From a virus: a stretch of DNA of 45,761 nucleotides. Positions 1 to 45,761 of this stretch are shown here, piece after piece. Position 1 is the first letter of the stretch, and every line of letters starts with the position of its first letter. Where the stretch lies: positions 1 to 45,761 of IMG/VR virus record IMGVR_UViG_3300021347_000006; one strand, given 5' to 3'. The notes below the pieces were generated by a model. The model saw only the letters and a list, made by a program, of their open reading frames with translations. It was not told where the DNA came from and made no database searches. Made by a program: the position numbers and the translations under genes.

Positions 1-1
1 C

Positions 2-210
2 TACCCCTCTATACTATATAAATAAATATTATTACTTAATGTATACACTATACCCTACCTAAGCCCAAAACCCTTATAAATAAAGGGATCGAGACTAGGG
101 CATGGCACAGGGTATCCACCTCTCTTACAGTACCCTACACCCTCACACCTAGCCTCAATTGTTCTCATTTCTCTAATACTTTTCCAATTTGCATACCCTA
201 CCCTACCCTG
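2..210. repeat. TACCCTA-repeat non-coding end
   Basis: No gene is visible in the first 202 bases. The stretch is AT-rich but carries six copies of TACCC, at 2, 51, 131, 194, 199 and 204. The last three are a perfect tandem, TACCCTACCCTACCCTG, at 194-210, overlapping the stop codon of the ABC/GNAT gene. On the minus strand these read GGGTA, so the 3' untranslated end of that transcript would contain closely spaced G-runs. The role is unknown; a replication or packaging site or a 3'-end structure are possibilities only. Confidence 0.5.
71..87 (-). terminator. weak hairpin, possible terminator
   Basis: On the minus strand CCCTT and AAGGG form a 5-bp stem around a 7-base AT loop, followed by TTTT. 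It lies about 115 bases after the stop of the ABC/GNAT gene and could end that operon. The stem is short, so this is a weak call. Confidence 0.3.
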
Positions 211-1357
211 TAAACAAATCAGCCTGTTTCAATTCATTCTTCTCCTTGTTCCAAACAGGGTCATAAGACTTCCTATCAGGACCAATATACTCATGCGAAT
301 AACATATTCTATCCACATCTAGCGTCATATGATGCCATTCTTTCTTTACATTCTTTCTTCTTGCTTTCTTTCTATCCACTAAATTGGTAGAAGTAGCACG
401 CCAAAGATCACTCTTTTGCCTGTATTCACCCATACGCATGTGTGCAGTCTTAGAGAAGTATCTGTACCCATCTTCGATGTGAATATCTGCTATCGCATCA
501 GAGAAGCGTACTCCTATGCCTAAGCCTTGAAAGTCAGGCAGTATGACAGTTCTACAACCACGCCATTTCTTTCTTGTATCACCCTCATATAACGGTGGTA
601 TCTTGCCCGGCAAACTTATGCTTGCACCAAAGCCCACGAGTTGCCCTTCCCACACACAACAAAAGCATCGTATAGCATTAGGTATTTCTGCCGTTAAATA
701 GTGATGTTTCGCAAACATTGACCACAAAGACTTATCGCATCGGTATACTTGAACTTGTATAGGTTGCCGAACCGACCCCCTTTTTAGCTCTTGCGTGTCA
801 GTGCAATACACCCAGTCAGGCTCAAGCCAACTAAGTATATCTTCATGACATGTAGCCAAAACGATGTTCTTTATATTGTTTCTTTTAATGTATTTAGATA
901 AAGCCACAGAGCAAGACTTAGCTGTCTCTCTGTTAACCACTGAGGTAAACTCATCTATGACGGCACCATCTTTTAATTTTCTCGCCATGTCTGCTCTAAA
1001 ACCCTCGCCATTCGATAACACATGTCTTGGCTTTGCCCACGATGGTATCGTGTTGAGTCCTACTGCACTGAGTCTTGCAATGGCATCTTCTTCACTGTCA
1101 AAGTGTGAAGCCACTGACTTGCTTCTATCCCATGTCAGTTCTTCTTCCTCACCAAACCTTTTAAGCAGAGTAGACTTGCCACTCCCACTAGAACCAAAGA
1201 TCACACCGATAGAAAACTCTCCATCTATCGATGGCATTCTTGGTACCTCGAAGCTTGTGGTGCCATCAAAGCTAAAGTCGAAGTTCTTGTAGATGCTTTG
1301 ATCTATCTCACTCATCTCCACATTCGATGTCAGTATCTCTCTCTTATCCTCTTCCAT
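203..1357 (-). CDS. ABC-type ATPase fused to GNAT acyltransferase
   Basis: This 384-aa protein has an N-terminal ABC ATPase domain: Walker A GSSGSGKST at residues 55-63, signature LSNGE at 114-118, Walker B VIDEF at 133-137 and an H-switch ATCHED at 168-173. A C-terminal GNAT domain follows, with HHYL at 218-221 and the acyl-CoA loop FQGLGIG at 276-282. This architecture matches the COG2401 type (ABC ATPase fused to a predicted acetyltransferase), whose function is not established. The stop of the upstream nuclease gene is directly followed by this ATG, with a strong GGAGG-type ribosome site, so it is the last gene of the primase operon. The HHYL motif recalls the Mom-type DNA-modifying GNATs. 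DNA or host-protein modification is my inference; tRNA modification is an alternative. Confidence 0.8.
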   Translation of the reverse strand: MEEDKREILTSNVEMSEIDQSIYKNFDFSFDGTTSFEVPRMPSIDGEFSIGVIFGSSGSGKSTLLKRFGEEEELTWDRSKSVASHFDSEEDAIARLSAVGLNTIPSWAKPRHVLSNGEGFRADMARKLKDGAVIDEFTSVVNRETAKSCSVALSKYIKRNNIKNIVLATCHEDILSWLEPDWVYCTDTQELKRGSVRQPIQVQVYRCDKSLWSMFAKHHYLTAEIPNAIRCFCCVWEGQLVGFGASISLPGKIPPLYEGDTRKKWRGCRTVILPDFQGLGIGVRFSDAIADIHIEDGYRYFSKTAHMRMGEYRQKSDLWRATSTNLVDRKKARRKNVKKEWHHMTLDVDRICYSHEYIGPDRKSYDPVWNKEKNELKQADLFTG

Positions 1358-1705
1358 CTATCCCTCCGTATGTATCCTTGTATGTAAATCTATGAAAGCT
1401 TGTGCATCCATGACCACCAAGGGCTTGCTTCTGTTTCTTTTGATCACGAGTAAAGGCTCATAGCCCTTGCAATTGGTCTCTGCTTGTTCGTATGACTTCC
1501 ACACATTCACTGCTTCTTGATTCTTGCATTCGATTGAATAGGGGAAAGCTTCTCTTGATTGTTTACCGAGTATGACATCTTCACCTTGGCTACCCATGGG
1601 TCTGCTCTCTATATCTTCTGCATCTAACTTCAGTATCTCTATGAGCTTAGTGACTACCCACTGTTGTAACTTCCTACCTTTTGCTTTTGCACTTGATGTC
1701 TTCAT
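1358..1705 (-). CDS. PD-(D/E)XK nuclease (resolvase-like)
   Basis: The 115-aa protein shows a compact PD-(D/E)XK core: GED at residues 41-43 followed by IECKN at 58-62, where E59 and K61 would be the metal and catalytic residues. The size and motif spacing suit small phage Holliday-junction resolvases or VRR-NUC-like nucleases that act on branched DNA. It overlaps the upstream 66-aa gene by 4 bases (ATGA) and sits in the primase-helicase operon, which supports a role in replication or recombination. Assignment to a specific nuclease family is uncertain. Confidence 0.65.
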   Translation of the reverse strand: MKTSSAKAKGRKLQQWVVTKLIEILKLDAEDIESRPMGSQGEDVILGKQSREAFPYSIECKNQEAVNVWKSYEQAETNCKGYEPLLVIKRNRSKPLVVMDAQAFIDLHTRIHTEG

Positions 1706-1902
1706 TTAATGTTGAGTTCCTCTTTGCCATTGCGTTTGTTGAATTCCCTGACTAACCACTTGAAGTTCGCCTTCACATACCCTGCATAGTCTCTTGTCTT
1801 GGCATGGGGTGAGCTTGTCTCATCACAATAATCGAGCCACATCCTCGAGGTGAAGCTCTTGAACTCCTGCGTAAATACATCTGTGAATGCCTCGTATCTC
1901 AT
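1702..1902 (-). CDS. hypothetical protein, 66 aa
   Basis: Not recognised. It is a small, mixed-charge protein with several aromatic residues (MWLDYCDE, FKWLVREF). It lies 70 bases downstream of the primase-helicase stop codon and overlaps the nuclease gene by 4 bases, so it should be co-transcribed and translationally coupled with it. The coupling is the main support for it being real. Confidence 0.6.
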   Translation of the reverse strand: MRYEAFTDVFTQEFKSFTSRMWLDYCDETSSPHAKTRDYAGYVKANFKWLVREFNKRNGKEELNIK

Positions 1903-1972
1903 GTGTTAAAAAAAATCGTGCGTGAAACACTCAGAGACAACGATTGATGCCCAAGGTTGCCCACTATCATCG

Positions 1973-4090
1973 CTAGAATGCAAGGGGTTCATCGGTAGTC
2001 TCTGTGGGTAAATCTATCAAGCTAACATCATACACTTTCTTACCATTGGTTTTTCTAGGCTCAATGCCAAACTCTGTTAACACTCTTGATGCATCTTTGA
2101 AGTCTATGTTTCTTGGGTTGCGTATGCCTAAAGCTCTAAGCATAGCTGTGAGTTGCCATGGCTTTTTCTCTGAATCCAGTGGCTTGAAGTCTACATGTTG
2201 CATGAGTAAGTCTTCGACTGCACCTTGGGTTCTGAATCCTTCATTCGATTCTTGTAAGAGTTCTCTCTCTTCTTTCGTTAGGTACCAGTTCTTCTCGCCT
2301 TGTTTATAAAGCGTAGCTTTGACCTCTGCCCACATTTGTTGCATGTCAATCCCATGATGCGGATTGATGTCTGTAACTTTTAAACACCAAAAGCGTCTGT
2401 TACCACTACCATCCATAAGAAATTCGGGTTCGTTAACTGATGCAAAGAATGCTGTGCGTCTTTGATAATTGGTAAAGGTTCGATCATATGGCAATCGCAT
2501 TTCATCAGACTTAGAAGTAATGAAAGCTTTGAGTTGGTTGATGTCTGCTTTCTTAAAGGTAGACTCTAACTCTCCTAGCTCTACAATCCAGTGACTGACG
2601 GCTTTCTTCACGCTGTCTTTATCTTTTGGATCAAGGGTAGCTCCTTCAAGTAACCAACCTTTGTTGAACTCAGCCAAGCGTTTGAACCAAAGCGTTTTAC
2701 CTAGCCCTTGCTTGCCTTGAAAGACCAACAATCCTTCTAGCGATACACCGTCAACCTCAAATGCGGCAGCTACACAAGATAGCAACCACTTTCTCATCAG
2801 CATGTGTTTGAGTCTGTTGTCTTCTGCTGTGACGGTATCGCAGAAATCCGTGATACGAGACACACCATCCCAAGGCTTACTATCAATCCAACGGGCAACA
2901 GGATTGTGTTCTTGGGCGATGATTTTCATCGCATCACGGACTCTTTGATGGGGTACAAAATTCTTGATGCACAAGTTTTCTAATTCAACTAAGTGTGCTT
3001 CATCTTTTAAATCTGCTATGGGTTTAAAGTTAGGTATCTCGATCTCAATGCGTTTTTTAATAACATCGTAATAACATTCAATGTCATAAGTCTTCATGAG
3101 TGCATGATAGTTATCTGTGGTAGCCATGATCCGACCTTGTGTGGTCTTCTCAAACTCTACTAGATCAGGAACATCCACCTTCTTGGTAATGATCTCACCA
3201 GTGACTGCTTTTTGATCGTTGAAGTCCATGCCTTCTTCTGTTGGCATAACTACTTCAGCATTTGATTGTTGAGCGGCTTCTATTGCTTTCTTCTCACCAA
3301 TACCATTGGCATCATTGTCTGCATAAATAATAAACTCTTTGTTTGGAATAGATTCCATAAACTTGGTATTAATAGACAACAAGTTACCTGCGTTAAAACA
3401 AACCACCATAGGAATGTTTTGATCTTCAAAGATTGTTGCACAAGTTGCGTAACCTTCACCAAATCCTATCTTCTTTGTTTCCTTGATTAAATGTGTGCCT
3501 ATTAAAAAGAAGCAACCACCTGTTCGACCACCCGAAAGAAATCGTTTTGATCCATCAGGCATGATCGTCTGCAACGACCACATCTTGCCTTTCTCATCAA
3601 TGATGGGTATCAAGAGCTTGCCATTGTGTTCTCTCAAGTTGTGTGAGCGTACATTTTTAGAATCTAAGTATGGATGTGAGTCACAGGGTTTGCCTGCATC
3701 CCAAATCATTTTGGCTTTCTTTGCGACCTTTAAATGTTTCTGTTCTTGGTCTTGTCTTGCTTGTTCTCTAAATTTCTCCAGTGCTTCATAGTTAACCTCG
3801 GAAGATTTCCGTGAAGATAATTTAAAGTTATGAGTTTGTCCCGTTCGATAATCAGAGGCAAAACCAATAGGTGTGCCAAAGTTATCATAGTAAGCATAGT
3901 AACCTGACATAGCTCTCTTGTTATTAACCACGGTATACGCTCTTTGTGGTTTTTCGGGATTAGGTTCCAGTGTTTCATTCTTAGGTTCAAATCCATGTTG
4001 TTTTAAGAACTCTGTGAACTTACCCATTGACTCCATGGTCAAGGGTTTGTCGTATTCCTTGCCTCCGCCTTTAATATTTTTGATCCCCAT
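1973..4090 (-). CDS. TOPRIM primase / VirE-type helicase
   Basis: This 705-aa replication protein combines two modules. A TOPRIM domain spans about residues 205-300, with the acidic motif GEGYA at 211-215 and YADNDAN at 256-262, as in DNA primases. A VirE/D5-like P-loop ATPase follows at about 400-620: Walker A QGKQGLGKT at 458-466, Walker-B-like VELGEL at 503-508, and the family hallmark SVNEPEFL...GNRRFW at 551-568. No N-terminal zinc finger is visible, so template recognition may differ from DnaG. A GAGAGG ribosome site precedes the ATG. As no DNA polymerase is present in the window, this protein probably primes and unwinds for the host replisome. It starts a minus-strand operon and faces the SSB-like gene divergently. 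Confidence 0.9.
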   Translation of the reverse strand: MGIKNIKGGGKEYDKPLTMESMGKFTEFLKQHGFEPKNETLEPNPEKPQRAYTVVNNKRAMSGYYAYYDNFGTPIGFASDYRTGQTHNFKLSSRKSSEVNYEALEKFREQARQDQEQKHLKVAKKAKMIWDAGKPCDSHPYLDSKNVRSHNLREHNGKLLIPIIDEKGKMWSLQTIMPDGSKRFLSGGRTGGCFFLIGTHLIKETKKIGFGEGYATCATIFEDQNIPMVVCFNAGNLLSINTKFMESIPNKEFIIYADNDANGIGEKKAIEAAQQSNAEVVMPTEEGMDFNDQKAVTGEIITKKVDVPDLVEFEKTTQGRIMATTDNYHALMKTYDIECYYDVIKKRIEIEIPNFKPIADLKDEAHLVELENLCIKNFVPHQRVRDAMKIIAQEHNPVARWIDSKPWDGVSRITDFCDTVTAEDNRLKHMLMRKWLLSCVAAAFEVDGVSLEGLLVFQGKQGLGKTLWFKRLAEFNKGWLLEGATLDPKDKDSVKKAVSHWIVELGELESTFKKADINQLKAFITSKSDEMRLPYDRTFTNYQRRTAFFASVNEPEFLMDGSGNRRFWCLKVTDINPHHGIDMQQMWAEVKATLYKQGEKNWYLTKEERELLQESNEGFRTQGAVEDLLMQHVDFKPLDSEKKPWQLTAMLRALGIRNPRNIDFKDASRVLTEFGIEPRKTNGKKVYDVSLIDLPTETTDEPLAF

Positions 4091-4114
4091 ACTTGCCCTC
4101 TCTGTGAAACTTCT

Positions 4115-4142
4115 ATATTATGTTGTGTTGAATACCTTACAA
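4115..4142 (-). promoter_or_regulatory. possible primase-operon promoter
   Basis: In the divergent gap between the primase and SSB-like genes, the minus strand reads TTGTAA, 16 bases, TAATAT. The fit to the sigma-70 consensus is moderate. The plus strand must also hold a promoter for the SSB-like gene in this 106-base gap, but I could not pick one with confidence. Confidence 0.35.
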
Positions 4143-4196
4143 TATACTTTGTTTGGAATAAATAAACAATAATTATTTTTATTGAGGAGAAAAAAT

Positions 4197-4850
4197 ATGG
4201 CTTTAACAATAAGCGATAGCGGTAGCGGTAACTTTGAGACCATTGCCAAGGGTAGATATAAAGCAACCTGTTATAGAATTGTTGACGTGGGAACACACAA
4301 CGAAACCTATGAAGGTGAAACCAAGAAGCGTCACAGTGTCTTCTTATACTGGGAACTAGATGAGAAGATGTCAGACGGCAAACCTTTCTCAATCATGAAA
4401 CAATACACACTGTCTCTTAATGAGAAGTCTGCTTTGTTTTTACACTTATGTTCATGGCGTAACAAAAAGTTTACCGATGATGAACTTAAAGGTTTTGATT
4501 TAACCAACATTCTAGGATGCACATGTGAGCTTGAAGTTGAATATACTTCGGGTGGCAATCCTAAAGTAACGGCTGTCTATCACCCTGAAGGTGGTGTTAA
4601 GAAAGTTGCAACAACCAATGAGCAAATAGCTTTTGATGTTGATGAGTATGCAAAAGACAACAAAGATATGTGCGATGTGTTTGTAAATTTACCCGAATGG
4701 GTACAAAATAAGATTGATGAATCTTTTGAAGTGGTAGCATCTAATAAAGCTGAAAGTGCTAAACTACAAAAAGACGAGTCAACAGAGTTTTCTTCTCTTG
4801 ATAACTTGGCTGATGACAAGAAATCAATCGAGGACCAAATCCCGTTTTAA
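4197..4850 (+). CDS. SSB-like single-stranded DNA-binding protein
   Basis: The 217-aa protein probably binds single-stranded DNA during replication and recombination. It has a beta-rich N-terminal region of about 130 residues consistent with an OB fold. A low-complexity acidic tail ends in EDQIPF, very like the DDDIPF tip with which bacterial SSB recruits partner proteins. I chose the ATG at 4197 over an in-frame TTG at 4182 because GAGGAG at 4184-4189 is a well-spaced ribosome site. It is followed by the RecE-like nuclease, the usual partner in phage recombination modules. No close family name is recognised; the function rests on tail and context. Confidence 0.65.
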   Translation: MALTISDSGSGNFETIAKGRYKATCYRIVDVGTHNETYEGETKKRHSVFLYWELDEKMSDGKPFSIMKQYTLSLNEKSALFLHLCSWRNKKFTDDELKGFDLTNILGCTCELEVEYTSGGNPKVTAVYHPEGGVKKVATTNEQIAFDVDEYAKDNKDMCDVFVNLPEWVQNKIDESFEVVASNKAESAKLQKDESTEFSSLDNLADDKKSIEDQIPF

Positions 4851-4856
4851 CGGTTT

Positions 4857-4920
4857 GGGCTACTAGGTCATGATATATATTTCATATTTGATTCTCCATA
4901 ACAAATAGATTTAGTAGCCC
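4857..4920 (+). promoter_or_regulatory. long-range inverted repeat before exonuclease
   Basis: GGGCTACTA (4857-4865) and TAGTAGCCC (4912-4920) are perfect 9-base inverted arms around a 46-base AT-rich loop, which itself contains a possible small stem (ATGA...TCAT). The right arm ends 12 bases before the ATG of the exonuclease and is followed by CCCTTTTATA. It could be an attenuator or weak terminator between the SSB-like and exonuclease genes, or could control ribosome access, since no clear Shine-Dalgarno site is present. Confidence 0.45.
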
Positions 4921-4932
4921 CCCTTTTATACC

Positions 4933-5751
4933 ATGGGTGATGTAATAGATTTTGAACCACGCTTCGATGTCGTGGTCTATGAAGAGGGAGTGTATGACGA
5001 CATGCCTTTCCCCGAATACAATGATCTTGGTGCTTTTAGATCGCATGATCTTTCAGCCATCATGAAAGACCCTTACAAATATAAATACGAAGAGAAGCCT
5101 GACAGCGAGGCTTCATTCTTTGTTGAGGGTAGATTGCAACATTGTTTATTTTTAGAACCTCATGTGTTTGACGATGAGTTTGTCATAGCACCTAAGGTTG
5201 ACAAAAGAACCAAGGCAGGCAAAGAAGAGTATGCAGACTTTCTTTCTTCTGTCGGTAATCGTAGCGTTGTCTCACAAGACTTGTATGACACTTGTGTAGC
5301 TCGTTGTGAGGTTCTTGATGCATTTAAACCAAGAGGCGAGGACAAGACTGAGCTATCAGTGGTCTTCGATTACTTTGGGCATTTGTGTAAAGCTCGTTTC
5401 GATATGCTACAAGACAATGTGATCATTGATCTTAAAACCTGTCGTGACGCTTCACCAAGAGGCTTTAAACATTCAGTTAAAACATTTGGCTATCATCAGC
5501 AAGCGGCTTTCTATCTTGATGCCGCTAAGAATGTAGGTCTGACTGAGGTTGATAGGTTTCAGTTTCTTGCAATAGAAAAGACTCATCCATATCCATATGT
5601 GGTTTATGAGTTAGAACCTGAAGCTGTAGAGTATGGTCGATCTCTGAATGAACAAGCACTGGACTTATTGTTGAAGTGTGAGCAAACAGGTATCTACACA
5701 CCATACAATTTACACAATCAGATTGTGCCAATTAAACTTTCGGATTTGTAA
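4933..5751 (+). CDS. RecE-like PD-(D/E)XK exonuclease
   Basis: The 272-aa protein matches the PDDEXK_1/RecE C-terminal-like exonuclease family that resects double-stranded ends for recombination. Visible motifs are GRLQHCLFLEP at 66-76 (the family's helix near the active site), E140, FDML at 156-159, the catalytic DLKT at 166-169 and the helix YHQQAAFYLDA at 187-197. Those residues correspond to E, D and (D/E)XK positions of the fold. It follows the SSB-like gene, giving an SSB-exonuclease pair; no RecT/Beta annealing protein is recognised nearby. The ATG at 4933 lacks an obvious ribosome site. Confidence 0.85.
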   Translation: MGDVIDFEPRFDVVVYEEGVYDDMPFPEYNDLGAFRSHDLSAIMKDPYKYKYEEKPDSEASFFVEGRLQHCLFLEPHVFDDEFVIAPKVDKRTKAGKEEYADFLSSVGNRSVVSQDLYDTCVARCEVLDAFKPRGEDKTELSVVFDYFGHLCKARFDMLQDNVIIDLKTCRDASPRGFKHSVKTFGYHQQAAFYLDAAKNVGLTEVDRFQFLAIEKTHPYPYVVYELEPEAVEYGRSLNEQALDLLLKCEQTGIYTPYNLHNQIVPIKLSDL

Positions 5752-6039
5752 TTGGCTAAAAGTTTACCTCGCCCCATTCACGATCACCTTTACTGGGCAG
5801 GTAAAGCTTCAGAGTTTAACACTCAAAAAGAAAGAGAGGACTTTTTACGAGAATATGGCTTTGAGGACAAACGCATTGAGACAATCACCCACCTTGCAGT
5901 GGCGTGGTTGCCTCAGCGTATGTATATGCTTTCAAACAGGTTATTAAACTTGGCATATCACGACTTACCGAATGACACAGCTAGAACCATGTTTAGAGTT
6001 GGCATTCATGCTTATAAAAAAAGAAAAGGATTATTATGA
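5752..6039 (+). CDS. hypothetical protein, 95 aa
   Basis: Not recognised. The coding frame opens with TTG immediately after the exonuclease stop codon and its end overlaps the next ATG by 4 bases, so it is embedded in the recombination operon. The protein is helical and rich in aromatic and basic residues, with no membrane segment. The TTG start is inferred from the tight junction, as no earlier in-frame codon is available and the first in-frame ATG lies over 50 codons downstream. Confidence 0.65.
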   Translation: MAKSLPRPIHDHLYWAGKASEFNTQKEREDFLREYGFEDKRIETITHLAVAWLPQRMYMLSNRLLNLAYHDLPNDTARTMFRVGIHAYKKRKGLL

Positions 6040-6560
6040 TAGTAAGATTTTCAAGACAGGATTTATCAGAATGCGAACAAGCGGCATCTTTGCGTTGGCA
6101 GTTGGCAAGAGCCAGTGGTGTTGCGAATCAAAGAAGAGATAAGTCTCGCACCGATCACGACATTGATCTTTTGGGTGTAAAGGGAGAGTTAGCTGTGGCT
6201 AGAATCTTTCAAATAGATCACGACATACACAAAGGTGGCATTGATATGAACATTGACATGTGGGACAACGATGTGTCCTTTGATGTGAAGGCTACCTTTA
6301 CTCAAGCAGGGCATTTGTTATTCAAACAAAAGAAATACTTTAAGGCTGATGTAGCCATTCTTGTAACACCCCACGACATACCTGATTCAGTTATGGTTGC
6401 AGGGTGGATAGGTAGAAAAGAGTTTTTAGAGAAAGCCCAAGATGTAGATTTTGGTAGTGGTCCTAGTGTTGCTATGGGTTATAACGATCTAAGACCTATA
6501 CCCGAACTGTGGAAGTTTATGACCATGAAAAGGGTTGCCAAAATACCCAACCGCCTTTAG
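6036..6560 (+). CDS. PD-(D/E)XK nuclease-like protein
   Basis: This 174-aa protein has the outline of a restriction-endonuclease-like fold: KGELAVARIF at 49-58, GGIDM at 67-71 and SFDVKA at 81-86, giving E51, D70, D83 and K85 as the likely active-site set. It ends the plus-strand SSB/exonuclease operon and overlaps the preceding gene by 4 bases. It could be a recombination endonuclease or a nuclease that degrades host DNA. No specific family is recognised. Its stop overlaps the convergent gene at 6557 by 4 bases. Confidence 0.6.
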   Translation: MIVRFSRQDLSECEQAASLRWQLARASGVANQRRDKSRTDHDIDLLGVKGELAVARIFQIDHDIHKGGIDMNIDMWDNDVSFDVKATFTQAGHLLFKQKKYFKADVAILVTPHDIPDSVMVAGWIGRKEFLEKAQDVDFGSGPSVAMGYNDLRPIPELWKFMTMKRVAKIPNRL

Positions 6561-6781
6561 TCTTCTGACTTAGCTGTAATAATAGCTCCGTCTACTTCAA
6601 TGCTGTTGAACTCCAGTCCACTGATCTGTTCATCATTGTGTTCAAAGATCACATCTCTAACCAATAGTCTAAGCAGTCCTGCCTTTTGAAACAGGTTAAG
6701 CCTAGCGTAAGTTTCTATCACTTCACTGGCTGTCATCTTGCTAGTGTTCAACAAGATATCGTCTTTCTTTTTAAATAACAT
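6557..6781 (-). CDS. hypothetical protein, 74 aa
   Basis: Not recognised. It is a mostly helical protein with an acidic C-terminal half and no membrane segment. A GAGAGG ribosome site lies 9 bases before the ATG, and the gene follows the 69-aa gene by 13 bases. It is the last gene of a minus-strand cluster of small early genes running from 8484. Confidence 0.6.
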   Translation of the reverse strand: MLFKKKDDILLNTSKMTASEVIETYARLNLFQKAGLLRLLVRDVIFEHNDEQISGLEFNSIEVDGAIITAKSED

Positions 6782-6794
6782 TTAGGGTCCTCTC

Positions 6795-7004
6795 TTAATA
6801 ATTTAGTTTAACATAACCCGACTTTAATACATGAGCTAATTTCTCATCGTTGTGGGTTCTTAAAAACCAACCGCCTTTTGCATCCACATATGAAGATACA
6901 ATGTCGGGCATTTCTACATTGCTCATGTTGTACATGTCTTGGTAATGACATTTGTAAGCATACAAAGCTTGCTCAAAGCTTATAGGTTTATTTGTTGGCA
7001 CCAT
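6795..7004 (-). CDS. hypothetical protein, 69 aa
   Basis: Not recognised. The protein is soluble, with the aromatic segment GGWFLRTHND near the middle. Its start overlaps the end of the preceding 44-aa frame by 17 bases, and an AAGGATGG context with upstream GAGGGGGA supplies a ribosome site. The compact packing and position in a run of small early genes support it. Confidence 0.6.
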   Translation of the reverse strand: MVPTNKPISFEQALYAYKCHYQDMYNMSNVEMPDIVSSYVDAKGGWFLRTHNDEKLAHVLKSGYVKLNY

Positions 7005-7122
7005 CCTTTTTATCCCCCTCGTTTCTTTCTCTTAATAGCTTCATAAACTCTGACCACTTGTATAGTTTTTTGGTAACCTCGTCATAAAAGTTACCCTTGT
7101 AGTCTTGTGTTATTTTAGTCAT
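6988..7122 (-). CDS. small hypothetical protein, 44 aa
   Basis: A short frame of 44 codons fills most of the gap between the 65-aa and 69-aa genes. It begins MTKITQDYKGNFYDE, ends with a highly charged KLLRERNEGDKKDG segment, and is preceded by AAGGA at 8 bases. It ends inside the next gene by 17 bases, typical of the coupled small genes here. Function unknown. Confidence 0.55.
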   Translation of the reverse strand: MTKITQDYKGNFYDEVTKKLYKWSEFMKLLRERNEGDKKDGANK

Positions 7123-7170
7123 CGTTGTTCCTTGGTAGTTGCTCTGCATCAAACCAACCGCATGGATAAT

Positions 7171-7368
7171 TTATCTCCATTCTGTGTGTGGCTTTTTGCG
7201 TTTATCAGAATATTCATATTCTACTCTATCTCGATATCTTTTGTGTCTGATCACACTGACTTTGCCCATCTCTTCTCTTTGCCATCCAAGCTCTATGATT
7301 GTGTTTGCTTCTTTCTCTTCTTTGAGCTTTTGATTTTGCTTTTCTACAACATCTTTATACTGTGTCAC
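7171..7368 (-). CDS. hypothetical protein, 65 aa, GTG start
   Basis: Not recognised. The N-terminal 25 residues are a charged helix (EKQNQKLKEEKEA) and the rest is basic. The frame starts with GTG at 7368, inside the end of the upstream 99-aa gene. An AGGAGG Shine-Dalgarno site, among the strongest in the window, lies directly upstream of this GTG, which decides the start over an ATG five codons downstream. Confidence 0.65.
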   Translation of the reverse strand: MTQYKDVVEKQNQKLKEEKEANTIIELGWQREEMGKVSVIRHKRYRDRVEYEYSDKRKKPHTEWR

Positions 7369-7654
7369 TTTCTACCTCCTCTACTTTAGGTTTATTTTTA
7401 TCTGCAATAACTTTCTTTATTGCCTCCCAAACCAATGCTTCATTGAAGTCTCTGTCCCAAGTGATCATGCCTTTTTGTATACAAGCGTTGCAACCTATGG
7501 GGTTATTGAGGAATCCTTCAAAGGTAGATGTGAACTCACCATGACCACCAAGGACACAACGCCCTGTGTATGTCTCATGGATATCCTCTCCAAGGTCCTT
7601 TCTGTATCTTGCAATCATCTGATCGTAAGTCTCTTCTCTTCTTGTTCTTGCCAT
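7355..7654 (-). CDS. hypothetical protein, 99 aa, GCNAC motif
   Basis: The protein contains CVLGGHGEF and IGCNACIQKG in its middle part, a Cys/His pattern that could bind a metal, but only about three cysteines are present and no known zinc-finger class fits. The ATG is preceded by AAGGAG. It is the first gene after a predicted promoter carrying tandem AAGTGTT boxes, and overlaps the next gene by 14 bases. Confidence 0.6.
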   Translation of the reverse strand: MARTRREETYDQMIARYRKDLGEDIHETYTGRCVLGGHGEFTSTFEGFLNNPIGCNACIQKGMITWDRDFNEALVWEAIKKVIADKNKPKVEEVESDTV

Positions 7655-7686
7655 TTTGATTCTCCTTGTTTAAATGAACAAACTTA

Positions 7687-7732
7687 AATTTACTCTCACA
7701 AGCATTGAATGTCAACACTTGTGAACACTTGT
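7687..7732 (-). promoter_or_regulatory. promoter with tandem AAGTGTT boxes
   Basis: On the minus strand there is TTGACA (7715-7710), a 17-base spacer and TAAATT (7692-7687). The -35 overlaps an AAGTGTT box. A second copy lies 10 bases upstream, so two boxes fall on one face of the helix at 7714-7720 and 7724-7730 (AACACTT on the plus strand). This would drive the 99-aa gene and the small genes beyond it. The same box sits at the -35 of three other predicted promoters. Confidence 0.6.
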
Positions 7733-8484
7733 TACGCTACCTCCTTAACTTGGCTAATAAATTTTGCTTTAGTTGGTCTTTTGAAAAAGTAGAATGTACC
7801 ATCAAAGTCTTTTGGCTTTTCTATCTTTGCATCAAACTGTATTACATCACCAATGTTAACTGGCTGATCTTTCATACTAGGAACTGAGCCAAAAACTTTT
7901 TGACCAGTCTCAAGAAGAAAGATACCTTTAAGCACACAACCCCAATCACTGTAATACTCTTTCTCATGAACAAGCTCGCCAGTGATAGTAACTCTGTTTT
8001 CTGTATCTAGTTCAGCAACATTAGCCAATTTTTGTAAGTCATCAAACTTTCTGCATGATCTAGCCATGAAGCTTGCCCAACATACAGTGGCAAAGTTTAA
8101 GTCTCTTTGTGCATTTCTCTTTGCTCTTTCAGCATCAACCTTCGCCCAAAAATCTTTCTTAGCTTGTTTTTCTGCTTTCTCTTGAGCAATTGTTTCTTTG
8201 TCTCTTTGCACAATTTCGTTAAGCTCTCTTCTGTCTGTAATTACAAGCTTAAGGTCTTTGTCGTTAAAAGAGTTGTAGTTAGCAACATAGTCTTTGGCTT
8301 TAGCCACAGCTTGATCATAGTCAGTAGACAATGTTTTAACAAAACGATCACTACGACTATAAGTAGATGCTTGATAAGGCTGAGAAACACTAGCCTCCTC
8401 AAACTTTCTCAAAGTAAAAAAATTATTACCTCTACCAGTAGAAAGGTAAAAATATTTGTTTGTAAAAACTTTAGTACCTGTCAT
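7732..8484 (-). CDS. hypothetical early protein, 250 aa
   Basis: No family is recognised. The N-terminal third is polar and aromatic, and a charged helical stretch (about residues 90-140, rich in E/K/Q/A) suggests a coiled coil. The C-terminal third has alternating beta-like segments with GDVIQFDAKIEK, which could be a small OB-like domain. I start it at 8484 (MTGTKVF), preceded by GGAG at 7 bases, rather than at 8511. It has its own predicted promoter with two AAGTGTT boxes and faces the ribbon-helix-helix-like gene divergently. Confidence 0.7.
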   Translation of the reverse strand: MTGTKVFTNKYFYLSTGRGNNFFTLRKFEEASVSQPYQASTYSRSDRFVKTLSTDYDQAVAKAKDYVANYNSFNDKDLKLVITDRRELNEIVQRDKETIAQEKAEKQAKKDFWAKVDAERAKRNAQRDLNFATVCWASFMARSCRKFDDLQKLANVAELDTENRVTITGELVHEKEYYSDWGCVLKGIFLLETGQKVFGSVPSMKDQPVNIGDVIQFDAKIEKPKDFDGTFYFFKRPTKAKFISQVKEVA

Positions 8485-8524
8485 ATCTTTTCTCCAATGT
8501 GTAAGAATCATTTCCTACACACTT

Positions 8525-8567
8525 ATAATAACAAATGAAAACATAATTACAACACTTTTCAACACTT
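8525..8567 (-). promoter_or_regulatory. promoter with tandem AAGTGTT boxes
   Basis: The minus strand reads TTGTAA (8552-8547), a 16-base spacer and TATTAT (8530-8525). AAGTGTT overlaps the -35 and a second copy lies exactly 10 bases upstream (plus-strand AACACTT at 8551-8557 and 8561-8567). The design matches the promoter before the 99-aa gene. It would drive the 250-aa gene. Confidence 0.6.
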
Positions 8568-8594
8568 TTATTGATGTTTTTTTATATGCTAATA

Positions 8595-8627
8595 AAGTGT
8601 TAATATTGTGTTCAAATGTATTATAAT
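8595..8627 (+). promoter_or_regulatory. promoter with AAGTGTT box
   Basis: On the plus strand there is AAGTGTT (8595-8601) overlapping a TTAATA -35 (8600-8605), a 16-base spacer and a perfect TATAAT -10 (8622-8627). A related TTGTGTT lies 11 bases downstream of the box, inside the spacer. It would drive the two tandem ribbon-helix-helix-like genes, allowing autoregulation. Confidence 0.6.
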
Positions 8628-8666
8628 CAGTTACAATTCAGTTTTAAGTACATAAAGGAGATTGAT

Positions 8667-8837
8667 ATGGGTGACTACAACAAGGGCTACAGAACCTTGA
8701 CAGTCGATCTAGCAACCTACGAGTTATTGCAAGAGATTTGTTCTTTAGAAAGAAGAAAGAAGATTGATCAAATCCGTTTAATGGTGGAGACCAATCACAA
8801 AAAAGTAATGCAACAGCAAGAGGGGGAAGCTGTATAA
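8667..8837 (+). CDS. ribbon-helix-helix-like protein, 56 aa
   Basis: The small protein has the order beta strand (YRTLTVDL), helix (ATYELLQEICSLE) and basic helix (IDQIRLMVETNHKK), which fits ribbon-helix-helix DNA-binding proteins of the CopG/Arc class. The start at 8667 is preceded by AAGGAG; an upstream in-frame codon at 8616 would fall within the promoter. The gene lies beside promoters with repeated AAGTGTT boxes, so a role as early-gene repressor is a reasonable inference. No toxin partner is present, so a toxin-antitoxin role looks unlikely. Confidence 0.55.
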   Translation: MGDYNKGYRTLTVDLATYELLQEICSLERRKKIDQIRLMVETNHKKVMQQQEGEAV

Positions 8838-8850
8838 CTAGGAGACAATT

Positions 8851-9090
8851 ATGTTAGCAGGACATTTTCCTAAAGATATTGTCAAACAAATAAAAGGCTC
8901 ACAAAGAGTTGAACAGGACATTACCCCTATAGCCATAGATAAGCATTTGTCTGATCAATTGTTTGCACTTGCCAGTGCGAAGAATAAATGTCCAAGAAAG
9001 ATGGCTGAGTATTTTATAAATCTAGGAGTGCAAACTTCTAAGTTTTATGGGAATACAATGAATGTTCAGTTTGATGTAGATCAGCTTTAA
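8851..9090 (+). CDS. ribbon-helix-helix-like protein, 79 aa
   Basis: The central part reads as a strand (DITPIAID) followed by two helices (KHLSDQLFALASAKN and RKMAEYFINLG), again compatible with a ribbon-helix-helix fold. It starts 13 bases after the previous gene's stop, with an AGGAGA ribosome site, so the two are co-transcribed. The C-terminal 20 residues are polar. It may form a heterodimer with, or be a diverged copy of, the previous protein. Its end converges with the late operon one base away, with no clear terminator between. Confidence 0.5.
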   Translation: MLAGHFPKDIVKQIKGSQRVEQDITPIAIDKHLSDQLFALASAKNKCPRKMAEYFINLGVQTSKFYGNTMNVQFDVDQL

Positions 9091-9091
9091 T

Positions 9092-11338
9092 CTAAGCTAA
9101 AGAGCCAATCCCCGAAGAACCCATAGCTAGGCGTTCAGCCAACTCTCGGTCTTTTGGATTAGGTAAGATCGTTTCAGATAACATATCCTGTGGTCTAACA
9201 GCAGTAGCAGGTGGAACCAGTGGGATGTTTGATGGTTGGAAACTTTGTAGTGCTGAGTCTAGTTGTGAGCTAAGGTTGTCTCTTCTCTCCACCTCTCTTT
9301 CAAAAGCCTGACCTTCGTATGGCTGTTCTTGTGGCTCAGTCACACCTTCCACAGCTTCTGCACCACCTCTTGTCATTGTTTGCTTGATACCATACTCAAG
9401 TGGAGCAAAGTAATCATAAGCTTTGTTTATAGTATTTACAGCATCAGGATCAAATAAAGCATCAGTCAATGCACGGTAGTATGTATCAGCCTGTGTCATT
9501 GCTATTCTTTTCATAACATCATCACCAAAAGTACCTGTAACCAATCTGCCCGGTAACCTTATGGCAGAAAGCAATAGACCTAAAGACTTAGAACCAATCC
9601 CCTGTGCCTCATCAACTAGTTCTTTTTCCATTATCATTAACGGTTTTGTTGGGGAGCCTGATTTGGCGACTGAAAATGATTTGTTCATAATATCCACAAG
9701 CTTGTAAAAGTTATCAAACTCTTCAGGCTCCAATATTTCCTCCATCATTTTCTTGGTGTTGCCTTGCAAGAAATAGTTTTTGAATTGTGGCAAACCTTTT
9801 TCTAATAAAGCTTCTTTAGTAACTTTATCCAACTGTTGTAATAGAAATTCTTTTTTTACATCTTGAAAAACCACAGGGTCGACTGCTTGTAATATTCTTT
9901 TAGAGTTTCTTAAAGATTGAGCAGAAACATTTGGATTAAAGAATGTTTGCAAGGCTTTTGCAGATTGCTCATCTCTTATAAGTTTCGACATTCTGCCAAT
10001 TGCACTCTTTTCTACCAGTTGCAATGGTCCTCTCGATGGGTCATATACTCTTCTTGCAAGATTGTATAATGGAGTTGCTTCATCCATCAAAGCAGTCATA
10101 TCATCTTTAAGATTAATAATAACTTTTTGTGCGTATCCACCTGTATTGGTAATCAGATCATTAATTGATCCTGCTCGTCTACCATGTATAGCCATAAGGT
10201 CAGTTATAACCTCACCGTTTGCATCAAATAATAAATCTTTAAACTTAGTAATAGCCTCTACTTCATTAGGGTCTAGCTTTGGATCAGCAAGTTTTGCGTT
10301 TATTTTTTCTATAATTTCATTTGTGTTTATTTGAAATGGCTCGTCAGAATTTTTAATTGTGTCGTAAATTTTACCTGCACGCACCTTTCTTCTTTTGGCT
10401 AGCTCGTCTATAGCTTTTTTAGACGCTTCTTGAACCCTTCTTCCTATATCACCGCCTTTACCTGATCCGATTTCAGATGCAAAAACTTCAATAGCTTCTC
10501 TTACTTGACTGGCTCTTGAGTTGTAAAAATTATATATTTTGTCAGACTCAGGCTGTCTTGTAAGAAAGTATTGTATGTTTTGAGCTTTAGTTGCCAACAC
10601 ATCTGCCTCAGCAGGAGTTAAATCAATGCCCAGTTTTTTTGCTTCGGCTATGGTGTCAGCTTGATTTAATCGCAAATTCATAATTTTTTGCAAAGCATCT
10701 TTTCTACCAACAAATTTATTAAATACTTGCCTTGTCTTGCCAACACCAAAAGGTATGGCTGAAAAGCCACTTGAAATTAAAAGGTCTTTGCCTGCGGCTA
10801 CTAATTCTTCAGGAGGCATGTTGTAAAATTGATCTATCATCAACTCTCTACCACCCCTAGCCACACCACCGACAACCACATTGCCTGCAAAGCCACCCAT
10901 TGCGGTGTTGCCCAAAACTATGCCAAGTTGTGCCAATGGATGTTTAGCAGGAGATGTAACTGCTTGTGTTAAGCCTCTTTGAAATCCTCTTTTTGCCCCC
11001 TCTATACCACCGACAACATCAGCCATAAATGTGGTCGCAGGAACTAAATTTGGTTTTACATATTCACCAAACACCCCAACATCAGTTGGCGAAACAAATT
11101 CTTTTTCTAAAGTGCCGTCATCGTTTCTGTAGACTAACTCACCGTCTTTAAACTGATATCGATACGATGCCAATGGGTCATCAGGAAATCTTAAAGATGC
11201 TAAGTAATCAATCTTTGCATCATCGTCAAAGAACATGTTGGCTCTTGTTTTCTTTGTTACATACTCAGTTTCTAGGTCTTGTTGTTTGTTGGCTAAATTT
11301 CTTAGGCTTTCTATCTCTGCATCATATTTATCAGACAT
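9092..11338 (-). CDS. large internal virion protein
   Basis: Not assigned to a named family. This 748-aa protein has a charged N-terminus, a glycine/alanine-rich, partly hydrophobic region at about residues 100-200 (GIVLGNTAMGGFAGNVVVGG), then a long helical region rich in K, E and L. Size, composition and its place as the last of four large genes after the tail-hub gene suit proteins carried inside podovirus heads and ejected with the DNA, like P22 gp7/gp16/gp20 or T7 gp14-gp16. That role is inferred from position. Confidence 0.6.
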   Translation of the reverse strand: MSDKYDAEIESLRNLANKQQDLETEYVTKKTRANMFFDDDAKIDYLASLRFPDDPLASYRYQFKDGELVYRNDDGTLEKEFVSPTDVGVFGEYVKPNLVPATTFMADVVGGIEGAKRGFQRGLTQAVTSPAKHPLAQLGIVLGNTAMGGFAGNVVVGGVARGGRELMIDQFYNMPPEELVAAGKDLLISSGFSAIPFGVGKTRQVFNKFVGRKDALQKIMNLRLNQADTIAEAKKLGIDLTPAEADVLATKAQNIQYFLTRQPESDKIYNFYNSRASQVREAIEVFASEIGSGKGGDIGRRVQEASKKAIDELAKRRKVRAGKIYDTIKNSDEPFQINTNEIIEKINAKLADPKLDPNEVEAITKFKDLLFDANGEVITDLMAIHGRRAGSINDLITNTGGYAQKVIINLKDDMTALMDEATPLYNLARRVYDPSRGPLQLVEKSAIGRMSKLIRDEQSAKALQTFFNPNVSAQSLRNSKRILQAVDPVVFQDVKKEFLLQQLDKVTKEALLEKGLPQFKNYFLQGNTKKMMEEILEPEEFDNFYKLVDIMNKSFSVAKSGSPTKPLMIMEKELVDEAQGIGSKSLGLLLSAIRLPGRLVTGTFGDDVMKRIAMTQADTYYRALTDALFDPDAVNTINKAYDYFAPLEYGIKQTMTRGGAEAVEGVTEPQEQPYEGQAFEREVERRDNLSSQLDSALQSFQPSNIPLVPPATAVRPQDMLSETILPNPKDRELAERLAMGSSGIGSLA

Positions 11339-11340
11339 AA

Positions 11341-12720
11341 TTATGTACCTAAAATGTTTTGTATTTCTCTAATTTTTTGTGCTTTTTGCGTTGCACTTAA
11401 AGTGTCATCATTCTCAATGTCTTCAATTATTTTTGAAGCTCTGTCATTAAGCTGATTATTGACAGCCCGTTGTGCAGTTACACTTGTATAGCCTTTGTTT
11501 ACTTCGCTGTAGTTTTTGTCATCTTTGATGGACTCTAAATCTGCAAACTCTTGTTTGTCAAAAAGAGGGTTTGCATCTCTAAACTCTGATTTGAATGACG
11601 CTAAAGCCCCTTGTATCTCAGCAATTGATGCATTTGCTTTTGCTAACTCTATAGATTTTTGGTTCCACTGTTCGTTAAATTTTTCTGATCTTTCTGCAAT
11701 CCTATCTAGGTAAGTTAACATCTTCATAAAACCATCGTAGGTTGCACCCAATGTAGGTGATGCTCTTAAGAACATGTCCATTTCTCTGTTTGAAATAGCA
11801 CCTTTAGTCTTACCAACCAAAGCCATAGCAAAACTTGTACCAAGCTGTCCTAGCAATTGTTGATCAGATAGCTTGCTTATATCAATAATATTACCAAAAC
11901 CCAAATCAACCAAAGCAGTTCTTATAGGTGCGGTAAATTGTTCTACAGGACCAAAACCATCAGGACCTAACTGCTCTGCAACTGATCTAGCATATATAAT
12001 TTGATCTCTCACCCCAGTAGCTCCATCAGCCTCAACTTGCCAAGTTTGTTCTGTTTTGGCTATATTTTTTGCTCTTTCTTTATCAAGATCACTGGCGTTA
12101 CCCATGTCAATGTTAGTCACGCTTTGTGGTGATTTAATTTCTACACCACCACTTGCAAGTATCGTACTTACCTGTGGATCATTGTGATAAAAAGTTTGTT
12201 CTATTTTTTCACCTGATTCGTCTTGATATTGCAATGTTACTCTTGGTATTTCTTTGTTAGCCAAATCAATTAATTTTAACGAGTAGTCATTTAAAAACTT
12301 TTTCGCTGATTGTTCGTCTTGTGATGCCATTTCTATAGCTTTCATTGCTACGGCTTGTTTTTCTTTTCTTTTAGATTCTCTGCGTTTTTTTATTTCTTCA
12401 CTCAGGTCTTGAAATCCCATTCCCAACCCACGACCCACAGACGGAAATTTTTCTGCTTGTTGTGCCAAAAGCCCTCTACCAAGCATTGATGCTACATCGT
12501 ATCCGCTTACTGGGGGTTGTTGGTTTATAAATGGCGAAAGCCTATCTTCATACTTTTCAACGCTAGCATCAAAATCAAAAGTTTTTGGGGTCATAAGACT
12601 AGCTAGTGCGTCTAAACCAGTAGAAGTTGTTTCTGTTGCGTCAGGCACATCAGTCAAATCTACAGCACCTCCCGGTGCATAACCCATTAACGATGACAAA
12701 CCTGTTCTGCTCATTGGCAT
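11341..12720 (-). CDS. internal virion protein with SNREM motif
   Basis: The 459-aa protein is helical, with a basic stretch at about 110-125 (KKRRESKRKEK). Residues 308-323 contain AISNREMDMFLRASPT and residues 271-277 LVDLGFG. Both motifs recur in the 653-aa protein two genes upstream in the operon, so the two share modules. It overlaps the preceding gene by one base (TAATG). Function is inferred from its place among large virion proteins; no enzyme motif is visible. Confidence 0.6.
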   Translation of the reverse strand: MPMSRTGLSSLMGYAPGGAVDLTDVPDATETTSTGLDALASLMTPKTFDFDASVEKYEDRLSPFINQQPPVSGYDVASMLGRGLLAQQAEKFPSVGRGLGMGFQDLSEEIKKRRESKRKEKQAVAMKAIEMASQDEQSAKKFLNDYSLKLIDLANKEIPRVTLQYQDESGEKIEQTFYHNDPQVSTILASGGVEIKSPQSVTNIDMGNASDLDKERAKNIAKTEQTWQVEADGATGVRDQIIYARSVAEQLGPDGFGPVEQFTAPIRTALVDLGFGNIIDISKLSDQQLLGQLGTSFAMALVGKTKGAISNREMDMFLRASPTLGATYDGFMKMLTYLDRIAERSEKFNEQWNQKSIELAKANASIAEIQGALASFKSEFRDANPLFDKQEFADLESIKDDKNYSEVNKGYTSVTAQRAVNNQLNDRASKIIEDIENDDTLSATQKAQKIREIQNILGT

Positions 12721-13775
12721 TATCCGTATGTTCTATATTGTGGTGGATTCATAAAGCTACCCAAACCACCAAGTGCTGATAATCCAACTCCTAAGCCTGT
12801 TTGCAAGGCTGATGGTTGAACTCCATAAGTTGTACCAATCTGACTGAATCCCGCAGGGACACTTTGTACAAATGGTAACAATGATTGCATTTGTTGTAAT
12901 GGTGCTTGTTGTTGCATTAATGCATTTTGTCTTGATGCATCTAATCGTGCTTGTTGTAACCCTTGTGTCATTTGACCCAAACCTAGTTGTCTTTGTATGT
13001 CAGCTTGAGCGGCTTGTTGTGCCTGCCCACCAAGACCTGAGTAAGCTTGACCCAAACCAAACTGACCTGCTTGTCTTGCACCTGCCAAAGAACCAAGTCC
13101 TGAAGCAAGCTGTTGTTGAGCTTGTTGTTGCCTACCAAATTCACCCATGGCTGTTTGTTGTGCTTGTTGAAAGCCTTGGCTTCTAAGTCCGCCTAAAGCC
13201 TCTCCCAAGCCTCTACCGAGAGCTTCAGTGCGTTCTTCTGCACCTAATCTAGCTCTTGATCCAAAGGCAGATTCACCGCCTCTAGCGATGTCAGAAGCTC
13301 TAGCTGATATGTCAGCCATGGCTCCTCTTTCAAGTATATCTTTGCGTACTTGGTCAATAACCTCTTCTTGGTATGGGTCCATGAACTGTTGGTATGAACT
13401 AGGATCGTACTCAGCACCTGCGTATTCTCTTAACGCTTGCTCAGACTCACCTAAACCACCGAATAAACTTTCAATGCCTGTACCAAATGCTTGTTCAGCC
13501 TTCTGCATGTAAGGCTCTTGAACGCCAATTTTTTCTCTTGATAAGCCAATGGCTTTTAATTGTTCAGGAGATAGTCCTGCAATCTTTTGCGGTACGACAA
13601 CAGGTCTGCCCTGTTCATCATAAAATGTGCGTTCAGCAGCTCTAAATGCTTGTTGCATAAAGCCCGGTGAGTAGCTAGAAGTACCCGGTATACCTGATCC
13701 AAAGAATAATTCTCTAGTGGTTGGGTCTAGGGTTCTAAACTGTTGTTGAATATCTGTTGCGATTGGTTCTGCCAT
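12720..13775 (-). CDS. Q/A/G-rich virion protein
   Basis: The 351-aa protein is strongly biased towards Gln, Ala and Gly. A highly repetitive Q/A-rich helical region at about residues 190-300 (GRQQQAQQQLASG, QAQQAAQADIQRQ) is followed by a glycine-rich end. Such composition is common in ejection proteins and in proteins assembled in long helical arrays inside the virion. It is linked to both neighbours by 1-base overlaps, and no catalytic motif is seen. Confidence 0.6.
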   Translation of the reverse strand: MAEPIATDIQQQFRTLDPTTRELFFGSGIPGTSSYSPGFMQQAFRAAERTFYDEQGRPVVVPQKIAGLSPEQLKAIGLSREKIGVQEPYMQKAEQAFGTGIESLFGGLGESEQALREYAGAEYDPSSYQQFMDPYQEEVIDQVRKDILERGAMADISARASDIARGGESAFGSRARLGAEERTEALGRGLGEALGGLRSQGFQQAQQTAMGEFGRQQQAQQQLASGLGSLAGARQAGQFGLGQAYSGLGGQAQQAAQADIQRQLGLGQMTQGLQQARLDASRQNALMQQQAPLQQMQSLLPFVQSVPAGFSQIGTTYGVQPSALQTGLGVGLSALGGLGSFMNPPQYRTYG

Positions 13776-15736
13776 TATGCCATGTTCCCAAAATGTTCCA
13801 TTAGTTTATACATAACTTTAGTGCCTGACTCTCTTGTTGGCTCTCCGTTTGGAGTTAAAGTTAGTATGCCATTGTTATTGTTAACATCAAAAGAACCTGC
13901 TCCTCTTACAGCTTTGGCAGTCATTACAAACTCACCGTCTGAAAGCATTGCAGGAATATCGTCTGATGTCTCAGTGCCTGCCCCATTGATTTGTCCATCT
14001 CTTACAGGAAACTCTTCTACATTGATAGCAACATCCATGTCGCCACCTTCTGCCATAGCTACAACACCACCATCAGCAAAAGCCATAATGCCACCGTATC
14101 TTGCGTTTCTTGGCTTGCCACCGCTTAATGCAGGCATGCCTTCAGGAGTTAAACCAAACTCTACACGAGATGGCATTTCTGCTCCTGTTCTACGAGCTAT
14201 CTCTGCTTCTATGTTATATCTACCAAGTGGGTCCATTTGTGTAAGTGGAGTTAAAGGTACACCTTTTTGATCTTTAGCTTCTTCATAAGCCAACTTACCA
14301 ATTAAGCCTGCAAGCCCCGCAATACCTAATTTGCCCATCATGCCAAGACCGCCTTGATCGTCTTTAGCAAAAAGACTGCTACTAGAAGGGTCTGTTTGTC
14401 CTTTTAAAGTGTCTTCTATGCCTTTTATGAAAGAGGGGGTTTTAGCTCCGCCAATAAAACTGCCTCCTTGTAATCTTTTTATTTCTTCATCTGATACAGG
14501 CATGCCCGTTTTAGTGTTTATGTATCCTTGATTAACTGGGTCGTACTGTATTTCTTCAGGCAAAGGTTGCTGTCCACCACCAAATAAACCACTAATGCCA
14601 CTTTTAACCTTACCAAAAAAATCGCCAACCTTACCAAAACGACCTATGCCATCAGCACCACCGCCTGTAAACAAACTTCCACCTTTTGATGTAGCTGTAC
14701 CCGGCGTACCGCCAAATAGTTTGCTCCCACCATAACTTAAAGCCCCACCTAATAAAGCGTCTTTGGTAGATAAGCCTGCAGCTTTTCCTGATGCAGCTGT
14801 TATAGCTGCTTTTGCCAAGGGTCCAACACCAGGTATAAAAGGTGCTGCTACTGAAACAATCGGTGCTAATTTTTTAGTAACCTTTTTTCTAGCTCTGTTT
14901 AATTTTGATAATGCTTTTTTAATAAAAAATTCTTGCAAACCAGTTTCAGGATTAATTGATGCTATGCCACCCAATTCTCCAGTAGTGTCAACAATTCTTG
15001 ATCTTGGATCAACGCCCATGTTTAACATTGTGTCTTCTAGTTCGTTAATGATAATTGGATTGGCTTCTAAAACTTCAGGTGGTACAACAACATCTCCCTC
15101 TGCGAGATGTCCAACTGTTGTATCTTCGTTTCTTCCTGCGGACATCAAACCCATAATACCTGCATCAGCATCAGACATCGCACCTTTGGGTGCTAGGTTA
15201 TTTACTTCCATCAAGAATGAATCTATGTCCATTCCTCTGCCCATTTCATTAATAATTTGTTGTTGTGCTTGACGAGAGATTTCTGAGTCGGATGGATTGC
15301 TCAATATAACATTGACCTGATCGCCAAAACCTAAATCAACCAATGGTTGCATTGGGTTGGAGGGCATAGCATTCATTGCTATTTCTTTGTCTGTGTCAGA
15401 CATTAGTCTTCCTGATGATCTTAGGTTTTGTTTAATGTCTCTTAAAGTTGTAAGCAATGTAATTGGGTCGTTTGCTTGTGACAACATATCTTGCTCTTTA
15501 TTTGTCAAAACTCCTGCCAAAGATTGAATTTCTTTAAAAGCTTGCTCTAGTCTTTTTTGATCAAGCGTGCTGACACTGGGAGCAAGAGAGTTTGTGGGCA
15601 TAGCACTTCTAAAAATTTCCATTTCTCTGTTTGAGATAGGACCTATTGTTTTATTAACCATGTCCATAACCATTTCAGTCTCTGTAGGTCTAATATCTTG
15701 TGTGAGGTTTTGTATTCTTTCTTCTAATGTTGCCAT
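13775..15736 (-). CDS. large virion protein with internal repeats
   Basis: The 653-aa protein begins with three related segments at about residues 34-49, 77-92 and 112-128 (SNREMEIFRSAMP, TNKEQDMLSQAND, SDTDKEIAMNAMP). A VDLGFG motif shared with the 459-aa protein follows. The middle is glycine-rich, and the end carries GGIMAFADGGVVAMAEGG and DDIPAMLSDGEFVMTAKAV, a C-terminal pattern I associate with marine phage virion proteins. Position after the tail-hub genes suggests an internal or ejection protein. It is too short and not hydrophobic enough for a classical tape measure. Confidence 0.6.
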   Translation of the reverse strand: MATLEERIQNLTQDIRPTETEMVMDMVNKTIGPISNREMEIFRSAMPTNSLAPSVSTLDQKRLEQAFKEIQSLAGVLTNKEQDMLSQANDPITLLTTLRDIKQNLRSSGRLMSDTDKEIAMNAMPSNPMQPLVDLGFGDQVNVILSNPSDSEISRQAQQQIINEMGRGMDIDSFLMEVNNLAPKGAMSDADAGIMGLMSAGRNEDTTVGHLAEGDVVVPPEVLEANPIIINELEDTMLNMGVDPRSRIVDTTGELGGIASINPETGLQEFFIKKALSKLNRARKKVTKKLAPIVSVAAPFIPGVGPLAKAAITAASGKAAGLSTKDALLGGALSYGGSKLFGGTPGTATSKGGSLFTGGGADGIGRFGKVGDFFGKVKSGISGLFGGGQQPLPEEIQYDPVNQGYINTKTGMPVSDEEIKRLQGGSFIGGAKTPSFIKGIEDTLKGQTDPSSSSLFAKDDQGGLGMMGKLGIAGLAGLIGKLAYEEAKDQKGVPLTPLTQMDPLGRYNIEAEIARRTGAEMPSRVEFGLTPEGMPALSGGKPRNARYGGIMAFADGGVVAMAEGGDMDVAINVEEFPVRDGQINGAGTETSDDIPAMLSDGEFVMTAKAVRGAGSFDVNNNNGILTLTPNGEPTRESGTKVMYKLMEHFGNMA

Positions 15737-15737
15737 A

Positions 15738-16046
15738 TTAACTCGTTGTAACTGTTACGGAGCCTACTGCTCCTGTTCCACTCACGCCACTCAAATATGT
15801 TTGGTGACTATATAAATCACGAAAAGCATTCCCGTCATACGCTTGGTGAATCTCTAGTGTCGTATTAAACACTATATCACCTGCTATAAAGTTCAGTTCA
15901 CCTAATTCGGATTGGTTGAACTGCGGGGTTCGATTAGGGTCGAACTGTCCTAAGTTTAACTCAAGTATCCTGACTAATCTATTAAAAACGTCAGGTGTTA
16001 CTTCGTCTAAAGCCTGCGGTAACCTTGTCGGTAATAGCTTTGCCAT
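15738..16046 (-). CDS. small tail/virion protein, 102 aa
   Basis: Not recognised by name. It begins with a basic-proline segment (KLLPTRLPQALD) and ends in a Ser/Thr/Val-rich beta-like tail (GAVGSVTVTTS). It starts at the last base of the tail-hub gene and stops just before the 653-aa gene. This position suggests a minor tail component. Confidence 0.55.
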   Translation of the reverse strand: MAKLLPTRLPQALDEVTPDVFNRLVRILELNLGQFDPNRTPQFNQSELGELNFIAGDIVFNTTLEIHQAYDGNAFRDLYSHQTYLSGVSGTGAVGSVTVTTS

Positions 16047-17935
16047 TATCTTCTACCATCAGGCTGTATATACATTCTAGTATATCCTAGTCTCCATTGC
16101 ACTCCTAGTCTGTTTCCTGTGTCTGCATCATCATCGCTTTGCAGTCTTAACACAGCCTGTCTTGCTCTAGTTCGTACATTTAATTCATTGGTATTATTAG
16201 AAACATCTTTGGTCACTTTGGTTGATAAACTTTGTGCAGGGAAGTTTCTTGTTTTAATTTGCATATTAATTAAAGGTCCGCCACTGGATGTATTGGTACC
16301 ATAAAATTTAATATCAGGAATGATTTTGCTAATAAAGGCAAAGTCGTTGCCTTCTTGCAAATCAAAGTCAGAGCTTTCGATAAAGACATTATCCATTGGA
16401 GAGCCATCTGCATCTTCTCCTGTTTCTTGGTTATACAGATAACCATTTTCAGTGGCTAGAGGTGCAACAAATACATCTTCATCAAGCCAAGCGGTTCTAA
16501 CTAGCTCGCCTATGCTCCATGTATTTTCTAAATAGTTATATATAACGTAGCGTGATATCTCGCCTGTGTTATCTTGAGTTGATGGATAAAACCACCAAAT
16601 CTCGTTGTATTGTTTGTTAGATAACGCAAAACATTTGTACAGTTGTGACAAGTTTAAATTTTCTTGTACATAACTTAAAACAGTGCATTCTAATCTTTGC
16701 ACGCTACCGTTGTAACGATAGAAACCATCTTCAGCCATCCAATAAACGCCATTTGGTGCATTGATACAGGCATTAGGTGCGATCATGCCAACACCTTGAT
16801 TTATTAAATTAACAGCAAATGTTAATGGCGGTCCCACAAACTGTATTGAATATAAAGCTGAGTCAGTCCATACAAGGGTTTCTTGCCTTGATCTTATACC
16901 ACCAATGATTTCACTACCAACTGAAAGTCTAACCGATCCTGCTGTGTTTGTTGTTTGTGGCTCCCACTCGGTGATGCTTTCTTGGTCTGAAAAAGCCACT
17001 AGCATTGGATCAATGGCTCCTGTTCTAGCTGTACCTGTGTCATTAATTGGATCGGCACCTAAAACAAACACATGTCTATCTGTTTCGGAAACAATGGTTT
17101 GTAAGCCTACGGTAGGAGCTAAATTTGCTCCTGATAAAGAGGTTATATTTACTGCCCTTGTGGATGTGCCAACTGATTGATCCCAGTAAAATACAGGACC
17201 TCCTCTTGGGTGCAATATTAAGTCTTCGCCAAAATTATCTGAAGACCATAGCCTTAATTGGTTTGCAAAACCCAAAGAAGCAGCCTCTCCAAAACCTGAT
17301 TCACCCCAACTATTTACACCCCAACCAGTTGATGCTACAAAATTATCAAGCCCAGTATTAAGTTGGTAAGCACCTACTACGCTACTGCCTCCATTACCTG
17401 TATCACTTGAGTTTGCCAAAACAGGATCGCCATTTGTATCTTTGGCTTCAATTAAATAAGAGTTAGCATCGACAATGTTTGTTATTTGATATTCTTGGTT
17501 GAGTACAGTAGCAGTAATGTTGCCACCAAGACTAACTGCTCCTGAAAAAGTAACAAAGTCATTTTGCACCGCACCGTGTGCTGTATCACTTACGGTGATA
17601 GTAGCATCACCATCGGTAGCAGAAAATGTTACATCGCCTGCACTTGTTGTTAATCTGATTGGGGTAATATCATAAAAGCTTGAGCCTTCCTGTACATAAG
17701 CTTTTAAATTGGTGCCTAGAAATAAGTATTTAGTGCCTGCTATAGAAATCCATGCAAATAAATTTCTGCATGTGCCTAAAAAAGATGTGGTAGTATTTTT
17801 TGCCCAACCGCCTATTTTTTCAGCAAAACCTTTTCTGAAACGAACAAGCGAAGAATCGAACCAACCACCTGCGTTTGTGTAGTCGGTTCCTTCCCTATCT
17901 ATTCCTGCTTTAAACTGAAACTTTGCGTATGGCAT
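16046..17935 (-). CDS. tail hub / DNA-stabilisation protein (gp10-like)
   Basis: The 629-aa protein opens with GIDREGTDY...WFDSSLVRFRKGFAEKIGGW, a signature seen in phage tail proteins of the P22 gp10 / T7 gp12 type, which form the tube below the portal and plug the packaged DNA. The rest is beta-rich with repeated W, Y and G residues (for example GVYWMAEDGFYRYNG and NEIWWFYPS), consistent with a beta-propeller. Downstream of two adaptor genes, its place in the order fits. Which of the two families it is closest to cannot be settled by eye. Confidence 0.65.
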   Translation of the reverse strand: MPYAKFQFKAGIDREGTDYTNAGGWFDSSLVRFRKGFAEKIGGWAKNTTTSFLGTCRNLFAWISIAGTKYLFLGTNLKAYVQEGSSFYDITPIRLTTSAGDVTFSATDGDATITVSDTAHGAVQNDFVTFSGAVSLGGNITATVLNQEYQITNIVDANSYLIEAKDTNGDPVLANSSDTGNGGSSVVGAYQLNTGLDNFVASTGWGVNSWGESGFGEAASLGFANQLRLWSSDNFGEDLILHPRGGPVFYWDQSVGTSTRAVNITSLSGANLAPTVGLQTIVSETDRHVFVLGADPINDTGTARTGAIDPMLVAFSDQESITEWEPQTTNTAGSVRLSVGSEIIGGIRSRQETLVWTDSALYSIQFVGPPLTFAVNLINQGVGMIAPNACINAPNGVYWMAEDGFYRYNGSVQRLECTVLSYVQENLNLSQLYKCFALSNKQYNEIWWFYPSTQDNTGEISRYVIYNYLENTWSIGELVRTAWLDEDVFVAPLATENGYLYNQETGEDADGSPMDNVFIESSDFDLQEGNDFAFISKIIPDIKFYGTNTSSGGPLINMQIKTRNFPAQSLSTKVTKDVSNNTNELNVRTRARQAVLRLQSDDDADTGNRLGVQWRLGYTRMYIQPDGRR

Positions 17936-17947
17936 GTTTCATTGCTA

Positions 17948-18379
17948 TTAAGCGATTCTGATAATAGCTGTACCTGAAGCTGCCGCAGGAAATACAATTG
18001 TGAAGTCTCCTGCTGTAGAGGTTTTGTCTCCACCAAAGTCAATGGTTGCTACGGATGGGTCGCCTGAAGCAGTATCATTGTAGATCATGCATCCTCTAGC
18101 CGTAACAGTAGCCGTACCAAAAGTTAAATCGGCAAAATCAGTGAACGCCGTGGTTCCTGAACTTGTTGGATTAATATTTGTTAGAGCTGCTCCGCCTGAA
18201 GTATAGTTTGTTCCACTTGCTTGACCTGTTGTAGTAAAAGCAGTTGTGGTAGCACCCAAGGTAGCTGAACTTGTGTACAAAGCTAATTTAAAAGAATTTC
18301 CACCCGAAGCCAAGAAATTGTGCTTGCCTTCAAGTAACTCTTTTTTAAAACTTGTTGTAAGTGTTGATGTAATTGCCAT
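17948..18379 (-). CDS. beta-rich virion structural protein
   Basis: The 143-aa protein is rich in Thr, Ser, Ala and Gly with alternating hydrophobic residues, suggesting an all-beta fold. The start FKKELLEGKHNF and the pattern SFKLALYTSSAT recur in minor phage structural proteins I have seen annotated only as hypothetical. It lies between the tail hub and adaptor genes. Confidence 0.55.
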   Translation of the reverse strand: MAITSTLTTSFKKELLEGKHNFLASGGNSFKLALYTSSATLGATTTAFTTTGQASGTNYTSGGAALTNINPTSSGTTAFTDFADLTFGTATVTARGCMIYNDTASGDPSVATIDFGGDKTSTAGDFTIVFPAAASGTAIIRIA

Positions 18380-18381
18380 AA

Positions 18382-18672
18382 TTATAGTTTCCTAATTAAA
18401 TCAGCAGAGTCTTTGAATCCTGCTTTTTCTAATTTGTTATTAATGGTAATCCTATCACTTTTTATAGCATTTTGCATATACAGTTCTATTACTTTTTCAA
18501 TATTATCTTTGAACTCCCGAACCTGTTTTTTTACATCATCAGGTGCTTCATCGCTGACAGCAATAATTCTTTCGATGCATCTTTTAGCCCAAAAATCTAC
18601 AGGATGCCCACCTTCTGTGGTGGTGTGTACTTCAATCATTCCTAAATTAGTTAAAGTTGTATCTTCAATCAT
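18382..18672 (-). CDS. hypothetical protein, 96 aa
   Basis: Not recognised. It has an N-terminal beta-like part containing GGHPVDFWAKRCIERII and a charged helical remainder. It lies one base after the MptE-like gene and just before the structural gene, so it is part of the late operon. The HPVDFW motif recurs, from memory, in small proteins of other marine phages. Confidence 0.55.
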   Translation of the reverse strand: MIEDTTLTNLGMIEVHTTTEGGHPVDFWAKRCIERIIAVSDEAPDDVKKQVREFKDNIEKVIELYMQNAIKSDRITINNKLEKAGFKDSADLIRKL

Positions 18673-19404
18673 TTACCACTCCTTTGGCTCTACAGGATTT
18701 GTTTTATCATCATGCCTACCAATCAATTGTGGCTCAACTGACATTTTGTTTACTGCTAACTCACTCATTTTTTTTACAATCATCTTCTTGCCATCCAACA
18801 AAGGCACCAATGGGTCTTTTAATCTGTGATAACCATAAAGCTTTTCACGAGTTTCTACATTTGTATCTAATAATGTTGATGATCCTGCTACACCAACTTG
18901 CATGTCTGCGTGCATGCATTTTGATAACCAAAATTCTACGCAAGCTCTGCCCGATTCAGCAAAATGTAAATTGCCTTTATAAGTAAAATCAACGCCATAA
19001 ATTTTTAAAGTTCCAACCTTGTTCCATAATGCGAAAGCTATTGCATAAGCAACAGTGTTGTTAAGGTAACAACAATTAAGATCAGCCACAATTTCATTAA
19101 TTGGATATAAAACTAAATTTTTAGCTCTTTCATCTAATTCGCATGTATATATCGGCTTATCACCCGTGGTAAGCATTCTTTTCATGCCAGTGGTTTGACC
19201 CCCTGCATCATCTGTGTCTAAAAACCTAGATGGTGGGTCCATCATGAAAGTTCTATCGTGATATATAACAGAGCCTACAGCATTAATACCCCACACCTCG
19301 TCAAAATGATCGCCATGAGATGCAGCTAAATTATAGTCAAACCAACTTCGACCCAAGCCAACAATGGCTACAGTCTTGCCCTCAAGTTTTTTTATTCTCT
19401 TCAT
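18673..19404 (-). CDS. Rossmann-fold MptE/DUF115-like protein
   Basis: The 243-aa protein starts with a nucleotide-binding-like strand-loop-helix, VAIVGLGRSWFDYN (residues 12-25). WGINAV follows, then the motif LKIYGVDFTY in the middle. This layout resembles the DUF115/MptE-like and sialyltransferase-like Rossmann proteins, which transfer phospho- or sugar groups. In the tail module it might decorate a virion protein or the host surface, but no substrate can be named. A GGAG-type ribosome site precedes it. Confidence 0.5.
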   Translation of the reverse strand: MKRIKKLEGKTVAIVGLGRSWFDYNLAASHGDHFDEVWGINAVGSVIYHDRTFMMDPPSRFLDTDDAGGQTTGMKRMLTTGDKPIYTCELDERAKNLVLYPINEIVADLNCCYLNNTVAYAIAFALWNKVGTLKIYGVDFTYKGNLHFAESGRACVEFWLSKCMHADMQVGVAGSSTLLDTNVETREKLYGYHRLKDPLVPLLDGKKMIVKKMSELAVNKMSVEPQLIGRHDDKTNPVEPKEW

Positions 19405-19426
19405 TTTTCTCCTCTCAAAAAGAAAA

Positions 19427-20074
19427 TTAAGTTACATTAATTCTTAAAGAATCATACCTCATTTCATCTCTTGTATCCCTGCCTTCACCCAAGTTCTTAA
19501 GTCTAGCCAAGGCTTCTTTAAATTTAGATTCTAGTATGCCTATTTCTGCTTGTGGCAATTTTAAAAATATAGCACCCTCAACCAAACAACCGTATAGAAG
19601 CGTATCAGGAGCCTCGGTTGATAAATAAGTCGTGCCATCAGAGGCACCTGCTGTTAATGATGCAGGTCGTGATAAATAATGCAATTCAACGGTATAACTT
19701 TGATCGGGAACTGGAGAGACCTCAAAACTTGATTGGTCAAAAATAGAATAATACTTTGGCTTACCTGTAGTTGTTGCATTAGAAGAATACTCTTTAATAA
19801 AAGAATTATGCTTAAAATCTAAATAAGTATATTCATTGCTATCAATAACAGCCAACGAAAAACTACCGAGCCAGTCACTTGGTGTTGCTAAAAACCTGTT
19901 GCTTGCAGAAAGGTTTCCTTGAACATTTTTTCTTTGATCGGGTAGTTGAACTACTTTAAATATTCTTTCTTCAGCCTGTGTAATAAATGTATCAAGTTGA
20001 TTTACGAAAGTTGTTTCGTCTGTTTCGAGATAATCTTGAACGGCTGTTTTTAATGTTGCTAATGTAAAACTCAT
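19427..20074 (-). CDS. phage head-tail adaptor-like protein
   Basis: The 215-aa protein begins TLKTAVQDYLE followed by a helical FITQAEERIFK. It then has a beta-rich middle with TPSDWLGSFSLAV and ends with the helical segment EGAIFLKLPQAEIGILESKF. This pattern is found in phage adaptor proteins that join portal and tail tube (T7 gp11-like). It overlaps the zinc-ribbon gene by 4 bases and sits beside a second adaptor-like gene. Confidence 0.65.
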   Translation of the reverse strand: MSFTLATLKTAVQDYLETDETTFVNQLDTFITQAEERIFKVVQLPDQRKNVQGNLSASNRFLATPSDWLGSFSLAVIDSNEYTYLDFKHNSFIKEYSSNATTTGKPKYYSIFDQSSFEVSPVPDQSYTVELHYLSRPASLTAGASDGTTYLSTEAPDTLLYGCLVEGAIFLKLPQAEIGILESKFKEALARLKNLGEGRDTRDEMRYDSLRINVT

Positions 20075-20388
20075 GTGTTTGTTACCGTAACCGTACCCAA
20101 TGCAGACTCTAGTGCATTAGGAACTGTAAGTGCTGTTCCTATTATACCCAAATCCCAATTTGTATAAACCGTAAAATTGCTTGGTACTACGCTAGTATCA
20201 ACCCTTGGATTGTTTAAGGCTTCAGGGTCAGCTAAATTTCTTCTTGTTTCTAACTGTGGATGTTTTGGCTCATAACATTCAGGACAGGTTCTATAACCAT
20301 TCCATTCTTTTCTAAGTTCACGCAAGCCATACCTAAAACCACATCTATCACAGATACCATACGCATTCTTTTCCGATGCGAATGCCAT
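20071..20388 (-). CDS. small zinc-ribbon virion protein
   Basis: The 105-aa protein has CDRC at residues 13-16 and CPEC at 35-38, a four-cysteine zinc ribbon, followed by EPKHPQLE and a beta-like C-terminal half ending in TVTVTNT. Proteins with this arrangement occur between adaptor genes in marine phages. The zinc site is clear; the role in the virion is unknown. It overlaps both neighbours by 1-4 bases. Confidence 0.65.
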   Translation of the reverse strand: MAFASEKNAYGICDRCGFRYGLRELRKEWNGYRTCPECYEPKHPQLETRRNLADPEALNNPRVDTSVVPSNFTVYTNWDLGIIGTALTVPNALESALGTVTVTNT

Positions 20389-21080
20389 TATGCGTAATCG
20401 TATGCCCTAGTATCAGGGGTTGCTCTAAATGATGCCCTATCCTCATCTTGGCTTAAAGCTCTTTCAAACTCTTCTTCATAAAGTTGTTTTAACATGCCCG
20501 TTCTTTCAGGAGCTTTTTTTAAGGATAGATAGTAAGCCAATCCTGCACTTAGGCAAGGATAGAACCTAAAAGGCATTTGTACTGTATTTGTTGATGCATC
20601 AACATCATCCATACGCATAATCCTATTTACATACAAAACATCTGTTGAGTTTTCAGGGGCATTGTATAAATAAATTTTTGGCGTTATTTGTTTGTCTACA
20701 AAATATTGAGATGGTCTACCTTGTGCAGTTTTATCAGGAATAGCTGCATATTCACTTCTTGAGATTTGATTCATTTGCAAATCGCTTGGTGTACCATTGC
20801 TTGTTCTTCTGATAAATGCATCTAACACATCAATTACAGCAGTTGGATTTGTTGCATCCAAATCATAAGATGTTGTGCCTTGAGTTAAAGCAATAGATGT
20901 TTGTGAGATAGTCCACTGATTTAAACCACGGTTAGCCCATTCAGCCAATAATAAATTTAAACTGCGTTTTGCGGTTTTTAAATCGTATGCTGTGCGTAGC
21001 TCAAGACCGCATCTTTCAAATGCTTCTTCTATGTATTCAGCTACATCTAGCTCAAAGTTTTTACTTCCTGAAGTTGCCAC
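20388..21080 (-). CDS. P22 gp4-like head completion/adaptor protein
   Basis: The 230-aa protein has an N-terminal helical part with AFERCGLELRTAYDLKTAKR followed by SLNLLLAEWANRG. A beta middle and a C-terminal helical part follow, with RFYPCLSAGLAYYLSLK and helices rich in E/R. This resembles the P22 tail accessory factor gp4 and similar adaptors that dock under the portal. Together with the 215-aa adaptor and the gp10-like hub it makes a podovirus neck. Confidence 0.65.
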   Translation of the reverse strand: MATSGSKNFELDVAEYIEEAFERCGLELRTAYDLKTAKRSLNLLLAEWANRGLNQWTISQTSIALTQGTTSYDLDATNPTAVIDVLDAFIRRTSNGTPSDLQMNQISRSEYAAIPDKTAQGRPSQYFVDKQITPKIYLYNAPENSTDVLYVNRIMRMDDVDASTNTVQMPFRFYPCLSAGLAYYLSLKKAPERTGMLKQLYEEEFERALSQDEDRASFRATPDTRAYDYA

Positions 21081-21082
21081 GC

Positions 21083-21757
21083 CTAATCCTCGTTGTATAA
21101 ATTATCGAAAACTCGATTTACATCCAATGTATAGTCTAAATCAGATTTAGAGTAATGTATATGTGCAGAGGGTTTAAAATCGGGTGCATCACTGCCTGTT
21201 TCAAACCAAGCAGGGTGCGTAACTCTTACTCTATTATTTGGCAATGCTACGATATTACCAGTCCATTCACCTGCATCTAATAGCTCTAATACATGACTAC
21301 TTTTATGTTGTGCAGGGTCATCAGCTATTTCGCTTTCTGCATAATCAACCGTGAAATAATACTTTGCAGGAAACATCTTGCCATCTATCTTTGCAAGCCA
21401 AGGGCAGGGTGTAGCTCTATCTATAACATAAACAGAGTTATGGTGTGAAGAACAATCCCATGGTTGTGCATCATGCACTGCCATAGGTTCTGCCCATTCT
21501 TCAAATGGTGTGTCTGCAACCAAAGCGGTTATCGGCATTCTTGCCCACATAGCTCCACCGTGTGCTGTATCTTCAGGCTCACCGTCTGCTTCTATGCCAG
21601 TAAAGATTAAATGGAATCCTAAGCAACGATTTGGCATAGTAGTAACGCCTACAGCCATGGCGTGCAAAAACTCACCATGATATTGCTCATGGTTATGTGT
21701 GTACTCTCTTCTCACCCAACACTTAAAGTGTGGGATATTACTGTATAAATAAGACAC
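21083..21757 (-). CDS. hypothetical virion-associated protein, 224 aa
   Basis: Not recognised. The protein is unusually rich in His and Trp (FKCWVRREYTHNHEQYHG, SSHHNSVYVIDR), with an acidic C-terminus. Such spacing could bind metal, but no known motif fits. It lies between the basic small proteins and the adaptor genes and overlaps the KKGG-repeat gene by one base. Confidence 0.55.
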   Translation of the reverse strand: MSYLYSNIPHFKCWVRREYTHNHEQYHGEFLHAMAVGVTTMPNRCLGFHLIFTGIEADGEPEDTAHGGAMWARMPITALVADTPFEEWAEPMAVHDAQPWDCSSHHNSVYVIDRATPCPWLAKIDGKMFPAKYYFTVDYAESEIADDPAQHKSSHVLELLDAGEWTGNIVALPNNRVRVTHPAWFETGSDAPDFKPSAHIHYSKSDLDYTLDVNRVFDNLYNED

Positions 21758-21939
21758 TACTTACTTACTTTTCCGCCCTTCTTGTAACCTTTTGTGCTTA
21801 TTTTTCCACCTTTTTTGTAGCCTTTAGATTTCATCGCACCGCCTTTTTTCATGCCCTTTGATTTCATCATGCCACCTTTTTTCATGCCTTTGGACTTAAT
21901 CATTCCACCATTAGCATATCCTTTAGTTTTCTTAAACAT
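21757..21939 (-). CDS. KKGG-repeat basic protein, 60 aa
   Basis: The entire 60-aa chain is built from five imperfect copies of about 10-11 residues with the core K-S-K-G-(M/Y)-K-K-G-G. By count it has 21 lysines and no Asp or Glu. It is likely disordered and nucleic-acid binding. It is the first of four consecutive short, strongly basic late proteins. No family is named; a role in packaged-DNA charge balance or in host nucleoid takeover is speculation. Confidence 0.6.
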   Translation of the reverse strand: MFKKTKGYANGGMIKSKGMKKGGMMKSKGMKKGGAMKSKGYKKGGKISTKGYKKGGKVSK

Positions 21940-21967
21940 TTTTGCTCCTAATTAAATATTTATTCTA

Positions 21968-22237
21968 TCACTTTTTTCTTTTGACAATAGTTTTAACATT
22001 GGTTGGTTTGCCACCAACACCTTGTTTCTTTGATCTTTTTCTTGTGACTGCTGATTTGATTTGTGATTTGGTCATTGACCGTGCTTTTGATTTAGGTACA
22101 CATTTAGGATATTTTCTTTTTGATCCTTTTGCAGATTTTCTTCCGCACTTCTTAAACCCACCACCTTTTTTTGGTGACCCAATATCTACCCACTCTTCTT
22201 TGAACCACTTCTTAAGTCCGCCTGATCGCTTAGTCAT
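21968..22237 (-). CDS. basic DUF5872-like protein, 89 aa
   Basis: The protein reads GGLKKWFKEEWVDIGSPKKG, then KCGRKSAKGSKRKYPKCVPK, SQIKSAVTRKRSK and GGKPTNVKT. This pattern occurs in a small conserved phage family I associate with DUF5872, though I am unsure of the exact number. Two conserved cysteines and many lysines suggest nucleic-acid binding. It shares its first base with the stop of the 117-aa gene. Function unknown. Confidence 0.6.
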   Translation of the reverse strand: MTKRSGGLKKWFKEEWVDIGSPKKGGGFKKCGRKSAKGSKRKYPKCVPKSKARSMTKSQIKSAVTRKRSKKQGVGGKPTNVKTIVKRKK

Positions 22238-22590
22238 TAGCCACGCATCTTGGTTTTCTTTCTGCGATCATTCATAACCGCACCACAACCACGAGCTATA
22301 AAACTTTTAACACCTGCACCCTTTTTAACTGTGCCACCATTTGCCATAAAGCCCATCTCGTTGCGTACTTGTTTAGGTAACTTAGGTAACCCCTTGTTGC
22401 CTTTGGGTATTGGTTTAAGACTTTTTTCCATAATTCCACCTTGTGCTTTATATTGACCGCCCATTCTTTTGTATTCTTTGACCATCCAAGCGTTTGCATA
22501 AGCTGATGGATAAACATCAAACTTAGCCTTTGCTTTAGACTTAGCTTTACTATAAAGACTTGGATTTTTTACATTGTCAGGTACTGCCAT
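22237..22590 (-). CDS. basic conserved phage protein, 117 aa
   Basis: The N-terminal half has YSKAKSKAKAKFDVYPSAYA followed by NAWMVKEYKRMGGQY. The C-terminal part contains GGTVKKGAGV and IARGCGAVMNDRRKKTK, motifs recurring in small basic proteins of marine phages and some large DNA viruses. It could be a DNA-associated virion component. Function is unknown. Confidence 0.6.
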   Translation of the reverse strand: MAVPDNVKNPSLYSKAKSKAKAKFDVYPSAYANAWMVKEYKRMGGQYKAQGGIMEKSLKPIPKGNKGLPKLPKQVRNEMGFMANGGTVKKGAGVKSFIARGCGAVMNDRRKKTKMRG

Positions 22591-22899
22591 TTAACATTTC
22601 CACCTTCGCCTTGCTTGGCGTATTCTTGAGTTAGGATCATTCCTAGTTTTTGCCGAACTGCGTTTAAGTTGTCCAAGCGATCTAGCACAATAAGACTTAC
22701 GCCTTTTTGCTGCTTTGCTCCCCTTTTTAACTTTACCAGTTACGGCTGTTTTTAATTTAGAACCGGGGTTAGCTTTTCTGTAAGCCTTAACACCCTTTTT
22801 CGTCATGCCTGCACCCTTTTTAGTAGGGCGATAATTAGCTCCCTTACCTTTTGTGGTTTTGGGTATACTTTTAGCTTTTCTTTTCTTTTTTTCAGCCAT
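22591..22899 (-). CDS. basic DUF6321-like protein, 102 aa
   Basis: The chain is almost entirely basic, with only two acidic residues. It contains PTKKGAGMTKKGVKAYRKAN, then GSKLKTAVTGKVKKGSKAAK, and ends RIRQARRRWKC, a conserved pattern I associate with DUF6321. Strong positive charge suggests DNA or RNA binding. It abuts the structural gene at 22899 and is expressed first of the four basic proteins. Confidence 0.65.
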   Translation of the reverse strand: MAEKKKRKAKSIPKTTKGKGANYRPTKKGAGMTKKGVKAYRKANPGSKLKTAVTGKVKKGSKAAKRRKSYCARSLGQLKRSSAKTRNDPNSRIRQARRRWKC

Positions 22900-23693
22900 T
22901 AGTCAGTATAAGGTCTATTTTGTATATATATAATGTCTAAGCCTGCTGAAACAGCAAGATTGGCATTACTTGAGCTTGCAATGGCTCTTACCTCTAAATC
23001 AGTTTTTTCTTCATATTTTAATGGATAAGTAAATTCTTGATTTATTACATATTGCGATAAAACAAATTTATCTTTTACATTAAATACACCACCTTCAGGT
23101 CTAGCAACAAAATGTGCTGTGCCAAACTTGTTTGCAACTTCAGTGTTTAACGAGATATCCAATTGATGCAAATAAGCTGTGTAACCTTTTGGCACAGTCC
23201 ATAAAGCCATTAATGTTTGATTATCACCAACATCAATAACTCCATATTTATTAGCAGGTACGCCTGAGGTTACCGTGCCTGTGCCTGCATATATTTTGCC
23301 TGCATTTTGTCCACCACTCCCTGCGGTATCTACAATTATTCTAAAGACTCGCAAAAAAGAATTAGTCGTATTGACTGCTGTTTGACCATTAAGTGTAACT
23401 GTTTCACTTATTTCATCATAATCACCGTCTAAGCCTGAAATGGTTATGGTTCTTGCACCCGTTCCTGCCGAAGCATCATCTGTGCTTGCACTAGATATTT
23501 TTAAAACGGTTGCGGATGTTAAATAAGAATAAAGACCGCCCTCTGACCATATGCTTTCAAGAGAATCATCTATGTCTGCGTTAAAACCAAACTTGTACTG
23601 TGTTTCATGATAAGCAACTTGCCCTCTTGAAACTTGTAACTCAAAAGGTTCGGAAGTACCTACTCTTGATATAGAAGATACTTCCCTTGCCAT
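22899..23693 (-). CDS. virion structural protein, 264 aa
   Basis: A beta-rich, Thr/Gly/Ser-rich protein with WTVPKGYTAYLHQLDISLN and EYPL-like strand patterns near the C-terminus. It lies just after two other small structural genes downstream of the coat gene. It is probably a capsid-surface or neck protein; no named family is recognised. Confidence 0.55.
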   Translation of the reverse strand: MAREVSSISRVGTSEPFELQVSRGQVAYHETQYKFGFNADIDDSLESIWSEGGLYSYLTSATVLKISSASTDDASAGTGARTITISGLDGDYDEISETVTLNGQTAVNTTNSFLRVFRIIVDTAGSGGQNAGKIYAGTGTVTSGVPANKYGVIDVGDNQTLMALWTVPKGYTAYLHQLDISLNTEVANKFGTAHFVARPEGGVFNVKDKFVLSQYVINQEFTYPLKYEEKTDLEVRAIASSSNANLAVSAGLDIIYIQNRPYTD

Positions 23694-23696
23694 GAT

Positions 23697-23996
23697 TTAA
23701 GAGTGAAAAATAGTAACTCTATCAATATTACTTAATACAACATGTACACCATCTTCAAACAAAACACCTGAATCAGGTATGTTTAAAGTTTCTGTATCGT
23801 TAGCATTACAAGGTGCAATAAGCAAAGTTGAGCCTGTTACCGAGCCATCTCTAAATGTAACCGTTCCATCGGATGTGCCACCTGCGATTATGTAGCCTCT
23901 TAATCTTGATCTTCCTGAGATCAAAGAAGCACCGCCAGTTGCACTAGATGTTGTGGTAGATGTTTTTACATCTGAGCCTGTTATTCTCATAGACAT
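23697..23996 (-). CDS. decoration-like structural protein, 99 aa
   Basis: A short all-beta protein with LRGYIIAGGTSDGTVTFRDG followed by GVHVVLSNIDRVTIFHS at the end. The pattern is that of small jelly-roll decoration or tail proteins in marine phages. Its place right behind the 169-aa gene and near the coat gene supports a structural role. Confidence 0.55.
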   Translation of the reverse strand: MSMRITGSDVKTSTTTSSATGGASLISGRSRLRGYIIAGGTSDGTVTFRDGSVTGSTLLIAPCNANDTETLNIPDSGVLFEDGVHVVLSNIDRVTIFHS

Positions 23997-24011
23997 ACTA
24001 AGCTCCTAAAA

Positions 24012-24521
24012 TTAAGCGTCAGCAAATGGTGTTACTATAGTTCCTGATCCTATTAACAATGAATTGTGAACAAGATAAGTAGCTGAATCAATAGCTGTTA
24101 CTTGTACAACACTTCCAACAATACCACCTTTGGTTGTACCATTTAAAGTCATGACATCATTATCTGCTGCTGGAACAAAAGCTTTCTTTGTGCTGTCATC
24201 AATAGCTATAATTACTGCACCTTTAAACTTATCTGTGCCATCAGTTTTGATGTCAAGATCAGTCGCAAGTGTTTCAATATAGAAAAAGAATGAAGCACCA
24301 ATGTTGTTAGCTTGGTTTGGGTCTGTAGGATCGCTTGGAGTTGCTGATGAGATAGAAGGCAAAGTAAATTTACCGTCTGCATCGTTACACAACAAGATTT
24401 TTCCTGCATGTGCATCTACTGTTAATGTAGTATCTGCGGTTAAAGAAACAGAGTTATTAACCCCTGCTGAAATAAATCCTGCCAATGATTTGACTGGACC
24501 TGAAAAAGTTGATTTAGCCAT
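24012..24521 (-). CDS. structural protein, 169 aa
   Basis: A Thr/Ala/Ser-rich beta protein with repeated TLTVDAHAGKILLCND and KGGIVGSVVQVTAIDSATYL motifs. It is the first gene behind the near-consensus promoter at 24607-24635 and so may be made at high level. A head or tail surface protein is likely; no family name is recognised. Confidence 0.55.
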   Translation of the reverse strand: MAKSTFSGPVKSLAGFISAGVNNSVSLTADTTLTVDAHAGKILLCNDADGKFTLPSISSATPSDPTDPNQANNIGASFFFYIETLATDLDIKTDGTDKFKGAVIIAIDDSTKKAFVPAADNDVMTLNGTTKGGIVGSVVQVTAIDSATYLVHNSLLIGSGTIVTPFADA

Positions 24522-24542
24522 AATTTGCTCCTAACTAAATAT

Positions 24543-24600
24543 GTTGCACCATCTTGGAGTAAGTCTGCCGAGTCAGTTGGGGCAACGAGTTACCTCGGTT
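24543..24600 (-). promoter_or_regulatory. 5' leader with possible hairpins
   Basis: The untranslated leader between the 24607-24635 promoter and the 169-aa gene contains CCGAG...CTCGG arms enclosing GTTG-CCC-CAAC, or alternatively CGAG-GTAA-CTCG, when read on the minus strand. These could fold as stability or translation elements. No tRNA features were found here. Confidence 0.35.
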
Positions 24601-24606
24601 TAGATA

Positions 24607-24635
24607 ACTATACTCTTTATCAACCAAGGTCTCAA
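24607..24635 (-). promoter_or_regulatory. near-consensus sigma-70 promoter
   Basis: The minus strand reads TTGAGA (24635-24630), exactly 17 bases, TATAGT (24612-24607), each hexamer matching consensus in 5 of 6 bases. It lies inside the late region between the coat-gene terminator and the 169-aa structural gene. It would restart transcription for the structural and tail genes downstream using host RNA polymerase. Confidence 0.6.
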
Positions 24636-24638
24636 GAT

Positions 24639-24806
24639 TTACTTGGTTAGTTTTTTTATGGCTTCTTCTAGGTGTTTGAAGGCTTCGTAAATGTGACCGT
24701 ATATTTCTTTGTTTTCATCATTTTTAATTGAATCTTGTAAAAATACATGACCAACAGTTTCTAACATGCCTTTGGCTTTGATTAATAGTTCTAGGTAATA
24801 TCTCAT
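24639..24806 (-). CDS. small hypothetical protein, 55 aa
   Basis: A 55-codon frame, MRYYLELLIKAKGMLETVGH..., fills the gap between the coat-gene terminator and the promoter. It predicts two amphipathic helices with a charged EEAIKKLTK end. No good ribosome site precedes the ATG, and it begins just after the terminator, so expression would depend on read-through. It is plausible but weakly supported. Confidence 0.4.
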   Translation of the reverse strand: MRYYLELLIKAKGMLETVGHVFLQDSIKNDENKEIYGHIYEAFKHLEEAIKKLTK

Positions 24807-24822
24807 GACAAAATTTTAACAC

Positions 24823-24848
24823 AAAAAAAGGGAGCCGAAGCTCCCTTT
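24823..24848 (-). terminator. rho-independent terminator after coat gene
   Basis: On the minus strand GGGAGC-TTCG-GCTCCC forms a perfect 6-bp stem with a TTCG tetraloop (24845-24830), flanked by AAA/TTT and followed by seven T. It lies 17-42 bases after the coat-protein stop codon. This is the clearest terminator of the late operon. Confidence 0.85.
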
Positions 24849-24864
24849 ACGGTTCTGAAGAAAC

Positions 24865-25782
24865 TTAAGCTCCTTGTGATCCGAAAACACCACGCCAGTT
24901 AGAGACACCGAATGAGTATCTTTCTCTAGCTCTGTATCTGATGTTGCCTGTTGAAAATTCAGGTTCCATTGTGGTTTCCATTCCAGTTCTTTGGAACATT
25001 TTTAAACCTTCACCATCAGCGTTCACAGATGTCATAATGAAATATGCATCAGGATCGTTTAGATAATGGTTTACTGAGAAACCGTTAGGTACAGATGACT
25101 GATTTCTAATTGAGTTGATGTCATTGTCAGCAGTTCCTACTCTACCCGGAGTATTTAATAGCCTATCAGCTACAAATGTGAGTTGAGGTGGAACAATTAA
25201 CTTGTCAGGTCTTACTGCAATAGTAAGATTTCTGTCATCAACAAAAGTTGAAATGTCAATTATGTTGTCTTCTAAAGAAGTTTCGTTCAAGTCAGCCATT
25301 GTTGTTGCTCTGTTAGCAGCAGTACCACCACCCGCAAGCGGATGAGCAGTAGAAATCAATGTTTGACCATCACCAATAGTGTAATCAGTATCGAACGCAT
25401 TGTTTAATACATTTGCACCTTTTACTTCTTTAGTGTGTTGCATGGATCGAGCTAAGGCTTTTGTATACCTTCTGCCTAATTGGTCATACAAGTTATCTTC
25501 GATTGCTTCTTCAGTTAATGCAAAAGCAAGAGCCACAGTTTCGTGTGTATATCTTGCAGTATAGCCTTCTGAAGCATTATCAAAGTTAACGCCTGCACCC
25601 TCTTCCTTGACAGGAGCAGCACCGAATCCAACAACCAATACTTCTTCTTCAAAGGCTCTTTCAGAGTCTTCTACAGAATACAGTTCTTCATACTCGTTGT
25701 TGTATTCGTCATATTCTAGCCCAAATAAAGCATTTAGACCCGGTTCTAGTTCTTTCGCAAGTTGCGATCTACTTATAGCCAT
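24865..25782 (-). CDS. major capsid protein (HK97 fold, Mu gpT-like)
   Basis: The 305-aa protein has the layout of Mu gpT-type coat proteins: a helical N-terminus (LAKELEPGLNALFGLEYDEY), an E-loop-like region, YTHETVALAFALTEEAIEDN at about 78-97 and LIVPPQLTFVADRLLNTPGR in the C-terminal half. It forms the icosahedral shell. Gene order portal-scaffold-coat confirms the call. An AAGGTAGGTG ribosome region precedes the ATG, and a strong terminator follows, so transcripts ending after the coat gene should be abundant. Confidence 0.85.
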   Translation of the reverse strand: MAISRSQLAKELEPGLNALFGLEYDEYNNEYEELYSVEDSERAFEEEVLVVGFGAAPVKEEGAGVNFDNASEGYTARYTHETVALAFALTEEAIEDNLYDQLGRRYTKALARSMQHTKEVKGANVLNNAFDTDYTIGDGQTLISTAHPLAGGGTAANRATTMADLNETSLEDNIIDISTFVDDRNLTIAVRPDKLIVPPQLTFVADRLLNTPGRVGTADNDINSIRNQSSVPNGFSVNHYLNDPDAYFIMTSVNADGEGLKMFQRTGMETTMEPEFSTGNIRYRARERYSFGVSNWRGVFGSQGA

Positions 25783-25794
25783 TTGTCACCTACC

Positions 25795-26379
25795 TTATGC
25801 TAGACCTGCGGATTTTACGCCACAGATATGATTTTGAATTACGCATAATACATTAGTATTAGCACTACCTACATCTTCGTTGTCAGGGTCTTGAGAAATG
25901 TCAATAGCCTTCAAAGGAAGAGTTGTTGTTGTCGCACCTGTTGTGACATCTAGTTCTACTCCTGAAATACCTGTATAGGTGCTTCCTGAGTTAGTGTCAA
26001 CAATATCAAAGTTACCAAACAGATCAGCCACTGGGAAAGTGTCGTCTGCCTGAACTTCAAATACTGTTTCAGGGTCGTCTACGATAAATGCAATTATATC
26101 TGAAGCATTAGTGCTTGCAGGATAGTAGTTGCTAAATATCTGCTCGGATGTTGTTGGGTCTGTGTACATACAGCCATTAAAAACTCCTACAACAGGAACG
26201 CTACTGCTAGCAGCAGCTCTTTCAACGGTTCCACCTGTGACTTGTTTCACGATGTCGCCTTGAAAGATTGAAGTTCCGTAGTTTGCAGCAATTCTATAAC
26301 GGCTTTGTCCGCCTGAATAGGGTGAGCCACCCATCATTCTTACAGGTTTCAGACCAAATGAAGCGTCTTTATTCGCCAT
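25795..26379 (-). CDS. capsid decoration / head-stabilising protein
   Basis: The 194-aa protein starts MANKDASFGLKPVRMMGGSP, the usual N-terminus of a marine phage family encoded next to the coat gene. It is beta-rich, with GDIVKQVTGGTVERA and VVGVFNGCMY. It probably binds the capsid surface. It lies 12 bases upstream of the coat gene and shares the AGGTAGGT ribosome region seen there. Confidence 0.6.
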   Translation of the reverse strand: MANKDASFGLKPVRMMGGSPYSGGQSRYRIAANYGTSIFQGDIVKQVTGGTVERAAASSSVPVVGVFNGCMYTDPTTSEQIFSNYYPASTNASDIIAFIVDDPETVFEVQADDTFPVADLFGNFDIVDTNSGSTYTGISGVELDVTTGATTTTLPLKAIDISQDPDNEDVGSANTNVLCVIQNHICGVKSAGLA

Positions 26380-26388
26380 GTTAGTTAC

Positions 26389-26865
26389 CTACCTTTTTTT
26401 TCCAAATGATACATTCGATTTTCTATCGGAAGAATACTTCACATACTTGTTATTGCCTTGAACTTCACTGAACATTGTATTATCAAGAGCTTGGTTCTGT
26501 TGAACATTTCTGTTCTTGTAATGCTCGTTCCGTTCTTTGACAGTTTCTGTTGGTATTTTAGCCAATATCAAACCACCTACGCTTATGACACCTGCATGTC
26601 TTCCATGTTCGATTGTAGGTAAAGGGAAATCAGGCATTTCGTCTTGTCGGACAAACTCCCATCCTTCTCTCATTCGGGCAGAAACATTGTTCCTGTCCTC
26701 TACTCCTACATACTCTGCCCTAATCCAACGGTATTGATAACCATCGGGTGCAGGTGGAGTCTCTAACATCCTTGCAGGTTGCCAAGGCTTTCTTCTAGCA
26801 TTTTTATCGTGTTGCTCTTCGTCACGAGATGTACGGGTTACATTATCAATCGCATCTAAATCCAT
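26389..26865 (-). CDS. conserved head-module protein, 158 aa
   Basis: Not named. The protein has PPAPDGYQYRWIRAEYVG and REGWEFVRQDEMPDF, a conserved pattern in marine phages between scaffold and coat genes. It is highly charged with a disordered C-terminus (SSDRKSNVSFGKKR). I start it at 26865 behind AAGGAG, overlapping the scaffold stop as TAATG; the longer frame to 26916 would lie inside the scaffold gene. It may be a minor head protein. Confidence 0.6.
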   Translation of the reverse strand: MDLDAIDNVTRTSRDEEQHDKNARRKPWQPARMLETPPAPDGYQYRWIRAEYVGVEDRNNVSARMREGWEFVRQDEMPDFPLPTIEHGRHAGVISVGGLILAKIPTETVKERNEHYKNRNVQQNQALDNTMFSEVQGNNKYVKYSSDRKSNVSFGKKR

Positions 26866-27803
26866 TATTTTGCTCCTTCTATTTTCATCATCTCTTTGCC
26901 TACACGCTTGAGCCACTCTTCGTTACTCATGCCATAAGGCTTTAAGTTGCTTTTAACAGAAGCATGGTTAGAATTAATCCTAATTCCGCTTCTCTTCCCT
27001 TGTGCTTTTTGACGGCTTCCAGTAGAAGCTGAAGCTACTCTCTGCACAGATGAGTTTGCTTCCTTGCTGTCGTTAGGTTCAACCATATCAGGGTAAACCT
27101 TCTTTAATCTGTTGTCTAACTCTTCGTAATACTCTTCACTAGAGCCATCGTAACCTTCAGCTTCGAGGTCCTCATGTATTCCCATGGCAGTGTAAGTTTT
27201 TACTCTGTCTTTTTGGAACCATGTGTTCTTCTCTGCCCAAGCTAACGCTTTAGAGTCAGGCTTAGGTTTATCATACACTGAAGTTTGATTGTTTGGAACA
27301 CTTTGTTGTGTTGGTTGTTGCACAGGTTGTTCCGCTTGAAAGCTGTGTTGTTCTTGTTGCATTTTTGCCAATCTGACCCTTTCTTCTTCAAGGGACACTT
27401 TGTTCAATAATTCAACGCTTTTAAGCTCAAGCTCGGCATCATTAGTTTCTCTTGCTTTTTTGTACAAGTCTTCTGCTTGTTGCCTTTGGGACTTCACACG
27501 ATTTTCATATTCATCGGTGTAGCTTTTATCCAAGGCTGATGCTTTGGTTTTCACTGTGTTGTATTCACTGGCTAGTGAATAATATTTGTTTTCCGCTTGT
27601 GAAGCTCTTTCTTCAGCCAAACGAATTCTTTCGTTTAACTTGTTTATTCTTTTGCTTACACCACGGGTGTATTTATCAAGTTCATCATCTCCGCCTGAGT
27701 CGGTTGATGCCTCTTGAGTCTCTTCAGGAATTTCTACAGATTCTGTAGCTTCCTGTTGATCGTCAAGTTGAACCTGAAGTTCTTCGTTTGTTTCTTCAAT
27801 CAT
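26865..27803 (-). CDS. capsid scaffold protein
   Basis: The 312-aa protein is what a scaffold should look like: a very acidic N-terminus, a long charged helix predicted as coiled coil at about residues 48-155 and a Gln-rich linker. It has a conserved WFQKDRVKTYTAMGIH segment and a basic C-terminal end (GKRSGIRINSNH) to bind the coat protein. It lies between the co-chaperonin and the coat genes, the usual scaffold position (T7 gp9-like). Confidence 0.75.
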   Translation of the reverse strand: MIEETNEELQVQLDDQQEATESVEIPEETQEASTDSGGDDELDKYTRGVSKRINKLNERIRLAEERASQAENKYYSLASEYNTVKTKASALDKSYTDEYENRVKSQRQQAEDLYKKARETNDAELELKSVELLNKVSLEEERVRLAKMQQEQHSFQAEQPVQQPTQQSVPNNQTSVYDKPKPDSKALAWAEKNTWFQKDRVKTYTAMGIHEDLEAEGYDGSSEEYYEELDNRLKKVYPDMVEPNDSKEANSSVQRVASASTGSRQKAQGKRSGIRINSNHASVKSNLKPYGMSNEEWLKRVGKEMMKIEGAK

Positions 27804-27811
27804 ATGATCTC

Positions 27812-28261
27812 CTATGCTGAAACGATGTCATCAGGGTTAAGAATGGTAGCAATGACTTCATCATCATTAATAATTCTGACTTCGCTATCATCCGCCAATT
27901 TAAACCTAGAGCCTGCATATCTACCTATAAGCACCCACTGACCCTTTTCGCACCAAGGAGTTTTATCTCTAAACCTTCTTTCATCTTGGTAACATTCAGG
28001 ACCCATGGCTACTACATAAGCAACTACAGTCGCTAAGGTTTCCTTTTCTATGGTTTCCTTTGTCAGTAAGATGCCACCTTCGGTAACACCTTTACCTCTA
28101 TAAGGTAAAACCAAAATACGCCAACCAGTTGGTTGAGGCATTCTTTCGACAACACTTTTGTCAATCAATGATGGGTCTAAAACCCTTTCATCTTCTTTTA
28201 CAAAAGCCTCATCTAAACTTATTGTATCCTCTTCTTTCTCTACTTTAACTTCTTTAGTCAT
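27812..28261 (-). CDS. groES: GroES-like co-chaperonin
   Basis: The 149-aa protein carries a Cpn10 core at about residues 41-145. It shows the N-terminal strand PTGWRILVLPY (44-54), the mobile loop region KGVTEGGILLTKE (57-69) that docks on GroEL, and the typical VxAxVVAMGPE and GQWVLIGRYAG strands. It is longer than host GroES (about 97 aa) owing to an acidic N-terminal extension of about 40 residues. Like T4 gp31 it could redirect host GroEL to fold the coat protein; its position between portal and scaffold supports this. I start it at 28261 behind AAGGAG, overlapping the previous stop by 8 bases. Confidence 0.85.
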   Translation of the reverse strand: MTKEVKVEKEEDTISLDEAFVKEDERVLDPSLIDKSVVERMPQPTGWRILVLPYRGKGVTEGGILLTKETIEKETLATVVAYVVAMGPECYQDERRFRDKTPWCEKGQWVLIGRYAGSRFKLADDSEVRIINDDEVIATILNPDDIVSA

Positions 28262-28454
28262 CGACAATATCTCCTTCGTCATGTAAGTGTTCTTTTATCT
28301 TATCATGAATATAGGATATTGCTGAGATTTCTCCCATTAAAAATTGATAATTATCCATGTCTTTAATTCCACCTGACATGACAATATCTTGTACTTGCTC
28401 CTCTCTACTTTTTAAATCTTTTCTCAGAGCATGAATAAAATCATACTTGTCCAT
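28254..28454 (-). CDS. hypothetical protein, 66 aa
   Basis: A small helical protein (DFIHALRKDLKSREEQVQDI, then EISAISYIHDKIKEH) that I have seen in similar marine phage head modules. It overlaps the GroES-like gene by 8 bases and is translationally coupled to it. Function unknown. Confidence 0.6.
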   Translation of the reverse strand: MDKYDFIHALRKDLKSREEQVQDIVMSGGIKDMDNYQFLMGEISAISYIHDKIKEHLHDEGDIVDD

Positions 28455-28457
28455 AGA

Positions 28458-28619
28458 TTAATACACTCCACTGAAATTATTGCCTCTCAAAGCAGCTCCT
28501 TTTCCTCTGCTTTTGCCTTTACCACTGCCCGGTTTGAATGGTTCAACCTTGACCTTTTTTGGCTGAGACAATGGAATGCTTCCTTGACCTTTTATTTTTA
28601 GGCTAGTTTTTGCTTTCAT
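28458..28619 (-). CDS. small basic protein, 53 aa
   Basis: A frame of 53 codons fills the gap between the lysine-repeat and 66-aa genes. It starts MKAKTSLKIKGQGSIPLSQP, is preceded by AGGAG, and ends GKGAALRGNNFSGVY, a basic, glycine-rich motif recurring in small marine phage proteins. Function unknown. Confidence 0.6.
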   Translation of the reverse strand: MKAKTSLKIKGQGSIPLSQPKKVKVEPFKPGSGKGKSRGKGAALRGNNFSGVY

Positions 28620-28653
28620 TGTTTACTCCTGTTAATAAATTAATTATACCTGT

Positions 28654-28890
28654 TTACTTTTTAGTAACAGGCTTTTTCTTCGCAACTGTTTTTTTCTTCG
28701 CAACTGTTTTTTTCTTCGCAGGAGCTTTTTTAGCTTTTGGCTTAGGTGCTTCTTCTATAGCCACCTCTACTTCAGGTTCCATAACCTCAATGCTTTTTAA
28801 CATGGCTTCTGCATTTTGCTCTTTAGCCTTTTGAAGCATTTTCTTTTCTTTTATCTGCTCTTGAATTTTTTTATTGATTGAACTTGTCAT
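28654..28890 (-). CDS. lysine-repeat histone-H1-like protein, 78 aa
   Basis: The N-terminal half is a charged helix. The C-terminal 30 residues are a low-complexity lysine/alanine/proline tail with the unit KKKTVA repeated, encoded by an 18-bp tandem repeat at about 28680-28720. It looks like the DNA-binding tail of bacterial H1-like proteins. The gene overlaps the portal stop by 4 bases. It may bind DNA, but this is inferred from composition. Confidence 0.6.
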   Translation of the reverse strand: MTSSINKKIQEQIKEKKMLQKAKEQNAEAMLKSIEVMEPEVEVAIEEAPKPKAKKAPAKKKTVAKKKTVAKKKPVTKK

Positions 28891-31367
28891 TTATTCATCC
28901 TCGCTTGTAAGTCGATTAATTTTAACTCAGCCTGTTGTCTAAGTCTTTCTTTTGCAATGTCATTTTTTTCTGATGCAACCATTGCTTGTTGGTCTGCTTT
29001 TTGTTGTTGTAATTGCAACTCAGCAGATTTTTCCATGGCATCTTGTTGCTCTTTAGAAGCAAACTGTTGGTTTTTCAAGTCAATCTCTTTATCACGCAAG
29101 CCAAGTTCTTGTTGTCTAATAGCGACCAATGGGTCTTGCTGTGGTGGTGGTTGAATTGAAGCTAAGAACTCACTTGAAAGTTGTGCCAAGATTGGCGAAC
29201 TCATGCTTTCAATAATGCCTTGCACTTGTTGTTGTACCATCATTTGTGATTGTGGATCAAGTGTTTGTGCCTGTTGCATCATTTGTTGTATTTGTTGTTG
29301 TGCTTCAGGTGGCATTTGTTGTTCTGCTATTTGGTTAGCTAAGAATTGTAAATGTTGCATGACATGAGCAATAATCATAGATTGCAACTGTGGGTTCATT
29401 TGCACGCCTTGTGTCAAAAACAAACTCTTGTGTGCTTCTATGTGTGCTTCATGATTTTGTTCTGCAAAAGCATTAGCAGGAATACCCTGCAATAAACCAC
29501 TGTTTTCTATACCTGCATCTACAGGTTTAGGTGTCATATCTTGTGGTGGCAATAACAAAGCTTCTATGTTATCCACACCAAGTGCAGAATACATTCTGTA
29601 ATAAGCCTCATATATACCCTGTGGTCCATGTATTTCAGGATTCGATTGCACCATAGTTAATAGTTCTTGTGCCATGACTATTCTTTGACTCATGGAGAAT
29701 ATGTTTGGATCAGATACAGGTATGACATCTACCTTCTTGCTAAAGTCTTCTAATTTTATTTCTTTTGAGCCACTACCTGTTTCATATGGATAGACTGGTG
29801 GCAAGAATTCACCAAAGACTCTAGCCAAAATTTTAAATTCTGTTCTTTGTGAGTAATGCAATCTTTTGTGAATTGCACTCATGACTTTTGTACCCTTTTC
29901 TAATAAAGCTACAGTTGTACCAACAGGCATAGCTGCATTACTATCACCAATATTCATATCGGCAATAGATGCAAATCTTTTACCACTGTCAACCAATAAT
30001 CCAAGCAAGCTAAATAAAACTCCACTTGGTTCTTTATAAGGCAATGGCATCAATGCATCACGCAAAGCACCACCCGGTGCGTCTATATCTCTAAATTCAC
30101 CCGGTTGTAAAGGAGATGCTTCATCTCTAATTCTTATGCCTCTAGCTTTAAAACCTGCTGGTAAATTAGATAATGTACCTGCGTCTATAAGCTGTCTTAA
30201 AATAGATGTCGTGGCTTTAGATAAACCACCAATCATGTGTGATAGACCTAAACCATAAAAACCTAAGCCCGGTAAGAACTTGTATTGTACAAAGTAATTA
30301 ATTTTATTTTTAATTGGGTCATTTGGCTCATAGTTTCTTCTGACAGATAAAACTTTTTGTGAAGACTCGTCAATGGTAATTATATAAGGGAGCTTTAATC
30401 CTGTTGGCTCACCATTTTCGTCTAAGTCTTCAAAGCCTTCTATTTCTGCAACTGTATGTATTTCATACAACCGTCTTTGTTCATCGTTGTTATACTCAGG
30501 CTCAACACCTTGTATCTTATCTATTTCCTCTGTAACCGTGTCTCTTGTTTCTACCTCGCTTCCTAATAAATCTATATCTGCATAAAAACCTGAAAGCTGT
30601 AATTTTCTTACTTCATTGTTGCTCATAGAAACAATGTGAGTCACTCGTTCTGCACTCAACAAATCGGTTGCTTCGTATGGAACTAACAAATCTTCAGAAG
30701 GTACAAACTTTGATACAGGTCTTCTAATGGATGCATCGTAATAAACTTTTTTAAATGCACTACCTGATAACGGTAGATAAAATAACAATTGATCCAACTC
30801 AGGATCATATTCAGGCATTTCGTTCATGATGTAATAATTCATAAACTCAGCAACTCTTTCTGCTTGCATTTCTGTGTTGGCATCTCTTTGCCCAACTATC
30901 TGTGTTTTGACAGGTCCTTGTGCAGGCAAGAGTTCTTTGTAAGCTTGTGCTTGAAACTGAGTTACAGATTCAGCCAAGATAGGATGAATAACGCCACTAG
31001 AACCTTCAAAAGGTTGGCTTCTTTGTTCATCAAATCTCATACCAAGATACTTAAGACCATCTGTGTAAGTCTTCATCCACTCTTTACGAGATTCTTTGTC
31101 GTTTTCTACATCGTTGATTAGTTTTTTGGATATAGAGCCTAAAACATAATCATCCAAATATTCGGCTAAGTTAGCGTCAAATGGCATTTCTTGTTCTACT
31201 TCTTCTTCGGCTTCATCAATAATAATTTCATTATCATTTATGGTAACCTCTAAAGAGTCCATAAGCTGTTCTTCAAACGAAGGTGCTTCTGCTTCTATAT
31301 CAACAGCTTTGCCCTGATCAACAATGTCAGGATTGTCTTCTGTGCCTAATTTTCTTTCTATTGCCAT
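28887..31367 (-). CDS. portal protein (P22-like)
   Basis: The 826-aa protein forms the dodecameric ring through which DNA enters and leaves the head. An acidic N-terminus is followed by the portal core: a helical SRKEWMKTYTDGLKYLGM region, QPFEGSSGVIHPILAESVTQ at about 118-137, VPYEATDLLSAERVTH, and GLGFYGLGLSHMIGGLSKAT. The C-terminal 200 residues are Gln-rich helices (QQQMMQQAQT-type), like the long barrel of P22 gp1. It follows TerL and the 58-aa gene. The call is firm; the barrel is inferred from composition. Confidence 0.85.
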   Translation of the reverse strand: MAIERKLGTEDNPDIVDQGKAVDIEAEAPSFEEQLMDSLEVTINDNEIIIDEAEEEVEQEMPFDANLAEYLDDYVLGSISKKLINDVENDKESRKEWMKTYTDGLKYLGMRFDEQRSQPFEGSSGVIHPILAESVTQFQAQAYKELLPAQGPVKTQIVGQRDANTEMQAERVAEFMNYYIMNEMPEYDPELDQLLFYLPLSGSAFKKVYYDASIRRPVSKFVPSEDLLVPYEATDLLSAERVTHIVSMSNNEVRKLQLSGFYADIDLLGSEVETRDTVTEEIDKIQGVEPEYNNDEQRRLYEIHTVAEIEGFEDLDENGEPTGLKLPYIITIDESSQKVLSVRRNYEPNDPIKNKINYFVQYKFLPGLGFYGLGLSHMIGGLSKATTSILRQLIDAGTLSNLPAGFKARGIRIRDEASPLQPGEFRDIDAPGGALRDALMPLPYKEPSGVLFSLLGLLVDSGKRFASIADMNIGDSNAAMPVGTTVALLEKGTKVMSAIHKRLHYSQRTEFKILARVFGEFLPPVYPYETGSGSKEIKLEDFSKKVDVIPVSDPNIFSMSQRIVMAQELLTMVQSNPEIHGPQGIYEAYYRMYSALGVDNIEALLLPPQDMTPKPVDAGIENSGLLQGIPANAFAEQNHEAHIEAHKSLFLTQGVQMNPQLQSMIIAHVMQHLQFLANQIAEQQMPPEAQQQIQQMMQQAQTLDPQSQMMVQQQVQGIIESMSSPILAQLSSEFLASIQPPPQQDPLVAIRQQELGLRDKEIDLKNQQFASKEQQDAMEKSAELQLQQQKADQQAMVASEKNDIAKERLRQQAELKLIDLQARMNK

Positions 31368-31390
31368 AGTGATTTATTATATATTAAAAA

Positions 31391-31567
31391 TTAATGTAAG
31401 ACCCTTTTCTCGTCTTCTTTGAATTGTACTAAGTCTGTTAACTCTCCTTGTACTATGTATCCATCTATTTCTGCTATGGCTTGAGCTACCTCAAAGTCTT
31501 CAGCGTGTATGTTAGGACCACAATATTCCTGACCGTCATGAATGAATTTTGTAACAAATATTTTCAT
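31391..31567 (-). CDS. small hypothetical protein, 58 aa
   Basis: A 58-codon frame lies between TerL and the portal. It begins MKIFVTKFIHDGQEYCGPNI and continues as a small mixed alpha/beta protein with an acidic C-terminal half. Its ATG overlaps the TerL stop by one base (TAATG), so it is coupled to TerL. Function unknown; compact packing supports it. Confidence 0.6.
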   Translation of the reverse strand: MKIFVTKFIHDGQEYCGPNIHAEDFEVAQAIAEIDGYIVQGELTDLVQFKEDEKRVLH

Positions 31568-33051
31568 TAGTAATAACTTAGCTTTCTTCTATCAAATGAT
31601 ACCTCATCTTCATAGTCTGTGCCTAGCTCAATTAAGCCTCCTTGTCTAATTCTCATTAACGCCATGGTAGCGGAGTCAGCAAAGTCATCGTTTTCTCCAT
31701 AAGGAAAAGAAGCCATTTCTTCAATAACTTCTTCAGCAAACGCATCTTCTGTTGCCCAAACCATGCCACTTTCAAACATGGGTGAAACAGAGTTCATTCT
31801 TGCTATTTTGTCTTGCCCTCTACTTGGTGAGTAAGATTGTACGGGTATGCCTATCTTTCTAAGTTCTTGTGTTAAAGGCGTACCACTGGCTTTTGCTTCA
31901 ATCAAAACAATATCAGGTTCCCAATATTTATATTCTTCTAAAGCTATTTTTTTCAACTCAGGAAAATCTACTCTATGTCTTGTTGCGTCCAACAATATGA
32001 CAGAAGCTTCATCGCCTTCTTCAGGATAAAATATGCCCCATGTCGTTATAGCCGAGTAGTCAGCCGTTTCTTTTGCACTAAATGCGGTGTCATAGCTTTG
32101 TATAATACACTCACACGAAGGAATCTCTTCACTCTCCCAAGTTTTCCACCATTCCCTTTTAATAATTGATCCACTTTCTGCTGTTGGATTTTGCATCCAC
32201 TGAGCATTCCATTTGGATACTGGTAAAGATGCTTTGACACCCAAGAGTTCTTCTTTCTTCCAAAACTCTGCCCACAAAGGCTCATCAGACTCAGGCATAA
32301 TTGCAGGAAACTCAACAAGCTCCCATTGGTCAGCGTGTGCTTCTGACTGTCTTTTAAGCAATCGACCTGCTAAGTCTTTGGTTGACCATCGTGTCATTAC
32401 TAAGATGATAGTACCGCCCGGCTGTAACCTTTGGCGTGGTCCTGATGTGTACCACTCCCAAGCTCCATCCATTGCAGTTGGTGACATGGCATCTTGCTCA
32501 GAATGTGGATCGTCAATGATTAATAAATCTGCACCACGACCTGTAATAGCACCACCAACTCCTGAGTAGAAAGCTTCACCGCCATCATTGGTTGTCCACC
32601 GACCTGCTGACTTGTTATCACCTGATAAACTAATATTAGGAAAAACGGTTTGATAATCTTCTGAGTCAATAATGTTTCTTACTCTACGACCAAACCTTAC
32701 AGCTAGTTCTGCGGTGTGAGTTGCTTGAATAATTTTAAGTGATGGATTTAGTCCCATCATCCATGCAGGAAAGAATGTCGATGCAAACTCTGATTTGGAA
32801 TGTCTTGGTGGTAAGCACACGATAAGTCTTTTTAGCTTGCCTTGTGCTATGCGATTAAATTTGTCTGCAAGTATCTTGTGGTGTCTGCCCATAATAAAGC
32901 CTTGCCACATCATTTGTACAAACTCTAAAAAATCATCTCTGCATTTGGTTCTCGCTTTGATGTTTTTCCATTTATCAATCAAAGCCAAGGCTTCTATCTG
33001 CTCATCCTTAGATAGAATTTCAAAAGATTTTATTTTGTCTAAATCAAGCAT
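31567..33051 (-). CDS. terL: terminase large subunit
   Basis: The 494-aa motor and nuclease packages DNA into the head. The ATPase part has a Walker-A-like PPRHSKSE at 81-88, Walker B LLIIDDP at 176-182 and the coupling motif TRW at 220-222. The RNase-H-like nuclease has D321 (SYDTAFS), E385 (LIEAKASG) and D456 (DDFADS). Motif order and length fit TerL. No small terminase is recognised nearby. The ATG at 33051 has no Shine-Dalgarno site and is preceded by a perfect hairpin (33057-33104). Confidence 0.9.
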   Translation of the reverse strand: MLDLDKIKSFEILSKDEQIEALALIDKWKNIKARTKCRDDFLEFVQMMWQGFIMGRHHKILADKFNRIAQGKLKRLIVCLPPRHSKSEFASTFFPAWMMGLNPSLKIIQATHTAELAVRFGRRVRNIIDSEDYQTVFPNISLSGDNKSAGRWTTNDGGEAFYSGVGGAITGRGADLLIIDDPHSEQDAMSPTAMDGAWEWYTSGPRQRLQPGGTIILVMTRWSTKDLAGRLLKRQSEAHADQWELVEFPAIMPESDEPLWAEFWKKEELLGVKASLPVSKWNAQWMQNPTAESGSIIKREWWKTWESEEIPSCECIIQSYDTAFSAKETADYSAITTWGIFYPEEGDEASVILLDATRHRVDFPELKKIALEEYKYWEPDIVLIEAKASGTPLTQELRKIGIPVQSYSPSRGQDKIARMNSVSPMFESGMVWATEDAFAEEVIEEMASFPYGENDDFADSATMALMRIRQGGLIELGTDYEDEVSFDRRKLSYY

Positions 33052-33056
33052 AAGGT

Positions 33057-33104
33057 GGGAAGTTGGAAAACATCTTTCTTAGGGGGGAGTAATACCAACT
33101 TCCC
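33057..33104 (-). promoter_or_regulatory. 10-bp inverted repeat before terL
   Basis: GGGAAGTTGG and CCAACTTCCC are perfect 10-base arms around a 28-base loop; the near arm ends five bases from the terL ATG. On the transcript this forms a stable hairpin over the initiation region, which has no other ribosome site. It is not a terminator, as no U-run follows. As DNA it could alternatively be a protein-binding or packaging site. Confidence 0.6.
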
Positions 33105-33159
33105 TAGACATGTAATTATGAGAGAGAGGAGATATTGAATAATACCCACAAGAAACATG

Positions 33160-33474
33160 TCATTCCTCATTTTCACACAGATAATCTTGTTTTAATAGTC
33201 CTAGAATGGCATATCCTGCTGTATCGATCCAACTGTCTAAATGTTGAGGATTTTGTGATATGCGAATTAATTTCATGCAAAGCATAATATTACAAGCATC
33301 GCTACCTGTTATCGGCTCTGCTATCTTGTTGCCCAATATGGCATTGATCATGTTTGCTAGGTTGTCAAAAAAATCATCAGAGCTACCGTAGTCATCATCT
33401 CTGTCTTCAAGAGTTTGCTGTAATTTAATTAATGCAGTCTCTAAGACAAAGGTATTACTTTTAAGTTTACTCAT
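33160..33474 (-). CDS. DUF6378 family protein, 104 aa
   Basis: The protein shows RDDDYGSSDDFFDNLANMIN and AEPITGSDACNIMLCMKLIR, then the helical AGYAILGLL, matching the phage DUF6378 family. Members are small helical proteins often near nucleotide or DNA genes and without an assigned activity. AGGAG precedes the ATG, and a copy of the AAGTGTT box (33491-33497) lies just upstream of it. Confidence 0.65.
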   Translation of the reverse strand: MSKLKSNTFVLETALIKLQQTLEDRDDDYGSSDDFFDNLANMINAILGNKIAEPITGSDACNIMLCMKLIRISQNPQHLDSWIDTAGYAILGLLKQDYLCENEE

Positions 33475-33514
33475 AACGATCTCCTGTATTAAGTGTTGAT
33501 TCTAACTTATTTTA

Positions 33515-33979
33515 TTACAAATCTAAAGGTGTTAATTTTGGACTTTTGTTTGCTTGATCTAAACATGCTTGCAAAGATTCTTTAGTATCTATTTCTAAAA
33601 GCCTTTCTTCTGTTTTTGCAAACTCTGTTAAATTTTTTTCTTTATTAAATGGCATAAAAATTACTTTATCTAAAGGTAGGGCTACCAAACAAAATAAATC
33701 TATTTGACCGTTACCGTACCTTTCATCAGAATCTTGTCTTTCTTTTTTTGCCGTTCTTCTGCCACTGCGTAACTCCCAACGATAATAATCTTTGCCTCTT
33801 CTTAAATAGGTGGAGTTAGTGGTTTTTACTTGTACTCTGTATAGCTTATTTTGATGATCCAAAATTAAATCGCTTCTATGAGCTTGAGGTGCAAGAATTA
33901 CAGAGTCGCAAAATCTCAGCAAGTAAGATGCTGCCAAATATTCACCTGCTAACGCTATGCGTGTAGTGGCATGTGGCAA
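33515..33979 (-). CDS. PD-(D/E)XK endonuclease-like protein
   Basis: The 154-aa protein has AGEYLAASYLL at about 11-21, HRSDLIL at 34-40 and the catalytic YRVQVKTT at 47-54, giving E13, D37, Q50 and K52 as likely active-site residues. This layout matches the PF11645-like small endonucleases. It lies between lysozyme and DUF6378 in the late region, so it may help digest host DNA or resolve DNA during packaging. Confidence 0.7.
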   Translation of the reverse strand: MPHATTRIALAGEYLAASYLLRFCDSVILAPQAHRSDLILDHQNKLYRVQVKTTNSTYLRRGKDYYRWELRSGRRTAKKERQDSDERYGNGQIDLFCLVALPLDKVIFMPFNKEKNLTEFAKTEERLLEIDTKESLQACLDQANKSPKLTPLDL

Positions 33980-33987
33980 ATTGTCTC

Positions 33988-34431
33988 CTAGATTTTACCC
34001 CACTCCTTGCCTTCAAAAAGTAGAGATTCAGCGTTTCGCCTTCGGGTCAATCCCTCTAGCACCTTACCCCCTGCTTTGTTCCACCTACATATTTGTGCAG
34101 GCACCTCCTCGTAGTGACCTCTATTTAAAACCTTTAACATGGTTGACTTGTTGAGATTGGATGGACCTAAGTTGTAAGTCCATGAAACCAAAGCATCGAA
34201 TTGATTTTGATGCAATGGTACTTCTACAGCATCTTCTACATATTTGCAGTATTCCATAAGCTCATGTAACAACATAGATTCAGCTTCTTCTTCTGATATT
34301 TTTTGTCCTTCTTGTACATTTTTGGTGTGACCGTAGCCAATTGTCCAAACACCTACAGCATCTTGATAAGCCTCTAGCTCACAACCCTCAAACTTTTTAA
34401 TCAGGCAAATGCCTTCTTTAGAAATTTGCAT
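33988..34431 (-). CDS. T4-type lysozyme (GH24 endolysin)
   Basis: The 147-aa endolysin cuts the murein glycan chain to release phage. The catalytic triad E15-D24-T30 (FEGCELEAYQDAVGVWT) keeps the exact spacing of the T4 lysozyme triad E11-D20-T26. YGHT and the C-terminal GGKVLEGLTRRRNAE complete the family signature. I start it at 34431, where ATG overlaps the stop of the XhlA-like gene as TAATG; longer frames to 34590 would run inside that gene. No signal sequence is seen, so it needs a holin to reach the wall. Confidence 0.9.
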   Translation of the reverse strand: MQISKEGICLIKKFEGCELEAYQDAVGVWTIGYGHTKNVQEGQKISEEEAESMLLHELMEYCKYVEDAVEVPLHQNQFDALVSWTYNLGPSNLNKSTMLKVLNRGHYEEVPAQICRWNKAGGKVLEGLTRRRNAESLLFEGKEWGKI

Positions 34432-34649
34432 TAATTTAGGGGAAAGATTATTGATATTAATGCTATTAGCAAGGTTCCTAAAAATCCGAAACATCCAAAC
34501 ACCGCCATTTTTAAAGTTTTGTTTAAATCTGAAACTTCTGTTTTTATTTCTTCTGTTTCTCGAAATATTGTCTTCCATCTTTCGGCACATTGTGCCTCAT
34601 GTGATTTTAAATCCGATGAAACAGATTGTACTGTTGGCTTATTAGTCAT
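34431..34649 (-). CDS. XhlA-like membrane protein (putative holin)
   Basis: The 72-aa protein is a charged helical region (residues 1-47) followed by one transmembrane helix (FGCFGFLGTLLIALISIIFPL). This matches haemolysin XhlA-type phage proteins that help holins. It overlaps the 161-aa holin by 8 bases (ATGACTAA) and the lysozyme by one, making a three-gene lysis unit. I chose the ATG at 34649; the frame reaching 34712 would extend back into the holin gene. Confidence 0.65.
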   Translation of the reverse strand: MTNKPTVQSVSSDLKSHEAQCAERWKTIFRETEEIKTEVSDLNKTLKMAVFGCFGFLGTLLIALISIIFPLN

Positions 34650-35127
34650 CTTTTTTCTCAGGCGTGTTTGAAGCCCCAAAGTAAAACGATATAACTGCTG
34701 ATGCCAACCCACCTAGATATCCTAACACTAAATTGATTAAAGCTTCAGAATTTTGTTCGGGTGGCTGTAAAGTAACCAAAAATATATAGCCAAGAAATCC
34801 ACCGACCACAGCAGTACCCATAATTCTTGCAGTCCAATCTTTGCTAAATTTTCCTCTAGCATCTTTTTTATCATCCGCTTCTAGCTTAAAAATATCTACA
34901 TCAAGCTCTTTCATTTGTACTTCAAAGTTTTGTTCTGCTTTTTTGAGTTCAAGCATTTGTTCAGGCGTTGCTGATTGAATGGCTTGATTGATTGCTTTTG
35001 GCTCAGGAGAACAACCAAGAACTTGTGCCACAACAGAAGCTGCCTGTCCGCCCAATGGTCCACCCAAAGCAGAGCCTAGTGTTGGTGCTATGGCTCCTAC
35101 TACATTTTTAATTAAATTAAATTTCAT
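34642..35127 (-). CDS. holin (3TM / GTA-type)
   Basis: The 161-aa protein has a glycine-rich N-terminal helix (LGSALGGPLGGQAASVVAQV) and a charged helical middle with TPEQMLELKKAEQ. Two transmembrane helices follow (about residues 103-120 and 130-150). The pattern matches the Holin_3TMs (PF11351) family of gene-transfer-agent and phage holins. It would open the inner membrane and let the lysozyme out. It heads the lysis trio, directly after the FecR-domain gene. Confidence 0.75.
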   Translation of the reverse strand: MKFNLIKNVVGAIAPTLGSALGGPLGGQAASVVAQVLGCSPEPKAINQAIQSATPEQMLELKKAEQNFEVQMKELDVDIFKLEADDKKDARGKFSKDWTARIMGTAVVGGFLGYIFLVTLQPPEQNSEALINLVLGYLGGLASAVISFYFGASNTPEKKDD

Positions 35128-35135
35128 TTTTTACC

Positions 35136-36245
35136 CTATGAACTTTGTTTAATGGTTATAACTGAATCTCCGCCACCATTAATTTTTATAGTATTAGAAA
35201 CACCGTTTTGTATAAAAATAACAGTATATCCTTGACTAGAGTTTAAATCTACTTGTACTGACTGTTCAACCTTTCTTCTTAAACTTATTAAATCTCCAGT
35301 AACCAAAGTGACTATTTGAGTTTCTGTATCTTGACCAACTTTAGTGCCAATAATTCTTGTTATTGTTTGATCTTGTTTAAGATCGTCTTCTTGTAGTTTA
35401 TCTAATTCGTTTACTATTTTTAACATATCTTCAAAAAAATTAACATCTAAAAAGTTAATATCTAGCTCTGTAAATTCTAAATCATCTTCTGCTAAGTAAT
35501 CTTGTTCTAACTCGTCAAACTCTAAAAAATCTACATCCAGTACATTGCTACTTTGATCTGTAACCTCTTCATTTGCGGTTTTATTTTCTTGTGGATTGGT
35601 AACAATTAACATGTTATCAATAAGGTCAAGAGTTAAATCTAAAATGACTGGCTTGCTTGGAGGAGATTCAAAAACCGTGGTAACGGTAGATTGATAGGGT
35701 TTATTTAAGATTACAGTACCCATAGCGGTCATGACCTCTATTTCACCGCTTGCTGTACCATCTTTATTGGGCAACAGAATTATTAATGACTCACCAATCT
35801 CATTGGTTGTGATAGTAAAATCTGTGCCTCTGATGCCTACAGTTGCACTGTTAGTTCTAATTGTTATGTTTTTTTTAGCAACCTTGTTTAATTTACCAGT
35901 AACAAACCTAGCAGTGCCTTTGGCAAAATTAAGTGCCATTTTAGATTTGTTTGGGTCAGGGTCAAAAACAAACTCATCAATTAATACTTGTGAGTGTTCA
36001 GTAAGGCGTATAAGAGTGTCATCAAGAAAAGTAACAGCCATGCGACCATTAGAGGTCTCAAGGGTGTCGTATGATCTTATGTCATCATTTAATTCTGCTG
36101 TTTCTGTTTTGTCTCGTACAATACGGGCAACACCGTTTAGTTCTGATATTTCTCCTACATCAACATGAGGTGCTTGTTCCGCCATCGTTTTGAATGACGC
36201 AAACAGTACCACTGTTACCGTTAGAAATAATGCGGAGCCAGTCAC
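35136..36245 (-). CDS. secreted FecR-domain protein
   Basis: The 369-aa protein has a signal peptide (about residues 1-23, hydrophobic SALFLTVTVVLFASF) and a FecR domain at about 30-170 with the diagnostic TVGIRGTDF at 135-143. An acidic region follows (about 225-295, rich in LDVDFLEFDELE), then a beta C-terminus. The GTG start at 36245 lies 86 bases inside the curlin-like gene. I keep it because the overlapped part encodes the signal peptide. FecR domains usually sense or scaffold at the envelope; here the partner is likely the curli system next door, not a sigma factor, as no anti-sigma part is present. Confidence 0.7.
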   Translation of the reverse strand: MTGSALFLTVTVVLFASFKTMAEQAPHVDVGEISELNGVARIVRDKTETAELNDDIRSYDTLETSNGRMAVTFLDDTLIRLTEHSQVLIDEFVFDPDPNKSKMALNFAKGTARFVTGKLNKVAKKNITIRTNSATVGIRGTDFTITTNEIGESLIILLPNKDGTASGEIEVMTAMGTVILNKPYQSTVTTVFESPPSKPVILDLTLDLIDNMLIVTNPQENKTANEEVTDQSSNVLDVDFLEFDELEQDYLAEDDLEFTELDINFLDVNFFEDMLKIVNELDKLQEDDLKQDQTITRIIGTKVGQDTETQIVTLVTGDLISLRRKVEQSVQVDLNSSQGYTVIFIQNGVSNTIKINGGGDSVITIKQSS

Positions 36246-36858
36246 TTGCTAATTCACTTTGTTGATCAATGTTAAATGTTCTTGAGTTGCCGTCATGCTC
36301 AAGTTTAAAATATCCTCCACTCTTACCATCAGCATCAAAATTAACTGTATTGCTATCTCCATCGACATCAACATAGTTGGTTGCCAAATCATAATCTATA
36401 TCAAAATCAAAAGTATTGCTATCTCCTTGCACTATCCAGTCTAAATCTAAAGTGCTAGCAAGATCATTGGTTGCAACATCTAAGGTAAAAGTATTGCTAC
36501 CTCCTGTTACATCTACATTAAAGTTACCACTATTTGCACCATAAGTATTTGTGGGGTCGACTTGTATATTAAAGGTATTGCTATCGCCATCAAATTCAAA
36601 AAAACCTGTAAAAGTGCTTGCGGTTATATCTCCAAGAAATTTGTTACTATCACCTATTTGATTGATGTCCAAAGTCATTGTTCCGCCATCAAGATCAAGT
36701 GCAGTCATGGAACCTGCTGAAGCTGTAGCACCCCCTATAATATTAGATGAGCCAAGTTGTTCTATATCAAGGTTGAAGGTAGCTCCGACCTGATCCACAT
36801 ACACCTCGTTGTCTGCATACACAGAACCTATTAAAAACAATGCTAATAATTTTTTCAT
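36160..36858 (-). CDS. secreted curlin-like repeat protein
   Basis: The 232-aa protein has a signal peptide (MKKLLALFLIGSVYA) and about eight repeats of some 20-25 residues. Their core, D-G-D-S-N-T-F-N-I, resembles the Q-x-G-x-x-N beta-turn repeats of CsgA/CsgB curlin (for example DQVGATFNLDIEQLGSSN, LDINQIGDSN). It is rich in Asn, Asp, Gly and Thr and would form a beta-solenoid or amyloid-like fibre once exported through CsgG. The ATG at 36858 overlaps the CsgG stop by 4 bases. Only the first repeats keep the classic Gln-Gly pair, so the assignment is by pattern and context. Confidence 0.65.
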   Translation of the reverse strand: MKKLLALFLIGSVYADNEVYVDQVGATFNLDIEQLGSSNIIGGATASAGSMTALDLDGGTMTLDINQIGDSNKFLGDITASTFTGFFEFDGDSNTFNIQVDPTNTYGANSGNFNVDVTGGSNTFTLDVATNDLASTLDLDWIVQGDSNTFDFDIDYDLATNYVDVDGDSNTVNFDADGKSGGYFKLEHDGNSRTFNIDQQSELASDWLRIISNGNSGTVCVIQNDGGTSTSC

Positions 36859-37652
36859 TTTATGTTCCAATAATTTAATACAACTCCTTGCTTTATGGTT
36901 TCCAAAACTGCGGTTTCTATTGCGTTTTGTAAGGCAATATTTATAGATTCGTTTTCGGTGATGCCGTTTTCTATTTCAATTAACTCTGTGTTATCAGAGA
37001 TAAATCGAAAGGCATCTTGATTTAGCGAAACGCTAAGTATGGTTTTGGTAACCAATACTTCTGTTAAAACTTTGCCCGTACTAACAGAAACAGTTCTTAG
37101 TGAAACCGTTACTGTATCTTGTCGGTACTCTTTTGTGGTGCCAATACCTAAATATCTTGCACCAAGACCACCTGACTTTAGATTACTTTCATATCCTATC
37201 ACACCACCCTCCATAAGCAATCCTGCGAAGGCTAAAGGTAACAAATCTTTTTTTTCATCAAAGTCTTTTCTTGTTGATCTAATAAGCTGTCTTTCTTTGG
37301 TTAAATTATCTAAACCAACTCTTTCTACCACATCAAAAAAATTACCTTTACCTGCGTGTTTTAAAGCTCTAATTAAATATGCATAAGGTGCTTGGGTTAC
37401 TGCTGTGCTAAAGGTTGCAAACGAACTGTTGCTTCTTCGTTGTCCTGTATGATCAATAAAGCTTGTGGGGTAAACGGCAACAATAAGTTTTACAAAAGGC
37501 ACCCCTGTATTAGCCAAGTCTTGATTTATTAGTTGCCCAACCTCTGATTGTTTGACGCTAGTAAAGGGTATGGCGTAATTGTCTAGGGTGCTACAGCTAG
37601 AAAGAAAAATCCCCAATAGGCAAAGTAATTTCTGTCGTGTTTCCATCTGCAT
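36855..37652 (-). CDS. csgG: CsgG-type curli secretion lipoprotein
   Basis: The 265-aa protein is a strong match to CsgG, the nonameric outer-membrane pore of curli (type VIII) secretion. A lipobox LSSC puts the lipid cysteine at residue 20. Residues 78-85 (FATFSTAV) match the region of the pore constriction helix. The core reads EGGVIGYESNLKSGGLGARY then LGIG (148-171), and VSTGKVLTEVLVTKTILS follows at 190-207, nearly identical in pattern to E. coli CsgG. It overlaps the end of csgF by 56 bases. The start may also be at 37646. The pore lies next to CsgF and the curlin-like protein, as in host curli operons. Confidence 0.92.
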   Translation of the reverse strand: MQMETRQKLLCLLGIFLSSCSTLDNYAIPFTSVKQSEVGQLINQDLANTGVPFVKLIVAVYPTSFIDHTGQRRSNSSFATFSTAVTQAPYAYLIRALKHAGKGNFFDVVERVGLDNLTKERQLIRSTRKDFDEKKDLLPLAFAGLLMEGGVIGYESNLKSGGLGARYLGIGTTKEYRQDTVTVSLRTVSVSTGKVLTEVLVTKTILSVSLNQDAFRFISDNTELIEIENGITENESINIALQNAIETAVLETIKQGVVLNYWNIK

Positions 37653-38070
37653 CTGTTATGTTTAAAGTTATGTATTCACCATCGGTTGAATACTCTATTG
37701 TATTACCTTCTAGTTCAAGTGTGCCTGAAGTATTAGCAGTTTCGCCAAATAAATTATCCACAAGTTGTCTACTAAGCTGTGCATAAATTCTGCTTTCTAA
37801 ATTTCTTATAAATCTAGCTAGTGTTGTATTGTTGGCTTCTCTTTCTAGGTCCTCCTGATAAGCTTTTATTTCAGCTTTAATGGCTTCTTTTCTGCTTGTT
37901 TCTTGATTCTCTATTGTTAAATAATGAGCAGAAGTGCCTATACCTGAAAAGCTTGGGCTTTTAAATTTATGCACCATCTCATCACCATGAGCAAACATAG
38001 AAATAATAATCGTTATTATCAATCCAATAATTCCAAATATAAACATCCAATCAGTCTTTTCTTTGATCAT
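37597..38070 (-). CDS. csgF: CsgF-type curli assembly protein
   Basis: The 157-aa protein has an N-terminal hydrophobic signal (FIFGIIGLIITIIISMFAHG). The conserved mature start MVHKFKSPSFSG follows, equivalent to E. coli CsgF MTFQFRNPNFGG, the segment that plugs into the CsgG pore. The C-terminal part has FIRNLESRIYAQLSRQ, the beta segment NTIEYSTDGEYITLNITDAD, then GNTTEITLP, matching the CsgF C-domain. In E. coli CsgF caps CsgG and anchors the curlin nucleator. Gene order csgF-csgG-curlin is a minimal curli export set. Confidence 0.88.
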   Translation of the reverse strand: MIKEKTDWMFIFGIIGLIITIIISMFAHGDEMVHKFKSPSFSGIGTSAHYLTIENQETSRKEAIKAEIKAYQEDLEREANNTTLARFIRNLESRIYAQLSRQLVDNLFGETANTSGTLELEGNTIEYSTDGEYITLNITDADGNTTEITLPIGDFSF

Positions 38071-38401
38071 CTCTATCTGCTTTTGCTAATTTGTCTATGT
38101 CTATTAGATTAGGTACACCTAGTAAAGTTTTCAATAAAACATCCTGTCTAATGCTTTGATTGTCTAAGGCTCTAACCCTATCAATTAAAGCTACAATAAT
38201 TCCATACTGGCTATCTAATTTGGTAGACACTCTTTCTTCCATTGTATCCAAACTTGTTTGTACTTTGTCATCTAGGGTTTCAAGCTTGGTTTCCATGCCA
38301 TCAATAATTCTATTAATAAGTTTCCATATAAAAAAACCCAAACCTAAAGCGGATGCTATTGGAAATCCTACCTCGTTAATTATTTGAGTAAATTCATTCA
38401 T
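38051..38401 (-). CDS. holin-like membrane protein, 116 aa
   Basis: The protein has one N-terminal transmembrane helix (GFPIASALGLGFFIWKLI), a charged linker and a long helical region (MEERVSTKLD), like small phage holins of the BhlA/XhlA-type classes. It overlaps csgF by 20 bases and is the first gene of the curli-lysis operon. With the two downstream membrane genes it makes three holin-like proteins. Confidence 0.6.
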   Translation of the reverse strand: MNEFTQIINEVGFPIASALGLGFFIWKLINRIIDGMETKLETLDDKVQTSLDTMEERVSTKLDSQYGIIVALIDRVRALDNQSIRQDVLLKTLLGVPNLIDIDKLAKADRDDQRKD

Positions 38402-38435
38402 GTTGCCAATATAACATATTAATTTATTTATCTAT

Positions 38436-38469
38436 AAGTGTTGACTTTAACACTTTATTAGTGTAAGAT
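38436..38469 (+). promoter_or_regulatory. promoter with AAGTGTT palindrome
   Basis: The plus strand reads AAGTGTT (38436-38442) overlapping TTGACT (-35, 38441-38446), then 17 bases and TAAGAT (38464-38469). AAGTGTT and AACACTT (38449-38455) form an inverted repeat, and ACACT-TTATT-AGTGT a second. The palindrome lies between this plus-strand gene and the divergent curli-lysis operon and could control both. Confidence 0.6.
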
Positions 38470-38525
38470 TAACTATAGGTAAAGAAGTGGTTCTTTATCA
38501 TAAAACTTCATATAGGAGAATCAAT

Positions 38526-38855
38526 ATGAAAACTACACTACAAAAGTGTTACGAAAAAATGGCTATGATCAAACACAATTCTGATCAACTAAGGTTGATG
38601 GCAGGAAAGTTTGATAGTGGCGAGCCTGCTGTAATCTTGGTTATAGATAAAGATGGCGGTGGGACCAATGTTACGCCTGTAGCGATTATGCTTGACCAAG
38701 GTAAGATTGATACCTTAAATCCTGACTGGGAATATTCCAAAAAGATTTACAAGGTGATTGAAGATGCAACTCGCATTGACAAGAGAACCAAGGTCGGTGA
38801 CTTTGCAGGTCAGTTCATTATGATTGATGAGTTGTTTGACAAGGCTGACTTCTAG
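38526..38855 (+). CDS. lone plus-strand protein, 109 aa
   Basis: Not recognised. The 109-aa soluble protein contains GEPAVILVIDKDGGGTNVTP and a helical KIYKVIEDATRIDKRTKV segment. The ATG at 38526 follows AGGAG, and a promoter and a terminator bound the gene, so it is a single-gene unit in the midst of minus-strand late genes. The AAGTGTT promoter suggests it is expressed with the early genes. Function unknown. Confidence 0.65.
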   Translation: MKTTLQKCYEKMAMIKHNSDQLRLMAGKFDSGEPAVILVIDKDGGGTNVTPVAIMLDQGKIDTLNPDWEYSKKIYKVIEDATRIDKRTKVGDFAGQFIMIDELFDKADF

Positions 38856-38876
38856 TTACAAGTCGCTTTTGATAAG

Positions 38877-38899
38877 CCCCTCTTTATGAGGGGTTTTTT
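38877..38899 (+). terminator. rho-independent terminator
   Basis: CCCCTC-TTTAT-GAGGGG followed by TTTTTT on the plus strand, directly after the 109-aa gene. The loop carries the stop codon of the convergent nuclease gene. The minus strand has no U-run after the hairpin, so it acts on the plus strand only. Confidence 0.85.
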
Positions 38900-39315
38900 A
38901 TTTCTTGGTACACGCCAAGCTCAAGAAGTTTTTGTTTATTGATCTCATGCTCTGCCTCAACATCATTCTTGCTTTGACCAAAATATCGAACAGCCAAGTG
39001 TTTTCTTACTAGCTCTTCGTTGATGTTAATTGAGTCTACAAGTATCTCGCCCAAGACACGACCATATTTACCTTTGGAATCTTTAAGCTTGGTTCTGACA
39101 ATAACTTCTTTGCCGTTGGCTATTGCTTCTTCAACAAAAGCTTTGGCTAATTTGCCTCTAGCTTTTTCGTCTTTGTTTCTTGTCCGACACTCAGGCGTGT
39201 CAATCCCATATAGGCGTACACGACACTTGTGATAGATATCAAAACCAAGAGAAATATTAAGGTCAGAAGTATCTCCGTCAACCACCTTAATGACTTCGCA
39301 AGCATACTCGTACAT
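38884..39315 (-). CDS. staphylococcal-nuclease-type nuclease
   Basis: The 143-aa protein matches thermonuclease (SNase) enzymes that cleave DNA and RNA with calcium. Conserved residues are all present: VDGDT at 12-16, R34 and D39 in RLYGIDTPE, E42, and R86 in GKYGRVLGE. No signal peptide is present, so it acts in the cytoplasm, likely to recycle host nucleic acid. It follows the AT-hook-like gene by one base and ends at the plus-strand terminator. Confidence 0.85.
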   Translation of the reverse strand: MYEYACEVIKVVDGDTSDLNISLGFDIYHKCRVRLYGIDTPECRTRNKDEKARGKLAKAFVEEAIANGKEVIVRTKLKDSKGKYGRVLGEILVDSININEELVRKHLAVRYFGQSKNDVEAEHEINKQKLLELGVYQEIKNPS

Positions 39316-39518
39316 TATTTTTTCTTACGAGGTCGACCTCTTTTTTTTGGAACTTGAGTGTAAGCCTCGTTTATGTCAGGAGTGGTGGGATCGTCAGCAA
39401 CATACTGACCTTTTTTATTCCTAGCTCTAACAGTTTCCATATCCTCTTTAAGAGGGTTTGGCAATTCAGCAGAACTAAGAGGCGTAAAAAAATGTAATAC
39501 TTTTTTCCACCAAGACAT
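39315..39518 (-). CDS. small protein with AT-hook-like tail, 67 aa
   Basis: The protein begins MSWWKKVLHFFTPL, a membrane-surface-like aromatic helix, and ends KKRGRPRKKK, an AT-hook-like DNA-binding motif. It shares a base with the nuclease start. Its role is unknown; the AT-hook suits an AT-rich genome. Confidence 0.6.
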   Translation of the reverse strand: MSWWKKVLHFFTPLSSAELPNPLKEDMETVRARNKKGQYVADDPTTPDINEAYTQVPKKRGRPRKKK

Positions 39519-39519
39519 G

Positions 39520-39648
39520 TTACTTCTTAAATTTAGAAACTATTCTTTTAACATTTGAAACCATGGCGTTCCAATTGTCAGGTGCAAAGCGTTTTTGTGC
39601 TAAACAAGCAATTAAAAAAAGAATTGCTAATGGAATTACTAATTCCAT
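39520..39648 (-). CDS. small membrane protein, 42 aa
   Basis: A 42-codon frame begins MELVIPLAILFLIACLAQKR, a single transmembrane helix, followed by a basic tail. The ATG overlaps the stop of the lipoprotein gene as TAATG, so it is coupled. Possible minor lysis or envelope protein. Confidence 0.55.
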   Translation of the reverse strand: MELVIPLAILFLIACLAQKRFAPDNWNAMVSNVKRIVSKFKK

Positions 39649-39917
39649 TATTTAGACTCCTCAGGTTTGTTTTGAAGTTCGTCAGTTTGCTCGTCAATAT
39701 TTTCAACAACTGTATCAATTACGCCTTCGTAAGTTTCAGCTACTGTATTAACAACGCCACTAACATCTTTTAATGCTGCTCCTGAAATATTTCCAGCAGT
39801 TTTAACGGTTGTATCAACTGTGGTCATGGCAATATCTTTACCACCTTCAATCACTGAATTAACAGTTGCACATGAAGTTGCAAATAAGCCTATTAAAATT
39901 AAATATATATTTTTCAT
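39648..39917 (-). CDS. outer-membrane lipoprotein, 89 aa
   Basis: The protein has a lipoprotein signal with lipobox ATSC (MKNIYLILIGLFATSCATV). An alanine/valine/threonine-rich amphipathic helix follows (TVDTTVKTAGNISGAALKDV). I start it at 39917, behind a GAGG site and one base after the preceding stop; the frame to 39989 would lie inside that gene. It might be an outer-membrane disrupting or exclusion protein; it lacks the proline-rich region of classical Rz1 spanins. Function unknown. Confidence 0.6.
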   Translation of the reverse strand: MKNIYLILIGLFATSCATVNSVIEGGKDIAMTTVDTTVKTAGNISGAALKDVSGVVNTVAETYEGVIDTVVENIDEQTDELQNKPEESK

Positions 39918-39918
39918 T

Positions 39919-40143
39919 TTACTTTTCCTCGGTTTGTGCTTCTTCAGGTTCTTCTTTAAAAGACTCCTTAAAAGTATTTTCAAACACACTTAAAGATGCG
40001 TTTATTTGGTCAAGCTCAAAATTGATTCGACCTTGTTTATTTTTTAAATCAACCATCTGATTATACAGATATTTTTGTTGATTGCTAAAGTCTTTTACTT
40101 CTAGCTCTTGTCCGTCTAGCGTTACTGTTGCTTCTTCAGTCAT
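39919..40143 (-). CDS. coiled-coil DUF6447-like protein, 74 aa
   Basis: The small acidic protein starts MTEEATVTLDGQELEVKDFS followed by NQQKYLYNQMVDLKNKQGRI and a helical SVFENTFKESF. The pattern matches small marine phage proteins of the DUF6447 kind. Probable virion or chaperone component; function unknown. Confidence 0.5.
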   Translation of the reverse strand: MTEEATVTLDGQELEVKDFSNQQKYLYNQMVDLKNKQGRINFELDQINASLSVFENTFKESFKEEPEEAQTEEK

Positions 40144-40169
40144 TATCTTCTCCTCTCTTTAAGATTAAA

Positions 40170-40514
40170 TTAAGAAACTAGTTCCATAGTTACAGATGTA
40201 GGTGTGATTTGCCCTGCAATGTTTGCATCAAGACCATCTTTTAAAGATTGCACCTTTTCTTCACCCATCGCACTTTCGACCCAACCTTGCACCTCTGCTG
40301 AAGTTACGCTATCAAAGTCTATAAAGCCTGATAGGTCTGAGGTGTCTAAGTTTTGAGTACCATAAACAGATGCTGTGTAGGGATTGCCCTCTGCATCTAC
40401 TTGAGTATCAGTAGCGTTCAAACGCCAGTGTACATTGTAAATTACATCGGTATGTCCGCCTTCAGTAGGGTGAACATCTACAGTGTTTACATCCCATTCA
40501 TATGATATTGCCAT
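40170..40514 (-). CDS. conserved tail-region protein, 114 aa
   Basis: The protein begins MAISYEWDVNTVDVHPTEGG and is beta-rich in the first half with a helical EVQGWVESAMGEEKVQSLKD. The pattern recurs in cyanophage and marine phage proteins encoded near tail fibres. Its role in the virion is not known. Confidence 0.55.
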   Translation of the reverse strand: MAISYEWDVNTVDVHPTEGGHTDVIYNVHWRLNATDTQVDAEGNPYTASVYGTQNLDTSDLSGFIDFDSVTSAEVQGWVESAMGEEKVQSLKDGLDANIAGQITPTSVTMELVS

Positions 40515-40535
40515 TTTTATTTTCCTCTTGGTTTG

Positions 40536-42587
40536 TTAGCTTTCCAAAGCTGTTATACGAGCCTCTAATGACTCTATTATTGTTTGTTGTTCTTGTAATG
40601 CCTTGGTTAAAAGTGGCACAAGTTTGCTTTGGTCTATGCTTTGATACTTAGCATCACCATTCGCATCTACTTCATCCTTAACACCAATAATAGCTTCAGG
40701 CACTATGTCTTGTACTTCGTGAGCCAAAAAACCATCTACTGTTGTGTTTGTACTGTCTGCAATAAAATTAAATCGTGAAGGTTTGAGTTGTTTTAGTCTT
40801 GTGGTTGCATCCCAGTCCGTTACTACATTCTCTTTTAGCCTGTAGTCTGATGCACTTGCCCAAACCATTGAACTGCCAGTTGTATAAACCTGCCCTACAA
40901 AAGTGCCATTAGCAAAATAATAATGAAAAACATTACTACCTGTGCCTGTAACATTCATCCCCATACCATAACCGCCTGGGGGAAAGTGCATATATGAAGC
41001 GTATCCACCTGAAGCAGCAGTAACAGCTAATCTGGCGTTTGGGGAAGAATTGTTTACGCCTATATTACCTTCTCCCGTAATTCTCATTAGCTCACTAGCG
41101 TTATTAATTCCACCTGCGAATATTATGTCTCTATAAACAGAAGTATGAACTCTTGCTTGTATAATTAAATGACCAGCTTCTGAACTAAAATCACCTGAAC
41201 CTGCTGCTGAGACAAATATTTTTCCTGCTGCACCTGCATCTTCTGAAGCATCAACGTAAGTATCTCTTGAACTATTAATTTTGACTAAACCTGCTACATT
41301 TAACTTTGAATATGAAGAAGGACTAGTCGTACCAATTCCAACATTTCCAGAGCTATTCCAAGTTAATACTTCAGTACCTACAGTTCCTATTGAACCTCCG
41401 TAACCTAACGACCAGCTAGTTCCTGTGTTGCTGATTTGTCCAAAATTACCTCCTGAAGATGCACTAGTGGTTAGGATGACTTGAGAAGCTCCACCACTAC
41501 CCCCACCATCTACATAAATATTACCTCCACGAACATCTAAAAGTGAAGCAGGACTACTCGTACCAATTCCAACTGACCCAGCACTTGTAATCCTCAAGCG
41601 TTCTGTGCCACTTGTGAGGAATTTTAAATTTCCTGCAACATTATTATTAATATTTAAATCTGTAGAAGTTGAATAGATAAATTGTTTTGCTGATTCTCCT
41701 GTTTGAAAAGAAATTTGTCCCCCAGTAGAGCCATTTAGACTTAAGGTGCTGTACCCACCAGAGCTTGTTAAAGCTGTAGTGCCGATACCCACATTTTTAT
41801 CATTAATCCTTAAGCGTTCTGTTGCATTTTCAACAAAAGCCAAACCTGCTGGCTCATCTGTACCTGCTGCTCTTATTGTTTTTATTTGATAAGCAGTAGA
41901 TGCACCAGTATGAGTTAATGCTATTTGATTATTAAGTGAACCAGCAGCACCTGCTGCTTTGTTGAGAGTTAATGGGTTGCTAAAAGTTGTTGTAGTTCCA
42001 ATCGCAACATTCTCAGAACTATCGATAGTTATGGCTGTGGCATCAGCATTGTCGTCAATACCAGTTGATGTGAAACCTGTCAGCGTACCAACGCTTGTAA
42101 TATTAGGTTGAGCTGCAGTTGTTAGAGTTCCCGCTATGTTTGTAGCAGTTAAATCACCAACATTTAAGTTAGCAAAAGCATCAAAAAATGCTGCTCCGCT
42201 TCCTGCTCCATCTGAGTAAACGACCTTAGTATCTCCAGCAGGAATGGTGATGTTTGCACCTGAGCCTTGAGAAATAATAATATTTTGAGAGCCACTTGTA
42301 GCATTTTCAATAAACCAAAGTTTAGAAACTGTATTAGGACCAATCGTAATAGTACAAGCCGAATCTAAAGTACCAGTATATTTTAGGTATATTGATCTGC
42401 CGGGATCGGTTGATCCGTCAGCTATTGTTGTTGTATGAGTATCAGCGTTAGTTGTAATGGCTTCGGTACCATAACTAAACGCTTCTGCTATTAATTCTAA
42501 ATTGGTATTGGTAGAAGTACCCCAAGTTCCGCTTTCGTCACCTGTGGCGATTTCCTTGAGTCTTAAATCATTTACATAAGTTGCCAT
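40536..42587 (-). CDS. tail fibre with S74 intramolecular chaperone
   Basis: The 683-aa fibre binds the host surface. The N-terminal part (RLKEIATGDESGTWGTSTNT) is a base-anchoring region. A long Gly/Ser/Thr-rich beta shaft follows, with repeated NVGIGTTSP-like units, then from about 578 the Peptidase_S74 auto-cleaving chaperone: SDYRLKENV (S580, K585 as the serine-lysine dyad). It ends in coiled coil (ESLEARITALES). The chaperone helps trimerise and is removed in cis. It follows the repeat protein by 14 bases. Confidence 0.85.
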   Translation of the reverse strand: MATYVNDLRLKEIATGDESGTWGTSTNTNLELIAEAFSYGTEAITTNADTHTTTIADGSTDPGRSIYLKYTGTLDSACTITIGPNTVSKLWFIENATSGSQNIIISQGSGANITIPAGDTKVVYSDGAGSGAAFFDAFANLNVGDLTATNIAGTLTTAAQPNITSVGTLTGFTSTGIDDNADATAITIDSSENVAIGTTTTFSNPLTLNKAAGAAGSLNNQIALTHTGASTAYQIKTIRAAGTDEPAGLAFVENATERLRINDKNVGIGTTALTSSGGYSTLSLNGSTGGQISFQTGESAKQFIYSTSTDLNINNNVAGNLKFLTSGTERLRITSAGSVGIGTSSPASLLDVRGGNIYVDGGGSGGASQVILTTSASSGGNFGQISNTGTSWSLGYGGSIGTVGTEVLTWNSSGNVGIGTTSPSSYSKLNVAGLVKINSSRDTYVDASEDAGAAGKIFVSAAGSGDFSSEAGHLIIQARVHTSVYRDIIFAGGINNASELMRITGEGNIGVNNSSPNARLAVTAASGGYASYMHFPPGGYGMGMNVTGTGSNVFHYYFANGTFVGQVYTTGSSMVWASASDYRLKENVVTDWDATTRLKQLKPSRFNFIADSTNTTVDGFLAHEVQDIVPEAIIGVKDEVDANGDAKYQSIDQSKLVPLLTKALQEQQTIIESLEARITALES

Positions 42588-42601
42588 ATATATTTCCTAC
42601 G

Positions 42602-43567
42602 TTAAGCTGCTATTTCATCCCAGTTAGGGGTTTGGCTATCGTCAATAATAGCATAATTTGGTGTCTGATCATCATCGATGATAGCATAATTTGGATTTTG
42701 TGCATCAGGAATTAACGACCAAATCATTACAGAGCCAACTTCTCCTGTTGCACTGACTCCAGTAAGCGTAAAGTTTGCTTTTGCAATGACGGTTGGTGTG
42801 CCAACTTGTCCTGTGGCTGATTGTCCTGTTACATTAATATTTATTGATAATAAAATGGTCACAGAACCCAAAGCAGAGGTTCCTGCTAGACCTGATACTG
42901 ATATGTTGTTGTTGGTAACAAGGCTTATGGTTCCCAAAGAACTTGTTAATCCAAAACCAGTAAGGGGTATGTTTGCCTCAGCATCGGTTGTAATAGTGCC
43001 TAACGCACTTGTCAGACCAAATCCTGATACAGAAACATTGGCTTCAGCATCCACCGTTGGTGTGCCTAACGCACTGGTGGCTACTTGACTTGCAGGGGTG
43101 ACATTGGCTTCACCTGTTACCGAGGTTAGTGTTCCTAAAGCACTTGTTAAAGCAAATCCAGTTAAGGCAATATTTGCTTCAGCGTCTACTGTTGGGGTTC
43201 CAAGAGCAGAAGTGCTTTCTTGTCCTGTGGGGGTAACATTCGCCTCAGCCTGAATTTGAACAGAAACGGTGCCAACGGATGAAACTAAACTTGGTAAAGT
43301 TGCTACTGCTTGAGCATTAACACCTACGCCACTAACTTCACCTGTGGCGGATAGACCTGTAACTGAAATGTTATTATTGGTAACAAGAGTTATGGTGCCT
43401 AAAGCTGAGGTTCCAACAAAACCATTAACTGAAATATTGGCTTCACCTGTAACTGAGGTGAGCGTTCCAAGTGCGGATGTGGCTTCAAGACCTGTAAGGG
43501 TGGTGCTAGCTGAAGTTCCGCCCCATATGTCAGTTCCCCAACCTTCTCTACCCCAACCTGTAGCCAC
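42602..43567 (-). CDS. TSALGT-repeat virion/fibre protein
   Basis: The 321-aa protein is made of about twelve imperfect beta repeats of 22-26 residues with the core T-S-A-L-G-T-x-T and V-T-G at the ends, for example FGLTSALGTITTDAEANI. The C-terminal end has three copies of an NPNYAIIDDDQ / TPNYAIIDDSQ unit. Repeats and location before the S74 fibre suggest an extended fibre or adhesin. The repeat number may vary by recombination. Marine phages contain similar genes; no adhesion target is known. Confidence 0.65.
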   Translation of the reverse strand: MATGWGREGWGTDIWGGTSASTTLTGLEATSALGTLTSVTGEANISVNGFVGTSALGTITLVTNNNISVTGLSATGEVSGVGVNAQAVATLPSLVSSVGTVSVQIQAEANVTPTGQESTSALGTPTVDAEANIALTGFALTSALGTLTSVTGEANVTPASQVATSALGTPTVDAEANVSVSGFGLTSALGTITTDAEANIPLTGFGLTSSLGTISLVTNNNISVSGLAGTSALGSVTILLSININVTGQSATGQVGTPTVIAKANFTLTGVSATGEVGSVMIWSLIPDAQNPNYAIIDDDQTPNYAIIDDSQTPNWDEIAA

Positions 43568-43569
43568 TA

Positions 43570-44370
43570 TTATCTACCGTTTAGCTTAAACTTAAGATCG
43601 TAAATAGCTTTGTCTATTCCGCCTCCGCTTGCCCTCATTTCAGGCATAAAACCACCTTGAAAAGGTAGCTGTGGTCTGCCGACAGATTGCATTTGTGGTT
43701 GTTGGATTTGACTCATGACATTTCTTGCTGAGTCTCCCATAAAATTATTTGGCATCGGTGGCAAATCTTTAATTGCTTGCAACTGATCTTGATAACTTAC
43801 TGGCTCAGGAAAAGTCATGTTGGCTTCTTCCATTTTTTGCCTTATTTGCTCCATGTCAGGAATTTGCGGTATGTTCATTTTTGGTAACTTAGCCAAATAA
43901 TCAATGCTCGCTTGTATGTCTTGTGATGGTGCTTGTGTTTGAAAAGGTACAGGTTCTTGTGGCAATTTTTGTGGCTCGCCAACCATTCTGTTTTGTATTT
44001 CAGGTGGTGCTTGCAATGGTTGGTCCATTGCCGTTGAAGTCGGTGCAGGTGTAGGTGCAGGAGTCGGAGCCATAACTGGAGCTAGTGCTTCTTCAACAAC
44101 AGGTGTTTGCAAAGCATCAATCTGTGCTTTCAAAGATGCAATCTCATCCATTAAAGATTGATATCTATCATCAACTTGTGGAGTCGGTTGTGATCTTGGT
44201 GCCATTGGCATGGCTTCCATTTCGCCTAAGCTTCTAGTCTGAGGCATCATTCTTGGTTGCATCATAACTGGTGCTTGTGCCTGTGGTTCTTCACCACGAA
44301 TGCGTGCTTCCATTGAAGAATAGTCATCAGGATCGATGCCTAGGTATGTTTTTAAATAATCTACTGCCAT
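43570..44370 (-). CDS. P/Q/M-rich virion protein, 266 aa
   Basis: Not recognised. The N-terminal half is rich in Pro, Gln, Met and Ala (for example PVMMQPRMMPQTRS and MAPTPAPTPAPTSTAMDQP), suggesting a flexible spacer; the end has GGIDKAIYDLKFKLNGR. It overlaps the partial large protein by one base. A fibre-attachment or internal virion role is guessed from location. Confidence 0.5.
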   Translation of the reverse strand: MAVDYLKTYLGIDPDDYSSMEARIRGEEPQAQAPVMMQPRMMPQTRSLGEMEAMPMAPRSQPTPQVDDRYQSLMDEIASLKAQIDALQTPVVEEALAPVMAPTPAPTPAPTSTAMDQPLQAPPEIQNRMVGEPQKLPQEPVPFQTQAPSQDIQASIDYLAKLPKMNIPQIPDMEQIRQKMEEANMTFPEPVSYQDQLQAIKDLPPMPNNFMGDSARNVMSQIQQPQMQSVGRPQLPFQGGFMPEMRASGGGIDKAIYDLKFKLNGR

Positions 44371-45761
44371 TACATTTCTCGTGTGTTGCCTTGGATGGGT
44401 TTGTCCATGGATTTAACCTTATTAACTATACCACCTTTGTACATGACATTCACGCCTTCGGTCAAGATAGCTTTTCGCATTTCGGGGGTGATGTCGATGG
44501 TGGCTGCTTCGTGTGTAAGAGGCTCTTCAAAGTCACGCCCATAAATATTTCCTGTTTTAGCCTCTTCTAGTATACGCTTTTCTTCTGCTTTAAAATCACT
44601 ATAAAGTTGTTCAGCATCAATGCCATCTTCATCAGAATACAAAACTCTTTTTAGCTGAGGCTTGGCGTTTTTGTTATATTTTTGTGCAAATTTTTTAGCT
44701 GTGTCGGGTATAATTCTTGCATACATGTCTAAAGGTTTTTTGCCTGAACCCATTGGACTCTCAACTTGATAAACCTGTGAATCTTTGGTGGATTCAGGAA
44801 TATTGCCTTTTTCAACATCTTTTTTTATTTGTTCTTTAAGTGTTTTGCTTAATGAAAAAAAGCTTCTATCACCCTCAGCAATGTCTCCCTCTAAAATATC
44901 CTCAATAGACTCAAACTTTAAAGTTGCAAAGTCGTCTTTTGTTTCGCCCTTTTCAAGCATAAACTTATTTACATCTTCTTTATAACCAGTGCCTTTTTGT
45001 TTGACAATATATCTGCCTGCATCCTCTACATTGGGCAATGCGTGATCATAAAAACTACGCATAATAGAAGAAATAGCTCTTCTTGTGTTTTGGTTTGTTT
45101 TTTGTATTACTGAGTCGGGCAAGACAACATTTTCTGCAAATTGATCAAGAGTCAAAATTTCATTTACAGGCATACCTTGTGCATCCTCTATTTCTTTTTT
45201 CATAGATTCTTGAAATCCAAAAAATTCCTCTTCTGTTAATGGACTTTCTCCTGATTTTTCTTTAATTTCGTTTACTTCTTTATATAGTTTTGAGTCTTGA
45301 TTGTTTAAATTTTCTATTTTATTTTTTAAACCCCTTAAATGGTTAAATTTGGCTTTTTTTATAAACAAATTTTGTACTTCTTCAGCGACTTGTGTTGGTG
45401 TTAGAGGTTTATCAGCTTTTGCAAAAACATATTGCACCATTTGTTTTGGAATGTTGTCCATAAGAATTTGAATGTCGAGATCATTGAGGTTATCCACCAT
45501 GTATTCGTCATAATAATCATCAAGAGATTTATTAAATTTTAAATTTTCTGATTTATGAAAGTCTTGCCAAAGTTTGTTTGCTTGTGGATCGTTAACAACA
45601 AAGTCTGTGTGGGTGCCAACAAAAGAATTAAGGTCAGCATCAGCTAAGGGTCCGTCAATGCGAATTTTATCAAATCCTGTAACGCTTTCAGGTTGCATTT
45701 GAGAAACCATTGATCGATCACGATTTCGCATCCAGTTTTCGTTAAATTGTTGCTCTGCTTC
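44370..45761 (-). CDS. partial large virion protein
   Basis: The frame is open from its stop at 44370 to the right edge, with 10 codons (EAEQQFNENW) upstream of the first ATG at 45731, so the start lies outside the window. It is a helical, charged protein of at least 463 residues with GMPVNEILTLDQFAENVVLP and ends THEAATIDITPEMRKAILTE then GVNVMYKGGIVNKVKSMDKP. That ending recurs in large multi-domain marine phage proteins. It may be a polyvalent or ejection protein; no enzyme motif is visible in this part. Confidence 0.6.
   Translation of the reverse strand, partial: EAEQQFNENWMRNRDRSMVSQMQPESVTGFDKIRIDGPLADADLNSFVGTHTDFVVNDPQANKLWQDFHKSENLKFNKSLDDYYDEYMVDNLNDLDIQILMDNIPKQMVQYVFAKADKPLTPTQVAEEVQNLFIKKAKFNHLRGLKNKIENLNNQDSKLYKEVNEIKEKSGESPLTEEEFFGFQESMKKEIEDAQGMPVNEILTLDQFAENVVLPDSVIQKTNQNTRRAISSIMRSFYDHALPNVEDAGRYIVKQKGTGYKEDVNKFMLEKGETKDDFATLKFESIEDILEGDIAEGDRSFFSLSKTLKEQIKKDVEKGNIPESTKDSQVYQVESPMGSGKKPLDMYARIIPDTAKKFAQKYNKNAKPQLKRVLYSDEDGIDAEQLYSDFKAEEKRILEEAKTGNIYGRDFEEPLTHEAATIDITPEMRKAILTEGVNVMYKGGIVNKVKSMDKPIQGNTREM

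Follow-up and report, generated by a model that had tools for sequence, protein, structure and literature searches.

The closest described system is the family of ABC-coupled GNAT proteins, for which Iyer et al. predicted the acyl modification of a DNA base, naming Tenacibaculum phage pT24 (PMC7824862, with earlier work referenced in it). The family corresponds to PHROG 11143 ('unknown function') and its genes bear the label 'MK0520 / ABC-type ATPase fused to acetyltransferase', while the label in phage Cyrano points to COG2401; a literature search returned no match for COG2401 and no experimental test, biochemistry or mass spectrometry of any family member. A second system to be compared is Mom of phage Mu (PF25680), which has a GNAT fold and whose gene is located beyond the tail-fibre genes; the Com protein of Mu binds a hairpin whose loop contains CC(N)2-3GAG (PMC6483171). 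The ParB-domain DNA adenine methyltransferases of phages (PHROG 498) transfer methyl instead of acyl groups and have no ABC or GNAT domain. Lastly, TmcA, the tRNA(Met) cytidine acetyltransferase, joins a GNAT domain to an ATPase domain that belongs to another class, the helicase type.

The window, a viral stretch of 45,761 nucleotides, encodes a member of the ABC-coupled GNAT family within the following operon, which is listed together with the terminase gene of the same contig:

1973..4090, minus strand: Toprim/VapE-type DNA primase-helicase, head of the operon (Pfam VapE-like PF05272, E 9.5e-54; Toprim_3, E 3.7e-9)
1702..1902, minus strand: 66-aa ORF, in the place of a Mom-family gene in the sister contig L008
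1358..1705, minus strand: PD-(D/E)XK endonuclease, PDDEXK_15/RusA-like, 115 aa (Pfam E 4e-6; PHROG 244, E 1.6e-20)
203..1357, minus strand: ABC-ATPase/GNAT fusion protein (ABC-GNAT) of the PHROG 11143 family, 384 aa, ATG start
31567-33051: large terminase gene

The gene order (VapE/Toprim primase, 66-aa ORF, PDDEXK_15/RusA-like nuclease and, directly downstream of the latter, ABC-GNAT) confirms the first-pass annotation, which had placed the gene behind a primase and a nuclease, and the 384-aa minus-strand ORF with its canonical GNAT domain equally confirms the fusion of the two domains in one chain. Residues 11-362 of the protein align with PHROG 11143 (E 4.6e-107), and pT24 encodes a homologue (tblastn E 1e-53, 37.6% identity) that was located independently of the protein accession given in the paper; the homology extends over both domains, which stand in the same order, and assigns the protein to the ABC-coupled GNAT family. 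Because the prediction of Iyer et al. names pT24 and pT24 carries this homologue, both the family and its DNA-modification prediction are already known. The window protein differs from several members in being a single chain, whereas the domains are separate ORFs in pT24, Lactococcus P335, Streptococcus MismyG and Enterococcus 9184. Separate, mostly overlapping ORFs are seen for the ABC and GNAT halves in L082, L084, L089, L094 and L096, indicating that the family exists in a fused and in a two-gene form. Pfam finds only weak pieces in the 384-aa protein (Acetyltransf_1, just under the cut-off, and P-loop families), and NCBIfam likewise only weak ABC/P-loop and GNAT pieces.

That the gene is beyond chance follows from the recovery of a relative at 80/80 fetched IMG/VR loci (80 of the 191 found) and from a dN/dS of 0.12-0.19 between the window gene and three close relatives, indicative of purifying selection. 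Window positions 1-9000 have no nucleotide-level relatives among sequenced phages. Carriers occur among the phages and prophages of bacteria from many phyla, with hosts that include Aeromonas, Pseudomonas, Streptococcus, Porphyromonas, Gordonia, Leptospira and Planctomycetota. A window-type ABC-GNAT with 58% identity is also present in a MAG contig labelled Euryarchaeota (L183), possibly a mis-binned phage contig.

The preferred reading, held at a probability of roughly 80% and drawn from context, is that the protein is an ATP-dependent acyltransferase that would modify the phage's own DNA on a base and thereby evade host restriction; we infer DNA as the substrate, and likewise which base is modified, what donates the acyl group and that the purpose is restriction evasion. 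Base modification or protection from restriction had been suggested at first on the grounds of operon position and one motif; it remains the best-supported reading and now has a far stronger context (Mom slot, Com, ParB), although the idea itself was already present in PMC7824862.

The ABC part contains the features below, with conservation calculated on an alignment of 67 family members reduced to <65% identity:

770..1336, minus strand: ABC-ATPase domain, ~residues 8-196 (Foldseek against PDB: ABC nucleotide-binding domains, best E 3.6e-7)
1172..1195, minus strand: Walker A GSSGSGKS, residues 55-62 (G55, S57, G58, G60 and K61 at 100%)
1001..1018, minus strand: ABC signature LSNGEG, residues 114-119 (S115 and G117 100%, L114 97%)
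947..961, minus strand: Walker B VIDEF with the catalytic Glu136, residues 133-137 (D135 and E136 100%)
929..943, minus strand: D-loop SVVNR, residues 139-143 (from the alignment; Asn142 in the window where the family has Asp)
839..850, minus strand: H-loop CHED, residues 170-173 (H171 and D173 100%)
812..829, minus strand: WLEPDW, a family-specific motif closing the ABC domain, residues 177-182 (W177 and W182 100%, P180 99%)

Walker A, the signature, the Walker B Glu and the H-loop are all present in the window protein and 97-100% conserved, with S115, G117 and R121 of the signature among the residues in this range, as expected of the ABC ATPase superfamily. The initial statement that all ABC signatures are intact holds for these four motifs and is to be qualified for two others: no conserved Gln of a Q-loop was found in the 67 members at residues 62-114, the stretch that separates Walker A from the signature, and position 142 of the D-loop, an Asp in 91% of the family, is occupied by Asn in the window protein. 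The family-wide form of the closing motif is WLxPDW. Judging from the ABC motifs, two such domains may pair up upon binding ATP, close on the DNA as a clamp or scan it, and make a base accessible.

The GNAT part is organised as follows:

278..760, minus strand: GNAT acyltransferase domain, ~residues 200-360 (Acetyltransf_1 E 6.6e-4; RimI by hhalign; GNAT matches by Foldseek)
695..706, minus strand: HHYL motif, residues 218-221 (H219 99%, Y220 100%, L221 99%)
512..553, minus strand: acyl-CoA pyrophosphate loop RTVILPDFQGLGIG, residues 269-282 (R269, P274 and G278 100%)

The (R/Q)xxGxG/A loop of the GNAT superfamily is found as QGLGIG, alongside GNAT fold matches, and R269, P274 and Q277-G278-x-G280 are kept at 97-100% in the 67 members, with the family consensus R-x-V-x-L-P-D-x-Q-G-x-G-x-G; the earlier view of an intact acyl-CoA loop is thus borne out. 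Through its QGxGxG loop the GNAT domain would take acyl-CoA and use it to acylate or aminoacylate the base at an exocyclic amine; the invariant HHY motif is putatively placed at the acceptor side.

The HHYL motif had also been described as resembling Mom-type GNATs, and this stands for a limited region. It is aligned by hhalign with the HYS region of Mom, and the comparison of the GNAT profile with the Mom profile reaches a score of 27.6 (probability 10.7%) across the 39 columns that surround HHY/HYS, a value attained by 0/100 column-shuffled Mom profiles (maximum score 21.8). Beyond this stretch the likeness is lost, as only the HHY part is common to the lists of conserved residues, while the ELxR, SFAD and G..Y blocks of Mom are missing, and the Pfam scan gives no match to Mom (PF25680) in the window protein. 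On these profiles the HY-region resemblance is real, yet the protein is not a Mom, and membership in the Mom family is rejected. The ABC-GNAT proteins further differ from Mom in having the canonical QGxGxG loop and the ABC ATPase, both absent from Mom. Since the GNAT profile as a whole is not Mom-like, chemistry similar to that of Mom is not to be assumed.

The same profile scores 36.4 (probability 77%) against E. coli RimI, over a stretch of 66 columns. As RimI is a protein acetyltransferase, this part is nearer to a protein-modifying enzyme than to Mom (77% vs 10.7%), and for many phage GNATs a role in modifying host proteins has been predicted (PMC7824862), so that acetylation of a host protein for takeover, either RNA polymerase, as by phiKMV Rac, or a restriction enzyme, may be envisaged. 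Such a role is quite improbable: the RimI match covers just those 66 columns, the loop is common to GNATs generally, the fused ABC ATPase and the constant DNA-modification neighbours are left unexplained, and Com-type control in the mom slot of related phages (see below) would imply late expression rather than early takeover.

The AlphaFold2 model of the window protein (mean pLDDT 81, pTM 0.50) retrieves ABC nucleotide-binding domains, TmcA and GNATs among its Foldseek matches in PDB, while the top match in BFVD is the homologue of Leptospira LE4 (E 3.8e-29), with a phage Mom at rank 26. The PDB matches that span both domains include TmcA (2zpa) and its relative in 5jpq, consistent with a TmcA-like RNA acetyltransferase that would act on tRNA or on phage or host RNA, aiding phage translation or blocking tRNA-cutting defences; phages Jace, Pmp13 and MismyG moreover have tRNA genes in the vicinity of the locus. 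This alternative is nonetheless unlikely, given that the structural match to TmcA has a TM <0.3 and an rmsd of ~15 A, that the annotations of most other phages examined show no tRNA gene close to the locus, and that it accounts neither for the replacement of mom under Com control nor for the ParB domain shared with adenine methyltransferases. Kinship with TmcA is not supported by the profiles, which in hhalign yield no significant match for either the GNAT part (score 20.5, probability 1.0%) or the ABC part (5.8%).

The preferred reading, acylation of phage DNA, finds its sharpest context in Mu-like phages. Porphyromonas phages phage008a and phage012a share tail genes (88% and 81% identical) and the right end (82%), and the stretch between these flanks holds small ORFs, ABC-GNAT and a formyltransferase in one phage and Mom in the other. 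In Pseudomonas phage Komp_PAO1_1, ABC-GNAT follows the gene for tail-fibre assembly, close to where Mu has mom. A Com-type zinc-finger ORF, absent from the deposited annotation, is present upstream of ABC-GNAT in this phage (L090 ~5469-5650), and it is like the one that precedes Mom in JD024. In the best 80 of 359 Mu-like ABC-GNAT contigs, an upstream Com-type ORF occurs in 70/80, vs 34/80 Mom contigs, and the PHROG family of Mu Com is detected in 6/7 tested ABC-GNAT contigs and 7/10 Mom contigs. Both operon types contain, after the Com zinc finger, two tandem hairpins with CC(N)2-3GAG, and their stem length exceeds that of all 500/500 partner swaps in all four sets, pointing to covarying pairing in a stretch that also codes the Com tail, among related sequences and with the motif copy of longest stem picked. 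Operon slot, Com regulator and hairpins are thus the same for Mom and ABC-GNAT in these phages, and the mom-slot placement strongly supports the DNA-modification prediction. Among 55 Mu-like contigs, possibly incomplete, Mom was found in 0/29 ABC-GNAT contigs and ABC-GNAT in 0/26 Mom contigs, in searches of which neither contained a positive genome, although the Mom search does detect a known carrier. Mom and ABC-GNAT can coexist outside Mu-like phages, as Aeromonas phage PX29 (L083 / NC_023688) carries both genes.

In 36 of the same 80 Mu-like contigs a formyltransferase directly follows ABC-GNAT, many of the others ending too early, and these formyltransferases keep the HPSLLP block and the downstream Asp; the enzyme may cap the added group. 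A gene of Gordonia phage Axumite annotated as a tRNA-methyltransferase (L093 1805-2452) matches Formyl_trans_N and PHROG 9240. By analogy, and tentatively, Mu-like phages may perform an ATP-driven, non-Mom hypermodification, in which an amino-acyl group (e.g. glycyl) would be placed on a base amine and then formylated by the PurN-like enzyme. The order of acylation and formylation is speculative and leans on the known PurN reaction, in which PurN relatives formylate a glycinamide amine, and one may speculate that the two steps would shift the mass by ~+57 and then +28 Da.

Other lineages add different partners. A ParB-like gene lies directly upstream of ABC-GNAT in Gordonia Jace and Axumite, Pasteurella Pmp13, Leptospira LE4, Streptococcus MismyG, Lactococcus P335 and Escherichia Cyrano and in 63/80 genomic loci, mostly of Planctomycetota and Nonomuraea; counted over the phage loci, an upstream ParB-like partner is present in 10/16 (mini-protein-only matches included). 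Many of these genomic loci have terminase-like genes downstream of ABC-GNAT and hence are probably prophages, and the planctomycete copies are rejected, as a main reading, as chromosomal defence genes. The ParB-like domain also forms the N-terminus of phage DNA adenine methyltransferases, with identities of up to 61%, so that the module found beside ABC-GNAT is the one of PHROG 498, and in Microbacterium phage Appa a ParB gene directly precedes Mom. In Mu-like phages the start of ABC-GNAT is overlapped by a ~50-aa mini-protein (80 short matches in 80 loci) homologous to the C-terminal tail of the ParB-like partner; a ParB in Mu-like loci is accordingly rejected, as the separate 50-aa protein matches that tail only. 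The ParB-like protein and the mini-protein may assist the modification.

The neighbourhood of ParB and terminase genes also admits a packaging or segregation factor, in which the ABC ATPase would work with the ParB-like protein by the terminase and the GNAT domain would be regulatory. Planctomycete and actinobacterial prophages often show the succession ParB-like gene, ABC-GNAT, small gene and terminase, and in the close relatives of the window the gene after ABC-GNAT, before which the window stops, resembles a small terminase subunit as judged by eye. This role is highly improbable, because Mu-like phages and Nonlabens P12024S have the gene at a distance from the terminase and because the same ParB domain occurs on phage adenine methyltransferases, a sharing that makes the position near the terminase fit DNA modification before packaging as well. 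The location of ABC-GNAT just before terminase genes in the relatives of the window and in many prophages would then reflect the last step of the DNA-acylation reading, in which the modified genome is packaged.

The window itself contains no Mom, ParB-like, Com or formyltransferase gene, which rules it out as a ParB-type or Com-type operon and sets its lineage apart from family members that have ParB and formyltransferase partners. Mom does appear in this lineage, as surveyed in the 80 fetched IMG/VR relatives of 191 found. Its stop codon overlaps the start of ABC-GNAT in the same operon in L021 (Pfam Mom PF25680, E 1.4e-33), L024 and L026; it is one gene upstream in the same operon in L008 (E 3.7e-34) and a few genes off in the same direction in L066 (E 1.1e-28). 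As the Mom genes of L021, L024 and L026 are near-identical, the contigs just listed amount to about three independent cases in all. L008 is 92.6% identical to the window in DNA over the ABC-GNAT and nuclease genes, and the homology breaks at window 1697-1725, where Mom is found in L008 vs the 66-aa ORF in the window. In L054-L056, a Dam-type, D12-class adenine methyltransferase is encoded upstream.

The replacement in the mom slot, the kept Com regulator and the Com-type hairpins turn a guess from sequence into a sharp claim that is testable in cultured phages. If it is true, phage DNA would receive, besides momylation, a second acyl chemistry, linked to ATP, with a bearing on restriction evasion and on the reading of modified phage genomes.

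Other genes of the window, all on the minus strand, include a second PD-(D/E)XK nuclease near the large terminase gene (33515-33979; PDDEXK_5, E 1.7e-8) and a Staphylococcal-nuclease-type SNase (38884-39315; Pfam E 1.5e-15). Curli secretion genes are present as well, with CsgG (36855-37652; Pfam E 1.7e-44) adjoining CsgF (37597-38070; E 2.9e-18), and a FecR-domain protein (35136-36245; Pfam E 2.1e-11) is encoded beside them.
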